Below, piece by piece: positions 1-52,297 of a stretch of 52,297 bases of DNA. Within the stretch, counting starts at the first letter, position 1. The number at the start of each line of letters is the position of its first letter. Source of the stretch: Tannerella sp. Its GTDB lineage: Bacteria; Bacteroidota; Bacteroidia; Bacteroidales; Tannerellaceae. The notes under the pieces are model-generated. The model made no database searches, had not been told where the DNA came from, and saw nothing but the letters and a program-made list of their open reading frames with translations. A program made the position numbers and the translations under genes. Location: positions 1-52,297 of the forward strand of contig JAIROL010000223.1 of the NCBI GenBank assembly GCA_031257565.1, given 5' to 3'.

Positions 1-1023
1 GAGAGAACGCCGGCGTCGGCGGTTTACGACCAGGTGATACAGGATTTCACCGAAGCTTCGCAGGCGCTGGAATGGTCGTTTCTTCCGGGAGACGAAAATG
101 CCGGTCGCGCCAATGCCGCGGCGGCCGAAGCCTTCCTCGCGCTGGCGCATCTGACGCTGGCCAATGTCAGTCTGGACGACAACCAGCGGGCGGCGAATAT
201 CTCCGTCATCACCGACAGGGAAGCGCATCTCCGCAAATCCATCGAACATGCTCATAACATCATCAATCGCTCCGACCGCTATTATGACTTGTTTGAGGAC
301 TATGCGGATGTATTTAAAAAGTCGTCGAAGAATGGGAAGGAACATCTCTTTTCGGCACAGTTCAGTTCCACCACGCTGACCAACGGGAACGGGTGGGGAC
401 AGCGAACGACGCCGCTGGGCATTAAGGGGGCAAACGGGAATTTTTCGAGCGAGCCGACGACGGACTTGGTTAGCCGCTATAATCACACGGACAAACGGTG
501 GACGACATTCTTCACTACCTCCTACACCATCGGCGGTGTGACCACGGTGATCGACCTGCTCCAGAATGACGGGTGCGGCGTGGCCTGCACCAAATATTTC
601 GACCCCGATGTGCCGACCATGCTGGCGCAGTCGGGCATCAATGTGCCTATTATCCGCTATGCGGAGGTGTTGCTCAATAATGCGGAAGCCAACAATGAGC
701 TTTATGGCCCCAACGAGGAGGCTTACCGCGATTACAACCTGATCCGCCGGCGTGCCGGATTGCCCGAATTTGCCGTCGGCAGCCTGACGAAGGAGCAGTT
801 TCGCGATTCGCTGTACTTAGACCGGCGTCTGGAACTGAACTTTGAATATCACCGCTGGTTTGACCTGATTCGTCAGATCGACCGCGACGGCAATCATATC
901 ATGGTCAAAACGCTGAATGATTTCGGAAAGCCGAGCGCCAGAGACAAGCATTATCTCTATCCCATCCCGCAAAACGAACGGGATATGAATCCGAAGCTGA
1001 CGCAAAATCCCGGATGGAACTAA
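1..1023 (+). CDS. SusD/RagB-like outer-membrane glycan-binding lipoprotein, C-terminal part
   Basis: The frame is open from base 1, so the N-terminus (lipoprotein signal and first TPR helices) lies outside the window; 340 residues are visible. The C-terminal half has the usual SusD landmarks: an IRYAEVLLNNAEA helix, a YNLIRRRAG segment, a 'DRRLELNFEYHRWFDLIR'-type helix, and an ending in YPIPQNER...TQNPGW, as in nearly all RagB/SusD proteins. SusD proteins sit on the cell surface and cap a SusC TonB-dependent porin to deliver oligosaccharides. Its SusC partner should lie just upstream. It is followed by a sulfatase cluster, so the ligand is inferred to be a sulfated glycan. Family assignment is firm; the ligand is unknown. 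Confidence 0.93.
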   Translation, partial: ERTPASAVYDQVIQDFTEASQALEWSFLPGDENAGRANAAAAEAFLALAHLTLANVSLDDNQRAANISVITDREAHLRKSIEHAHNIINRSDRYYDLFEDYADVFKKSSKNGKEHLFSAQFSSTTLTNGNGWGQRTTPLGIKGANGNFSSEPTTDLVSRYNHTDKRWTTFFTTSYTIGGVTTVIDLLQNDGCGVACTKYFDPDVPTMLAQSGINVPIIRYAEVLLNNAEANNELYGPNEEAYRDYNLIRRRAGLPEFAVGSLTKEQFRDSLYLDRRLELNFEYHRWFDLIRQIDRDGNHIMVKTLNDFGKPSARDKHYLYPIPQNERDMNPKLTQNPGWN

Positions 1024-1072
1024 TTAAGTGGAGCAAAATCAGATTATCATTAAACGTTAGATAATTTATAAT

Positions 1073-1165
1073 ATGAAACGAACATGCAAAACGGCTTGCG
1101 CCAAAGAGTTATGAACATTTGTGAGTTCTATGTTACCGAAATGTTAAAAAATAAAAAATGTACAC
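1073..1165 (+). repeat. 93-bp intercistronic repeat, copy 1
   Basis: This stretch between the SusD stop and the sulfatase start recurs almost base for base, inverted, at 35818-35911, and in an expanded form at 30455-30622. It begins ATGAAACGAACATGC, contains CGGCTTGCGCCAAAGAG and CTATGTTACCGAAATG, and ends at TGTACAC directly before the ATG of the next gene. No long open frame is shared between copies. A weak 6-bp stem (1043-1048 with 1060-1065) lies just before it. Its function is unknown: intercistronic RNA element, recombination site and mobile-repeat remnant are all possible. Confidence 0.8.
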
Positions 1166-2590
1166 ATGAAACGATTCAGAAGCAACAAAAACCTCGTACT
1201 GCCATCCTCCGCTTTCCTGCTTGGAGGATGCACGGCCGTACAGCCTCCACAGGCAGATCTGCCGAATATCATCTTCGTGGTGTCGGACGACCACAGCGCG
1301 CCGTTTCTGGGCGCTTACGGCGACCCGAATGTAAAAACGCCGAACATCGACCGCCTGGCGCATGAGGGCATCCTCTTCCGGAACGCCTACACGACGGCTC
1401 CGCAAAGCGTGCCCTCCCGCGCGTCGCTGATGACAGGACGCTCGGTGGTGGACGTGCGGATGACCCGCTTTTCCGCCCCGCTGCCGGCTGATATTGTCAG
1501 CTATCCCGAATTGTTGCGGACGGCCGGATATTATACCGGTATCTGCGGACGGACTTTCCACCTTGACGGATCCCGCGTGCCGCCGGAAACGGAAACCGTC
1601 TTTCAGGAATATGGCTTGCGGACTTTTGAGAAAAGGGTCGACTACCTGCGCCAAGGACAGAGCAGGGAGGCGCTGACACAATTCATCAAGTTTCTCGAAC
1701 AGACACCGAAGGATAAACCGTTTTTTATCCAGGTCGGATATAATGAACCGCACCGTATTTTCGATGCGACGGATTTTGAACCGGAACCGTCCGCGCTCGA
1801 ATGGCCGGCGGACTGGCCGGATATTCCCGAACTGAGGAAAGACGTGGCAGGCTATTACGGCGAAATACAACGGCTGGACGTTTACGTCGGTCAACTCTTG
1901 GACGAACTGGATAAGCGGGGATTGACCGAAAATACGCTGGTCGTTTTCATCGGCGACAATGGCGGCGCGCTGCTGCGCGGCAAGGGCACCCTGAACGAGT
2001 TGGGGCTGCATGTGCCGCTCTTAGCCCGCTGGCCGGGGAAAATCGAGCCGGGAAGCGTGTCCAATGCGCTCGTCTCGGGCGAAGATATTGCACCGACATT
2101 CCTGGAAATAGCCGGCGTTGACATCCCTGCCGAAATAACGGGCAAAAGTTTTGTGCCGGCGTTTGCCGACAGCTCTTTCAGCGCACACACGTATCTCTTT
2201 GCCGAAAGGGGCGCGCACGGACACGGACTGCCTAACCACAGCGCCGCGTTTGATTTGGGACGCACCGTTTTCTCCAAAGAATACAAATTGATCTACAACG
2301 CGCTGTGGCAACTCCCGTATTGGCCGGTGGATTTCGCTAACCAACCGTTTTGGCTGAAACTGCAGGAACAAAATAAAAACGGAACGCTGGACGTCAGCTA
2401 CCGCCAACGCTTCTTTGCAGCGCACCGTCCAATATTCGAGTTCTACGACCGCATAAACGACCCGCGCGAACTGAACAACCTGGCCGGCAATCCGGCTTAT
2501 GCGGAACAGGAGCATTTGTTGAAAGTGGAATTGCAGCGGTGGATGATCCTCAACCGAGATTTCCTGCCGTTGCCCATCCCTCCGCAATAA
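1166..2590 (+). CDS. Sulfatase (family S1), lipoprotein, serine-type
   Basis: This 474-residue enzyme is predicted to cleave sulfate esters from a glycan at the cell surface or in the periplasm. The N-terminus ends in LLGGC (Cys22), a lipoprotein signal. The sulfatase fold starts at NIIFVVSDDHS (metal-binding Asp pair near residues 41-42). The maturation motif S-V-P-S-R starts at Ser81, so the formylglycine would be made from serine by an anaerobic maturase (anSME), which is not in this window. A second metal site, FIGDNGG, is near residue 255. The sequence resembles the group containing N-sulfoglucosamine and iduronate sulfatases, but the substrate cannot be read from sequence. It follows the SusD-like gene after a 142-bp gap containing repeat copy 1 and begins a + strand run of sulfatases. 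Confidence 0.92.
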   Translation: MKRFRSNKNLVLPSSAFLLGGCTAVQPPQADLPNIIFVVSDDHSAPFLGAYGDPNVKTPNIDRLAHEGILFRNAYTTAPQSVPSRASLMTGRSVVDVRMTRFSAPLPADIVSYPELLRTAGYYTGICGRTFHLDGSRVPPETETVFQEYGLRTFEKRVDYLRQGQSREALTQFIKFLEQTPKDKPFFIQVGYNEPHRIFDATDFEPEPSALEWPADWPDIPELRKDVAGYYGEIQRLDVYVGQLLDELDKRGLTENTLVVFIGDNGGALLRGKGTLNELGLHVPLLARWPGKIEPGSVSNALVSGEDIAPTFLEIAGVDIPAEITGKSFVPAFADSSFSAHTYLFAERGAHGHGLPNHSAAFDLGRTVFSKEYKLIYNALWQLPYWPVDFANQPFWLKLQEQNKNGTLDVSYRQRFFAAHRPIFEFYDRINDPRELNNLAGNPAYAEQEHLLKVELQRWMILNRDFLPLPIPPQ

Positions 2591-2623
2591 AGCAATAAAA
2601 ATAAATTACTTACTTAAAATTAT

Positions 2624-4927
2624 ATGAGAACAACATTAAGCAGCAAACATCTGGGACTGATCTCTTCCGCTTTATTGCTGGGCGGAAGCGCCGCTGCGCA
2701 ATACAGCCCCACGCCCGCCTTTGCGGGCAAGATCGGCAAAACGCTCGCCGATACGAAAGAATCGCTGCCTAAAACGCAGCCTGACGCGCCTGACGACGCG
2801 CCTAACGTGGTCTGGATTCTGATCGACGACATTGGCTACGGCGCGTCTTCGGCCTTCGGCGGACTCATCGAAACGCCTACGCTCGACCGGCTGGCCAACC
2901 AGGGCGTGAGGTATACCAACTTCCACACTTGCGCCTTCAGCGCGCCTACTCGCGCCGCCTTGCTCACCGGACGCAATCAACATTCCGTGCACTTCGGCTT
3001 CTTCGCCAACTCTTCCTACGGGACGCCCGGCTACGACGGCTACCTCCCCTTTGAAAAGGCGACCATCGCCGAAATCCTCCGCGAAAACGGGTATAATACG
3101 TTTGCCATCGGCAAATATCATGCGACGCATTCCGCCGATGCTTCGCAGGCCGGACCGTTCAACCGCTGGCCGACCGGTCGCGGCTTTGACCATTACTTTG
3201 GCCTGTCGCCCGACGAGTGGGGCACAGACCAGTGGCATCCTGTCCTGTATCGCGATACGCAACGCGAACCGGACGACCCGCAAGGCCGCCATGTGACGGA
3301 ATTGCTCGCCAACGAAGCAATCCGTTTCATTGCCGACCAGCAGACGGCCGCGCCCGAAAAGCCGTTTTTCCTCTATTTCGCCACCGGCGCAGGACACGCG
3401 CCGCATCACGTGGCTAAAGAATGGATCGACAAATACAAGGGCAAGTTCGATAAAGGCTGGGACTGGTATCGCGAAGAGGCGCTCGCCCGTCAGAAGCGCC
3501 TTGGCGTCGTACCGGCTAACACGCCTCTGCCGCCGCGCAACAATGGCGTCAAGCCTTGGGATGATCTGTCGGCAGACGAGAAGAAACTCTTTGCACGCTA
3601 CATGGAGACGTATGCCGGGTTTATCTCCCACACCGACTATGAAATCGGGCGCATCATACGCTTTATCGAAGACATCGGCGAGCTTGACAATACCTTGGTA
3701 GTCGTCTTAGTGGGCGACAACGGCGCGGAAGGCGCCGGGAGGGAACTCGGCAATCATCAGCCTAACCGACCGGATGCTACGAGGGAAGAACGCCTGGAAA
3801 AGGCGCTGAAGTATATAGACCGGCTGGGAACGGAATATTCCAGTCCGAACTATCCCGACGGATGGGCGGCAGCGACCAACACGCCGCTCCGCTATTTCAA
3901 GAGCTATGCCAACTACGAGGGAGGTACGCAAGATCCGCTGATCCTTTTCTATCCGAAGAAGATCAAGGACAAGGGCGGCATACGCCATCAGTATTCCTAT
4001 GTGAGCGACATCCTTCCTACGACGGTCGAAATAGTCGGGGCAAAAGTTCCTGCGGTCATTAACGGATACCCGCAGGAACCGATAGAGGGCGTCAGTCTGG
4101 CGTATACCTTAGATGCGGAAAACAAAAACCTGCCAGAACGACACACCATCCAATATTATGAGATGACCGGATCGTATGCTATTTACAAAGACGGCTGGAA
4201 AGCCTCTTTCCCGCACGATTTTCGCACAGGCAGGATTCCGGCAGGCGAGGAGCGATGGCATCTGTATCACCTGAAGGAGGACTTCAATGAGATCCACGAC
4301 CTGGCCGATAAATACCCCGACAAGATGAAAGAACTCGCCGAAGCCTTCGACGCCGAAGCCTGGAAATACAATGTCTACCCGCTGAAAGACCGCTGGGAAA
4401 CAAAGAACCGGAGCATCCTCGACGGCAAGCAGCAGGCCACGCTCTACACCGAAGGCCGCCCGTATGCCAGCCTCTACGGATTCCGCTTTGCCGCCGGCTC
4501 GTATGCCGTGACCGCCCATGTCGGGATTCCCGCCGCCGGCGCCGAAGGCGTCCTGTTTTCTTCGGGCAACGCGGCGTCGGGCGTCAGCTTCTATGTGAAA
4601 AACAAAAAGCTGACTTTTGCCTACAATGCCGCCGGCGTACTGACAGAGATCGTCGCCCCTAAAGCCATCCCCTCCGGCGAGGTCGTTTTCAAGGCAGAAG
4701 TGATCTATGCCGGCAACGACGGCGACCCCGCTAACGCGCGGGCGAAAACCGTCAACCTCTACATCAACAACGAGCAGGTGGCAACGCGCGACCTGGGAGT
4801 CGTCCAGAACGTGGGCGGAGGCAATATCGAAGCGGGACGCAATTTCGGCACGCCCGTCTCCACCGCCTACAAGTCGCCGTATATCTTCTCCGGCAACCTG
4901 AAGAAAGTAGTCGTCGACAAATTGTAA
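2624..4927 (+). CDS. Arylsulfatase-like sulfatase (S1_4-like) with C-terminal beta-sandwich domain
   Basis: This 767-residue secreted sulfatase has a signal peptide ending near SAAAQ (residue 26). The catalytic domain spans about residues 60-560: NVVWILIDDIGYG supplies metal ligands, S-A-P-T-R at Ser106-Arg110 is a serine-type formylglycine motif within AFSAPTRAALLTGRN, and LVGDNGAEG is the second metal site. Residues from about 600 to 767 form an extra domain (GVLFSSGNAASG, KLTFAYNAAG, VNLYINNEQVA) like the C-terminal jelly-roll domain of many S1_4 arylsulfatases. A close paralogue at 6692-8518 lacks this domain and a broken third copy lies at 8535-8779. The next gene starts 6 nt after the stop, so they are co-transcribed. 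The substrate is unknown. Confidence 0.93.
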   Translation: MRTTLSSKHLGLISSALLLGGSAAAQYSPTPAFAGKIGKTLADTKESLPKTQPDAPDDAPNVVWILIDDIGYGASSAFGGLIETPTLDRLANQGVRYTNFHTCAFSAPTRAALLTGRNQHSVHFGFFANSSYGTPGYDGYLPFEKATIAEILRENGYNTFAIGKYHATHSADASQAGPFNRWPTGRGFDHYFGLSPDEWGTDQWHPVLYRDTQREPDDPQGRHVTELLANEAIRFIADQQTAAPEKPFFLYFATGAGHAPHHVAKEWIDKYKGKFDKGWDWYREEALARQKRLGVVPANTPLPPRNNGVKPWDDLSADEKKLFARYMETYAGFISHTDYEIGRIIRFIEDIGELDNTLVVVLVGDNGAEGAGRELGNHQPNRPDATREERLEKALKYIDRLGTEYSSPNYPDGWAAATNTPLRYFKSYANYEGGTQDPLILFYPKKIKDKGGIRHQYSYVSDILPTTVEIVGAKVPAVINGYPQEPIEGVSLAYTLDAENKNLPERHTIQYYEMTGSYAIYKDGWKASFPHDFRTGRIPAGEERWHLYHLKEDFNEIHDLADKYPDKMKELAEAFDAEAWKYNVYPLKDRWETKNRSILDGKQQATLYTEGRPYASLYGFRFAAGSYAVTAHVGIPAAGAEGVLFSSGNAASGVSFYVKNKKLTFAYNAAGVLTEIVAPKAIPSGEVVFKAEVIYAGNDGDPANARAKTVNLYINNEQVATRDLGVVQNVGGGNIEAGRNFGTPVSTAYKSPYIFSGNLKKVVVDKL

Positions 4928-4933
4928 GAAGAT

Positions 4934-5653
4934 ATGAAACGAGTTTATTTCCTTTTATTTTTCATCCTTTACGGCCTGACATGCCCGACGTTTACGTTTG
5001 CGCAGGAGAGCCGTCTCACCGTAAAAGCGTTTGCAGACATACTCGAAAAATCGGAGCATCCCCAGATACTTGACGCCCGCTCGCCCGAAGAGTTTGCCGG
5101 CAACCATATCAAAGGCGCGATCAACGTTCCTGTGACTGATCGTCAGGACATGGATACGATATTCGGAAAATTGAATCCCAACGCGCCCACGTTTACGTAT
5201 TCCATTAACAGTGGACGGGGCAAAATCCTTGCCGACAGATTGCGCAAGGCCGGTTTTAGGGAGGTCTATGCCTTACCTGGAGGTCTTGCCGGCTGGGTAG
5301 GCGAGGGTTATCCGCTCGAAACATCCGGCACAAACGATGCGGCGCTGACCGTCGAGCAATTCAGGCGGATTATTGCCTCCGAGCCGTATATATTGGCAAG
5401 TTTCGGGTCCGGATACTGCGGCGGCTGTCGCAGGTTGGTTCCCGTGGTGGACGCCTTGAAAAAAGAATACGCGGAGCAGCTGAAAACCGTGGAAATAGAA
5501 CTGGAAGAAAATCCGGCGATAATCAAGGATCAGAAAATCGAAGCGTTGCCCACCCTCATACTTTTCAGACAGTCCAAACCCGTATGGAGGCACAAGGGAT
5601 TTATCAACGAGACGGAGCTATCGCAAACGATTGGGAAATTCATGCGATTGTAG
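4934..5653 (+). CDS. Secreted rhodanese-like/thioredoxin fusion protein
   Basis: The 239-residue protein has a signal peptide (hydrophobic residues 4-22, ending FTFAQ), then a rhodanese-like domain (about 27-130: ILDARSPEEFAGNHIKGAIN, VYALPGGLAGW) and a thioredoxin domain (about 135-239) with a C-G-G-C redox pair at Cys162-Cys165 and the cis-proline loop EALPTLILF. In the rhodanese loop the usual catalytic Cys is Ser90, although the Arg five residues later (Arg95) is kept, so sulfurtransferase activity is doubtful. The location, wedged between sulfatases and a putative sulfate exporter with 6-7 nt gaps, suggests a periplasmic role in sulfur or disulfide chemistry tied to desulfation. The domain calls are firm; the role is inference. 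Confidence 0.85.
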   Translation: MKRVYFLLFFILYGLTCPTFTFAQESRLTVKAFADILEKSEHPQILDARSPEEFAGNHIKGAINVPVTDRQDMDTIFGKLNPNAPTFTYSINSGRGKILADRLRKAGFREVYALPGGLAGWVGEGYPLETSGTNDAALTVEQFRRIIASEPYILASFGSGYCGGCRRLVPVVDALKKEYAEQLKTVEIELEENPAIIKDQKIEALPTLILFRQSKPVWRHKGFINETELSQTIGKFMRL

Positions 5654-5660
5654 TGGAATT

Positions 5661-6671
5661 ATGGCAAAGGTGAAATTGCATTTTACGGAAGACGGGGCGG
5701 CGACAGTTGCCGGACTGCTGTTTATCGCCGCGGCGCTGGTCGTCTTCGGCCTGACGCGACAGGCGTTGCCGTCCGTGTCTTTCGAGTGGAAGCATACAGG
5801 TGATCTGGCGTCTGTCTGCTCGCCGGATAATCTGCTGAGCTTGTCGGTGATTTTTGCCGTGAGTTACGGGATTATTGCCTTTGGGTACGTCCTGCAGGGG
5901 AAATCGCTGAAGGATACGCCGGGTTATATCATCGTCTTTTTGGTTGCCGCCGTCGCTTTGCTGGCCGGCGGCAACCGGACGATGAACCAATGGGGTCCGG
6001 AAAGCGTCATTTTCAGTTTGTCGGCAGGTTTGTTGATCAATCACGTTTCCGGCATTCCCGAATGGCTGAAAAAGTCGCTATCATCGGAATTGTATATCAA
6101 GATCGGGGTGATACTGCTCGGATCAACCATCCTCCTCCAGCATCTGTTGAAGTCGGGGATACTGGGTTTGATACAGTCGGTCGCAGTCGTATTCTCCGTC
6201 TGGTATTTTTCTTTCTGGCTGTGCCGCCGTTTCAAGATCGACAAAGAGATGTCGGTCATGCTCTCGAGCGCGGTTTCGATATGCGGCGTGTCGGCTGCGA
6301 TTGCAAGCGCCGGAGCAATCAAGGGCGATCCGAAAAAACTGTTATACGTCGTATCGCTTGTCCTGATAGTCGCCGTGCCGATGATTCTCGTCATGCCTCC
6401 GCTGGCTCGTTTGCTGGGATTCGTGCTCGTATCCCTCCTGTTCTCCCTGTGTTTCGCAGGCGGGGAATACGTTCCGCTTGCCGCCTCGTTGAAAAAATTT
6501 CAGAATCTCTGGTTCACGATGGGATTTGTTTCCATCGGGCTGGAAACAAATTTCAGGGCGCTCATCGGAAACGAAAACCGTAAAGCCGCGCTCGTTTTTA
6601 TCGGCGCTCAACTGTTCAACGTCGTCTTCACTCTGCTGGCGGCGTATATAGTGTTTGGAATAAACTATTAA
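5661..6671 (+). CDS. YeiH-family putative sulfate exporter, apparently internally deleted
   Basis: This 336-residue integral membrane protein belongs to the YeiH/UPF0324 family, often named putative sulfate exporters. The ATG at 5661 is preferred because an in-frame ATG 30 nt upstream overlaps the preceding gene. Family landmarks include GPESVIFSLSAGLLINHV, SELYIKIGVILLGS, SVMLSSAVSICGVSAAIA and, near the end, MGFVSIGLETNFRAL. Between MPPLARLLG and FVLVSLLFSL (about base 6420) the expected middle segment with the conserved GGT-[IV]-DSTGAV-type motif and several helices is absent, although the frame stays open. Relatives of this subtype are normally about 420-450 residues. It may be non-functional, a shortened variant, or an assembly artefact. 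It sits in the sulfatase operon, where export of released sulfate would make sense. Confidence 0.82.
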   Translation: MAKVKLHFTEDGAATVAGLLFIAAALVVFGLTRQALPSVSFEWKHTGDLASVCSPDNLLSLSVIFAVSYGIIAFGYVLQGKSLKDTPGYIIVFLVAAVALLAGGNRTMNQWGPESVIFSLSAGLLINHVSGIPEWLKKSLSSELYIKIGVILLGSTILLQHLLKSGILGLIQSVAVVFSVWYFSFWLCRRFKIDKEMSVMLSSAVSICGVSAAIASAGAIKGDPKKLLYVVSLVLIVAVPMILVMPPLARLLGFVLVSLLFSLCFAGGEYVPLAASLKKFQNLWFTMGFVSIGLETNFRALIGNENRKAALVFIGAQLFNVVFTLLAAYIVFGINY

Positions 6672-6691
6672 AACAATAATATTTTAGCAAT

Positions 6692-8518
6692 ATGAAAACA
6701 GATCATAAAAAACAGGTCATCCTCGGCAAGGTCGGATTATTCTCTTCCGCCTTGATGCTGAGCGCGCCTTCAGTGGCGCAGTACAGCCCCACGCCTAAGT
6801 TCGAGGGGAAAATAGGGAAAACGATCGACGACGTTATAGAGGCGTATCCCGCCGCGCATCCGCAAGCTCCGGCCGGCGCGCCCAACGTGGTGTGGATATT
6901 GATTGACGACATCGGTTACGGCGCTACCACCGCGTTCGGCGGACGGATCGAAACGCCCACCTTCGACCGGTTGGCCAACAACGGCCTGCGTTACACCAAT
7001 TGGCACACCTGCGCTTTCAGCGCGCCGACCCGCGCCGCACTGCTCACCGGACGCAATCAACACTCCGTGCATTTCGGCTTCTTTGCCAACCAATCCTACG
7101 GCACGCCGGGATATGACGGCTACCTGCCTTTTGAAGCAGGCACTATTGCCGAAATACTCCGCGAAAACGGCTACAATACTTTCGCGACAGGTAAATACCA
7201 CGTCACCTCGACATCCGACGTGACAGCCGCCGGCCCTTTCCACCGATGGCCTACCGGACGCGGGTTCGACCATTTCTACGGATATTCTCCGGCGGCAGGA
7301 GCCGGAGACCAGTGGAATCCGGTAATCTACCGCGATACCCAACGGGAACCGCAAGACCCTCAGGGAAGGCATTTCACCGAACTGATTACCAACGAGGCTA
7401 TCCGGTATATCTCCGAACAGAAAAAAGCCGATCCCGAAAAACCTTTCTTCCTGTATTATGCGCCGGGAGCGGCGCATGGCCCTCATCAGGTGGCGCCGGA
7501 ATGGATTGATAAATACAAAGGCAAATTCGACAAGGGATGGGACTGGTACCGCGAGGAAACGCTCGCCCGCCAGAAAAAACTCGGCGTGATACCGGCCAAT
7601 ACCCCATTACCCCCGCAACATCCGGAAGTCAAAGCGTGGAACAGTTTGTCGGACGACGAAAAGAAACTCGCCCTCCGGCATATTGAAACGTATGCAGGCT
7701 TTGTGTCGCATACCGACCATGAAATAGGACGTATTGTCAGCTTGCTGGAAGAATTAGGCCAGTTGGACAATACCCTGATAGTGGTAATGATTGGAGATAA
7801 CGGCGCAACAGGTGCGGGAAAGGAATACGGACGGGTATTACCCAACAGGAAAGGCGAAACGGCAGAACAACATTTCGCACGGGACTTAGCAAATATTGAC
7901 AAGACAGGCTCTGCAGAAACAAAACCGATGTACCCTGCCGGCTGGGCGTCCGCCACCAACACGCCCTTTCGTTATTACAAGGGCAATCCTGTGTGGGAAG
8001 GCGGTACGCATGACCCTCTGATCCTGTTTTACCCAAAAAAAATCAAGGAAAAAGGCGGCGTACGCACGCAATATTCCTATGTAAGCGACATCCTGCCCAC
8101 AACCATCGAACTGACCGGCGCCAAAGCGCCGGATGTAATCGACGGCTACCGTCAGCAACCCATCGAAGGCGTCAGTCTGGCCTATTCCATCGACAGTCCC
8201 GACGCGCCCGAACGCCATACGGTGCAATACCACGAAATGACCGGCTCGTACGCAATCTATAAAGACGGGTGGAAAGCCTCCTTCCCCAACGGCGTGGCCA
8301 ACAGAGCCGAAAACCCGAATGGAGTGTATCTGTATCACGTCCGTGAAGATTTTAATGAAGTCCATGATCTGGCAGGCAAATATCCCGAAAAGGTAAAAGA
8401 ACTGGCCAATGTCTTTGAGGCGGAAGCATGGAAATATAACGTGTATCCACTCAAAAACAAGTGGGAAAACAAAAATCCGCTGATTAAAAAATATACCAAA
8501 AGAACCAATACGAATTAA
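6692..8518 (+). CDS. Arylsulfatase-like sulfatase (S1_4-like), short paralogue
   Basis: This 608-residue secreted sulfatase (signal peptide ending SVAQ near residue 30) is a close paralogue of the protein at 2624-4927. Long blocks are shared, such as the metal-binding NVVWILIDDIGYG, AFSAPTRAALLTGRN with the serine-type motif Ser110-Ala-Pro-Thr-Arg, and KGKFDKGWDWYREE. It ends soon after the catalytic domain with a basic tail (KKYTKRTNTN) and has no C-terminal beta-sandwich. It follows the exporter-like gene by 20 nt and is clearly part of the same transcription unit. The two copies probably arose by local duplication and may differ in substrate reach. The exact sulfated sugar is unknown. Confidence 0.93.
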   Translation: MKTDHKKQVILGKVGLFSSALMLSAPSVAQYSPTPKFEGKIGKTIDDVIEAYPAAHPQAPAGAPNVVWILIDDIGYGATTAFGGRIETPTFDRLANNGLRYTNWHTCAFSAPTRAALLTGRNQHSVHFGFFANQSYGTPGYDGYLPFEAGTIAEILRENGYNTFATGKYHVTSTSDVTAAGPFHRWPTGRGFDHFYGYSPAAGAGDQWNPVIYRDTQREPQDPQGRHFTELITNEAIRYISEQKKADPEKPFFLYYAPGAAHGPHQVAPEWIDKYKGKFDKGWDWYREETLARQKKLGVIPANTPLPPQHPEVKAWNSLSDDEKKLALRHIETYAGFVSHTDHEIGRIVSLLEELGQLDNTLIVVMIGDNGATGAGKEYGRVLPNRKGETAEQHFARDLANIDKTGSAETKPMYPAGWASATNTPFRYYKGNPVWEGGTHDPLILFYPKKIKEKGGVRTQYSYVSDILPTTIELTGAKAPDVIDGYRQQPIEGVSLAYSIDSPDAPERHTVQYHEMTGSYAIYKDGWKASFPNGVANRAENPNGVYLYHVREDFNEVHDLAGKYPEKVKELANVFEAEAWKYNVYPLKNKWENKNPLIKKYTKRTNTN

Positions 8519-8534
8519 TCAAAATTTACGCATA

Positions 8535-8779
8535 ATGAATATCTTGAAAACTAAAAATCCGGGAATGCTGTCTTCCGCTTTATTGCCGACCAGAAAACGG
8601 CGGCGCCAGACAAGCCTTTTTTCCTCTATTTCTCGACCGGATCGGGACATGCTCCGCATCACGTCCATAAGGAATGGATCGACAAATATAAAGGTAAATT
8701 CGACAAAGGTTGGGACTGGTATCGCGAGGAAAAGCTCGCCCGCCGGAAACAGTTGGGCGTCCCTTTCCGACGGTTTTGA
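8535..8779 (+). pseudogene. Remnant of a third S1_4-like sulfatase copy (two deletions, frameshift)
   Basis: The stretch starts like the neighbouring sulfatases (ATG, then ...GMLSSALL, matching ISSALLLGG of the copy at 2624), then jumps at about base 8584 into another frame that reads RFIADQKTAAPDKPFFLYF, GHAPHHVHKEWIDKYKG and KFDKGWDWYREEKLARR. This matches residues of about 230-300 of the 2624 copy. It then breaks off at QLGV and stops at 8777-8779. The N-terminal half, including the catalytic serine motif, and the whole C-terminal half are missing. The first junction falls where both parent sites read close to CGCTTTATTG / CGTTTCATTG, as expected for deletion between short repeats. It cannot encode an active enzyme. 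The frame of its start codon stays open into the next sulfatase, but that extension is not believed to be real protein. Confidence 0.85.
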
Positions 8780-8816
8780 CTCCGATCATGTTCATTCTTT
8801 AAATCATCATCACACA

Positions 8817-10499
8817 ATGAAAAATAATCTCCAAATGCCCATTAGCCGGAAACGAATGTTTCATGGCGAAAACCGGTTATTTGCCATCGGACCAAGCGCC
8901 GGAGTCTGTTTCCTGGCGTTCGCATCCTGTACAAATGACGCTAAAACGTACAAACGTCCGAATATTCTGCTTATCGTAGCCGATGACATGGGCTATTCTG
9001 ACTCCGGGTGTTTTGGCGGAGAAATAGAAACGCCGAATATAAACAGCCTGGCAGCCAACGGACTTCGTTTCACGCAGTTTTACAATGCAGGACGATCGTG
9101 GCCGACGCGCGCTTCGCTTATGACAGGTTATTATTACCAGGCCATACAAAAATCGTCCGCCGAAAATCGTCCGGATAAGTGGTCGCGTTCCATCGCGCAT
9201 TTCCTGTCATCCGCCGGATATCACAGTTACCAGTCCGGGAAATGGCATGTGAGCGAGATGCCGAAACCTCACGCCGATGCAGGTTTCGAGCATTCCTACC
9301 TGACTTCGTATGGCGCAAGTCATTTTATACCGAAAGATTATGTGGACGACGAGTTGGCCGACGTCGACTCGATCGGTTATTATCAGGCGACGGCTATTAC
9401 CGACCGGGCGATAAGTATGTTAAAAGACCACAAGGCGCAGTATCCCAGTGAGCCATTCTTTCTCTATCTAACCTATCACACGCCTCATTTCCCGCTGCAG
9501 GCGCCACCGGAAGACATCGAAAAATATAAGAACCGCTACCGGAACGGATGGGATAAATTGCGTGAAGAACGTCTCTCCCGCTTGCGGCAAATGGGTGTCG
9601 CCAATTACCGGCCGGCTGTTATAGAGCCGCAGGCGCGCTGGATATATCAGGATGAAACATTGCTTCGCGACACGTTCGGTATCGACGAAGTCTACGAATA
9701 CGCAGAATGGGAAACGTTGACCGAAGAACAAAAAGAATTTCAGGCGACTAAAATGGCGATACACGCAGCCATGGTAGACCGGATGGATCAGGAAATCGGA
9801 CGGACGCTCAACCAATTACGCGAAAGCGGAGATTTTGACAATACAGTCATTTTCTTCCTTTCCGATAATGGTTGTTCGACAGAGATTATGGTACGCGGAG
9901 AAGGACATGACCGAAATGCGCCGGTTGGCTCTGCAAAAACGCATCTCTGTCTCGGACCCGGATTTGCCTCAGCCTCCAACACCCCCTTGCGCCGCAGTAA
10001 AGTATGGGTACACGAAGGCGGCATCTCCACGCCTTTGATAGTTCATTGGGGCAAAGGTCTTCATGCCGTAAACGAACTGCGGCATACGCCCGCACATCTG
10101 GTCGACCTGGCGCCAACTATATTAGAACTGGCCGGAGACATTAACCCGTACGACGTCGCCGGGACAAATTACCCCGCCTTGCATGGGAAAAGTCTGCTAC
10201 CTGCTTTCCCCGAAGATAAAACGATTGAACGTGATTATATTTATTTTAATCACCAGCGTAATTATGCATTACGCATGGAAAAATGGAAAATCGTCACATC
10301 GGAACTGGATCATCACAAATGGAGCCTTTACGACATTTCCGGAGACAGGGGCGAAACAAATGACCTTGCATCCGTCTATCCTGACCAACTAAAGAAGATG
10401 CTGGATAAATGGACATCATTGACGGAAGAGTTCAATAACCTGAATCAGCGTCCGACCCAACAACAGATCTCTGATGGAGTAATCGTAAAGGAACAATAA
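8817..10499 (+). CDS. Sulfatase (S1_4-like), lipoprotein, serine-type
   Basis: This 560-residue sulfatase has a long N-terminus with a probable lipoprotein cysteine at Cys38 (LAFASC). The ATG at 8817 is preferred over the in-frame ATG at 8535, whose extra 94 residues are frameshifted sulfatase debris; later ATGs (8835, 8856) are also possible. The catalytic domain begins NILLIVADDMGYSDSG. The serine-type maturation motif is Ser94-Trp-Pro-Thr-Arg in SWPTRASLMTG. A second metal site is FFLSDNGC. It has TPHFPLQAPPEDIEKYKNRY, typical of arylsulfatase-A-like enzymes. It differs from the 2624/6692 pair and is not a recent duplicate of them. It is the fourth intact sulfatase of the cluster; its substrate is unknown. 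Confidence 0.92.
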   Translation: MKNNLQMPISRKRMFHGENRLFAIGPSAGVCFLAFASCTNDAKTYKRPNILLIVADDMGYSDSGCFGGEIETPNINSLAANGLRFTQFYNAGRSWPTRASLMTGYYYQAIQKSSAENRPDKWSRSIAHFLSSAGYHSYQSGKWHVSEMPKPHADAGFEHSYLTSYGASHFIPKDYVDDELADVDSIGYYQATAITDRAISMLKDHKAQYPSEPFFLYLTYHTPHFPLQAPPEDIEKYKNRYRNGWDKLREERLSRLRQMGVANYRPAVIEPQARWIYQDETLLRDTFGIDEVYEYAEWETLTEEQKEFQATKMAIHAAMVDRMDQEIGRTLNQLRESGDFDNTVIFFLSDNGCSTEIMVRGEGHDRNAPVGSAKTHLCLGPGFASASNTPLRRSKVWVHEGGISTPLIVHWGKGLHAVNELRHTPAHLVDLAPTILELAGDINPYDVAGTNYPALHGKSLLPAFPEDKTIERDYIYFNHQRNYALRMEKWKIVTSELDHHKWSLYDISGDRGETNDLASVYPDQLKKMLDKWTSLTEEFNNLNQRPTQQQISDGVIVKEQ

Positions 10500-10608
10500 T
10501 TATTTGCAGCTATTTCAAACTGCAAACACCCTATTAACGATTATAAATATTCTTCTATATAAGAAATCTATTTCTTATTTTGTTTTTTCATTATTCAACG
10601 AATAATGG

Positions 10609-10616
10609 TAACTTTG
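10609..10616 (+). promoter_or_regulatory. Promoter -7 element for the fifth sulfatase gene
   Basis: TAACTTTG matches the Bacteroidota -7 consensus TAnnTTTG exactly, 27 nt before the ATG at 10644. A TTTG at 10579-10582 is the only -33-like match and its spacing (26 nt) is too long, so the -33 is weak or absent. The 144-bp gap before the gene and this element suggest the last sulfatase can be transcribed separately from the upstream run. The element overlaps an in-frame ATG at 10605, which argues against that start. Confidence 0.6.
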
Positions 10617-10643
10617 CAGATATTTCAAATTAAAAAAAAACTG

Positions 10644-12518
10644 ATGAACAATTGTAAATATTTTATATTTGGTACGCTCGCCGTTTTTGCCCATAAAAAC
10701 GGTCTGGCAGCAAACGAGGAAGAATTACCGAATATATTGTGGATTACGAGCGAAGACAATAGTCCGATGCTGGGCTGCTACGGCGACAAATTCGCCACGA
10801 CGCCCCATCTCAATAGTCTTGCTGACGAAGGCTTTCGCTATACGCATGCTTACGCCAGCGCACCGGTAAGCGCCCCGACCCGAAACACGATTATAACAGG
10901 CGTATACGCTTGTTCAGCCGGGAACCAACACATGCGCAGTTGGTATGGGAAATCCAATACGGTGCGCTATTATCCTGAATTTTTGCGTAAGCTGGGGTAT
11001 TATTGCACGAATAACCCGAAAGAAGATTACAATCATCCGGCGGAGCAAACTCGCGGCGTCTGGGACGAATCGGGCAGAAACGCACATTATAAGAATAGGA
11101 AAGCGGGACAACCGTTTTTTGCCGTCTTTAACAGCGGCATTTCGCACGAAAGTTGTCTTCATCAATCCATCCCGACGGATAAACTCCGGCACGATCCCCG
11201 ATTTGTTACGTTACCCCCCTATCACCCCGACACGGAGGAACTCCGGCACGACTGGGCGCAATATTACGACAAAGTCGAGGAGATGGACGCCTGGGTGGGC
11301 GAGATACTTCGCGAGCTGGAAGAAAGCGGGGAGGCCGACCGAACGATTGTTTTTTATTACAGCGATCACGGAGGCGTGTTGTGTCGCAGCAAACGTTTCG
11401 TCTATGAAACGGGGACGCATGTCCCGTTTATTGTCAGGATTCCCGAAAGATTCAAACACTTGTATCCCGATGGCCAACCGGCTGGTACGACCATCGACCG
11501 CCTTATCAGCTGGGTGGATCTGGCGCCTACTCTGTTGAGCATCGTCGGAGTACCGGCGCCCGAATGGATGCAGGGACGGGCGTTTCTTGGACAGCAGGCA
11601 GCGGAAGCGCCGGAATATGTCTTCATGTTCCGAAACCGGATGGACGAACGCTACGACATGTCGCGCGCCATCCGCGACGAACGTTTCCGCTATATCCGCA
11701 ACTATCAGCCGCACCGTATTTACGGGCAGCATAATAATTACCTCTGGCTGGCGCCCTCGGTGGCGTCGTGGGAAAATGCGTACCGATCTGGGCGCTGCAA
11801 CCGCATCCAATCCGCCTTCTGGGAGGCTAAGCCGGCGGAGGAACTATATGACACGGAAGCGGACGGATGGGAGATTCTGAATCTTGCCGACAACCCTGAT
11901 TACGGGAGGATACTCGACCGGATGAGACGTGCGCTGGACGACGAGATGATACGTATCCGCGATGCAGGTTTTATCCAGGAAGGCGAATATGAACGAATAA
12001 GTGAGACGACAACGATGTACGACTACCTGCATTCGCCGGAATATCCGATTGCCGAGATCATCCATGTGGCGAATACGGCGATCGTAAAGGATAAAAAAAA
12101 CCTGCCGTACCTGGCGGAATGGCTGAACGACGATAACCGGACGATTCGTTACTGGGCGGCAACCGGATTGCTGATTCTCGGGAATGAGGCGGAAAGTTGC
12201 GCAGACCGGTTGACTGCCGCACTCAATGACCCGTCGCCCGACGTTGTCATCGTGGCGGCGGAGGCTCTATACCGTCTCGGTCGACGTCAACGCAGCGTAG
12301 CAACGTTGCTGACGGTCATGGACAATCCGAATGTGATGGTTCGTACGTTTGCCTTGAACGTGATCGACCAACTGGGGGAAGATAGCCGGCATGTCCGGCA
12401 GGCGGTCGAACGTCTTGGCAAAAAATCGGAAAACGATAAAAGCCAGGGACGGTTTGACCTGCGGATGGTGAACCGGCTCACAACAAAATGGAGGGACGAG
12501 GCAAAAGTCCGCAGATAA
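10644..12518 (+). CDS. Sulfatase (S1) with C-terminal HEAT-like repeats
   Basis: This 624-residue protein starts at 10644, chosen because the in-frame ATG at 10605 lies inside the promoter -7 element. The signal peptide is short (residues 5-23). The sulfatase domain begins NILWITSEDNSPMLGCYGD. The serine-type motif is Ser76-Ala-Pro-Thr-Arg, and YYSDHGG is the later metal site. From about residue 470 to 600 the protein has helical repeats of HEAT type (LAEWLNDDNRTIRYWAATGL, LTAALNDPSPDVVIVAAEAL, LLTVMDNPNVMVRTFALNV). This architecture resembles heparan N-sulfatase-like enzymes of Bacteroidota. The repeats probably bind a partner or hold the enzyme to a surface. It ends the + strand cluster and faces the convergent gene at 12632. 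Confidence 0.9.
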   Translation: MNNCKYFIFGTLAVFAHKNGLAANEEELPNILWITSEDNSPMLGCYGDKFATTPHLNSLADEGFRYTHAYASAPVSAPTRNTIITGVYACSAGNQHMRSWYGKSNTVRYYPEFLRKLGYYCTNNPKEDYNHPAEQTRGVWDESGRNAHYKNRKAGQPFFAVFNSGISHESCLHQSIPTDKLRHDPRFVTLPPYHPDTEELRHDWAQYYDKVEEMDAWVGEILRELEESGEADRTIVFYYSDHGGVLCRSKRFVYETGTHVPFIVRIPERFKHLYPDGQPAGTTIDRLISWVDLAPTLLSIVGVPAPEWMQGRAFLGQQAAEAPEYVFMFRNRMDERYDMSRAIRDERFRYIRNYQPHRIYGQHNNYLWLAPSVASWENAYRSGRCNRIQSAFWEAKPAEELYDTEADGWEILNLADNPDYGRILDRMRRALDDEMIRIRDAGFIQEGEYERISETTTMYDYLHSPEYPIAEIIHVANTAIVKDKKNLPYLAEWLNDDNRTIRYWAATGLLILGNEAESCADRLTAALNDPSPDVVIVAAEALYRLGRRQRSVATLLTVMDNPNVMVRTFALNVIDQLGEDSRHVRQAVERLGKKSENDKSQGRFDLRMVNRLTTKWRDEAKVRR

Positions 12519-12631
12519 ACGCCTGAAAACAAAACAAGGAGATGCGAAGTAGTTACGAAAAATATAGGTGGTGACGTAAAAAGCATGCTGCTGTAAAAAT
12601 TTGGCAATCAGTAAATAAAGGAATATTGTTG

Positions 12632-15598
12632 TTATTTTTCCAGTTCCAGACATCCCATGATAAACGGGCCTGTCGCTTTTGCGTCATTATCGCGAATCTT
12701 TTCATTTATATAATATTCGAAACTGCCGTCCCTGTATGGATTGCCTCCAAGTCCTCCTACCTGGCAGCAACGCGTCAAGGTCAACGTTCCATCGTCGTTT
12801 TCTACAATCAATCGGGTATTTAATCCCTTGAACGCTTTTTCGGCTACCGCTTTGTATTTCGGGTCGATGTATCCTTTATTTACGGCCTTGGCGTATGCAT
12901 ACATGAATTGCGCCGTAACGGACGCTTCCGGAAAATTGCCCTCTCTTTCGATCTGGTCCAGGACCTGGTACCAGAGTCCGTCTTTATCCTGATATCCGGG
13001 TAAAGTTTCGGCAAGGCCTTTTATCATGTTGATCATGTCGGCGCGTCCTTCGTGATTTTCCGGAATAAAATCGAGTGCGTCAACAAGCGCCATAAACCAC
13101 CACCCGACACTTCGTCCCCAGAAATTGGGAGAGCGTCCGGTTTCCGGATCAGCCCATTTCTGGCTGTGGCTTTCATCCCATGCATGATGATATAATCCTG
13201 TTTTTTCATCGTAGGTATGCCGGCGGCATAGTCTGAATTGTTTTACGGCTTCGTCTATCCATTCCGGTTTGTCGAATTCCGCTCCGTATTGAGCCAGAAA
13301 GGGCGACGCCATATATAATCCGTCCAACCACATCTGGCAAGGATAGATTAACTTATGCCAGTAGCCGCCGTCTGTTGTCCGCGGCTGATTTTTCATCTGG
13401 TCAGTAAGCTTATCCATTGCCAGTTTGTATTTTTCGTTATTTGTGATGCGGTATAAGTCGAATAATACTTTTCCGGAATTGATGTAGTCGATATTGAATG
13501 TTTCGACGTTGTACAGGCGAATATCCCCCTTGCTGTCGATAAGAGAACCGGCCCATTTTTCCACATAATCGAAATAACGCCGGTCGCCGGTTTTTTTCCA
13601 CATTTTCAACATGGCGCAACATCCTACTCCTTGTGCATATCCGAAGAATAATCGCTTGCCGTGGTCTAGCTGCCATGCTTGCGGGAATCTTTTTATTTCC
13701 GAGTCGGTAAACCACTGTGCATACGTAGAGGTATTGATTTCCGGTTTTTCTTCGACCGGAAGCCCCAGGTAATAGGAGGGAACGGGCGATTGCGGATAAC
13801 CCATGGAACGGTGAGCTACATAGTTGCGGTATAGATCATCCTGCATCAGGCAGACGCGCTTATCTTCCGCAGGGATACCGGTATAATAAATACGGATTTC
13901 TCCGTCGAGAGCCGTTATAACTTCTTCCCGCCAGTCGCCGAGCAGGTCTGCAATCATAATAATGTCGCCCTGTATGTCTTCTTTCAGCGTTTCCCCTTTC
14001 CATTTTACGATTTGCTGCGCACGTCCTCCGGACATGGATTCTGCACCCCAGCGATCGTTTACATTACCGAATGTTTCACGTAACAGGTCGCCGTCCCACC
14101 ATATCCAGTTGCGACAGCCCGGTACATCTTCGTTTTTGCCCAGATATCCTCCCTGTGCGGTCAGTAAATATTTATCCGTGCTTCCGCCTTTGCCGTCTTC
14201 CGAGGCAAAACATTCCATTCCCGGATTGTTCGGGTCGAAATCTGCGACCATGCCGTCTCCGACATGCATTGTTTTATGTCCGATATTCCATACGGCTTCT
14301 CCGGTTGCGGCATCGACTACGCACACGCCGCGGCCGTTGTCATGCCATGGTTCCAGCGCAAGAAAGACCTCCATTCCCGGACGTTGCGGGTCTATATCGG
14401 TCAGGTATATTTTGTCGGGATGTCCGAGTCCGGCGGACCATAACAATGTTCCGTTGTCGTCGAGCATGCATGAGCCGAGGAGGATTTCATCCCTGCCGTC
14501 GTTGTCGACGTCTGCGCATACCATATTATGGGAACCCATGCTGCGCGTTACCGGATTTTCTTCGTCCCCGTCCCAGCGCCATGCGCGTTCTAATCTGTTG
14601 CCATTCAGTTGCCATGCGTCGACGACCATTAATTTGTATGTCCCGCGACACGCCAGTATATAAGGCGTTTTTCCGTCCAGGTAAGCGATTCCTATCTGAT
14701 TACGGTTTTGCCTGTTCAGATTACCATATCTGTCATTTCGTTCCGGCCAGTTTGCCTGTGCAATTTTTTTTCCTGTCATACCGTCGAGGATCGTAAGATA
14801 TTCTTCTCCATAGCCCACATGTCCGTTTTTATCACGCCTGATTGTATCCGGAGCTGTTTTCAGTGCGACTTCCGCTTTTCCGTCTCCGTTGAAATCAAAG
14901 GCGACAAACGGAGAGTACCATACTCCGGGTTCAATGCCTTGCCCCATATCGTAAGACCACAGGAATGTTCCGTCATGCAGGTATGCTTCTATTTTATAAG
15001 TGCGGCCCAGCGTGTCTCCTTTCTGAAATCCCGGATCCGTATTGGTCGAAGGGGTACGCAGGATATAGTCGTAAAAGCCGTCCCCGTTAAGATCCGCTAC
15101 GGCAATCTTTCCGGCCTTTGTCGATTTATCTTTCAGAGGAACAGAATGATAATTGGATTTGTTTATAGCGCTGAAATCCGCCTCCAGAGAGCCGGATGTA
15201 TCCTGTTCTTTCCGTTTGATAACAGGTTTTACGGCATACGCGGCTTTTCCGTTTACCGGATTTGTATCGGTAAAACCGGTCGTTCCCGTTATGGGTGAAG
15301 CATTGAGCCGTTTTGTTTTTCCGCCGGCAGTGCGGTACAAATTGAAGGAAATGTTTTCGTTTTCATTTTTAAATAATCTCCAGTTGACGTATAGCCCGTT
15401 GCCATCTTTTGTTACGGCGGCCGTCAGTCCTCTGTCCAGATATTCCGTAACCTTGTTTTCCGCCCAACCTTCCGTTTTAGGCTTGGCTTCGTGTCCCGGT
15501 TCGAGGATTTCGTAATAATAGGCGCGTTCGCGCGGATCCTGCGCATGTAAAGTACAGGCGACAGAGAATAAGCACAGCAGTATGTTATGTTTCTTCAT
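12632..15598 (-). CDS. Bifunctional rhamnogalacturonan lyase (PL11) - unsaturated rhamnogalacturonyl hydrolase (GH105)
   Basis: This 988-residue secreted protein (signal peptide 1-19) has two catalytic parts. Residues of about 40-620 are a PL11 rhamnogalacturonan I lyase: an eight-bladed propeller with calcium-binding loops of DxNxDG type (ADLNGDGFYDY, FDFNGDGKAEVAL, ADVDNDGRDE) and WWDGDLLRETF. Residues of about 640-988 are a GH105 (alpha/alpha)6 barrel with MWLDGLYMASPF (Asp759 likely general acid) and FWGRSVGWWFMALVDAL. PL11 cuts the GalA-Rha backbone and leaves a 4,5-unsaturated galacturonosyl end, which GH105 removes, so the fusion couples two consecutive steps. It is downstream of susC and susD on the same strand, separated from susD by two hairpins. 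Both domain calls are strong. Confidence 0.92.
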   Translation of the reverse strand: MKKHNILLCLFSVACTLHAQDPRERAYYYEILEPGHEAKPKTEGWAENKVTEYLDRGLTAAVTKDGNGLYVNWRLFKNENENISFNLYRTAGGKTKRLNASPITGTTGFTDTNPVNGKAAYAVKPVIKRKEQDTSGSLEADFSAINKSNYHSVPLKDKSTKAGKIAVADLNGDGFYDYILRTPSTNTDPGFQKGDTLGRTYKIEAYLHDGTFLWSYDMGQGIEPGVWYSPFVAFDFNGDGKAEVALKTAPDTIRRDKNGHVGYGEEYLTILDGMTGKKIAQANWPERNDRYGNLNRQNRNQIGIAYLDGKTPYILACRGTYKLMVVDAWQLNGNRLERAWRWDGDEENPVTRSMGSHNMVCADVDNDGRDEILLGSCMLDDNGTLLWSAGLGHPDKIYLTDIDPQRPGMEVFLALEPWHDNGRGVCVVDAATGEAVWNIGHKTMHVGDGMVADFDPNNPGMECFASEDGKGGSTDKYLLTAQGGYLGKNEDVPGCRNWIWWDGDLLRETFGNVNDRWGAESMSGGRAQQIVKWKGETLKEDIQGDIIMIADLLGDWREEVITALDGEIRIYYTGIPAEDKRVCLMQDDLYRNYVAHRSMGYPQSPVPSYYLGLPVEEKPEINTSTYAQWFTDSEIKRFPQAWQLDHGKRLFFGYAQGVGCCAMLKMWKKTGDRRYFDYVEKWAGSLIDSKGDIRLYNVETFNIDYINSGKVLFDLYRITNNEKYKLAMDKLTDQMKNQPRTTDGGYWHKLIYPCQMWLDGLYMASPFLAQYGAEFDKPEWIDEAVKQFRLCRRHTYDEKTGLYHHAWDESHSQKWADPETGRSPNFWGRSVGWWFMALVDALDFIPENHEGRADMINMIKGLAETLPGYQDKDGLWYQVLDQIEREGNFPEASVTAQFMYAYAKAVNKGYIDPKYKAVAEKAFKGLNTRLIVENDDGTLTLTRCCQVGGLGGNPYRDGSFEYYINEKIRDNDAKATGPFIMGCLELEK

Positions 15599-15633
15599 GA
15601 TATTGTAAATTTAAAAAAATAGAAAAAAATAGA

Positions 15634-15669
15634 CAAACCTGCCGTTCGTTTTCATGAATAGCAGGTTTG
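15634..15669 (-). other. Intercistronic hairpin upstream of the PL11-GH105 gene
   Basis: CAAACCTGC (15634-15642) pairs perfectly with GCAGGTTTG (15661-15669) around an 18-nt loop. It lies in the 135-bp gap between susD and the lyase gene, next to a second, stronger hairpin. On the transcribed (-) strand it would form in the leader of the lyase message. It may protect the processed 5' end or modulate translation; this is inference. Confidence 0.5.
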
Positions 15670-15680
15670 AATTGTACATT

Positions 15681-15725
15681 ATACAAACAGGCAGCCCTGT
15701 TTACCATATAGCTGCCTGTTTGTAT
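15681..15725 (-). terminator. Strong hairpin just after susD (attenuator or partial terminator)
   Basis: A 15-bp perfect inverted repeat (15681-15695 with 15711-15725; arms contain AAACAGGCAGC and GCTGCCTGTTT) has a 15-nt loop and starts 8 nt beyond the susD stop. On the susD strand it is not followed by a clean T run (TGTACAATTC), so it is more likely an attenuator or 3' stabiliser that lets susCD transcripts exceed the downstream enzyme gene. A hairpin occurs in the same position after the other susD at 34186. Confidence 0.6.
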
Positions 15726-15733
15726 TTTTATAA

Positions 15734-17866
15734 TTAATAACCCGGATTTTGCATGGCCGCTTTTTGTTCGTCGGTAAGCTCGGAGCCGTCTTCATTCAGC
15801 AAAGCGTCAAGGAAAGTCTGCGGTATGGGGCGCAGGTTATGACGATCCTGTATGTTGGGCGACGCTTCAGGATTGAATAATTTTGTGCGTCTCACCAGCA
15901 ATTTTGTCCTGCTCAACTCTTCCCAGCGATTCCATTCGCCGTTCAATTCGCGGGTACGTTCATTGAAAATAAAGTTCAGCATACGGTCGTAATCGCCGGA
16001 AGCGCCGAGGGCGGAAAGAATAGCCTCATCTTCTGCGGGGAGCGCGCCCGGGCTTGCTATCTGTAAGGAAGAAGCGCCGGTTGTACGTTCGACGCCTGTT
16101 GACAGGTAATACGAGTTTCTGGATAAGTACACATTGCCGGCAGCATCTTTCAGGGTACCGTTATTGAAGCCCGGATGCGAGTAATTCATCCAGTCTTTAC
16201 CCGCATGCGTGGTGCCGGATCTTGCGTATGAAGTGTTATTTGTATAAATGGCATTGTTCATAAAACCAATGGAGCCTTCCACGTACAGTTCACGGTCTTC
16301 ACCGTTTTTCCATTCGGCGCGCTGACGCAGGCGGTTAACCGTTGTAATAGCGCCTGTAAAATCGTTTTTGCGCACCTGCGCTTCAGCCTTTATCAGATAG
16401 GTTTCGCCAGTGCGCGCCATGATCACATCCCGGTAAGCATTGCCGCCGTCAGCCGTACGCGTACCGTCCTGCGTTTTGTTCAATCCGCAGAATACGTTTG
16501 AACGGGAAGGATTCCCGTTGCTGCTGTAGTTGGTCAGCACATACTGTCCGTTCAAGTAAAGCGGGAAAGCGCAGGGTATCCATTTGTCGGTTTCCGGGTG
16601 GATGAAAGTACTGCCTCCGTCTACCGCGCGGCCGAATCTTCCGTAAGGCTCGCCGTTAAAACGGGCGTCGCTTTTTTTGTTGAGGATAAAAACGATTCCG
16701 ATTTCGCCTAATGCCGTCGCATGATCGCCGAACGAGTTGTTTAAAGTTGCGTTGGCTACATTGTTTATACCATATACTGTACGGAAAGATTTCCACAGAC
16801 GGGCGTCGTTCACATTGTCGTAAGTAGAATAGTTGTATTCGGTAGGCCGGCAACGCTGAAAATCGGATCCTCCGTTGAAAGGACCACGGTTTACCCAGTT
16901 TCCGCTGAAGGTATTGAATTGTGGCGTAAAATAGGAGTGGGTACGGTTTCCGAAACGCCCTTGTGTGGAAGAATTTGCATTATGCTGACAGGACATCAGT
17001 ACTTCGGTTGAAGATTCGATGGCGCAGTCGACCCCTGTCCATCGTCCGTATACGTTTACAAAGTCGCTTTCAAGAGGACATGCCGCTATTACTTCGTCGC
17101 AGAGTGAGATGCATTTGTCCAAGTCGGCGCTCTTATAGCTGCCGTTCCAGCCGTCATTGCGCTCGGAAGCTCTGTACAACAGCGACTTTGCCCAGAAATG
17201 GGCGGCCGAATATTTCGTCCATGTACCTGTGCCGCGCCATCTGTCGGTGGGAAGAAGATTGTAAGCCTGCTCGAAATCTGAAATAACGAACGCCATTGTT
17301 TCTTCGTCCGAAGCGCGCTGGAAATTGCGTACCACGCCTTCCAGCGGTTTGTCGATAAGAGGTACGCCTCCGTATTGAGCGAAAAGCCGGTAGTAGTTGT
17401 AGCCTCTCAGAAAATAGGCTTCCCCCAGGCATTTATTGCGTAAATCCTCATTGGTTATTTTGTCTGCATTAGCGATAACCAGGTTTGCATTCGCTATGCC
17501 GAAAAAGACCTGGTTCCAAAGTCCGTCGACGCCGGGACAGTTGCCGTTCGGCGCGCCGGTTGCCGTTGTCCAGTTGTTTGGCCCCAAAGCGTTGCTATAA
17601 GTATACCACGGTTCGCTGGTATTGTCATTACCAATCGAGAACTCGTCCGTTCCGACCAGCGTGTAGGCGTAAGCCCACTCGAAAGCGAAATGCCAGCGGA
17701 TATTACCGTACAGGCCGGTGGCCAGGTTAAGTATACCATCTTCGGTTTCAAAAAATTGCGTCGTATAAGCTGTGGTTTGTTCTTCGTACAGAAAATCGTT
17801 TCCGCACGAGTTGAAAGATAACATCGACGCCGCCACAAGGCTGATGATGATTACTATATTTTTCAT
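15734..17866 (-). CDS. SusD/RagB-like outer-membrane lipoprotein (rhamnogalacturonan locus)
   Basis: This 710-residue lipoprotein has signal MKNIVIIISLVAASMLSFNSC with the acylated Cys at about 21. SusD features include GDEFSIGND-like N-terminal helices, LRNKCLGEAYFLRGYNYYRL (the conserved TPR helix with FLRGY), TYLIKAEAQVRKND, NRLRQRAEWKNG, FIFNERTRELNGEWNRWEEL and the closing LRPIPQTFLDAL...NPGY. At 710 residues it is longer than the typical 500-600, with extra length in the middle, which may mean an enlarged glycan-binding face. It sits 31 nt downstream of susC and would cap that porin. From the enzymes in the locus the ligand is inferred to be rhamnogalacturonan I oligosaccharides. Confidence 0.93.
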   Translation of the reverse strand: MKNIVIIISLVAASMLSFNSCGNDFLYEEQTTAYTTQFFETEDGILNLATGLYGNIRWHFAFEWAYAYTLVGTDEFSIGNDNTSEPWYTYSNALGPNNWTTATGAPNGNCPGVDGLWNQVFFGIANANLVIANADKITNEDLRNKCLGEAYFLRGYNYYRLFAQYGGVPLIDKPLEGVVRNFQRASDEETMAFVISDFEQAYNLLPTDRWRGTGTWTKYSAAHFWAKSLLYRASERNDGWNGSYKSADLDKCISLCDEVIAACPLESDFVNVYGRWTGVDCAIESSTEVLMSCQHNANSSTQGRFGNRTHSYFTPQFNTFSGNWVNRGPFNGGSDFQRCRPTEYNYSTYDNVNDARLWKSFRTVYGINNVANATLNNSFGDHATALGEIGIVFILNKKSDARFNGEPYGRFGRAVDGGSTFIHPETDKWIPCAFPLYLNGQYVLTNYSSNGNPSRSNVFCGLNKTQDGTRTADGGNAYRDVIMARTGETYLIKAEAQVRKNDFTGAITTVNRLRQRAEWKNGEDRELYVEGSIGFMNNAIYTNNTSYARSGTTHAGKDWMNYSHPGFNNGTLKDAAGNVYLSRNSYYLSTGVERTTGASSLQIASPGALPAEDEAILSALGASGDYDRMLNFIFNERTRELNGEWNRWEELSRTKLLVRRTKLFNPEASPNIQDRHNLRPIPQTFLDALLNEDGSELTDEQKAAMQNPGY

Positions 17867-17897
17867 AATTCTTATTTTTTATAATTATATGGATATT

Positions 17898-20800
17898 TCA
17901 GAAACTGATTTCGAGTCCCAGGGTTACCCCGCGATTGTAGAACGATACCGATTCGCCCAGGTCAAGATCCAGAAAATCGATCGACGAGTAAATATTACCC
18001 GGATTACGCAGTTGTCCGTATACTTTCAGGTTATTGAGGCCTATCCTGTTACAAATTTTGTTCGGCAAATAGTATCCTAACGATATATTCCGCATTTTAA
18101 TGTAGGACGCATCTTTGAATCCAAGCAAACCGGAATAGGGGTCAAGACTTGAACCCGGCGTACCCGTATAAATCGGTTTCTGATAATCGGCGTTCGTATT
18201 ATCGGGTCGCCAATAATTGATTGTACGCTGGTTACTTACGGCTCCCTGCGCTTCGCCGCCGGTAGAAACCATGTAGCCCATGCGTCCGTTCATCTCGATG
18301 TTTAACTCAACGTTCTTGTATCTGAAAGAGTTGCTCCAGCCTAAGGTCCACCTTGGCATGCGATTGCCCAGTACCACGCGGTCTTCTTCATTCATGATGT
18401 AATCGCCGTTCTTGTCGACGGGTTTTACCATACCCGCAGTGAATTTTTCGCCTTTTTCATTGAATTTTGCCATTTCCGCAGCATCTGATTCCTGCCATAA
18501 TCCGTCAGATTCATAACCATAGTAAACACGAATGGATTGGCCGATGAACCAGCTATTATCCACCATGTCGTTTTTACCATATGCAAGCTCGACTATTTCA
18601 TCCTTTTGCCATGCCGCGTTTAAGTTGGAAGTCCATGTAAAATCGCGCGCGTCTACAGGGATAAATCGCAGGGAGACGTCTACGCCGTGATTCTTTGTTT
18701 TTCCTACATTTGCCATGGTACTGGAATAGCCGGTGATAGTCGGTATCTTCATATCCATTATCAAATCGTCGGTATTGGACATGTACAGGTCTATACTACC
18801 GCCTATGCGTCCTTTCAATATGCTGAAGTCCACGGCAAAGTTCCACTGGGTCGTTTTTTCCCAACCGAGTTGAGAATTTGCCATTTTAACATTATCGCTC
18901 CAATAGTAAGGCTCATTGGGCACGTAAAACAGCACATCCGATTGTCCGCCGAAAGGAGCGTAATTTGAACGGATATTTCCCAGGGTAGCATAGGCGTCAA
19001 TGGCTGAATTTCCCGTCACGCCTACGCCTGCGCGCAGTTTGAGTTGATGCAGCCAGTCCACGTCGCTCAGGAACGATTCCTGCTCCATACGCCAGCCTAA
19101 AGCCGCGCTTGGGAAGAATGCCCATTTGTTGCCTTCGGCCAACTGCGAAGCGCCGTCGTAGCGTCCCGAAACGGTGAGCAGGTATTTTTCCATCAGCGAG
19201 TAATTGAGCCTGTATCCGTACGACACGAGCGCTTTTTCAGCCAATCCGGTTGAAATACTTACTTTTGCCGATGCATCCGTAACACTTACCGCCCCCATGT
19301 TATTCCACAGGTAGCTGGCTTTCGGTACGTTTTCTTCGCTCATTCTGGCTGTTTCTGCGTTGTATTGGCTTGCCGAGTGTAATAAGGTGACGTCGAACTT
19401 ATGTATATCAATGGTTTTATTGTACGAAATCACATTGTCTAATACCCAGCAAAATCTACGGTCGTAGTCCCAACGGGCGTAGTTTGTTCCGCCGCCGCGC
19501 GTGGCGGAATTCTGGTCAAGATAGATACCCTGGCGGTGGAAACGCATATCGGATCCGAAGCTTGTTTTGTAATTTAATCCGTCCAGGGGTTTCCACATTT
19601 CGCCTATATTGAAGTTTGCATAGCCATTTCCGAGCAAACGCAACACCTGACGGTCGTCTTTGGAATACTTCCATTCGTCTATAACAGTATAAACGCCGTT
19701 TATGCCTCCGGGAGATTGTATAATATCGCCGTTTTCATCATAAGGCGTCGTCCAGTTGGGAATAGCTTTGGCTGCGTTGTATATTTCAGTGGGGCCTGAG
19801 GTGGAACTCTGCCCTGTACGGGAGTATCCGTAGTATTGGTTGCTCCATGCCGCGTTTACCGAGCCGCCTAACGTAAACCAGTTAACGGGGGTGATATCGA
19901 CGGTGGCTGTGAGATTGTATCGTTCATAGGATTGTCCTTTTTGCGTACCTTCATTGTTGAGGTATCCTATCGAAAAGAACGATTTCATTTTGTCCGTTCC
20001 TCCGCCGGCGCTCACGGTATGCTCCTGCGATATACCTGTCTGTGAAGCAAGGTCTGCCCAGTCGGTATTGGTTACTTTCGAGGGATCCCATGTTCCGCTT
20101 GCCCAGCCTTTCATCACATTATCCAATGCGGCAGGGTCGGATGAAGCGAAGATTGACATGTCCTGTTCTTTGTTTGGCTGGTTGCCGGGCGCAAATGCTT
20201 CGGGATTTGCGTTGTGGTACGCCCATCTGCGCCAGGTAATATACTCGCTTGCACTCATCGAGGGTTGCAGGTCGTGAATTTTTTCAAAGCTGACCGTTCC
20301 GGAGTAGTTGAGATTGAGCGCGCCTGTTTTTCCTCTTTTGGTTGTGACGAGTATAACGCCGTTTGCTCCGCGCGAACCATATATGGCTGTAGAAGAAGCG
20401 TCCTTCAAGACATTGATGCTTTCAATATCCTTTGGGTTCAGGGCTTCAATACCCCCCGAACTCAGCACGATACCGTCCACAACGTACAACGGGTCATTTA
20501 AATCATCATCAAGCGAGCGCATGCCGCGTACCCTTATCTTTCCCAGCTCGCCCGGGCGTTGATTGGAGGTAACATCTACTCCCGCCGCTTTTCCCTGCAG
20601 CGCTTCCATCGCGTTGGATACCGGTCTCATCGTAAGATCCTTTGAGGATACGACAGCCACGGCGCCCGTCACATCGCTTTTTTTCTGAACGCCGTATCCA
20701 ATCACGATCACCTCGTCGAGCGCTTGCGTATCTTCCTGTAACTGAATTTGCAGGTGCGTTTTTCCGGCAACAGAGACTTCCTGCGAAAGGTATCCGATGT

Positions 20801-21062
20801 AGCTTACCCTTATTTTGGCGCTTTCCGCCACGTTAGACAATCTGAAATTACCGTCCATGTCGGTAATGATGCCGTTTGTTGTTCCGACAACAATGACGTT
20901 TGCGCCTGTTACGGGTTCGCCCGTCTCATCGAGAATAATACCTGTTACTGTTTTACTTTGGGCAAAAGCGACGATCGTCGCTAATGAAAACAAAGCAGTA
21001 AACATCAGTCCGGATAATAACCTGCCGACTGATTGTCTTTCTTTTTTTTGACTGTTTTCCAT
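17898..21062 (-). CDS. SusC/RagA-like TonB-dependent outer-membrane transporter (rhamnogalacturonan locus)
   Basis: This 1054-residue protein has a signal peptide (hydrophobic 19-34, ending AFAQ), a carboxypeptidase-regulatory-like domain (about 37-110: VTGIILDETGEPVTGANVIV), a TonB-box-like stretch LDEVIVIGYG (115-124), a plug domain (SALEG-type AMEALQGKAAGVDVTSN, VLKDASSTAIYGSRGANGVI) and a 22-strand barrel ending with an aromatic residue (GLEISF). It lacks an N-terminal STN domain, unlike the SusC at 35925, so it is not expected to signal through an anti-sigma factor. It is the first gene of a - strand operon with susD and the PL11-GH105 gene, and its promoter carries the shared operator at 21157-21191. 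Confidence 0.95.
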   Translation of the reverse strand: MENSQKKERQSVGRLLSGLMFTALFSLATIVAFAQSKTVTGIILDETGEPVTGANVIVVGTTNGIITDMDGNFRLSNVAESAKIRVSYIGYLSQEVSVAGKTHLQIQLQEDTQALDEVIVIGYGVQKKSDVTGAVAVVSSKDLTMRPVSNAMEALQGKAAGVDVTSNQRPGELGKIRVRGMRSLDDDLNDPLYVVDGIVLSSGGIEALNPKDIESINVLKDASSTAIYGSRGANGVILVTTKRGKTGALNLNYSGTVSFEKIHDLQPSMSASEYITWRRWAYHNANPEAFAPGNQPNKEQDMSIFASSDPAALDNVMKGWASGTWDPSKVTNTDWADLASQTGISQEHTVSAGGGTDKMKSFFSIGYLNNEGTQKGQSYERYNLTATVDITPVNWFTLGGSVNAAWSNQYYGYSRTGQSSTSGPTEIYNAAKAIPNWTTPYDENGDIIQSPGGINGVYTVIDEWKYSKDDRQVLRLLGNGYANFNIGEMWKPLDGLNYKTSFGSDMRFHRQGIYLDQNSATRGGGTNYARWDYDRRFCWVLDNVISYNKTIDIHKFDVTLLHSASQYNAETARMSEENVPKASYLWNNMGAVSVTDASAKVSISTGLAEKALVSYGYRLNYSLMEKYLLTVSGRYDGASQLAEGNKWAFFPSAALGWRMEQESFLSDVDWLHQLKLRAGVGVTGNSAIDAYATLGNIRSNYAPFGGQSDVLFYVPNEPYYWSDNVKMANSQLGWEKTTQWNFAVDFSILKGRIGGSIDLYMSNTDDLIMDMKIPTITGYSSTMANVGKTKNHGVDVSLRFIPVDARDFTWTSNLNAAWQKDEIVELAYGKNDMVDNSWFIGQSIRVYYGYESDGLWQESDAAEMAKFNEKGEKFTAGMVKPVDKNGDYIMNEEDRVVLGNRMPRWTLGWSNSFRYKNVELNIEMNGRMGYMVSTGGEAQGAVSNQRTINYWRPDNTNADYQKPIYTGTPGSSLDPYSGLLGFKDASYIKMRNISLGYYLPNKICNRIGLNNLKVYGQLRNPGNIYSSIDFLDLDLGESVSFYNRGVTLGLEISF

Positions 21063-21126
21063 AAATATTAATTTAAAATTACTTTTTTAAAAAATTAAAC
21101 TTTTAAATTGCATACATTCGCGAGTG

Positions 21127-21191
21127 CAAAAAAACATAAAAAAAGATTCAGACAAAATGAAAAATTGTACAAATGCATAGAATATTATCCC
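21127..21191 (-). promoter_or_regulatory. susC promoter with shared direct-repeat operator (site 1)
   Basis: On the - strand, two half-sites lie 20 bp apart: GGGATAATATTCTAT (21191-21177) and TGTACAATTTTTCAT (21171-21157). After a 22-nt spacer comes TTTTTTTG (21134-21127), a 5/6 match to the -7 consensus TAnnTTTG. The layout is the same as at the three other promoters of this locus (21227, 24052, 24152). Direct repeats placed over the -33 region fit an AraC-type activator such as a hybrid two-component system; the regulator gene is not in the window. Confidence 0.65.
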
Positions 21192-21226
21192 CGTATTTTC
21201 CCGATAGGGACCGGCGTTATTTCAGG

Positions 21227-21292
21227 TGTATTATATTCGGGTTATTTGTACGATTTTCCATTGGCGCGAATGTTGTATAATTTATATTTTTG
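21227..21292 (+). promoter_or_regulatory. Promoter of the GH105 gene with shared direct-repeat operator (site 2)
   Basis: Half-sites TGTATTATATTCGGG (21227-21241) and TGTACGATTTTCCAT (21247-21261) start 20 bp apart. The -7 element TATTTTTG (21285-21292) is an exact TAnnTTTG match, 23 nt after the second half-site and 41 nt before the ATG. TTGG at 21261-21264 could serve as a poor -33. The site is divergent from site 1, and both lie in the 271-bp gap between susC and the GH105 gene. Confidence 0.65.
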
Positions 21293-21333
21293 GCCTCTCA
21301 AAATGTTAAATTTATAATTTTAATAAAATAACC

Positions 21334-22470
21334 ATGAAGAAAATTGTATTGTCTTTATTTCTGATTTTTTCTTTAGGAGTTAACTCCATTCCGGCGAGTG
21401 CGCAGCAACTTCCTGATAGAAGAGAGGTTTTAAAAACGCTCATACTTACCAATGATTATTTCATGAAAAAATATGCGGATTATACCTGGCCGTCCCATCG
21501 TGGCGGAGTGATGCGCCCCAGTAATATCTGGACGCGCGCGGTTTATTACGAAGGACTGATGGCGTTACATACCATATATCCGCTTCCGGAATATTATGAT
21601 TATGCCTATAACTGGGGGAAATTTCATGAATGGGGTTTTCGCAGGGGCAATACAAACCGTAATGCGGATAATCAATGTTGCAGTCAGGTTTACATAGATC
21701 TGTATAATCTATGTCCGGATCCGAATGTGCTGAAGAACGTTATTATTAATACGAACATGTTTTTAAATACGCCGCAGAATGACGATTGGACATGGATTGA
21801 CGCCATTCAGATGAGTATGCCCGTGTTTTCAAAGATGGGTAAGCTTACCGGTGATCAGCGGTATTTTGATAAGATGTGGGCGATGTACCATCATATCCGT
21901 AACATCGAAGGCAAAACCGGTCTGTATAATCCGAAAGACGGACTCTGGTGGCGCGATAAGAATTTTGTTCCTCCTTATAAAGAACCGAACGGAGAAGATT
22001 GTTACTGGTCGCGCGGTAACGGATGGGTTTATGCAGCCTTAGCGCGTATACTGGAAGATATTCCGCAGAACGAAACCCATCGTGCAGATTATGTTGCAGA
22101 TTTTCTGGCGATGAGTAAGGCTTTGATAAAATGTCAGCGCGAAGACGGTTTCTGGAATGTAAGTTTGCATGATCCGAATAATTACGGCGGAAAAGAAACT
22201 ACAGGAACGGCGCTTTTTGTATATGGAATGGCCTGGGGGATAAATCATGGAATCCTGGATCGTAAAACCTGTTTACCTGTTGTCTTGAAAGCATGGGACG
22301 CTATGTGTAAAGAGGCTGTTCATCCGAATGGATTCCTGGGTTATGTACAGGGAACCGGGAAAGAACCAAAAGACGGTCAGCCGGTTACTTATGACAAGGA
22401 GCCTGATTTTGAAGATTACGGATTGGGATGTTTTCTTCTTGCGGGTACGGAAATATATAAATTGAAATAG
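21334..22470 (+). CDS. Unsaturated rhamnogalacturonyl hydrolase (GH105)
   Basis: This 378-residue enzyme has a signal peptide (ending ASAQQ, residue 25) and one (alpha/alpha)6 barrel. Landmarks are TWPSHRGGVMRPSNIWTRAV, the catalytic block WTWIDAIQMSMPVF with Asp156 as probable general acid, YWSRGNGWVYAALARIL, and the closing FEDYGLGCFLLAGTEIYKL. GH105 enzymes hydrate the 4,5-double bond of unsaturated galacturonic acid at the end of oligosaccharides made by rhamnogalacturonan lyases and thereby release it. Two other GH105 domains are in this locus (12632-15598 and 22638-23954); they share little beyond the fold, so they may act on differently decorated ends. It has its own promoter and double terminator. 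Confidence 0.92.
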   Translation: MKKIVLSLFLIFSLGVNSIPASAQQLPDRREVLKTLILTNDYFMKKYADYTWPSHRGGVMRPSNIWTRAVYYEGLMALHTIYPLPEYYDYAYNWGKFHEWGFRRGNTNRNADNQCCSQVYIDLYNLCPDPNVLKNVIINTNMFLNTPQNDDWTWIDAIQMSMPVFSKMGKLTGDQRYFDKMWAMYHHIRNIEGKTGLYNPKDGLWWRDKNFVPPYKEPNGEDCYWSRGNGWVYAALARILEDIPQNETHRADYVADFLAMSKALIKCQREDGFWNVSLHDPNNYGGKETTGTALFVYGMAWGINHGILDRKTCLPVVLKAWDAMCKEAVHPNGFLGYVQGTGKEPKDGQPVTYDKEPDFEDYGLGCFLLAGTEIYKLK

Positions 22471-22513
22471 TTTTTTTTGTGAGGTAAAAGATTTGAGGTT
22501 ATTATTAAAAGCG

Positions 22514-22560
22514 ATACAACTATTGATCCGGCAAACGAGATCAATAGTTGTATTCATTTT
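22514..22560 (+). terminator. Intrinsic terminator 1 after the GH105 gene
   Basis: A 15-bp perfect inverted repeat (22514-22528 with 22539-22553, arms ATACAACTATTGATC and GATCAATAGTTGTAT, 10-nt loop) is followed by TCATTTTTAA. It lies 44 nt beyond the stop of the + strand GH105 gene. Its 3' arm and tail are part of a 37-bp segment that is duplicated downstream. Confidence 0.8.
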
Positions 22561-22652
22561 TAACGGACTAATAGAATCTTGGCAACTCCGTCATTTATCA
22601 TAAAAACACATCCGGAGTTGTATTCATTTTTAACGGACTAATAGAATCTTGG
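22546..22652. repeat. Pair of 37-bp perfect direct repeats
   Basis: The same 37 bases, starting AGTTGTATTCATTTTTAACG and ending AGAATCTTGG, occur at 22546-22582 and 22616-22652. The second copy contains the stop codon and last codons (PRFY) of the convergent GH105 gene at 22638-23954; the first copy is a duplicate of that gene end lying outside it. Each copy supplies the tail of a hairpin whose stem differs. Confidence 0.9.
22583..22630 (+). terminator. Intrinsic terminator 2 between convergent GH105 genes
   Basis: CAACTCCG (22583-22590) pairs with CGGAGTTG (22613-22620) around a 22-nt loop and is followed by TATTCATTTTT, the same tail as terminator 1. The tandem arrangement would insulate the two convergent GH105 genes. 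Confidence 0.65.
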
Positions 22653-23954
22653 GGCGGTGCGTATCATTTTCAGTACTTCGCTGCCGGCAAGAATAACGGG
22701 GCCATACCCGTGCGCTGCGTTGACATTTGTCGGTCGCCGGTAATAGAACCCCGGTTCATAAGCCACTCCCGTGCCTACGCACGTACCTTCTACTTCGCCC
22801 TGCTCGTTAATTCTCGTAGATACCGCCTTCCAGGCAGCTACCGCCGAAGGGCCAAATGCCTGTATATCTACCCATCCTTCATTAACGGCATGTGCAACAA
22901 CGTATGCAAATATCGCCGTTGCGCTCGTTTCGGTATAGGAATCGTTGCGATCGAGAAGCTGATGAAAGAATCCGTCGCCGCCCTGTAATGCCATAAAACC
23001 GTGAATCTGCTCAAGAAGTAATGCCGTAATCTCAGGACGTTTGATATGGTCGGGCGGGAGTATGTCCAGTACGTCGCTCATGCACAACAATGCCCAGCCG
23101 TTTGCCCTGCCCCAGAACAGGGATGGGTGATAGGTCATCGACTCGATCCAGCTATGTTTGAAAAGTTTCATTTCGGGAACCCAGAGATATTTTTTGAACA
23201 ATTCAATCTGGAGCGCTGCTTCGTTATAATATTTTCCGGCAAGTACCGAATCTTCTTTTTCAACGAGTTTACCCATATAAGCGATAGGAGGAATACCCAT
23301 ATACATATCGTCTACCCACAGCGAATTGACGGTTGGGCGTAACCGTGCAAGTGTTCTGTCGGGGAGGCGATGCTCTTTATTCATCGTAAAGTCAAATGTA
23401 CAATCTATTATCGGGCGAAGCTTGGTCGCCAGCGCCGGATTGGCCAATACACCCTTGACAAAGGCGGCCTGCATCGAACCGCAATCGTCGAGCCATATCG
23501 GAGCTATCAGACCCCGTAAAGCGCTTTTTCCCGTTTCATTATTTACTTTTACAAAATAGGGATAAATATCCCCAATAAAATTGAATCGCTCGTAAACATA
23601 GTCGGTATAGCGTTTGTCTCCTAAAATATCCGCAGCGCGAAGCATCGACGAATAAGTTACGCCCCATTCGTAGGTGAGCAGACCGAAACGCCCTTGTTCG
23701 AGCGCCGTGCCCGCATTGATTTTTTTATAATCGGTAACAGGCGTTTGCGTCTCGCGGTCGATTAATCGGGGCGGGGTATTGGCGTTGAGAAAATCGAATA
23801 CCCGATCGAGGTCGGTTTTAATAGACGAAAGTAATGGATTTTCAGCCGGTCTTTGTTCTGCTCCTTGTCCTCTTCGTTGCGGAGTTTGCGCCTGTGCAGC
23901 CAATATTGCAAAAGTACAAATGGCCAAAATTGTCGGTAATCTTTTGAATTTCAT
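22638..23954 (-). CDS. GH105 family unsaturated glycuronyl hydrolase
   Basis: This 438-residue protein starts at 23954 (MKFKRLPTILAIC...) with a signal peptide ending AAQAQ near residue 23. An upstream in-frame ATG at 24113 would add 53 residues over the promoter and operator, so it is rejected. The fold is an (alpha/alpha)6 barrel; landmarks are LTYEWGVTYSSML, WVDDMYMGIPPIAYMG with the catalytic Asp at 215 or 216, and FWGRANGWALLCMSDVL, followed by GDGFFHQLLDRNDSYTETSA. It is expected to remove unsaturated galacturonosyl residues from lyase products. It is not closely similar to the GH105 at 21334, so a distinct substrate end or compartment is likely. Its promoter shares the locus operator. 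Confidence 0.9.
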   Translation of the reverse strand: MKFKRLPTILAICTFAILAAQAQTPQRRGQGAEQRPAENPLLSSIKTDLDRVFDFLNANTPPRLIDRETQTPVTDYKKINAGTALEQGRFGLLTYEWGVTYSSMLRAADILGDKRYTDYVYERFNFIGDIYPYFVKVNNETGKSALRGLIAPIWLDDCGSMQAAFVKGVLANPALATKLRPIIDCTFDFTMNKEHRLPDRTLARLRPTVNSLWVDDMYMGIPPIAYMGKLVEKEDSVLAGKYYNEAALQIELFKKYLWVPEMKLFKHSWIESMTYHPSLFWGRANGWALLCMSDVLDILPPDHIKRPEITALLLEQIHGFMALQGGDGFFHQLLDRNDSYTETSATAIFAYVVAHAVNEGWVDIQAFGPSAVAAWKAVSTRINEQGEVEGTCVGTGVAYEPGFYYRRPTNVNAAHGYGPVILAGSEVLKMIRTAPRFY

Positions 23955-23987
23955 AGACGTTAAATTTAAAATAAAAATAATCGAATA

Positions 23988-24052
23988 CAAAAGAACATAA
24001 ATTAAGTTTATGCGGAAATGAAAAATTGTACAAATGCATGGAATTTTATAGT
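23988..24052 (-). promoter_or_regulatory. Promoter of the second GH105 gene with shared operator (site 3)
   Basis: On the - strand the half-sites ACTATAAAATTCCAT (24052-24038) and TGTACAATTTTTCAT (24032-24018) start 20 bp apart. The second half-site is identical to that of the susC promoter. TTCTTTTG (23995-23988), a 5/6 match to the -7 consensus, follows after 22 nt, 33 nt before the start codon at 23954. Confidence 0.62.
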
Positions 24053-24151
24053 CGCATTTTTTGTTTTTGATGAAAAATAAAAATATACATGGAAATTTTG
24101 TGTAAAAATCCATAGTTATAAAGGGTTCTGTTATTGTTTTTAAACGTATTT

Positions 24152-24216
24152 TATACGATTTTCTATTATTTTGTACATTTATCTATTTCACGGATGCAGT
24201 ATAAATAATAATTTCG
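24152..24216 (+). promoter_or_regulatory. Promoter of the GH2-CE12/GH28 operon with shared operator (site 4)
   Basis: Half-sites TATACGATTTTCTAT (24152-24166) and TGTACATTTATCTAT (24172-24186) start 20 bp apart. TAATTTCG (24209-24216), one base off TAnnTTTG, follows after 22 nt. The ATG used is 24279. The arrangement repeats sites 1-3. Confidence 0.65.
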
Positions 24217-24278
24217 CCCCTTGAAGTTAATAGTTATTGAAGTTAATAGTTATTTATGGTCGAGTAAACTATATTGAA

Positions 24279-27200
24279 ATGAAAAATGTCCATCATCTGC
24301 GTTTGTTTATTTGCTTGTTCGCAGGAATCATGTCCGCCTCCGTAATGTACGGTGAAAACAATCGTGATTCCGACATTTTGGACATATCCGGAAGATGGCA
24401 GTTTCAGATAGACAGGAATGATGAAGGCGAGCGGCAGGGATGGTTTAACCGCGCGCTGAACGATTTCATCTTTCTTCCCGGTTCAATGCCGGAAAAATTA
24501 AAAGGCGACGATGTTACGATACATACGCAGTGGACCGGTAGCTTATACGACAGTTCTTACTTTTTTAATCCGGCAATGGAAAAATACCGTGTGGAAGGGA
24601 ATGTCAAATTGCCGTTTTTCCTTACTCCGGATAGACATTATGTAGGGGTGGCATGGTATCAGAAAGAGATCTACATACCCTCTGAATGGAGAGGACGACG
24701 AATCGTGCTGTTTCTCGAAAGGCCGCATATAGAAACGACAGTGTGGATAAACGGGCAAAAAGCCGGTATGCGGAACAGTCTTTGCGTACCCCATGAATAT
24801 GATATAACATCCTGTATATATAATAATGTAGAGAAGATGTCGGGTAAGTCCCGCATTACGGTTCGTGTGGACAATCGTATAAAGGAGATCAACGTAGGTC
24901 CTGATTCTCACAGTATAACGGACCAGACGCAGGGCAACTGGAACGGAATCGTGGGGCGGATGGAGTTATTTGCCACATCAGATACTCATATAGATGATGT
25001 GCAGGTATTTCCGGATCTTGCCGGCAAATCGGCAAAAGTCCGTGTGCATATAAAAAGTAATAAGTATAAAAGCGCGAAAGGAACGATTACTGTATCTGCA
25101 AAGAGTTTTAATTCGCCCAACCCCCATACGGTACTGCCTGTAACGACCGCTTTCAATCTGACAGACGGCGTTTGTGAAGCGGAAATACTCTTGCCGATGG
25201 GAGAAGATATGCAGACATGGGATGAGTTTGATCCGGTATTGTATCGTTTAAGAGTATCGTTTGCAGTAGAGAAAGATAAAGGAGAACATGAGGCGCAATT
25301 CGGAATGCGTGAATTTAAGATTCAGGGTAAATGGTTTTATGTGAACGGAAATAAGACGATGCTCCGCGGTACGGTTGAAAACTGTGATTTCCCGCATACG
25401 GGCTATGCGCCGATGGATGTGGAATCGTGGGAAAGGGTTTTTCGTATCTGCCGTAGCTATGGACTAAACCATATGCGTTTTCATTCCTGTTGTCCGCCGG
25501 AAGCCGCTTTTATCGCGGCTGATCTGGTTGGTTTTTATCTGCAGCCCGAAGGGCCGAGCTGGCCCAATCACGGTCCGAAGCTTGGGATGGGACAGCCGAT
25601 CGATAAATACCTGATGGAAGAGACCCAACGCCTGACGAAGGCGTATGGTAATTATGCCTCGTATTGTATGCTGGCATGCGGCAATGAGCCGGCCGGCCGT
25701 TGGGTCGAGTGGGCGACCGACTTTGTCGAATATTGGGAGAAGACAGATCCGAGACGCGTTTATACGGGAGCCTCGGTGGGAAATAGCTGGCAATGGCAGC
25801 CACGCAGCCGGTACCATGTGAAAGCCGGCGCTCGCGGATTGGATTGGGCCGTCCGTCCTCCCGAATCAATGACGGATTATCGTTCCCGTATTGACTCGGT
25901 AAAGCAGCCTTATGTTTCGCATGAAACCGGACAATGGGTCGTATTTCCCAATTTTGACGAAATCAAAAAATATACCGGAGTAAACAAAGCGAAAAACTTT
26001 GAAATATTCCGCGATATACTTTCGGAAAACAATATGGGAAATCTTGCCCGCGACTTTGTCATGGCTTCCGGAAAACTACAGGCTCTTTGTTATAAACATG
26101 AGATAGAAAAAACGTTACGAACGCCCGATTATGCGGGATTTCAACTGCTTGCCCTGAATGATTATTCCGGTCAGGGGACGGCTCTCGTCGGATTGACGGA
26201 TGTTTTCTTTGATCCGAAAGCGTATATAAGCGCTGCCGATATGCGCCGTTTCTGTAGTCCGACCGTACCGTTGGCGCGTATCCCTAAATTCACCTATACT
26301 AACGGCGAAACATTTCGCGCTGATATTGAAGTTTCTCATTTCCGTAAAAAACCGTTGAAAAATGCGCGTGTGGCGTATGTTATACGAAATGCGTTCGGCG
26401 GGATTACCGGAAAAGGCGTTATTAAAGATTCGTCGGACAAGATCGCAGGCGGGAATACGGATATTCCGGTTGGAAACTGCACGGAACTGGGAAAAGTCAT
26501 TTTTGATCTTAAGGATTTAAAGGCTCCGGCGCGTTATAACCTGGAAGTCCGTATTGAAAGCGAATCTCTTAAAGATGAAGAATATACCGAAGTTGTCAAT
26601 GACTGGGACTTCTGGGTCTATCCGTCCGTGGCGAAACCTGAAGCAGGAGACGTTTTTGTAACGGATTCCCTTGATGAAAACGCGATACAGGTTTTAAACG
26701 GCGGAGGAAAAGTATTAATTACTGCAGCAGGGAAAATCCGTTTTGGGATGGATATCGTACAACATTTTTCTCCTGTATTCTGGAATACGTCCTGGTTTAA
26801 GATGCGTCCGCCGCATACGACGGGGATACTTGTAAATGAGCGTCATCCTGTATTCGACGGATTTCCGACCGAATATCACAGTAATCTGCAATGGTGGGAA
26901 TTGTTGAATAAACAGCAGGCGATGCAGTTTACGGAATTTCCGGCGGATTTTCAACCGCTCGTACAGAGTATTGATACCTGGTTTATTAGTCGTAAAGCCG
27001 GTATGATGTTCGAGGCAAATGTATTGAACGGCAGATTGATAATGACAAGTATGGATATTACAAGCGATGGGGAGAAGCGTATTGTGGCGCGCCAGATGTA
27101 TAAATCGATACTGGATTATATGCGGTCGGATCGTTTCCGTCCCGCCTCGACGCTTGCTCCCGAACTGATCGGTTCCTTGTTTACAAAAGACGCTCCGAAA

Positions 27201-28499
27201 GTGAATATGTACGCCAAAGATTCTCCGGACGAGTTGAAACCGGTAAGAACGACGGTTCGCCCTAAAGACGCCTATTATTTTAGTTTTGACGGCGCTTCGA
27301 AATTATCGGAAACGGAATGTCGGCAGGTCTCCGGCATGTATACCGATGAAGCCGGATATGGCTATGATTTGCAGACGAAATGGGAGGAAGGAAGTAATAA
27401 GCCGTTCTATTTCTCCGTAGCCGTTCCCGACGGGAATTATAAAGTGACTGTTCGCGTTGGCTCTGCGACAAAAGCGGGCGTGACAACCGTTCGTGGCGAA
27501 TCGCGTCGTTTGTTTATCGAAAACCTGCCGACCGGAAAGGGAGAATTTAAGGAATGCGCCTTTGTTATCAATAAACGTAATACCCGGATATACCCGGATG
27601 GCGAAAGCGTTCGCATAAAACCCCGTGAAAAAAATAAACTGAACTGGGATGATAAGCTGACATTTGAATTTAACGGCGATGATCCTGCCGTATCGGAAAT
27701 TCTCATAGAAAAGGAAAATGACGCTATTACTGTCTTTTTATGCGGCAACTCGACTGTTGTCGATCAGGATAACGAACCGTGGGCGAGTTGGGGACAAATG
27801 ATCCCGCGCTTTTTTAGCGCTCCGGTCAGTTTTGCTAATTATGCGGAATCCGGAGAGTCTGCCAATACTTTTATCGCAGCCGGTCGTTTAAAGAAATTAC
27901 TGACACAGATGAAGGCCGGGGATTATCTGCTTGTGGAATTCGGACATAACGACCAAAAGCAGAAAGGAGAAGGAAAAGGGGCGTATACGTCATTCACGGA
28001 AAGTCTCAGAACATTTATACGCGAGGCCCGCGCCCGCGGAGCGCAACCTGTTTTTGCGACCCCCACGCAACGCCGGAGTTTTGATGAAAAAGGACGGATA
28101 ATAGATACGCACGAGGATTATCCGGATGCGATGCGTAAACTGGCGCAGGAGGAAAATGTGCCGTTGATAGATATTCATGCTATGACGCGCACCTTATATG
28201 AATCGCTTGGCGTTGAAAATTCCAAAAAGGCATTTGTGCATTATCCCCCTGACACATGGCCGGGGCAGACGAAGGCGCTGGAAGATAATACGCATTTCAA
28301 TCCTTACGGAGCTTACCAGATAGCAAAATGTGTCATTACAGGCCTGAATAATCTCAGTAAACAAGGGTTTCAACTTGATTTTATGGAATATCTGAGCGAT
28401 GATTATATGCCCTATAGTCCGTCGCTCCCGGATCCTGTGAAATCGTTCAAGTGGAATCCGAGTCCTTTTACCGAAGTGGAGAAACCGGATGGAAATTGA
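24279..28499 (+). CDS. GH2 glycoside hydrolase fused to CE12-like rhamnogalacturonan acetylesterase
   Basis: The protein has 1406 residues. The ATG at 24279 precedes a signal peptide (MKNVHHLRLFICLFAG...); the TTG-start extension at 24237 is not favoured. Residues of about 30-800 are a GH2 enzyme: jelly-roll (GVAWYQKEIYIPSEWRG), then a TIM barrel with acid/base Glu470 (ACGNEPAGRW) and nucleophile Glu549 (SHETGQW). Residues of about 810-960 look like the glutamine-amidotransferase-like module of some family 2 enzymes (VLNGGGKVLITAAG). About 1000-1145 is a carbohydrate-binding beta-sandwich. About 1150-1390 is an SGNH esterase: GNSTVVD (Ser1158), EFGHNDQK, and DNTHF (Asp1336, His1339). It probably removes a side-chain sugar and backbone acetyl groups from rhamnogalacturonan. 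Sugar specificity is not determined. Confidence 0.9.
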   Translation: MKNVHHLRLFICLFAGIMSASVMYGENNRDSDILDISGRWQFQIDRNDEGERQGWFNRALNDFIFLPGSMPEKLKGDDVTIHTQWTGSLYDSSYFFNPAMEKYRVEGNVKLPFFLTPDRHYVGVAWYQKEIYIPSEWRGRRIVLFLERPHIETTVWINGQKAGMRNSLCVPHEYDITSCIYNNVEKMSGKSRITVRVDNRIKEINVGPDSHSITDQTQGNWNGIVGRMELFATSDTHIDDVQVFPDLAGKSAKVRVHIKSNKYKSAKGTITVSAKSFNSPNPHTVLPVTTAFNLTDGVCEAEILLPMGEDMQTWDEFDPVLYRLRVSFAVEKDKGEHEAQFGMREFKIQGKWFYVNGNKTMLRGTVENCDFPHTGYAPMDVESWERVFRICRSYGLNHMRFHSCCPPEAAFIAADLVGFYLQPEGPSWPNHGPKLGMGQPIDKYLMEETQRLTKAYGNYASYCMLACGNEPAGRWVEWATDFVEYWEKTDPRRVYTGASVGNSWQWQPRSRYHVKAGARGLDWAVRPPESMTDYRSRIDSVKQPYVSHETGQWVVFPNFDEIKKYTGVNKAKNFEIFRDILSENNMGNLARDFVMASGKLQALCYKHEIEKTLRTPDYAGFQLLALNDYSGQGTALVGLTDVFFDPKAYISAADMRRFCSPTVPLARIPKFTYTNGETFRADIEVSHFRKKPLKNARVAYVIRNAFGGITGKGVIKDSSDKIAGGNTDIPVGNCTELGKVIFDLKDLKAPARYNLEVRIESESLKDEEYTEVVNDWDFWVYPSVAKPEAGDVFVTDSLDENAIQVLNGGGKVLITAAGKIRFGMDIVQHFSPVFWNTSWFKMRPPHTTGILVNERHPVFDGFPTEYHSNLQWWELLNKQQAMQFTEFPADFQPLVQSIDTWFISRKAGMMFEANVLNGRLIMTSMDITSDGEKRIVARQMYKSILDYMRSDRFRPASTLAPELIGSLFTKDAPKVNMYAKDSPDELKPVRTTVRPKDAYYFSFDGASKLSETECRQVSGMYTDEAGYGYDLQTKWEEGSNKPFYFSVAVPDGNYKVTVRVGSATKAGVTTVRGESRRLFIENLPTGKGEFKECAFVINKRNTRIYPDGESVRIKPREKNKLNWDDKLTFEFNGDDPAVSEILIEKENDAITVFLCGNSTVVDQDNEPWASWGQMIPRFFSAPVSFANYAESGESANTFIAAGRLKKLLTQMKAGDYLLVEFGHNDQKQKGEGKGAYTSFTESLRTFIREARARGAQPVFATPTQRRSFDEKGRIIDTHEDYPDAMRKLAQEENVPLIDIHAMTRTLYESLGVENSKKAFVHYPPDTWPGQTKALEDNTHFNPYGAYQIAKCVITGLNNLSKQGFQLDFMEYLSDDYMPYSPSLPDPVKSFKWNPSPFTEVEKPDGN

Positions 28500-28531
28500 G
28501 AAATGAAGATTAACAGAATAGAATAAACAGG

Positions 28532-30028
28532 ATGAAAGAGAAAATGAGGTACGGTAGAAAAGATGAATTTCTGTTTTTGGTTATTTTATGTATCCTTTGC
28601 AGTTGCGTGGAGAAACAGCCGGTTTTGCCGGCATTTGAATGGATGGACGAACAGGAACGTCCTGATATCTCCTGGATCAATCAGGTCGGAGCAAGAACTG
28701 TTCCCGGTAAGGATTTCTTTTCCGTAAATGATTATGACGCCGTTGGCGATGGCGTTACTTTTTGCGGAGATGCGATACAGAAGGCTATTGACGTATGCCA
28801 TGATTCGGGAGGCGGAACCGTTACGTTTGAGCCGGGCGTTTATTTAACAGGCGCAGTGTTTGTGAAAAGCGGGGTAAACCTTTGCATAGGCAAAGGGGTT
28901 ACTCTGCTCGCAATACCGGATAGCGCCGCATATCCTGAGATACAGACGCGTATTGCCGGTATTGAAATGATGTGGCCTGCCGCCGTTATAAATGTGATCG
29001 ATCAGCAATACGTATCCGTGAGCGGGGAGGGCCTGATTGATTGTAAGGGGGAAGTATGGTGGGATAAGTACTGGGCTATGCGTAAGGATTACGAACAGCG
29101 CGGATTACGATGGATAGTCGATTATGATTGTAAACGTGTACGCGGTATGCTTGTTTCCAATAGTTCGGATGTTACATTGAGCGACTTTACGCTTATGCGA
29201 AGCGGGTTTTGGGCTATTCAGATTTTATATTCCTGCTATTGTACGGTTAATGGCGTTACGATCAATAATAATGTGGATGGAAAACACGGACCGAGTACGG
29301 ACGGTATCGATATCGACTCTTCGGCGCGCATACTGATTGAGAATTGTACGGTAGACTGCAATGATGACAATATATGCCTTAAAGCAGGCCGTGATGCGGA
29401 TGGGTTACGTATAAACCGTCCCACGGAATACATTGTGATACGCAATTGTATATCCCTGAAAGGAGGCGGATTGATAACATGCGGAAGCGAGACGTCCGGC
29501 GACATCCGGAACATAGTCGGTTATGACCTGAAAGCTTATGGAACATCGAATCTTTTACGCATAAAATCGGCTCTTAACCGTGGAGGTATCGTCGAGAATG
29601 TTTATGTAACGGATGTGGAGGCTGATAGCGTTAGAACTGTTTTTTCCGTGGATCTTAACTGGAACCCGAGTTATAGTTATTCGACATTGCCGGAAGAATA
29701 CGAAGGAAAAGATATTCCCCCGCATTGGAAAACGATGCTGACAAAAGTGGAACCGGCTGAAAAAGGATATCCCCGTTTCAGGAAAATTTATTTATCAAAT
29801 GTAAAATCTACAAATACGGGTACTCTTATTCATGCTTCCGGATGGAACGAATCATTGAAAATAGAAGATATGGGCGTTTATAATGTAGTTGCAGACGCCA
29901 AATCCGGAGGTCGTATAAAATATTCGGATAATTTTCGTTTGAAAAATATTCGGCTGACAACCGGCAATCGTGCTGTTTTTGAGAACAATACGGGTCTTGA
30001 AGAAGACATAGCGTACAAAGGGCTATAA
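28532..30028 (+). CDS. GH28 polygalacturonase/rhamnogalacturonan hydrolase-like lipoprotein
   Basis: This 498-residue right-handed beta-helix enzyme has a lipoprotein signal (LCILCSC, Cys at about 25). It starts 33 nt after the GH2-CE12 gene and is in its operon. The GH28 active-site acids are visible: Asp257 in STDGIDID, and Asp278 and Asp279 in NDDNICLK. RIKSA near residue 343 is the usual substrate-binding RIK. The histidine of the canonical GHG motif is missing: the matching block reads GGGLITCGSE. This divergence, and the neighbours, favour a rhamnogalacturonan or decorated-galacturonan substrate over plain polygalacturonan. The enzyme would hydrolyse alpha-1,4- or alpha-1,2-linked galacturonic acid with inversion. 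Family is certain, exact substrate is not. Confidence 0.88.
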   Translation: MKEKMRYGRKDEFLFLVILCILCSCVEKQPVLPAFEWMDEQERPDISWINQVGARTVPGKDFFSVNDYDAVGDGVTFCGDAIQKAIDVCHDSGGGTVTFEPGVYLTGAVFVKSGVNLCIGKGVTLLAIPDSAAYPEIQTRIAGIEMMWPAAVINVIDQQYVSVSGEGLIDCKGEVWWDKYWAMRKDYEQRGLRWIVDYDCKRVRGMLVSNSSDVTLSDFTLMRSGFWAIQILYSCYCTVNGVTINNNVDGKHGPSTDGIDIDSSARILIENCTVDCNDDNICLKAGRDADGLRINRPTEYIVIRNCISLKGGGLITCGSETSGDIRNIVGYDLKAYGTSNLLRIKSALNRGGIVENVYVTDVEADSVRTVFSVDLNWNPSYSYSTLPEEYEGKDIPPHWKTMLTKVEPAEKGYPRFRKIYLSNVKSTNTGTLIHASGWNESLKIEDMGVYNVVADAKSGGRIKYSDNFRLKNIRLTTGNRAVFENNTGLEEDIAYKGL

Positions 30029-30052
30029 TTGATTATTCAAATATATCAAATG

Positions 30053-30454
30053 CTAAATATAGTCAAGTGGTTTTCTTTTCCCAAAAAGCTCTCCGGAGAC
30101 CTTTTTCTGTACGCCGTACGCTACTACTACCACTTCTTCCAGTGTGTGTTTTTTGACATAAAATTTCTAAAAAATATTCAATACACTATTTGCAGATGAC
30201 AGGAAAAAACAGACTCCGGCACTGCCTGTAAAAATACCTACGGAGGCCTCGCTGATTGCAGAAACTCCCCGCGCAATAATAATAATAATAATATATACAC
30301 ATACAAATAAAATTAAAACAGATACACGCCAATAATAATATCTACCTAAATAACAGATATACAGGGATTCTCCCCTTAACATATATTTACTAAAAGGCGA
30401 ATAGCGGGTTTCTAAAACAACTCCAATCTTGGAATTTGTCAGGTGTTCAGTCAT
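30053..30454 (-). pseudogene. Relic frame with membrane segment and TonB-box-like peptide
   Basis: Reading the - strand from the ATG at 30454, a 95-residue frame (MTEHLTNSKIGVV..., a strong hydrophobic segment VSVLILFVCVYIIIIII partly encoded by an AAT repeat) meets an amber stop at 30169-30167. The same frame then continues and contains LEEVVVVAYGVQKK (30142-30101), very like the TonB-box region of SusC-type receptors (compare LDEVIVIGYGVQKK at 17898-21062), before a second stop at 30053-30055. The start follows repeat copy 2, in the position where real genes follow copies 1 and 3. I do not recognise the ancestor; a truncated receptor or membrane signalling protein is possible. It may also be a coincidence of AT-rich sequence. 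Confidence 0.4.
30083..30106 (+). terminator. Possible terminator after the GH28 gene
   Basis: AAAAAG (30083-30088) pairs with CTTTTT (30101-30106), with TCT/AGA pairing inside and a CCGG loop, one C-C mismatch. It is 55 nt after the GH28 stop and ends in a T run on the + strand. It overlaps the relic frame on the other strand, so the symmetry may be chance. Confidence 0.35.
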
Positions 30455-30622
30455 GGGGTATGTTTCAAAAATTTTTTAACATTAAGGTAACATAGAAATG
30501 CGAAGCATTCACTTATTCCTTTAATAATTATCACTCGTTAGTAACTCACAGCATGTTCATAACTCTTTGGCGCAAGCCGTTTTTTTAACGCTTCGCTAAA
30601 AGACCGTTGGTTCATGTTCGTT
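30455..30622 (-). repeat. Intercistronic repeat, copy 2 (expanded)
   Basis: Read on the - strand this starts directly at the rhamnosidase stop with GAAACGAACATG, contains CGGCTTGCGCCAAAGAG, TTATGAACATGCTGTGAG and CTATGTTACC, and ends a few bases before the ATG at 30454. It matches copies 1 and 3 but carries two inserted modules (about 26 nt around 30585-30612 and about 40 nt around 30500-30540), each containing a short near-palindrome such as GCGAAGCG or AATGCTTCGCATT. Together with the relic frame at 30053-30454 it fills the 594-bp gap between the GH28 and GH106 genes. Confidence 0.7.
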
Positions 30623-33600
30623 TCAGTCTAAAACTTTTATGCGGGCATAAGGGCGTATTATCACCGGTCCTAATAAACCTGATGGTAGTAGTTGGGAGTC
30701 TTTACCCCAATGTCTCCATGTGGTAAACGTGGTACGTTCCGATGGACGTGGATTATTATTCAACAACCATTCAGGCCATTGCTTAACTTGCAAACCATTC
30801 CATTTAAAGTCTCCGGCTAAATGTTCATCTCCAATCAGGCGGTTTGGCCATAGATTTGTTATTCTCACTTCGAGGTCGTTCACTCCTTCACGGACAGCAT
30901 CATCCAGATTAATTCTGAATGGGGCTTTCCATAATGTCCCTAGATTTTTCCCATTAACGAAAATCTCTGCAATAACGTTGACATTTCCCAAATCCAGTTC
31001 CAATGAATGTTCCTGCCTGATAATTTTCTTCGAAAGTTTAAATTGCTTTCGGTATGTGATCGTACCAGAGAAGTAGCGTATTCCGTTATCTTGAGAGGTT
31101 GTCCACGAGGCTAATTCATCGAAAATTGTTTTTGTCGGCTCTCCTTGATTTGATGGAAGACTTACGTCCCATGATCCGGTTAGGGAAATAGGATCAGATA
31201 TTGATTTTACCTGAATTGTTTTTGTTTTATTTGAAGATGTCTGATATGTCATCTTTCCCGGGTATGGAGTTTTCCAGATAATCGTATTTCCCTCTTTCTC
31301 AAATACAGGGAAAGGAATATCCCGGGTAAGACGCAACATTTGTCCCTCAGGAACAGATATATTATAGACCGTACCCTCGGTTGAGTAGCTAATACGCAAT
31401 TCTCTTTTCTGATTCGGTTTTGCTGTAACTCCAATCAATTGTTCATCTATCATAATTTCCCCGATGCCGGAAGACACTTTCATCTTTATTTGTTCTGTAA
31501 CATCGTATGTAGGATAACTTGAAGGAACATTATGTATTTCTTTGTCAAATTTACCATATACAACTTTTAGAATTTTCAAATCGCCTCCATTATCAGACTG
31601 AATTTTAACAGGTTCTCCTTCTATTGCACGAATTTCTTTTTGTTTTCCTCCAATCTCGATCTCGAAGCGAAGTTCTTTTATGTATCCTTGGGCCGGATCT
31701 AATGAACTAAGATGGCTTCCCGCATGTATATTGAGTTTGTTGTCGTGTACGTTATTTGCAACAACTTCTGTTACGTCAACCAAACCTTTAGGTAAGAAAG
31801 CGCCAAATTCAGCCTTTATTATCTGCAAGTCGGGAAGTATTTCTTTTGGTGGAGTATTCAATTCTATTGTAGCAGAGCAGATATGCTCGGTAGCTGCTTT
31901 TCTGAAAACAACGAAAGCAGATCCTTCAATATCAAATTGAAGAGGGATACTGGTAGTCCCATCTTTGTTTTTATTCCATAGGGAGATGTCTCCAATTTTG
32001 CCGGTTATAGGATTCCACAATTCAGGTTGTTTCCCTGCCACACGAAAACGGCATATTACCTCACGACTTTCTTTCTTCGAGTTTGTTATAAAATAGATAT
32101 CTGCATCTCCTCCAACCCTCCTATGAATAAAATTGATGTCATCACAAGCTGTAGTTTCCAAAGAAAAATCCGGCGGAAAGTCTCCTTTTTTGAGAACATC
32201 TACTATGTCTCTATCCTTTATTTTACCAGTATCCCATAGCTTCTTAGTCAACCGGATTATCGTTTGATCACACTGGGGATAATGCTTGAGACTTGGAGAT
32301 TTCAGCGGCTTAGTTCCTATTATCGTAGCGCCAGTGTTTGCCAGTTTTTCTATGATCGACAGCGCCTCCGGAGTCATCCAGTCGGTTTCGGGAAGCACAA
32401 GAATTCTGTATTTTCCCCCTGTGGCATTACAAATAAAACCATTTTCTACTTTTAGCGATGCTAATTTATTTGCCCCAATCAGGTCATAGTCATAGCCTAA
32501 TGACTTTATTTCAGGCATTAAGAGGGCGTCATTAGGAGAGGATTCTCCTATGAAGACCAGCAAATCTGCAACATTCTGGCCTTGTTGAAGAAGAAATTGG
32601 GATCGTCCGATATAATCCATGTATGCTTTTCCTTGTTCCCACCAAGTGTTTAAACGGTTCAGATCAAATCCATAATTACCGAAAGTAACTCCCGGCTTTT
32701 CATTCCATGGTTGATGTGCATAGGTATGAAATATAAAACGGGTGACGCCTTCAGCCCACGCCCGATCCCCAATAGACTTTATGGTTGCCGGATGATTGAG
32801 CCAACCTCCATTGCCGGTAAATGCTTCTGCTCCCACAATTGGACTTCCTTCCAGATGAGCAATGGAAGCCACAAATTTGGGAGAATCGAAAAAGGCTAAA
32901 TCACCACTCCAAAACTCACACATCACGATATCTCCTTTTTCACCAACCTGCATGCTGTTGAAAGGTCCCCAATAAGGTTCTATCGACAATATCAGCCCAT
33001 TTTGATGGCAGAGTTCTCTAAAATAACCATAGTAATTCTCAGCTATCAAGTCGCCGACCGTTTGCCTGAAATCCCAAAGGAAACGTTCTGTCACCTCGCC
33101 ATTATCTACATAATATCCGGCTAAAGCAGGTAAAAAACATCTGCAATCATATCCTCTAAAACGTTTAAACTCTTTTTCGAAATCAGCTGTCCAGTTTGTA
33201 CAACCGGCTTCGTAACTATCAAGAATACAATTTGTAAGGGTCGAACTTACGAATGAGCCCAATTTGTCTATAACTGGTTTTACTGCATTTTTCCAATGTA
33301 CATCAACTGCTTTTTTATTCATTTTGTCACATTCCAGACCTCTTCCTTCAGCTACAGCCGGATGGTTTTCTGCCCCCGTAGGAGTATATCCCAGTCGCAG
33401 GATGACCCATTCCCCGTCAGGAGCTTTCCATTCTAGAGAACCTTCTTCTGACATTAATGAGGTTAAATCTACTATTTTAGACTTGTCAATTAAAGCAGAT
33501 TTGGGTACCTGTTTCATGTCGGGATCTAAATGATTCCGGAATCTACCCGACAATGTTTTTATGTCCAAATCATCTATCCGTTCTTTACTCTGTGGCTTAG

Positions 33601-34111
33601 GGAAGGCCAGAACAGCAATGTCCCTATAATAATTTAAGCGTGTATATGGTTGGAGGATATTCATTTTAATCAACTTGCCTCCTTCGCAAGAAGACTCGGT
33701 AAAAACAAGCGTTTGCATCGCATATTCTGGGGTAATCCATGGTCCCCCGCTTAAAGACCAACCGGCGCCATTATGAATTCCCAGTTCGAGTCCTAACCGT
33801 TTTGCTTCCAATGCTGCAAATTCAACCAACCCAAGCCATTCTTCACTTAAGAAAGCGATAGGCCCATCCTGATATCCCATATCGGCATTGAATATTTGTG
33901 CTTCCTGGATACCGACTTGTTTCATTGCTTCTAAATCAGCAGTAATACCTTCTTTGGTAATATTTCCATTGAGCCAATGCCACCATGTTCTTGCCTTCGC
34001 CGACGTAGGCGGGTTCTTGAAACCGGCATTTAAAGCGCTCTGGGCTGAAACGTCTATGCCAATAATCGTGCAGATTATGTATAATAAGATGAGAGATTGT
34101 ATTTTATTCAT
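30623..34111 (-). CDS. GH106 alpha-L-rhamnosidase
   Basis: This protein is 1162 residues long from the ATG at 34111 (a TTG 9 nt earlier is the only alternative). The signal peptide ends DVSAQ near residue 24. The mature N-terminus reads FKNPPTSAKARTWWHWLNGN and continues ITKEGITADLEAMKQVGIQ, the signature opening of GH106; HNGAGWSLSGGPWITPE, FRQTVGDLIAENYYGYFRELC and IVGAEAFTGNGGWLNHPA are further family blocks. The C-terminal part holds beta-sandwich domains (SLTGSWDVSLP, YRKQFKLSK, AEIFVNGKNLGTLWKAPF) as in this family. GH106 enzymes release terminal alpha-L-rhamnose from pectic side chains and other rhamnosides with inversion. It is the last gene of the ECF-controlled SusCD operon, 74 nt after susD. 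Confidence 0.92.
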   Translation of the reverse strand: MNKIQSLILLYIICTIIGIDVSAQSALNAGFKNPPTSAKARTWWHWLNGNITKEGITADLEAMKQVGIQEAQIFNADMGYQDGPIAFLSEEWLGLVEFAALEAKRLGLELGIHNGAGWSLSGGPWITPEYAMQTLVFTESSCEGGKLIKMNILQPYTRLNYYRDIAVLAFPKPQSKERIDDLDIKTLSGRFRNHLDPDMKQVPKSALIDKSKIVDLTSLMSEEGSLEWKAPDGEWVILRLGYTPTGAENHPAVAEGRGLECDKMNKKAVDVHWKNAVKPVIDKLGSFVSSTLTNCILDSYEAGCTNWTADFEKEFKRFRGYDCRCFLPALAGYYVDNGEVTERFLWDFRQTVGDLIAENYYGYFRELCHQNGLILSIEPYWGPFNSMQVGEKGDIVMCEFWSGDLAFFDSPKFVASIAHLEGSPIVGAEAFTGNGGWLNHPATIKSIGDRAWAEGVTRFIFHTYAHQPWNEKPGVTFGNYGFDLNRLNTWWEQGKAYMDYIGRSQFLLQQGQNVADLLVFIGESSPNDALLMPEIKSLGYDYDLIGANKLASLKVENGFICNATGGKYRILVLPETDWMTPEALSIIEKLANTGATIIGTKPLKSPSLKHYPQCDQTIIRLTKKLWDTGKIKDRDIVDVLKKGDFPPDFSLETTACDDINFIHRRVGGDADIYFITNSKKESREVICRFRVAGKQPELWNPITGKIGDISLWNKNKDGTTSIPLQFDIEGSAFVVFRKAATEHICSATIELNTPPKEILPDLQIIKAEFGAFLPKGLVDVTEVVANNVHDNKLNIHAGSHLSSLDPAQGYIKELRFEIEIGGKQKEIRAIEGEPVKIQSDNGGDLKILKVVYGKFDKEIHNVPSSYPTYDVTEQIKMKVSSGIGEIMIDEQLIGVTAKPNQKRELRISYSTEGTVYNISVPEGQMLRLTRDIPFPVFEKEGNTIIWKTPYPGKMTYQTSSNKTKTIQVKSISDPISLTGSWDVSLPSNQGEPTKTIFDELASWTTSQDNGIRYFSGTITYRKQFKLSKKIIRQEHSLELDLGNVNVIAEIFVNGKNLGTLWKAPFRINLDDAVREGVNDLEVRITNLWPNRLIGDEHLAGDFKWNGLQVKQWPEWLLNNNPRPSERTTFTTWRHWGKDSQLLPSGLLGPVIIRPYARIKVLD

Positions 34112-34145
34112 GTATTGCAAAAATCATTGAACTATGAAAATGAAA

Positions 34146-34181
34146 ATAAATACCGGCATTAATATTAATACCGGTATTTAT
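34146..34181 (-). other. Hairpin immediately after susD of the rhamnosidase locus
   Basis: An 11-bp perfect inverted repeat (34146-34156 with 34171-34181; ATAAATACCGG and CCGGTATTTAT, 14-nt loop) fills the susD-GH106 gap and abuts the susD stop. As after the susD at 15734, a hairpin here could stabilise the upstream susCD message or lower read-through into the enzyme gene. Confidence 0.6.
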
Positions 34182-34185
34182 ATAA

Positions 34186-35817
34186 TTAATAACCCGGATT
34201 TTGAATTAGAGCATCGTTGCTTTTAACTATCTCTGACCGAGGAATTGGCAACCGATAATACTGTTCCTTAAAATCAACTTTTAGTACTGTTCGATTAAAA
34301 TCATAAGTAAAGGTGTCGTCTCCTGTCTTTCCCACCGAAACTCCCATAGCATCTACGCCTTCGTAGGTTGCCGCCAGTTTCCATCTGCGCAAATCATAAT
34401 AACGATGTCCTTCAAGCGCTAACTCTATTCTCCGTTCCTGATATACTTTGTTCAGAAGATCTTCCCCTGTTATAGCGCTTGGGATCGAGGGCATGTCAAT
34501 ATCTTGACGTCCGCGTATTTGGTTAACAGCCCATCGGCATTGTTCTTCATTACCTAGGTAATATTGTGCTTCCGCATAATTCAGGTAAAATTCACTCAAT
34601 CTAAAAAGAACATGTGGCGTTATAGTTGGTTCACTTAGTAAATCATCTTCATTGAGAAATTTACACATATAATAGCCGGTTTGACTACAGTTCCAGCCTC
34701 CGTCGCCTTGTTCCGAATCTTTTCCCCCTGGAGTAAAGACTTCAATAGCGCGACCTTTGAATGGAGCGCCATTGTAAAGTACGGTATAGTAAAACCGTGG
34801 ATCACGTCCAATATAAGGGTCTGTCGGGACATATCCTGATCCGGCTTCCAATGGCTTAAGACCCGTAGCTTTCATCTCATAATCATCTACTAAATTCTGC
34901 AACGGACAATTACCTCCATTACCGCCATATCCATTTGCTGTATTGGTTGACATCATACTATGACCATTGGCCTTTGTATATAGACGGCAAAAGATTACTT
35001 CTTGATTCCCGTATCCATTCATGAATATGTCCTTATAATTTTCAGAAAGGGAATATCTAGTTAAGTCAATAACTTCTTTACTTGCATCCCTTACTTTTTC
35101 CCATTTGGTTTTATCATTATTTGTATTGATAAATGGGCTTGCCCAATACAAATACACCCTGGAACGTAGAGCCTTACAGACATCGGCTGAAGCGCGCCCT
35201 AAATTGTCGCCTTCCATTTTATCCGGTAAAAGAGCTATCGCATCTTCTAGTTCTTTTAGTATATATTCAACACATTCATCATAAGTGTTACGTCCAAGGG
35301 AATAATCCGGTTCGCCAAGCGTATAGACTTTTGTAATAATAGGCACGCCTCCAAACCGCCAAATAAGACTTGCATAAGTATATGCCCTAAGAAACTTCAT
35401 TTCTCCGGATAGCCTTTTCTTCAAATTTCCTGAAATATTCCCCGATTCTATTTTTTCAAAAAAAACATTAATATTTCTAATATATTCATAAGCGCTACTC
35501 CAATAATTGAATGAATTGAACCAACCCCAATTGTTATCTGTTACATTATCAGGCGTAAGCCCTCCTTGCCTGAAAGAGTTTGGAGCATAACCATGGCGAT
35601 TATGCGTCTCGTCTGTAAGTGAAGAAAGCATCACAAAATCAAACCCTCCGGGAATAGTATGGTAGCAGGCATTCACATATGCCGTAAGCAGATCATCATT
35701 ATTAAAAACGTCCTCCTCTGAAACTTTGTTCATCGGTTTTCGATCCAAAAAGTCATTGTTACAACCGCATAAAACGATGCTAAAAAGCAATATTCTGATT
35801 AATAAATTCTTTTTCAT
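34186..35817 (-). CDS. SusD/RagB-like outer-membrane lipoprotein (rhamnosidase locus)
   Basis: This 543-residue lipoprotein has signal MKKNLLIRILLFSIVLCGC (Cys19) and usual family length. It contains SGEMKFLRAYTYASLIWRFGGVPI (the conserved FLRA-Y helix), SRVYLYWASPFI, LFRLSEFYLNYAEAQYYLGN, VYQERRIELALEGHRYYDLRRW and a closing PIPRSEIVKSND...NPGY. It would cap the SusC encoded just upstream. The gap between susC and susD (107 bp) is unusually long for such pairs and is filled by repeat copy 3, ending right at this start codon. The ligand is inferred to be a rhamnose-containing oligosaccharide from the GH106 neighbour. Confidence 0.94.
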   Translation of the reverse strand: MKKNLLIRILLFSIVLCGCNNDFLDRKPMNKVSEEDVFNNDDLLTAYVNACYHTIPGGFDFVMLSSLTDETHNRHGYAPNSFRQGGLTPDNVTDNNWGWFNSFNYWSSAYEYIRNINVFFEKIESGNISGNLKKRLSGEMKFLRAYTYASLIWRFGGVPIITKVYTLGEPDYSLGRNTYDECVEYILKELEDAIALLPDKMEGDNLGRASADVCKALRSRVYLYWASPFINTNNDKTKWEKVRDASKEVIDLTRYSLSENYKDIFMNGYGNQEVIFCRLYTKANGHSMMSTNTANGYGGNGGNCPLQNLVDDYEMKATGLKPLEAGSGYVPTDPYIGRDPRFYYTVLYNGAPFKGRAIEVFTPGGKDSEQGDGGWNCSQTGYYMCKFLNEDDLLSEPTITPHVLFRLSEFYLNYAEAQYYLGNEEQCRWAVNQIRGRQDIDMPSIPSAITGEDLLNKVYQERRIELALEGHRYYDLRRWKLAATYEGVDAMGVSVGKTGDDTFTYDFNRTVLKVDFKEQYYRLPIPRSEIVKSNDALIQNPGY

Positions 35818-35911
35818 GTGTACATTATTTAATTTTTAACATTTCGGTAACATAGAACTCACAGCATGTTCATAACTCTTTGGCGCAAGCCGTTTTGCAT
35901 GTTCGTTTCAT
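35818..35911 (-). repeat. Intercistronic repeat, copy 3
   Basis: On the - strand this 94-bp stretch begins ATGAAACGAACATGC 13 nt after the susC stop and ends TGTACAC next to the susD ATG. It differs from copy 1 (1073-1165) at only a handful of positions and lies in opposite orientation about 34.7 kb away. It therefore interrupts a susC-susD operon without breaking either gene. Confidence 0.8.
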
Positions 35912-35924
35912 GTCTCCAATGTTT

Positions 35925-38900
35925 TTAGAAAGTTAAATTTACTCCGGTATTAAATAATTTCATCTGTGGATAATAATTAGCTCCGGCTTGATCTGACTCA
36001 GGATCCATTACTTTGAGTTTATCAAAAGTAAGCAGATTATGACCACTCAGGTATATGCGTAAGTTTGATATTTTAAGATTTTCCGCCAATGTTTTTGGTA
36101 ATGTATATCCTATTTCCAGGTTTTTCAGTCTGACAAACGAAGCATCTTTCATCCAAAAATCTGATTCCGCAGATGTAGAGGTAATCGACTCCACCCGGGG
36201 CATTGTGCCGTTGACGTTGTTTGGAGTCCAGCGATTATCTGTTCTTTCCTTAAATGCATTTCCGGTATGGTCGATTCTCATGTGAACAAGTTGTTGTGCA
36301 CGAGCCTGTCCTTGCATAAGCATGCTTAAATCAAAGTTTTTCCAATTAAGGTCAATATTAAATCCAAAAACGATTTCCGGAAAGTGCATCAGATTAGTCC
36401 TAACACGGTCTAAATCGTCAATAACGCCATTCCCGTCAACATCTTCGTAGATAAGATCACCGAGTTCTGCGCCCGGTTTACCGGGATATGAATCAAGATC
36501 TTCCTGAGTGCGGAAAATGCCTATGGCATGATAATAAAGTTCGGTACCCATAGGCTTACTTTCCGCTTTCATGTAATCGTGACCTTCTGGCCATGGAGTT
36601 TCATCAATATCAATTACTTTATTACGTGCAAACAGAAGATTCCCTGATAAATTTGTCACTACATCTCCTATTTTACTGTAGTGTGTAAGCAGAAGTTCTA
36701 CACCCTGATTTCTTACCTTTCCTATGTTTTCATTCGGAAGATTTATAAGTCCCGTATATTGTGGTATAGAAGCATTGCGGGAAGCAAGGATGTTAGATCT
36801 GGAAGTCCTGAATGCATCTATCTCAAATCCCAGTTTCCCATTCCATAATGATCCATCCAAGCCGATATTATATGTATTTGCGACTTCCCAGGAAATTTTT
36901 TCATTGGACAGACCTTCCGGATAAATGCCTTCAACATCTTTACCGCCAAATACATAATTCTTACCCAAAGCATACTTTAGCATATATTGGAACGCCTCGA
37001 CATTATCATTACCTTGTTGACCATATGACAGGCGTAGTTTCAGGTTATTTAGCCAGGAAGTTTTATCCTTAATAAAATTTTCTTCAGATAATCTCCATCC
37101 CAATGAAACGCCGGGGAAAAAGCCCCATCGTTCACCCGATGCAAAAATATATGAACCATCATAGCGGAAATTAAACTGTGCCATATACTTACCTGAATAA
37201 TCATAGGCAAAACGACCCAAAAAACTTCTACGTGCCTGTTCATAAGCGCTTCCCCAGTTGTTTATGTCATCTTTATTGCTACTTCCGGCAAATAACTGGT
37301 CAATGGCAGTTGAGAGATAGTTATTTCGGGAACCTCCAAAATTATGTCCCAGAAACTCGTTTTGTTCGAATCCAACCATTGCATTTACGCCATGTGTAGA
37401 AACAAAGGTTCGGTAATAATTGATTTTTGTATTCAGTGTAAGACTGGCGCTTGGTTTGTATTCCTGACTAAGGGACGCTTTTGTACGTCTTGAATACATC
37501 TGTCTGGTATAAGTATCAGCAGCTTCATCCAATTCATAATAATACATTGGCGTATACCAATCTTTACGGTCTTCACCTACTCTGTCATAAGCTGCATAAC
37601 CATCTATTGAAAGGCCTTGCGTAATCCAAGGCAAGTCAAGTTTGGCTGTAAAGGTACTATTAAAGACGCCCTTTTTATAATTCCGGTAGCCGCTTTCATC
37701 GGTTGCCAACGTAACAGGATTACCATCATTCGTGCCATAAGCAGGTAAACCATTTGGATAACGTGCTATTGCTGTAGGAAAACCGCGTGTTAATAGCCAA
37801 AATATTTGATTTGAACTCTCTCCCGAGAAATATTGGTCTTCAATACGTCCTGACAGGTCAACTGATAAGGTGAGGTTATTTGTTATTTTGGCGTCTATAT
37901 TGGAACGGACTTCGTATTGTTTATATTTGGTTGAATTCTCTTTGTATATTCCTTCTTGGTTAGAGTATCCCCCGCCAACATAATAGGAAACCCGGTCATT
38001 ACCCCCTCTGACTGAAATATTGTGTCGTTGTTGCAAAGCTGCTTTGCGTAATGTTTCTTTGTACCAGTCTGTATTGGGGTAATGAAGGGGATCGGAACCG
38101 TCTCTGAATTTTTGTATTTCTTCATCTGTATAACGTAACGGACGACCTGCATAACTTTCAATTTCGTTAAGTACTTCTGCATAAGTCGCTGCATCTGTTA
38201 ATTTAGGTAATCGGGTAGGCGTCTGCATGCCGATATTATAAGAATAATCAATCATCGGCTTTCCATCCTTACCCCGTTTAGTGGTAACAAGAATTACTCC
38301 ATTGGCTGAACGTGATCCATAAATGGCAGCAGAAGCATCTTTCAACACTGTGACACTTTCTATATCATTTGGATTAATTCTATCCAATGAACCCCGATTC
38401 GCTATTCCGTCTATAAGTATAAGAGGATCGTTATTCCCTGTAGTGCTTCTTCCCCGAATATTCACGGATGTACTCTCGGCTCCCGGTTCACCGGTACGGT
38501 TGCTTATCACTACCCCCGGAAGTCTTCCTTGCAAAGACATGCTTAAGTTCTGCGTTTTACTCTGAATGATCTGTTCTCCTTGAGTAATTGACAGCGCTCC
38601 CGTAACCAAGCCTCTTTTTTGCGTTCCGTAGCCGACAACAATTACTTCCTCTAAATTCAACAAATCTTCCTTCAAGATGATTGAAAGCCTGGTTTGGTTT
38701 CTTACTGATACATCCTGAGTTAAAAACCCTATATAAGAGACCTGTAGTATCGCATTTTCTGAAACTGAAAAAGAAAATTTCCCATCAATATTGCTTATGG
38801 ATCCATTTGTTGTTCCTTTCTCTATAATATTTGCTCCAATAATTGGTTCGCCATATTCATCAGTTATGGTTCCGGCTATTTCACGTTTGTTTTGGGAATT

Positions 38901-39299
38901 AGCATTTGTACCTTTATTTTGAGCGTTGAAAATAGAAATAGCCTTTCCTTTTACTTCAAAACCAATATTTTTACTCCGAAATAAGGTCGTTAAGATTTGA
39001 TTCAAGTTTTTATTGGTTACGTTGATAGAATACTTTTCTTTTACGTCAACATCGTTAAGGCGGACAATGATAGAGTAGCCGCTCTTTTGTTCAATGTCGG
39101 AAATGATGCGGTTGAGCGGAGTTTCGGCGTGTTTAATCGTAATTATTGTGTCTTGTAAAATCCATAGATTTGCAGACAATGTAACCGTAGTCAGAAAACT
39201 TAGTAATAAAGTCAATGAGAAAAAGCGAAAATAATCTTTTTTCTGCTTCAAATTGAAATTAATTCTATATTTAAATTCTTTTTTTATGTATATTTTCAT
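35925..39299 (-). CDS. STN-containing SusC/RagA-like TonB-dependent transducer-transporter
   Basis: This protein has 1124 residues. A basic N-terminal stretch and hydrophobic segment (about 26-44) form the signal region. Residues of about 50-127 are an STN (secretin/TonB short N-terminal) domain (IISDIEQKSGYSIIVRLNDV), then a carboxypeptidase-regulatory-like domain (139-210: IAGTITDEYGEPIIGANIIE), TonB-box-like LEEVIVVGYG (216-225), a plug (GRLPGVVIS, VLKDASAAIYGSRSANGV) and a barrel ending LFNTGVNLTF. The STN domain is what TonB receptors use to contact a FecR anti-sigma factor, and exactly such a gene, with its ECF sigma factor, lies upstream. Glycan binding here probably switches on the locus itself. 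Confidence 0.95.
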   Translation of the reverse strand: MKIYIKKEFKYRINFNLKQKKDYFRFFSLTLLLSFLTTVTLSANLWILQDTIITIKHAETPLNRIISDIEQKSGYSIIVRLNDVDVKEKYSINVTNKNLNQILTTLFRSKNIGFEVKGKAISIFNAQNKGTNANSQNKREIAGTITDEYGEPIIGANIIEKGTTNGSISNIDGKFSFSVSENAILQVSYIGFLTQDVSVRNQTRLSIILKEDLLNLEEVIVVGYGTQKRGLVTGALSITQGEQIIQSKTQNLSMSLQGRLPGVVISNRTGEPGAESTSVNIRGRSTTGNNDPLILIDGIANRGSLDRINPNDIESVTVLKDASAAIYGSRSANGVILVTTKRGKDGKPMIDYSYNIGMQTPTRLPKLTDAATYAEVLNEIESYAGRPLRYTDEEIQKFRDGSDPLHYPNTDWYKETLRKAALQQRHNISVRGGNDRVSYYVGGGYSNQEGIYKENSTKYKQYEVRSNIDAKITNNLTLSVDLSGRIEDQYFSGESSNQIFWLLTRGFPTAIARYPNGLPAYGTNDGNPVTLATDESGYRNYKKGVFNSTFTAKLDLPWITQGLSIDGYAAYDRVGEDRKDWYTPMYYYELDEAADTYTRQMYSRRTKASLSQEYKPSASLTLNTKINYYRTFVSTHGVNAMVGFEQNEFLGHNFGGSRNNYLSTAIDQLFAGSSNKDDINNWGSAYEQARRSFLGRFAYDYSGKYMAQFNFRYDGSYIFASGERWGFFPGVSLGWRLSEENFIKDKTSWLNNLKLRLSYGQQGNDNVEAFQYMLKYALGKNYVFGGKDVEGIYPEGLSNEKISWEVANTYNIGLDGSLWNGKLGFEIDAFRTSRSNILASRNASIPQYTGLINLPNENIGKVRNQGVELLLTHYSKIGDVVTNLSGNLLFARNKVIDIDETPWPEGHDYMKAESKPMGTELYYHAIGIFRTQEDLDSYPGKPGAELGDLIYEDVDGNGVIDDLDRVRTNLMHFPEIVFGFNIDLNWKNFDLSMLMQGQARAQQLVHMRIDHTGNAFKERTDNRWTPNNVNGTMPRVESITSTSAESDFWMKDASFVRLKNLEIGYTLPKTLAENLKISNLRIYLSGHNLLTFDKLKVMDPESDQAGANYYPQMKLFNTGVNLTF

Positions 39300-39352
39300 A
39301 CTTTTGTGTTGTGATTGTTTGTTAATAACTTATGTTTTAATAACAATTTCTT

Positions 39353-39383
39353 GAACCGGAGAAACTCGTCCTTTCTCCGGTTC
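39353..39383 (-). terminator. Hairpin between fecR-like and susC genes
   Basis: A 12-bp perfect inverted repeat (GAACCGGAGAAA at 39353-39364 with TTTCTCCGGTTC at 39372-39383, 7-nt loop) lies in the 141-bp gap. No T run follows on the - strand, so it may be a weak terminator or an attenuator that separates the regulator transcript from susC, whose ECF-dependent promoter should be between it and 39300. Confidence 0.55.
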
Positions 39384-39440
39384 TTATGTGTGTTTCAAGA
39401 GGTATCTGCCATATATGTACGGATTTAAAGGTTAAACAAT

Positions 39441-40445
39441 TTATTTTTTACTCACGCTAACGGTATTGTTTTTTACTTCGATCTTATATTTCTTATCCAC
39501 ATCCAGATAATTTAGGATTTCACTCAGGCTCAGATCCAGATTGATGCTACCCATGAAATGTTCTTTTTTTAACTCATCACACTCAATCAGGATACGGACA
39601 TTAAAATGTTCTTCCAGCATTTTATAGATTTCAGGTATGGAAGCCTGATGGAATGAAAGTTTTCCTTTTGTCCATTGTGCGGCTAAGTAGGCGTCGACCT
39701 GTTCGATAACAACCAAATCTAAAGCCCTATTATAGATTATCTTTTCATCCGGAACCAAAGAATACAAATTCCCGGATATATCAATATCTACGCCACCTTC
39801 CAACAGGTCGATCGCCCATTTGTTGTCTTCGGGATAAGAACGTACATTGAACTGTGTGCCTGTAGCTGTTACTGTTATATCTCCGGTATGAACGGAAAAA
39901 GGAAGTTTTTTATTTTTCTTCACTTCAAAATAAGCTTCTCCTTTCAGATAAAGATGGCGGTCTGTTGTTCCGAAGAAAGTACTATATTTTAATTCCGACT
40001 TTGAATTTATCCAGGCAATCGTTCCGTCGGGTAAAAGAAGCCGGGTTTGTCCACCCAAGGGCGTGGCTGTTTCGATCCAGCTAATATCCTCGTTTAAATG
40101 AATATATTTAGTATACATATAGATAGAGCTGATAGAGCTTAACAGTATAAGCATAACTGCCGCTGCGATATTTCTTAACGTCGTAAGCCTTTGAGCGTTT
40201 CTTTTGTATGGATTTCCAGAGCCGATATTCGCCTTTTCTTTTAATAAGAGGAAGTTGGCCTCTTTAGAGGATTCAAAAACCGGAATACGTAGTAAGGCGT
40301 TCAATTTCATGGCCTCCTCAAATTGTTCCTTATAAGAAAGATTCTGAAGAATCATGGAGAACATTTTCTCTTTATCCTCTGCAGAAATTTTTCGTGAGAT
40401 ATATTCCGCTAATAATTTATCGAATAACTGATCGTTTTGTTGCAT
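39441..40445 (-). CDS. FecR-family anti-sigma factor
   Basis: This 334-residue protein has a cytoplasmic N-terminal part (1-90) that would hold the sigma factor, one membrane helix (about 92-112, NIAAAVMLILLSSISSIYMY), a periplasmic FecR domain (about 125-225: ETATPLGGQTRLLLPDGTIAWINSKSELKY, GEAYFEVKKNKKLPFSVHTG) and a C-terminal DUF4974-type domain (about 255-330: LSFHQASIPEIYKMLEEHFNV, LSEILNYL). In Bacteroidota such proteins relay a signal from the STN domain of a SusC-like receptor to an ECF sigma factor. Both partners flank it (sigma factor upstream, STN-SusC downstream) on the same strand. Confidence 0.94.
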   Translation of the reverse strand: MQQNDQLFDKLLAEYISRKISAEDKEKMFSMILQNLSYKEQFEEAMKLNALLRIPVFESSKEANFLLLKEKANIGSGNPYKRNAQRLTTLRNIAAAVMLILLSSISSIYMYTKYIHLNEDISWIETATPLGGQTRLLLPDGTIAWINSKSELKYSTFFGTTDRHLYLKGEAYFEVKKNKKLPFSVHTGDITVTATGTQFNVRSYPEDNKWAIDLLEGGVDIDISGNLYSLVPDEKIIYNRALDLVVIEQVDAYLAAQWTKGKLSFHQASIPEIYKMLEEHFNVRILIECDELKKEHFMGSINLDLSLSEILNYLDVDKKYKIEVKNNTVSVSKK

Positions 40446-40517
40446 ATATTACGTCCTTTAATAATAATACGAATCTCGTAACAGAAACATTTAGATGAAA
40501 GACGTTTTTTTTTATTT

Positions 40518-41099
40518 TTATAGAAAAAAAATAAGTAACAGGTGTTTTAACAGCTCTCTAAGGCGGTCAAAAGCGTTTTTTAGTTGTACCCTAACCGTAC
40601 TGATTGTTATATCCATACATTCGGCAATTTCTTCTGCGGATTTACCCTCATAGAAATAAATGGTAAAAATCTCCCGACACCGTGGTGGTAGTTGATCAAT
40701 AGCTTTTTTTATTTCTTCTTCAGCCTGCCTCAATTCGACGTATTCTAAGGGTTGTGGAGTAGCGCGGATATAATTTTCCTGATAAGATAAGATGAATTGT
40801 TCCCTATGACTTTCCAACGCCCGACGGAGAGATTGTCGGGCGCGTAAATAATCAATCGAACAGTTTTGAACAGTTTTGAACAGATAGGACTTTATTGGAA
40901 AAACAAGAGATCCCCGTTTATTCCAAACCTGCAAAAAAACATCATTCACCACTTCACATGAAGCATCCTCATCATTTATATAATAAAAAGCAACTGTCTT
41001 TAGATAGACATAATAGGCGTCATAAAGCTTCTTAAAAGATATTTCATCTCCTTCGTTTATTTTTTCAATAATATGCTTATCTATCCGCTCTATTTGCAT
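40518..41099 (-). CDS. ECF-type RNA polymerase sigma factor
   Basis: This 193-residue protein has the two sigma-70 regions of the ECF group. Region 2 is at about residues 10-85 (SFKKLYDAYYVYLKTVAFYY, VFLQVWNKR, SYLFKTVQNCSIDYLRAR). Region 4 is at about 125-185 (AIDQLPPRCREIFTIYFYEG, SAEEIAECMDITISTVRVQL, a helix-turn-helix). It ends in a hydrophobic tail LLLIFFL. It is the first gene of the sigma-fecR-susC-susD-GH106 set and should drive the susC promoter when released by FecR. A TATCTTTG element upstream (41130-41137) suggests the gene itself is read by the main sigma factor. Confidence 0.94.
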   Translation of the reverse strand: MQIERIDKHIIEKINEGDEISFKKLYDAYYVYLKTVAFYYINDEDASCEVVNDVFLQVWNKRGSLVFPIKSYLFKTVQNCSIDYLRARQSLRRALESHREQFILSYQENYIRATPQPLEYVELRQAEEEIKKAIDQLPPRCREIFTIYFYEGKSAEEIAECMDITISTVRVQLKNAFDRLRELLKHLLLIFFL

Positions 41100-41129
41100 A
41101 ATAACATACTAATATGTTTGTTTTGGATA

Positions 41130-41137
41130 CAAAGATA
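41130..41137 (-). promoter_or_regulatory. Promoter -7 element of the ECF sigma gene
   Basis: CAAAGATA on the + strand is TATCTTTG on the - strand, an exact TAnnTTTG match, 30 nt before the sigma gene start. No good -33 was found at the normal spacing. Confidence 0.5.
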
Positions 41138-41151
41138 GATAAAATAGATAT

Positions 41152-41190
41152 TTTGTAATTGTTTGTTATACTATATTTTTGTAGTACAAA
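41152..41190 (+). promoter_or_regulatory. fucI promoter with overlapping palindrome
   Basis: TTTG (41152-41155) and TATTTTTG (41174-41181) match the -33 and -7 elements with an 18-nt spacer. The -7 overlaps TTTGTA-G-TACAAA (41178-41190), a palindrome with 6-bp arms. Overlap with the -7/start region would suit a repressor such as the fucose-responsive FucR known in Bacteroides; no repressor gene is present here, so that link is inference. Confidence 0.6.
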
Positions 41191-41208
41191 TAAGTTTATT
41201 CATTTTTA

Positions 41209-43008
41209 ATGTCAATACAGATGAAAACAAAAAGATTTCAGGGCGACTGGCCTAAGATAGGTATTCGTCCGACAATAGACGGTCGTATGGGTGGCGTGCG
41301 CGAGTCGCTCGAAGAACAAACCATGAATATGGCAAAGAGCGTAGTGGAATTGCTCGCTACCCACGTGAAATATCCGGACGGTACGCCGGTACAGTGCGTA
41401 ATAGCGAATTCGACAATCGGACGTGTAGCGGAAAGTGCGGCATGTGCCGAACAGTTCAAAAAAGAGAATGTCGGCGTGACGATTACGGTTACTCCATGTT
41501 GGTGTTATGGCAGTGAAACGATGGACATGGATCCGCATACGGTGAAGGCTGTCTGGGGGTTTAACGGAACGGAACGTCCCGGAGCTGTTTATCTGGCGGC
41601 AGTATTAGCGGCTCATGCGCAGAAAGGTTTGCCGGCTTTCGGAATTTATGGACATGATGTGCAGGATATGTCGGATACCGGCATGCCTTGTGACGTAAAA
41701 GAAAAGTTACTTCGCTTCGCCCGTGCCGCTATGTCGGTTGCAATTATGCGCGGTAAATCATATTTATCTATCGGCGCCGTTTGTATGGGTATAGCCGGTT
41801 CGATTGTCAATACGGACTTCTTCGAGGATTATCTGGGTATGCGCTGCGAAGGCGTCGATGAAGTGGAAATCATACGTCGTATGACATTGGGTATATATGA
41901 TAAAGAAGAGTTTGAAAAGGCGCTGGCATGGGCTAAAGCTAATTGCAAAGAATATGAAGATATCTGTAATCGTGCAGATTTGCAGAAATCCCGTGAAGAA
42001 AAGGATAAAGATTGGGAGTTTATTGTAAAAATGACGCTCATTGTGCGTGATTTGATGATCGGAAATCCGAAATTGAAAGAAATGGGATTCGGAGAAGAAT
42101 CATTAGGACATAATGCGATTGCCGGAGGTTTCCAGGGGCAACGCCAATGGACGGATTTCTATCCGAACGGAGACTTTACGGAAGCAATTATGAACTCTTC
42201 ATTTGATTGGACGGGCGTTCGTCAGCCGTTTGTGCTTGCGACGGAAAATGATGCATTGAACGGAACAGCCATGTTGCTTGGTTATCTGTTGACTAATACG
42301 GCACAGATATTTGCAGACGTGCGTACCTATTGGAGTCCGGACTCTGTGGAGCGAGTGACAGGCAAAAAGCTGGAAGGTAAAGCCGCAAACGGTCTTATCC
42401 ATCTTATTAATTCGGGGGCCGCCTCTTTAGATGGTTCGGCGCGTCAGACCGATAAGGATGGTAATCCGGCGATGAAACCTTTCTGGGAAATCGGCGAAGC
42501 CGAAGCGCAGGCTTGCCTGGATGCAACAAATTGGGTTCCGGCTAACCGTGAATATTTCCGTGGCGGCGGTTTTTCCTCTAAATTTCTAACACGTCAGAAT
42601 ATGCCTTGTACAATGGTTCGTCTGAACTTAGTGAAAGGGTTAGGGCCTGTTTTACAAATAGCGGAAGGATGGACGGTTGAATTAGATCCGGCGTCACATA
42701 AGATTCTGGATGATCGCACGGATAAAGGATGGCCTACAACATGGTTTGCTCCGCGCCTGAATAATTCCGATGCATTTAAAGATGTTTACTCGGTAATGAA
42801 CAACTGGGGCGCCAATCATGGCGCAATCAGTTACGGACATATCGGGGCAGACCTGATTACGTTGGCCTCCATGTTGCGTATACCGGTTTGTATGCATAAT
42901 GTTGAAGATGGAAATATCTTCCGTCCTGCCGCATGGAACGCATTTGGAATGGATAAGGAGGGTGCGGATTACCGCGCTTGTCAGACTTACGGTCCGCTTT
43001 ATAAGTAA
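41209..43008 (+). CDS. fucI: L-fucose isomerase
   Basis: This 599-residue cytoplasmic enzyme has the full length expected (about 590). It converts L-fucose to L-fuculose, the first step of fucose catabolism, with a divalent metal. Blocks typical of FucI are [82 protein letters not shown], and near the end [27 protein letters not shown] with the metal-binding His. An alternative ATG is at 41221 (MKTKRFQG). It is followed 33 nt later by the fucose permease, so the pair imports and isomerises fucose. Fuculose kinase and aldolase genes are not in the window. Confidence 0.97.
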
Positions 43009-43041
43009 AGTTTTTAGCGTTAAAAAATAAATAATGTACGC

Positions 43042-44343
43042 ATGAAAGAACAAAAACCAAACGTTATACCCGGGGCGCTGATTTTTCCGTTTATTCTGGT
43101 GACCTCATTATTTGCTTTATGGGGATTTGCCAATGATATCACAAATCCGATGGTAGCTGCTTTCAAAAACATCCTGCTGATTTCAAATTTTGAAAGTTCT
43201 CTGGTGCAATTTGCTTTTTACGGAGGTTATTGCTTCATGGCAATACCTGCGGCTATTTTTATAAAAAAGTTTAATTATAAAAAAGGCATTCTTCTTGGTT
43301 TAGCCTTGTACTCCGTCGGATGTTTTCTTTTTATTCCTGCAGGTAATGCAATGGTTTTCTGGGCATTTCTTATAGCCTATTTTATAATGACATGCGGTCT
43401 GGCATTTCTGGAGACAACATCCAATCCTTTTATCTTGTCTATGGGGCCGGAAGATACTTCAACGCAACGACTTAATTTTGCTCAGGCATTTAATCCGATG
43501 GGATCGTTGACGGGTATGTTGATTGCAAAAGAGCTGATTTTGGCCCGTCTGAATCCGGCAACAGAGGCGGAGCGCGCCGAGTTACGGATATCAAATCCGG
43601 AAGCCTTTGCGGCTATTCAAAAAGCGGATATGGATGTAGTAAGCGGTCCTTATCTTGTGTTAGGCGCCGTAGTCCTGGCGTTTCTCATCGTCTTCCTCAT
43701 CTCAAAGCTTCCACAGGAAAGCGATACTTCGGAAAAAACATCAAAAAACGGATCCGTATTCGGAAGACTTATAAAAAATAAACGTTATGTGAGTTCTGTT
43801 GTTGCTCAGATATTTTATGTCGGCGTACAAATCATGGTCTGGACATTTATTATCCAGTATGCGGAAAAGGAATTGGGTATGGCGAAGTCTACAGCTCAGG
43901 GATACAATATGGTTGCTATGGTTACGTTTGTTTCCTGTCGGTTTATTTGTACGTTTCTTTTAAAATATATCAAACCAAGCCTGTTGTTGATGATACTGGC
44001 GATAGGTGGAATCCTGTTTACCGCAGGCGTGATTTTTATCAAAGGGATGACGGGGCTTTATTGTCTTGTGGCTATATCTGCTTGTATGTCTCTTATGTTT
44101 CCTACAATTTATGGTATTGCACTCAGGGGGTTGGGGGATGACGCCAAATTAGGTTCGGCGGGTTTAATACTTGCTATTGGCGGAGGATGTCTGATGCCTC
44201 CTATGCAAGGGTTGTTGATTGATAAGGCTCATTGGTTTGCTTCGCTGTCTTCGGTGCGCGTATCATTTGTCTTACCATTGATTTGCTTTATTGTCATAGC
44301 GACTTATGCATATATGATGAGCCGGTTGAAAGCTGAAGAATAA
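43042..44343 (+). CDS. fucP: L-fucose:proton symporter (FucP family, MFS)
   Basis: This 433-residue inner-membrane protein has about 12 hydrophobic segments. It belongs to the FucP branch of the major facilitator superfamily: LFALWGFANDITNPMVAAFK carries the acidic residue equivalent to the proton/substrate Asp of E. coli FucP, and CGLAFLETTSNPFI carries the conserved Glu; FAQAFNPMGSLTG is another family block. It lies directly after fucI in the same operon, which supports fucose as substrate over the related glucose/galactose (GluP) function. A strong bidirectional terminator follows its stop. Confidence 0.94.
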   Translation: MKEQKPNVIPGALIFPFILVTSLFALWGFANDITNPMVAAFKNILLISNFESSLVQFAFYGGYCFMAIPAAIFIKKFNYKKGILLGLALYSVGCFLFIPAGNAMVFWAFLIAYFIMTCGLAFLETTSNPFILSMGPEDTSTQRLNFAQAFNPMGSLTGMLIAKELILARLNPATEAERAELRISNPEAFAAIQKADMDVVSGPYLVLGAVVLAFLIVFLISKLPQESDTSEKTSKNGSVFGRLIKNKRYVSSVVAQIFYVGVQIMVWTFIIQYAEKELGMAKSTAQGYNMVAMVTFVSCRFICTFLLKYIKPSLLLMILAIGGILFTAGVIFIKGMTGLYCLVAISACMSLMFPTIYGIALRGLGDDAKLGSAGLILAIGGGCLMPPMQGLLIDKAHWFASLSSVRVSFVLPLICFIVIATYAYMMSRLKAEE

Positions 44344-44368
44344 AAAAGGCGCTTAAAGCGCCTTTTTT
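44342..44368. terminator. Bidirectional intrinsic terminator
   Basis: AAAAAAGGCGCTT and AAGCGCCTTTTTT form a nearly perfect 12-13-bp stem with a one- to three-base loop, A run on one side and T run on the other. It serves both fucP (+) and the convergent cupin gene (-), overlapping both stop codons. Confidence 0.9.
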
Positions 44369-44819
44369 ATTCTTCGACTGCTATCTTAGCGATAACTTTT
44401 CGGATGTCTCCCTGTCCGATTCCAGGGGCATGCCCGTCTTCCGGGAAGTAGATTGCGAACTGTCCGGGATAGAGTTTGGAATAGGTAGTCGGGAAATCGT
44501 GGTAAAACATAATGTCTTTTTTTTCATCATAAGGTTCGGAGATAATCATCAGTTCGTCGCCGGCTTTCCATCCGATACTTTCCACTCCTACAAGCGGGGT
44601 CTGTATATCGATAAATTTTTTGTGTGATTCAAGAACTGCATCCTGTGGGTCTTTGCCGCGCAATCGTGCGATGGAAAAATATAAGCGCGGATCATTTGTT
44701 TCAATTTTTCCTTCTTTTAACCGGGTAAAATCAGTATGTCTGATAAAATCGAAAGCCTTTTTAAATAAAGGATGCAAAGAGTGATACTGATAAGCGTTTT
44801 CTAATGAATCTAATATCAT
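44367..44819 (-). CDS. YhcH/YjgK/YiaL (EbgC-like, DUF386) family cupin
   Basis: This 150-residue single-domain beta-barrel protein has the family blocks ESHKKFIDIQTPLVGVESIGW and FYHDFPTTYSKLYPGQFAIY followed by FPEDGHAPGIG. The His, Asp and Gln of ESHKKFIDIQ and the later His of EDGHAPG are the conserved metal- or ligand-binding residues. Relatives include the EbgC subunit of a beta-galactosidase and the sialic-acid anomerase NanQ, so a sugar mutarotase or accessory role is likely. It is convergent with fucP and shares its terminator, and no operon partner is evident. Which sugar it acts on cannot be read from the sequence. Confidence 0.9.
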   Translation of the reverse strand: MILDSLENAYQYHSLHPLFKKAFDFIRHTDFTRLKEGKIETNDPRLYFSIARLRGKDPQDAVLESHKKFIDIQTPLVGVESIGWKAGDELMIISEPYDEKKDIMFYHDFPTTYSKLYPGQFAIYFPEDGHAPGIGQGDIRKVIAKIAVEE

Positions 44820-44934
44820 AATTATTAGTTTTTAGTAATACAATTATTTTGCTTAATAAAGAGTACGTAAAAATAACGCTTTTAACAATTGATTGTTGCA
44901 TCTTATTATGCAAAATAGTCACAAACAAACATAA

Positions 44935-44970
44935 AAAAGGCGCTTTAAAACACTTTTTGACGCGCCTTTT
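44935..44970 (-). terminator. Intrinsic terminator after tldE-like gene
   Basis: AAAAGGCGC (44935-44943) pairs with GCGCCTTTT (44962-44970); on the - strand the stem is followed by TTTTTTATG. It lies 26 nt beyond the stop of the PmbA/TldE gene and ends the tldD-tldE unit. The core sequence resembles the fucP terminator. Confidence 0.75.
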
Positions 44971-44995
44971 GTGAATAGATATGAAATTCGCGTTT

Positions 44996-46315
44996 TTAGA
45001 TTCCGCTGAAATCTACCTGATCAAACAATAATGACGGAATACGTCTACTTGACGAAAGGCGTGCGTCATTGCCGATTTCAATCAGGTTGCTCCATAATGT
45101 AAGCATATTGCCGGTGATATTCATTTCACTTACAGGTTGCGTCCTTTTTCCGTTTTCGATCAAGAAACCTTCTATGCCATATGAGAAATCTCCTGTGGTC
45201 GGATTACAGTTACCCCCGTTAAATCCGGTTACAAGTATCCCTTTCTCCAGCGATTCGGCAAGTCCTTCGGCATTTTTCGCGCCTCCGGGCATCGTCAGAA
45301 TGGATGGAGAACTTATTGTTACCGGCCTATTTAGTTTGTTTGCATTATATGTATCAATGAAATACATGTTCAATACGCCTGCATCAAAAACATTTCTTTT
45401 TTGGGTCGCGATACCTTCGCCGTCAAAATAACGCGCTCCTGAAGATTTTATCAGGTGAGGCTCGTCAATCAACGTCATTTTTTCATTGAAAACTTTTTGC
45501 TGCAGTTTATCAAGCAGGAACGAGTTCTTTTGTTGTATGGAAGAGCCGCTGATTGCGCTCATCACCGGCGAGAGCAATTGACCGGCGCTCATAAAGTCCA
45601 CAATCATCGGCATTTTGGCAGATGCGACTTTATTTTGCCCTAACTTTTGCAATGCGCGCGCCAAGGCTTTTTTCCCTATTCCATCTTTTATCAGTTCGTC
45701 ATAAAACAAAGATGTCTCGTACCAGTAAGAGCTTGGACGCGCGTCTCCCTCTCCTTTGATGCTGGCCTCTCCAACAAGCGTATAATACGAACCGGAGGCT
45801 TCTCCTTCGAAGCCGTTACTTGTTATGCAATAACTGAAACTATCGCCGTCGGAATAGGATGAGCTTGCCGATATGACGCGTTTATCTTTATCCATAATTT
45901 CATCGCACACCTTCATGACCAGGGCCACTTTATCATCCGGTTGTATCGTTGAAAATTTGTTGTCGTAAAGCTGCAAATCCGGGCTTCCTCCCTTATAATA
46001 CAAAGAAGTATCAGGCAATATGCGCGCTTTGTCTTCTGCCAGGTAACGCGTTGATTCGATACCGTTTTTTATAAAACCTTCCAATTCTTTTTTATTAAGA
46101 CGATTGGTTGAAATACTTCCAAACCGGCCGTCAACAAACAATTGTATAGATAGTCCGTTTTCCGAGGCCTGTTGAAGATTGTCGATTTTCATGTTACGAA
46201 CCTCGAACGAAGTATTTGAGTTGTTGTATAAACTCAGACGCGCAGCCTGGCAACCGTTTTTGAGGGCGTACTCCATCGCCCGTTGAGCTAATTCTTTTTG
46301 TGTATTCGTTATCAT
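44996..46315 (-). CDS. pmbA: TldE/PmbA-family protease subunit
   Basis: This 439-residue protein has the TldE (PmbA) fold: RNMKIDNLQQASENGLSIQLFVDGRFGSISTN at the N-terminus, GARYFDGEGIATQKRNVFDAGVLNMYFIDTYNANKL and GGNCNPTTGDFSYGIEGFLIENG near the C-terminus. It lacks the zinc-binding HExxxH, as expected for the non-catalytic partner. In E. coli the TldD-TldE heterodimer unwinds and degrades unfolded peptides and matures microcin B17. It starts 1 nt after the tldD stop, so the two are translationally coupled. Unlike its TldD partner here it has no export signal. Confidence 0.93.
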   Translation of the reverse strand: MITNTQKELAQRAMEYALKNGCQAARLSLYNNSNTSFEVRNMKIDNLQQASENGLSIQLFVDGRFGSISTNRLNKKELEGFIKNGIESTRYLAEDKARILPDTSLYYKGGSPDLQLYDNKFSTIQPDDKVALVMKVCDEIMDKDKRVISASSSYSDGDSFSYCITSNGFEGEASGSYYTLVGEASIKGEGDARPSSYWYETSLFYDELIKDGIGKKALARALQKLGQNKVASAKMPMIVDFMSAGQLLSPVMSAISGSSIQQKNSFLLDKLQQKVFNEKMTLIDEPHLIKSSGARYFDGEGIATQKRNVFDAGVLNMYFIDTYNANKLNRPVTISSPSILTMPGGAKNAEGLAESLEKGILVTGFNGGNCNPTTGDFSYGIEGFLIENGKRTQPVSEMNITGNMLTLWSNLIEIGNDARLSSSRRIPSLLFDQVDFSGI

Positions 46316-46316
46316 A

Positions 46317-47849
46317 TTAGTTTTCTCCTCCTACTGTAAGTTTGCTGACTAATGCCGACGGCATACCAAGTGTTACAGGGCAAGACTGACCATCTTTACC
46401 GCATGTCCACGAGCCTTCGTCCATCATAAAGTTGGAACCGACCATTGTGATATCAGCCAAAGCTTTAGGTCCGTTTCCTATAATATTAATATCTTTGATC
46501 GGCTGCGCGAGTTTGCCGTCTTCGATAAGATATCCGTTTTTAACAAAGAACGTGAAGTCTCCTGCCCCTATTTGTACCTGGCCGTTTGTGAAGTTGGAAA
46601 CATAAACGCCGCTTTTTACGGAAGCGATGATTTCTTCTTCACTGTATTTTCCGGCCTCCATGTAGGTAGCGCGCATTCGCGGTATAGGCATATTTCTGAA
46701 TGTTTCGCGTCGTCCGTTACCGGTGGGGGCTACATTGTAGAATTTTGCGCTGATACGGTCATGCAGATAACTGGTAAGAACTCCTTCGCGCACAATATAT
46801 GTCTTTTGTCCCCGGATTCCTTCATCATCAATGTTAACGGATCCACGGTTTGAAGGAATGGTTCCGTCGTCGACAATGTTTATTGTCGAATCACAGACGA
46901 TTTTATTCAATTTATCGGAAAAAATGGACGTGTTTTTTCTATTGAAATCCGCTTCGAAAGCATGTCCTATCGCTTCATGAAGCAATATACCCGAGCCTCC
47001 GGCGCCCATAACAACCGGCATTTCTCCACCTTTTGGCTTTATGGCTTTGAACAGAATGGACGTTTTCTCTATCGCTTCATGAACGATTGCGCCAACGAGG
47101 TCGTCAGTAAGAAATTCGGCTCCCATGCGCAGCGCGCGTGAAGAGCTATTACTTTCCATGCGATCTCCTTCTGTCATGATGCATTGTGCGCCAATCATAA
47201 CCATCGGACGATAATCGTAGAAATAATGTCCTTCCGAGTTACAAAACATGACATGAGAGGTTGTATCGCTCAACCATGCGGATACTTTTGTAACGCGATT
47301 ATCTGCGGCAAACATTTGATCGTTTATCTTCTGCAGATAGGGCATTTTATTTTTAACGGCAACTTCTTCCCATGCCGTTTTGACCTTATACAGACTGTTT
47401 TTGATACTTATATCCGTCAGATCGGCCGGAGTTTCAGAACCGTTTTCGTTTGCTATACGCGCTGCAGTGCGCGCCGCTTTCAGCATTTCATCAATTGTAA
47501 TGTTTTCAACATAAGCATATCCGGTTTGTTCTCCGGCAACAACGCGTACCCCCATTCCGAAATCGATGTTCGAAGAGGCGCGATTAACGGTTCCGTCCTG
47601 AAGACGCAGGCTATTTGAAAATGTATGTTCGAAAAATAAATCCGCGTATTTACCGCCTTTTTCCAGCGCGGTGGATAAAACCTGTTTAAGTTGGCTTTCG
47701 GTTACGCCGAAATGTTCCATGGCAAAATTCATCGTTGCCGGATCATTACTTATAAGATTGATTTTATTACTTCCGAACATAGATGGAGCAGCCAGTGATC
47801 CTAACATAAGCCCTCCGGTCTTGATAAATTTTCTTCTGTTAAATTCCAT
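46317..47849 (-). CDS. tldD: TldD-family metalloprotease with twin-arginine signal
   Basis: This 510-residue protein has the TldD zinc site HEAIGH (His291, Glu292, His296) within LLHEAIGHAFEAD, and GNGRRETFRNMPIPRMRATYME and QIGAGDFTFFVKNGYLIEDG, all conserved in the family. Its N-terminus MEFNRRKFIKTGGLML... followed by a hydrophobic run reads as a Tat (twin-arginine) signal, absent from the E. coli cytoplasmic protein, so export folded is predicted. It forms an operon with the TldE gene downstream. A TATCTTTG -7 element lies 40 nt upstream of its start. Confidence 0.93.
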   Translation of the reverse strand: MEFNRRKFIKTGGLMLGSLAAPSMFGSNKINLISNDPATMNFAMEHFGVTESQLKQVLSTALEKGGKYADLFFEHTFSNSLRLQDGTVNRASSNIDFGMGVRVVAGEQTGYAYVENITIDEMLKAARTAARIANENGSETPADLTDISIKNSLYKVKTAWEEVAVKNKMPYLQKINDQMFAADNRVTKVSAWLSDTTSHVMFCNSEGHYFYDYRPMVMIGAQCIMTEGDRMESNSSSRALRMGAEFLTDDLVGAIVHEAIEKTSILFKAIKPKGGEMPVVMGAGGSGILLHEAIGHAFEADFNRKNTSIFSDKLNKIVCDSTINIVDDGTIPSNRGSVNIDDEGIRGQKTYIVREGVLTSYLHDRISAKFYNVAPTGNGRRETFRNMPIPRMRATYMEAGKYSEEEIIASVKSGVYVSNFTNGQVQIGAGDFTFFVKNGYLIEDGKLAQPIKDINIIGNGPKALADITMVGSNFMMDEGSWTCGKDGQSCPVTLGMPSALVSKLTVGGEN

Positions 47850-47888
47850 AAATAGTTACTCATAATATTGTTTACATTAAAAACAGCG

Positions 47889-47896
47889 CAAAGATA
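47889..47896 (-). promoter_or_regulatory. Promoter -7 element of tldD
   Basis: CAAAGATA on the + strand, that is TATCTTTG on the - strand, matches TAnnTTTG and lies 40 nt before the tldD start. It faces an identical element for gmd 12 nt away. Confidence 0.6.
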
Positions 47897-47907
47897 TGTT
47901 TTTTTTC

Positions 47908-47915
47908 TATCTTTG
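47908..47915 (+). promoter_or_regulatory. Promoter -7 element of gmd
   Basis: TATCTTTG matches TAnnTTTG, 33 nt before the gmd ATG. With the element at 47889-47896 it forms an inverted pair, so the two promoters overlap and each -33 region would fall across the other's start site. Confidence 0.6.
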
Positions 47916-47947
47916 CATTTACATTATAAGAAATTATATTTTTAAAA

Positions 47948-49030
47948 ATGAAGAAAATTGCATTAATAACCGGTATTACCGGACAGGACGGATCTTTTCT
48001 GGCCGAGTTTTTGATAGAAAAGGGATACGATGTGCACGGGATATTACGTCGCTCATCTTCGTTTAATACAGGGCGAATTGATCATCTTTATTTTGATGAA
48101 TGGGTGCGCGACATGAGGAATCAGCGCACAATAAACCTTCATTATGGCGATATGACCGACAGTAGTTCGTTAATACGTATCATTCAGATGGTCCGGCCGG
48201 ATGAAATTTATAATCTTGCCGCCCAGAGTCATGTGAAAGTCAGTTTTGATGTGCCGGAATATACTGCGGAGGCTGACGCCATCGGTACGCTGAGATTGCT
48301 GGAGGCTGTTCGTATTCTCGGACTGGAGAATAAGACGCGGATTTATCAGGCTTCAACATCAGAATTATTCGGATTGGTTCAGGAGGTACCACAGAAAGAA
48401 ACTACGCCGTTTTATCCGCGTTCTCCTTATGGAGTGGCGAAACAATATGGTTTCTGGATTACAAAAAATTATCGCGAAAGCTACGGAATGTTTGCTGTTA
48501 ACGGGATATTATTTAATCATGAAAGCGAAAGACGAGGCGAAACTTTTGTTACTCGTAAGATTACATTGGCGGCGGCACGTATTGTGCAGGGATTTCAGGA
48601 TAAGTTATACGTTGGAAATCTTCACGCCCAACGAGACTGGGGATATGCTAAAGATTATATAGAATGTATGTGGCTTATGCTGCAGTACGAAACTCCGGAA
48701 GATTTTGTTATTGCAACAGGGCAGATGCATACTGTTCGTGAATTTTGTACGCTGGCATTTCATGAAGTCGGAATAGCATTGCGCTGGGAAGGGTCCGGGG
48801 TTGGCGAAAAAGGAATCGATATAAATACCGGACGCGTTCTTGTCGAGGTTGATCCCAAATATTTTCGACCGGCGGAAGTAGAATTGCTTTTGGGCGATCC
48901 GACAAAAGCAAAAACGCTGCTTGGCTGGGACCCGAATAAGACGTCGTTTGAACAATTGGTGAAAATAATGGTTGAACATGATCTGCGTTTTGCACGTAAA
49001 TTATATGTACGTTCAAAAGAAGATATCTGA
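47948..49030 (+). CDS. gmd: GDP-mannose 4,6-dehydratase
   Basis: This 360-residue short-chain dehydrogenase fold enzyme turns GDP-D-mannose into GDP-4-keto-6-deoxy-mannose, the first step to GDP-L-fucose. The nucleotide-binding GITGQDG is at residues 9-15, [16 protein letters not shown] binds NADP, STSELFG (136-142) contains the catalytic Thr and Glu, and Tyr161/Lys165 form the YxxxK pair in [28 protein letters not shown] and [18 protein letters not shown] are diagnostic for Gmd. The next gene, GDP-L-fucose synthase, starts 1 nt after its stop, completing the pathway. Confidence 0.97.
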
Positions 49031-49031
49031 T

Positions 49032-50111
49032 ATGGAAAAGGATGCGAAAATATATGTGGCCGGCCATCGGGGATTAGTCGGATCAGCTATATGGAACGGA
49101 CTCAAGCTGAAAGGATATACTAATCTTATCGGCCGGACGAGTAAGGAACTTGACTTGCTTGATGATGGGGCGGTAAATCGCTTTTTTGAAGATCATCGTC
49201 CCGATTATGTATTTCTTGCTGCGGCTTATGTCGGCGGCATCATGGCAAACAATAAATATCGTGCCGATTTTATTTTTCGAAATCTGAGTATACAAAACAA
49301 TGTCGTAAGTAAATGCTTCCTTTACGGAGTGAAAAAATTACTTTTTCTGGGGAGTACCTGCATCTATCCGCGTGATTCGGAACAGCCGATTAAAGAAAGC
49401 TCCTTGTTGACCGGACCGCTTGAATATACAAATGAACCGTATGCAATTGCTAAGATTGCCGGATTAAAAATGTGCGAAAGTTTTAATCTCCAATATGGAA
49501 CAAATTATATCGCCGTAATGCCGACCAATTTATATGGTCCCAATGATAATTTTAATCTTGAGCGCAGTCACGTATTACCGGCTATGGTACGTAAGATCCA
49601 TCTGGCTAAATGTTTATCGGATAATAATTTCGCTGCCGTACGCGGGGATTTGAATAAACGTCCTGTCGAGAATATCAATGGTCATGCGGACGAAGATAAG
49701 ATAATGAATGTCCTTTCCAAATATGGAATAACCTCTTCGGGCGTTACATTATGGGGAACCGGTCGCCCTTTACGGGAATTTCTGTGGAGCGAGGAAATGG
49801 CGGACGCCTGCATTTATATTATGGAGAAGGTTCATTTCAAAGACTTGAAAGGTTCTTCGGACGAAGTTCGTAATTGTCATATAAACATCGGGACAGGAAA
49901 AGATATATCCATAAAAGATCTGGCACGGTTGATCGCTGAAACGATGGATTATAAGGGACAACTGTCGTTTGACGCTACAAAACCGGACGGAACGATGCGT
50001 AAATTGACGGATGTTACCAGATTGCATGCTCTTGGATGGTATCATAAGATTGAGATAGAAGAAGGCGTAGAAAGATTATACGACTGGTATGTAAGTAATA
50101 TGCAAGAATGA
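49032..50111 (+). CDS. fcl: GDP-L-fucose synthase
   Basis: This 359-residue epimerase-reductase converts GDP-4-keto-6-deoxy-mannose to GDP-L-fucose with NADPH. The ATG at 49032 is chosen because it leaves a 1-nt gap to gmd and directly precedes VAGHRGLVGSAIW (NADP-binding loop); an ATG at 48972 would run through the end of gmd. GSTCIYP (107-113) carries the catalytic Ser/Cys, and Tyr137/Lys141 the YxxxK pair in NEPYAIAKIAG. A segment around residues 205-245 (AAVRGDLNKRPVENINGHAD) is an insertion common in Bacteroidales homologues. The product probably feeds fucosylation of capsule or glycoproteins, a known Bacteroides trait. Confidence 0.96.
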   Translation: MEKDAKIYVAGHRGLVGSAIWNGLKLKGYTNLIGRTSKELDLLDDGAVNRFFEDHRPDYVFLAAAYVGGIMANNKYRADFIFRNLSIQNNVVSKCFLYGVKKLLFLGSTCIYPRDSEQPIKESSLLTGPLEYTNEPYAIAKIAGLKMCESFNLQYGTNYIAVMPTNLYGPNDNFNLERSHVLPAMVRKIHLAKCLSDNNFAAVRGDLNKRPVENINGHADEDKIMNVLSKYGITSSGVTLWGTGRPLREFLWSEEMADACIYIMEKVHFKDLKGSSDEVRNCHINIGTGKDISIKDLARLIAETMDYKGQLSFDATKPDGTMRKLTDVTRLHALGWYHKIEIEEGVERLYDWYVSNMQE

Positions 50112-50164
50112 AAATGGAGGTGTCCGGAAATGGATACCCACATCTTGAAGTTATGGACAGCATT

Positions 50165-50190
50165 ACAGGAAAAAACCTGTTAATTTTTTA
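50165..50190 (+). terminator. Intrinsic terminator after fcl
   Basis: ACAGG (50165-50169) pairs with CCTGT (50176-50180) around AAAAAA and is followed by TAATTTTTT, 54 nt after the stop of the GDP-fucose synthase gene. The stem is short but the T run is good. Confidence 0.6.
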
Positions 50191-50197
50191 ACCGGTA

Positions 50198-50227
50198 TTG
50201 TATTGCCGGAAGCGTCCCTTACTTTTG
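50198..50227 (+). promoter_or_regulatory. Promoter of the two-domain ABC ATPase gene
   Basis: TACTTTTG (50220-50227) matches the -7 consensus exactly; TTG at 50198-50200 lies 19 nt upstream as a partial -33. The start codon is 23 nt downstream. Confidence 0.55.
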
Positions 50228-50250
50228 TTTTGGAATAAATTAGGCGTGCT

Positions 50251-51729
50251 ATGATATTGATGGAGAATGCTGTTCCACGAAATCCGGACTTTCGATTTCG
50301 CGAGCCTGTATCATTTGTAATAGAGTCTGGCGAGCATATTGCATTTGTGGGTCCTAACGGCGGGGGAAAAAGCGTATTGGTACGGATGATGATTGGTCAT
50401 TATCCGCTGAAAGAAGGAAAAGTTTCTTATGAATTTTCTCCTTCTCCTGTTTATGAAAATGTTAAATTTGTAGCTTTCCGGGATAGCTATGGGCCTGCGG
50501 ATTCCTCCTATTATCTGCAGCAACGATGGAATTCGCAGGACAGGGAAGAATCTCCACTGGTCGGGGATGTTTTAGGGCCTGTTTCAAAGAATCATTTAGC
50601 AGATAAACTTTTTGATTTGTTTGATATCGGTAAAATGCTTGGTAAACAGCTCGTTTTGTTGTCAAGCGGCGAGATGCGTAAATTCCAGCTAACAAAAGCG
50701 CTGCTTAAGCGTCCGCGTATCCTGATGATAGATAATCCGTTTATAGGCCTTGACGCCATGACGCGCAACCAGTTGTCTGATTTGCTGAATGAGCTTTCCG
50801 GGATGGGGGGGATTCAGATTCTGTTATTATTATCCAAAGCGGATGAAATACCTGACTTTATTACTCATATAATCCCGGTTGAGCGCATGTCCTGCGGGGA
50901 AAAAGTCATACGGGAAGTATTTTACCCTGTCATTCCGGAAATACCTGCCGTAAAAGAACTATGCCCTCCGGAAAGCGCTTACGTATCCGGTATTTATATA
51001 CGGGATAAAAAAGGCGGCGATAAAAAGAAGAATGATATCGTGATAGATTTACGTCATGTATCGATCCGGTATGGAATGCGTACAATTCTGAGTTCGCTCG
51101 ACTGGAGAGTGAAACGTGGTGAAAAATGGGCTTTACTCGGAGAGAACGGTTCCGGCAAATCGACATTACTGAGCCTTGTCTGTGCCGACAACCCACAATC
51201 TTATGCCTGCGATATTTCTTTGTTCGGTTTTTGTCGCGGTTCGGGTGAAAGTATATGGGATATCAAAAAACGTATCGGATATGTGAGTCCGGAGATGCAC
51301 CGCGCCTATTGCGAAGATCTGCCTGTTATAGATATAGTCGCAAGCGGATTGCATGATAGCGTAGGGCTTTATGTTCGTCCGAAGCCGGAACAGTACGCCG
51401 CCTGTGAATGGTGGATGGACGTTTTTGGTATTTCTCGCCTTAGGGAACGACGGTTTTTGCAGATATCCGATGGAGAACAACGTATGGCGTTATTGGCGCG
51501 GGCCTTTGTTAAAAATCCGGAATTACTGATTCTGGATGAACCGATGCACGGATTGGATTCATATAATCGTCTACTGGTTAAAACTGTGATGGAAGCCTTT
51601 TGCCGTTGTCCGGATAAAACGTTGATTATGGTTACGCATTATATGCAGGATCTACCGGAATGTATCACCGATACTCTTACCTTGGTGAAAGGAAAATCAA
51701 ATAAAATCCGTAATAAATTTAATAACTGA
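50251..51729 (+). CDS. ATP-binding protein with two ABC domains (ModF-like)
   Basis: This 492-residue soluble protein has two ABC ATPase domains and no membrane segments. Domain 1 (about 1-230): Walker A GPNGGGKS, signature LSSGE, Walker B ILMIDNPF, in which the usual catalytic Glu is Asn, and no His in the switch region (LLSKADEIPD). Domain 2 (about 255-490): Walker A GENGSGKS, signature ISDGEQ, Walker B LLILDEP and switch His in MVTHYMQDLPE, all intact. The layout resembles E. coli ModF and related tandem ATPases of unknown function. It has its own promoter and no permease neighbour, so it may not be part of a transporter. The start could also be the in-frame ATG 9 nt later. Confidence 0.85.
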   Translation: MILMENAVPRNPDFRFREPVSFVIESGEHIAFVGPNGGGKSVLVRMMIGHYPLKEGKVSYEFSPSPVYENVKFVAFRDSYGPADSSYYLQQRWNSQDREESPLVGDVLGPVSKNHLADKLFDLFDIGKMLGKQLVLLSSGEMRKFQLTKALLKRPRILMIDNPFIGLDAMTRNQLSDLLNELSGMGGIQILLLLSKADEIPDFITHIIPVERMSCGEKVIREVFYPVIPEIPAVKELCPPESAYVSGIYIRDKKGGDKKKNDIVIDLRHVSIRYGMRTILSSLDWRVKRGEKWALLGENGSGKSTLLSLVCADNPQSYACDISLFGFCRGSGESIWDIKKRIGYVSPEMHRAYCEDLPVIDIVASGLHDSVGLYVRPKPEQYAACEWWMDVFGISRLRERRFLQISDGEQRMALLARAFVKNPELLILDEPMHGLDSYNRLLVKTVMEAFCRCPDKTLIMVTHYMQDLPECITDTLTLVKGKSNKIRNKFNN

Positions 51730-51742
51730 AAGATAAATATTA

Positions 51743-52297
51743 ATGAAATTCAATGTATTATGTATTATCGGAAGCGCTTTGAAAATCACAAAACATTCAT
51801 TACCTGATATTTGGAGCTCGTGCCATAGAATTACAGCAGATGTTTTAAAAATTGAAGACATTGAAAATTATTTAGCCGGTACGGAAACAACCGAAATTGA
51901 CAGCGCTTTGATTGGCGCCGATTATGCAATTATCAATGTTTATCGGATGAGTGGACAGGGAGCGTTGATAAATTATGATTTACATTTGGGCGATTCGACA
52001 ATTTGCCGTGTTACAAACAATTTTTGTAAATCAATCAAAATTAACAAAGACGGATTAAATTCATTGTGGGCGAAAACCGAAACCAAGTCGGAAGTTCCAA
52101 TAAATATTGAATCAGGGAACGTGTATTATATTCGCTGCAGCGTATCTATGGGCGCTTTTGCAGGTCGCCCCAAAGTAGAGAATCCGAATTGCCTGTCGGC
52201 TATACTTACAAAGAAGTTTTCCCTCATTTTAGATTTGCCGTTGATGGCGGGTGGCAATATCGGACAGCAAAGACGGCAAGCGGAATGTCTGACGAAT
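51743..52297 (+). pseudogene. Envelope protein of unknown function, cut by window edge, probable frameshift
   Basis: An open frame starts at 51743 (MKFNVLCIIGSAL...) and runs off the window. Residues of about 65-150 (YAIINVYRMSGQGALINYDL, ...GNVYYIRCSVSMGAFAGRPK) resemble the DUF2846 type of small lipid-exposed beta domain. After GRPKVE (about base 52180) the frame continues with unconvincing sequence (NPNCLSAILTKKFSLIL), while the neighbouring frame from about 52192 reads PVGYTYKEVFPHFRFAVDGG WQYRTAKTASG, which looks like a beta-barrel envelope protein. A single-base indel near 52180-52192 would join them. It begins 13 nt after the ABC gene. I do not recognise a function. Confidence 0.5.

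Follow-up and report, generated by a model that had tools for sequence, protein, structure and literature searches.

The stretch of DNA analysed in this study (the window, 52,297 nucleotides of a Tannerella sp. draft genome) contains a rhamnogalacturonan locus in which four promoters, here called A to D, carry the same direct repeat of two 15-bp half-sites above a -7-like box. The features are given below in the order of their coordinates; the E-values come from a search with a profile of the genus, described further on.

12632..15598, minus strand: gene I, fusion of a PL11 rhamnogalacturonan lyase and a GH88/GH105-type hydrolase (Pfam RGL11_C, RGI_lyase, Glyco_hydro_88)
15734..17866, minus strand: gene J, SusD-like lipoprotein (Pfam SusD_RagB)
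17898..21062, minus strand: gene K, SusC-like transporter, first gene from promoter A (Pfam Plug, CarbopepD_reg_2)
21127..21134, minus strand: promoter A, -7-like box TTTTTTTG, 22 nt below half-site 2
21157..21171, minus strand: promoter A, downstream half-site TGTACAATTTTTCAT (E 2.2e-12)
21177..21191, minus strand: promoter A, upstream half-site GGGATAATATTCTAT
21227..21241, plus strand: promoter B, upstream half-site TGTATTATATTCGGG
21247..21261, plus strand: promoter B, downstream half-site TGTACGATTTTCCAT (E 4.7e-12)
21285..21292, plus strand: promoter B, -7 box TATTTTTG, 23 nt below half-site 2
21334..22470, plus strand: gene L, GH88/GH105-type hydrolase, from promoter B (Pfam Glyco_hydro_88)
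22638..23954, minus strand: gene M, second GH88/GH105-type hydrolase, from promoter C (Pfam Glyco_hydro_88)
23988..23995, minus strand: promoter C, -7-like box TTCTTTTG, 22 nt below half-site 2
24018..24032, minus strand: promoter C, downstream half-site TGTACAATTTTTCAT (E 1.1e-12)
24038..24052, minus strand: promoter C, upstream half-site ACTATAAAATTCCAT
24152..24166, plus strand: promoter D, upstream half-site TATACGATTTTCTAT
24172..24186, plus strand: promoter D, downstream half-site TGTACATTTATCTAT (E 7.8e-9)
24209..24216, plus strand: promoter D, -7-like box TAATTTCG, 22 nt below half-site 2
24279..28499, plus strand: gene N, fusion of a GH2-type enzyme and a GDSL esterase, from promoter D (Pfam Glyco_hydro_2_N, Lipase_GDSL_2)
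28532..30028, plus strand: gene O, GH28 polygalacturonase-like enzyme (Pfam Glyco_hydro_28)

For gene M we preferred the ATG at 23954 because the start in the ORF list (24113) would take in promoter C; for gene N the ATG at 24279 was used, and the ORF list begins at a TTG at 24237. Genes N and O probably form one operon.

The eight half-sites had been described in an earlier note on this DNA, and their coordinates and strands are correct, with paired starts exactly 20 bp apart at all four promoters. Its claim of a TAnnTTTG-like box at a near-constant distance from the end of the second half-site holds as well (22, 23, 22 and 22 nt), and its placement of the operator over the -33 region is plausible from the sequence. 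In the excerpts of PMC7366714 used here, Bacteroides primary-sigma promoters have TAnnTTTG at -7 and TTTG at -33. The window promoters resemble them in carrying such a box, nearly constant in its distance from the operator above it, but depart from the consensus in that the box is exact at only one promoter and off by one letter at the other three, as we would expect of activator-dependent promoters. Promoter A has a further one-mismatch box, TATGTTTT, 18 nt downstream.

How far does the repeat stand above chance? The consensus of the earlier note, applied as a strict pair with up to three mismatches, recovered one of the four sites (24152) against a shuffle mean of 0.00. A looser pattern built from the four sites matched the genome four times without mismatch (the four themselves), not at all with one mismatch, twice with two and 11 times with three; nothing beyond the four stands out, because a backwards control gave 18 matches. 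When matrices were built with one site left out, each omitted site scored above the highest non-site in the window (31.1, 23.6, 27.9 and 16.4 versus 14.2, 16.6, 15.6 and 14.4), with the narrowest margin for the site at 24152.

The genus profile was made from 18 sites of other species of the genus and takes in the -7 region; since its training sites had originally been found by matrices or patterns derived from the window, the window sites are held out from it and not wholly independent. Searching the 4.47-Mb draft genome with this profile placed the four window sites at ranks 1 to 4 (E 1.1e-12 to 7.8e-9) and, at rank 5, a site at an operon of an esterase and a PL4 rhamnogalacturonan lyase on contig C158 (E 1.9e-4). 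The earlier note had named a scan for the paired motif against random DNA as a check on its claim; the motif led to further pectin genes and not to random DNA, and the claim was not refuted.

Matches ranked 6 and below (38 of 43 rows, E at least 0.0028) are mostly partial and were not counted as regulon members. We viewed ORF maps for ranks 5 to 30, and the neighbouring protein families for C215:22674 and C155:15440. The first of these was rejected with half-sites that by eye lie 18 bp apart and are directed away from a nearby SusC-type gene, the second as lying before a tRNA-modification gene. A recurring element around TTTCATGTGTACATT, present in several stretches of the own genome, was also rejected as an operator: it overlaps start codons, including that of the SusD gene Q.

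The earlier note had further stated that the window holds no regulator. This needs correction, as an ECF sigma factor and a FecR anti-sigma factor are encoded at 39441-41099, next to the other SusC/SusD locus of the window, and they are the only regulator pair that Pfam shows on the contig. One might thus ascribe the shared sequence to this pair, or to some general promoter feature, and we consider both very improbable. The SusC/SusD locus adjoining the pair has no operator in the genus-profile search, and the best match on C228 besides the four sites has an E-value of 4.2. A direct repeat above a -7 box of the primary-sigma type speaks against an ECF factor, and the motif is no general promoter element because only five sites in the own genome reach E 1e-3.

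Across the genus the consensus is TGTACRATTTTCCAT, present twice and mostly 20 bp apart, with 19 or 21 bp in a few related sites. We aligned orthologous promoters of genes K, L and N (4, 6 and 3 sequences) and found mean pairwise identities of 69-96% in half-site 1 and 82-94% in half-site 2, whereas the 40 bp upstream reach 31-53% and the 20-nt gap 43-58%. The -7 zone, whose offset varies by one base, reaches 47-62% by column, which is not clearly above the gap. An exact TTTG in the -7 frame occurs at offsets 21-23 in 19 of 24 aligned sites, which were chosen without regard to this box (two alternative readings of G002 were dropped), while the 42 other offsets together give 5. The same conservation bears on the idea that the four promoters are alike only through recent duplication, or by chance in AT-rich DNA. 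It is true that promoters A and C have a 20-bp core in common (GCATTTGTACAATTTTTCAT) and that related hydrolases are among the genes of the four promoters. Yet the half-sites are kept in orthologous promoters, whose genes have protein identities of 64-95%, and the flanks much less so; the C158 site and held-out pectin sites in genomes G016, G011 and G039 likewise oppose this idea, and we give it hardly any weight.

At E up to 1e-3 the profile found 28 rows in the genus. Ten of these lie outside the training set, nine of them directly before pectin-locus genes and the tenth with no gene of at least 100 aa before the next site. Operator sites were found in 10 genomes of the genus. When the whole family was scanned with stricter filters, 9 of 123 genomes had sites, and all nine belong to this genus; in stretches of G071, G077 and G054 that have more distant homologs of gene N, matrix scores did not exceed 12.2; thus the exact motif seems to be confined to the genus.

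What might read such a repeat? Hybrid two-component systems (HTCSs) are a major class of glycan-gene switches in Bacteroides (PMC11253607, in the parts used here), and their predicted operators, as given for Bacteroides in the excerpts of Ravcheev et al. 2013 (PMC3878776), are direct repeats about 21 bp apart. That the window repeats, two helical turns apart, have this published layout supports an HTCS as reader. The nearest relative in that source is HTCS_Rgu-2 of Bacteroides thetaiotaomicron (BT4178/BT4182, locus BT4145-83), with two 14-bp sites and a 6-bp spacer: a rhamnogalacturonan locus, a direct repeat with a 20-bp period and an AraC-type HTCS are common to both, and its regulon has a distant member, as here, the likeness being one of layout. 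Unlike HTCS_Rgu-2, the candidate HTCS of the own genome and the main locus are on different contigs. HTCS_Rgu-1 (BT4111/BT4124; PMC3878776) has two 12-bp sites and a 9-bp spacer, giving a period of 21 bp versus 20 bp in the window, and the excerpts of PMC11253607 report that a receiver-DNA-binding protein of BT4124 gel-shifts the bt4114 promoter. In PMC12596196, a word search brought up neither HTCSs nor hybrid two-component systems. The operator type is already known, and this locus is a further example.

The candidate HTCS is encoded at G000:C187:49870-54138, between GH106 and GH88/105-GDSL genes, and combines Reg_prop, Y_Y_Y, HisKA, HATPase_c, Response_reg and HTH_18 domains in one chain. 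Its G039 ortholog (77% identical) lies within a locus that carries orthologous operators; both proteins have the SHIP residues that PMC11253607, in the parts used here, names for the inhibitory interface. Sites are present in all six genomes that have a C187-group HTCS (77% or more). A C187-group HTCS directly linked to a site was seen in G039 only: the HTCS contigs of G033, G034 (C164), G021 and G008 showed no convincing half-site pair, and for this reason we weighted the C187 HTCS lower and a rival paralog higher. Among the ORFs listed for the C187-group HTCS contigs of G033, G034 and G021 there are no SusC/SusD homologs; the G008 HTCS contig has a SusC beside an ECF/FecR pair. An HTCS lies together with susC/susD of a regulated locus in the case of the G039 ortholog and of paralogs in G011, G007 and G034 (C143). 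No repeat was found upstream of the own C187 HTCS gene or of the G039 HTCS gene; a candidate site at the neighbour gene of the own HTCS (L092:16982, minus strand) has E 0.31 and rank 18.

Taking a wider group of HTCSs (about 970 bits or more), sites occur in 8 of 12 genus genomes that have such an HTCS versus 2 of 29 that do not (41 genomes; Fisher p 1.9e-4, the related genomes not being independent in this or the linkage comparison). The regulator and its target locus may simply travel together. The genomes G002 and G022 have strong sites and no group HTCS was found in these drafts, which are 86% and 83% complete. Of seven wider-group genes in genomes without training sites, five carry the repeat in the 500 bp upstream of the gene (scores 12.4-26.5), the exceptions being G001:C179 (2.3) and G016:C74 (-1.9, with 14.8 at the wrong spacing). 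The best upstream score among 16 other HTCSs of the own genome is 8.0 (Mann-Whitney p 0.0013 against the seven, with an ad hoc score and approximate gene starts for the 16 controls). Five further group genes, from training genomes, gave one weak repeat (9.99) and four without. Two helices, GRTxFYKKVKG and NDPFYFSKCFK, which we take to be those that bind and read DNA, differ very little between the C187 group and the paralogs G001:C172 and G037. In a quick tree of 16 group rows (best matches to the G039 HTCS) and 14 other HTCSs of the own genome (L078, L087 and L096 left out), three changes of the label 'site' are needed; the label mixes a site beside the HTCS with a site in the same genome, and the tree alone proves little.

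The shared G039 locus, the repeats at five of seven paralogs and the similar DNA-binding helices also support an HTCS as reader, so that the AraC-type hybrid two-component activator suggested by the earlier note is the best-supported one, given the published layout, the further pectin genes and the linkage to the HTCS group. Judging from sequence, we think that the repeat is probably the operator of an HTCS for rhamnogalacturonan genes, most likely read here by the C187 HTCS. Which paralog reads the sites is a matter of inference, and in this genome the same kind of operator might have as its reader a different wider-group HTCS, such as that at C250:6476-10687, or several paralogs at once, which seems rather unlikely to us. 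The C250 HTCS belongs to the same group, shares 46% identity with the G039 HTCS and adjoins a SusC/SusD pair; G034 has at least three group HTCSs and G001 two, the sites of G016 and G011 come with only a 39-40% paralog, and a shared motif for paralogs has been proposed before for BT4111/BT4124 and BT4178/BT4182 (PMC3878776, in the excerpts used here). However, the second helix differs in C250 and its counterpart G034:C390 (KDPHYFSRSFK versus NDPFYFSKCFK), neither has a repeat upstream of its HTCS gene, and among the matches listed C250-type proteins (46-47%) occur only in G000 and G034, whereas sites occur in 10 genomes.

If the C187 HTCS is indeed the reader, its periplasmic propeller sensor would detect a rhamnogalacturonan oligosaccharide and the fused kinase would phosphorylate the receiver. 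In a dimer, each of the two AraC-type DNA-binding domains could then sit on one half-site; with two helical turns between the half-sites, both domains would be on the same face of the DNA, the downstream one about 22 nt before the -7 box and beside or over the -33 region. In this position the HTCS might bring polymerase carrying the primary sigma factor to these promoters, most of which have an imperfect -7 box. Its targets in trans would include, at a minimum, the four window promoters and the C158 esterase-PL4 operon.

A broader hypothesis, possible though doubtful, is that the paralog group of this genus (37-47% identical overall) has kept similar recognition helices together with a single operator word, TGTACRATTTTCCAT at a repeat distance of 20-21 bp, and that several sensors whose sensing domains have diverged may feed into one common rhamnogalacturonan regulon with members across the genome. 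What began as an observation on raw sequence has yielded a consensus and a candidate regulator, with a regulon that spans at least two contigs and a recognition code of helices versus half-site letters that is open to test; the lineage is represented here by metagenome-assembled genomes. Pairing helix changes with half-site changes across paralogs could aid operator prediction for other HTCSs. Some promoters (in C158, G002, G001 and G037) have a third half-site, which could let more than one dimer act.

In our draft genome of this Tannerella sp. (4.47 Mb, 294 contigs, with the window being the complete contig C228), the direct repeat is present at two divergent promoter pairs, at ~21.1-21.3 kb and ~24.0-24.2 kb. 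The families of the genes in question, assigned with Pfam, are:

Promoter A: SusC (gene K), SusD, PL11-GH88/105 fusion
Promoter B: GH88/105-type hydrolase (gene L)
Promoter C: second GH88/105-type hydrolase (gene M)
Promoter D: GH2-GDSL esterase fusion (gene N), GH28
30623-39299, minus strand: second locus (GH106 rhamnosidase, SusD, SusC), right of the rhamnogalacturonan genes
39441-41099, minus strand: ECF sigma factor and FecR-type anti-sigma, adjoining the second SusC/SusD locus

Judged by these families, the products of the genes under promoters A-D fit rhamnogalacturonan breakdown. The earlier note had placed pairs of half-sites at 21191/21171 (-), 21227/21247 (+), 24052/24032 (-) and 24152/24172 (+), 22-23 nt before TAnnTTTG-like boxes. 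Coordinates, strands, 20-bp period and gap are correct at all four promoters, one box being exact and three having one mismatch. Its consensus, searched as a strict pair with up to 3 mismatches, recovered the 24152 site alone; shuffled sequence gave a mean of 0.00 matches. With leave-one-out matrices each omitted site scores above the best non-site of the window, the margin being thin for the 24152 site (16.4 vs 14.4).

Our own and related genomes were scanned with a sequence-only profile of 18 sites from other genomes. It ranks the four window sites 1-4 in our genome (E 1.1e-12, 2.2e-12, 4.7e-12 and 7.8e-9) and finds further matches before pectin-type genes; this test is held-out, yet not wholly independent, because the training sites came from matrices and patterns of the window sites. 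Rank 5 (C158:5161, E 1.9e-4) precedes two genes, one glucuronoyl-esterase-like and the other encoding a PL4 rhamnogalacturonan lyase, and a similar operon in the related genome G034 likewise has a site; the remaining 38 of 43 rows have E >= 0.0028. Across the genus, 10 of 41 genomes have matches at E <= 1e-3 (28 rows), and ten rows lie outside the training set: our own five, G016:C120, G016:C74, G039:C183, G011:C212 and G034:C207:5124. The G016:C120 site precedes the series GH88/105, SusC, SusD, PL4, PL11 and esterase, the first gene of which starts above the site in the ORF list, at an alternative start. Single genes follow at G016:C74 (GH28), G039:C183 (PL11) and G011:C212 (GH88/105), and at G034:C207:5124 no gene of at least 100 aa lies ahead of the next site. 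At family level, 9 of the 123 genomes scanned have matches at E <= 1e-4, all within the genus.

Orthologs of gene N occur in G034 (90%), G033 (81%), G002 and G021 (both 78%) and G039 (77%). In G034 the repeat precedes the genes K, L, M and N, an esterase-PL4 operon and a further SusC; it precedes K and L in G039 and N in G033. It also occurs at divergent pairs in G002, G022, G008 and G021, where in G022 no plus-strand gene follows the plus-strand member within the stretch examined. Mean pairwise identity of half-sites 1/2 is 76/82% at K promoters (4 sequences), 69/94% at L promoters (6) and 96/91% at N promoters (3); for the same promoters the 40 bp upstream reach 31-53%, the 20-nt gap 43-58% and the -7 zone, whose offset shifts by a base between sequences, 47-62%. 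The two sequences compared for the M promoter are close to each other and tell less (gap 85%). Of 24 aligned sites, 19 have the TTTG of the -7 frame at offset 21-23; the 42 other offsets combined account for 5 occurrences. Both half-sites share the consensus TGTACAATTTTCCAT, with the sixth base often G; a few sites have a period of 19 or 21 bp, and a third half-site is found at several (C158, G002, G001, G037).

Which regulator might act here? In G039 a 1432-aa hybrid two-component system (HTCS) lies ~660 bp past the SusD of an operator-bearing locus. Its ortholog in our genome, C187:49870-54138 (77% identical), has a complete HTCS domain set and is flanked by GH106 and GH88/105-GDSL genes; further orthologs occur in G033 (83%), G034 (78%), G021 and G008 (both 77%), and our next paralog, C250, is 46% identical. 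Sites were found by the genus scan in 6 of 6 genomes with an HTCS of this C187 group. Upstream of the neighbour of our C187 HTCS a CGTACAATAATCCAT/TGTACGCAAATATAT pair with a 20-bp period, followed after 22 nt by TTTCTTTG, is suggestive as a candidate operator, but at E 0.31 and rank 18 it is not significant genome-wide. No convincing pair was found in the stretches examined of the HTCS contigs of G033, G034 (C164), G021 and G008, and therefore direct linkage of HTCS and site within the group rests on G039. Five named records, all of them MAGs, carry close HTCS homologs (77-100% to the G039 protein); four are labelled 'Tannerella sp.' and one 'Porphyromonadaceae bacterium', and to judge by the naming they presumably come from termite guts.

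A wider group, which adds paralogs such as C250 (about 970 bits or more in the homolog search), covers 12 genomes. Eight of these 12 have profile sites vs 2 of 29 others (G002, G022; Fisher p 1.9e-4, with related genomes not independent). Seven wider-group genes are independent of training (two in G001, one each in G037, G007, G011, G016 and G028). Five have the repeat within 500 bp upstream (scores 12.4-26.5). The scores of the remaining two are 2.3 and -1.9; one of these, G016:C74, reaches 14.8 at a wrong spacing, but a profile site precedes the GH28 gene that lies on its opposite side. By this ad hoc score, and with approximate control gene starts, 16 other HTCSs of our genome score <= 8.0 (p 0.0013). 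Among five group genes from training genomes, G034:C143 scores 9.99 and C250, C390, C187 and the G039 gene ~1.0 or less. In a quick tree the 16 rows picked as relatives form one group (SH-aLRT 100) apart from 14 other HTCSs of our genome. The two helices taken to be those of the AraC domain are nearly identical in the proteins G001:C172 and G037 to those of the C187 group and diverge in C250/C390, G034:C143 and G007; the G011 protein is truncated ahead of this domain.

From operator anatomy and published HTCS work, an HTCS dimer would place one AraC-type domain on each half-site, at a distance of two helical turns. The downstream domain would lie beside the -33 region and assist the primary sigma factor where the -7 box is weak. 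In this model we infer ligand, phosphorylation, binding and activation. This kind of switch is already known. For 16 HTCSs of B. thetaiotaomicron, Ravcheev et al. (2013, PMC3878776) predicted operators with this direct-repeat arrangement, 21 bp on average, one rhamnogalacturonan regulon there having a 14 + 6 bp layout; BT4124 gel shifts were made on the bt4114 promoter (PMC11253607), and the -7/-33 consensus was taken from PMC7366714. Our search of open-licence papers did not find this operator, regulator assignment or regulon.

The earlier note saw no regulator in the window, and this has to be corrected: the second locus comes with a FecR and an ECF sigma factor of its own, encoded at 39441-41099. 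The profile scan of our genome found no operator at this locus, which seems to be under a different kind of regulator from the rhamnogalacturonan locus.

Several minor features were noted as well. At L093:9803 and L180:13848 (both minus strand) a similar half-site pair lies reversed, just past the HTCS genes of C250/C390 and ahead of SusC. Three successive half-sites in 20-21 bp steps occur at L095:5141-5195, L099:5403-5457, L259:6001-6055 and L261:6310-6366. Directly beside the rhamnogalacturonan genes are five clustered sulfatase genes (1166-12518, plus strand), interspersed with genes for two further proteins, thioredoxin-rhodanese and Cons_hypoth698, and preceded by a SusD-type part at the contig start. 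Between the convergent L and M, AGTTGTATTCATTTTTAACGGACTAATAGAATCTTGG (~37 bp) occurs in two copies 70 bp apart (22546-22652), the second overlapping the end of M, and GAAGTTAATAGTTATT is tandemly duplicated at 24223-24254, in the leader that separates N from promoter D. A AATGTACACATGAAACGAACATG-like element recurs around start codons in L086, L087, L088, L089 and L092 of our genome and in the window at 35799-35833, the start codon region of the SusD gene Q of the second locus; a shared leader or ribosome-binding context is a suggested reading.
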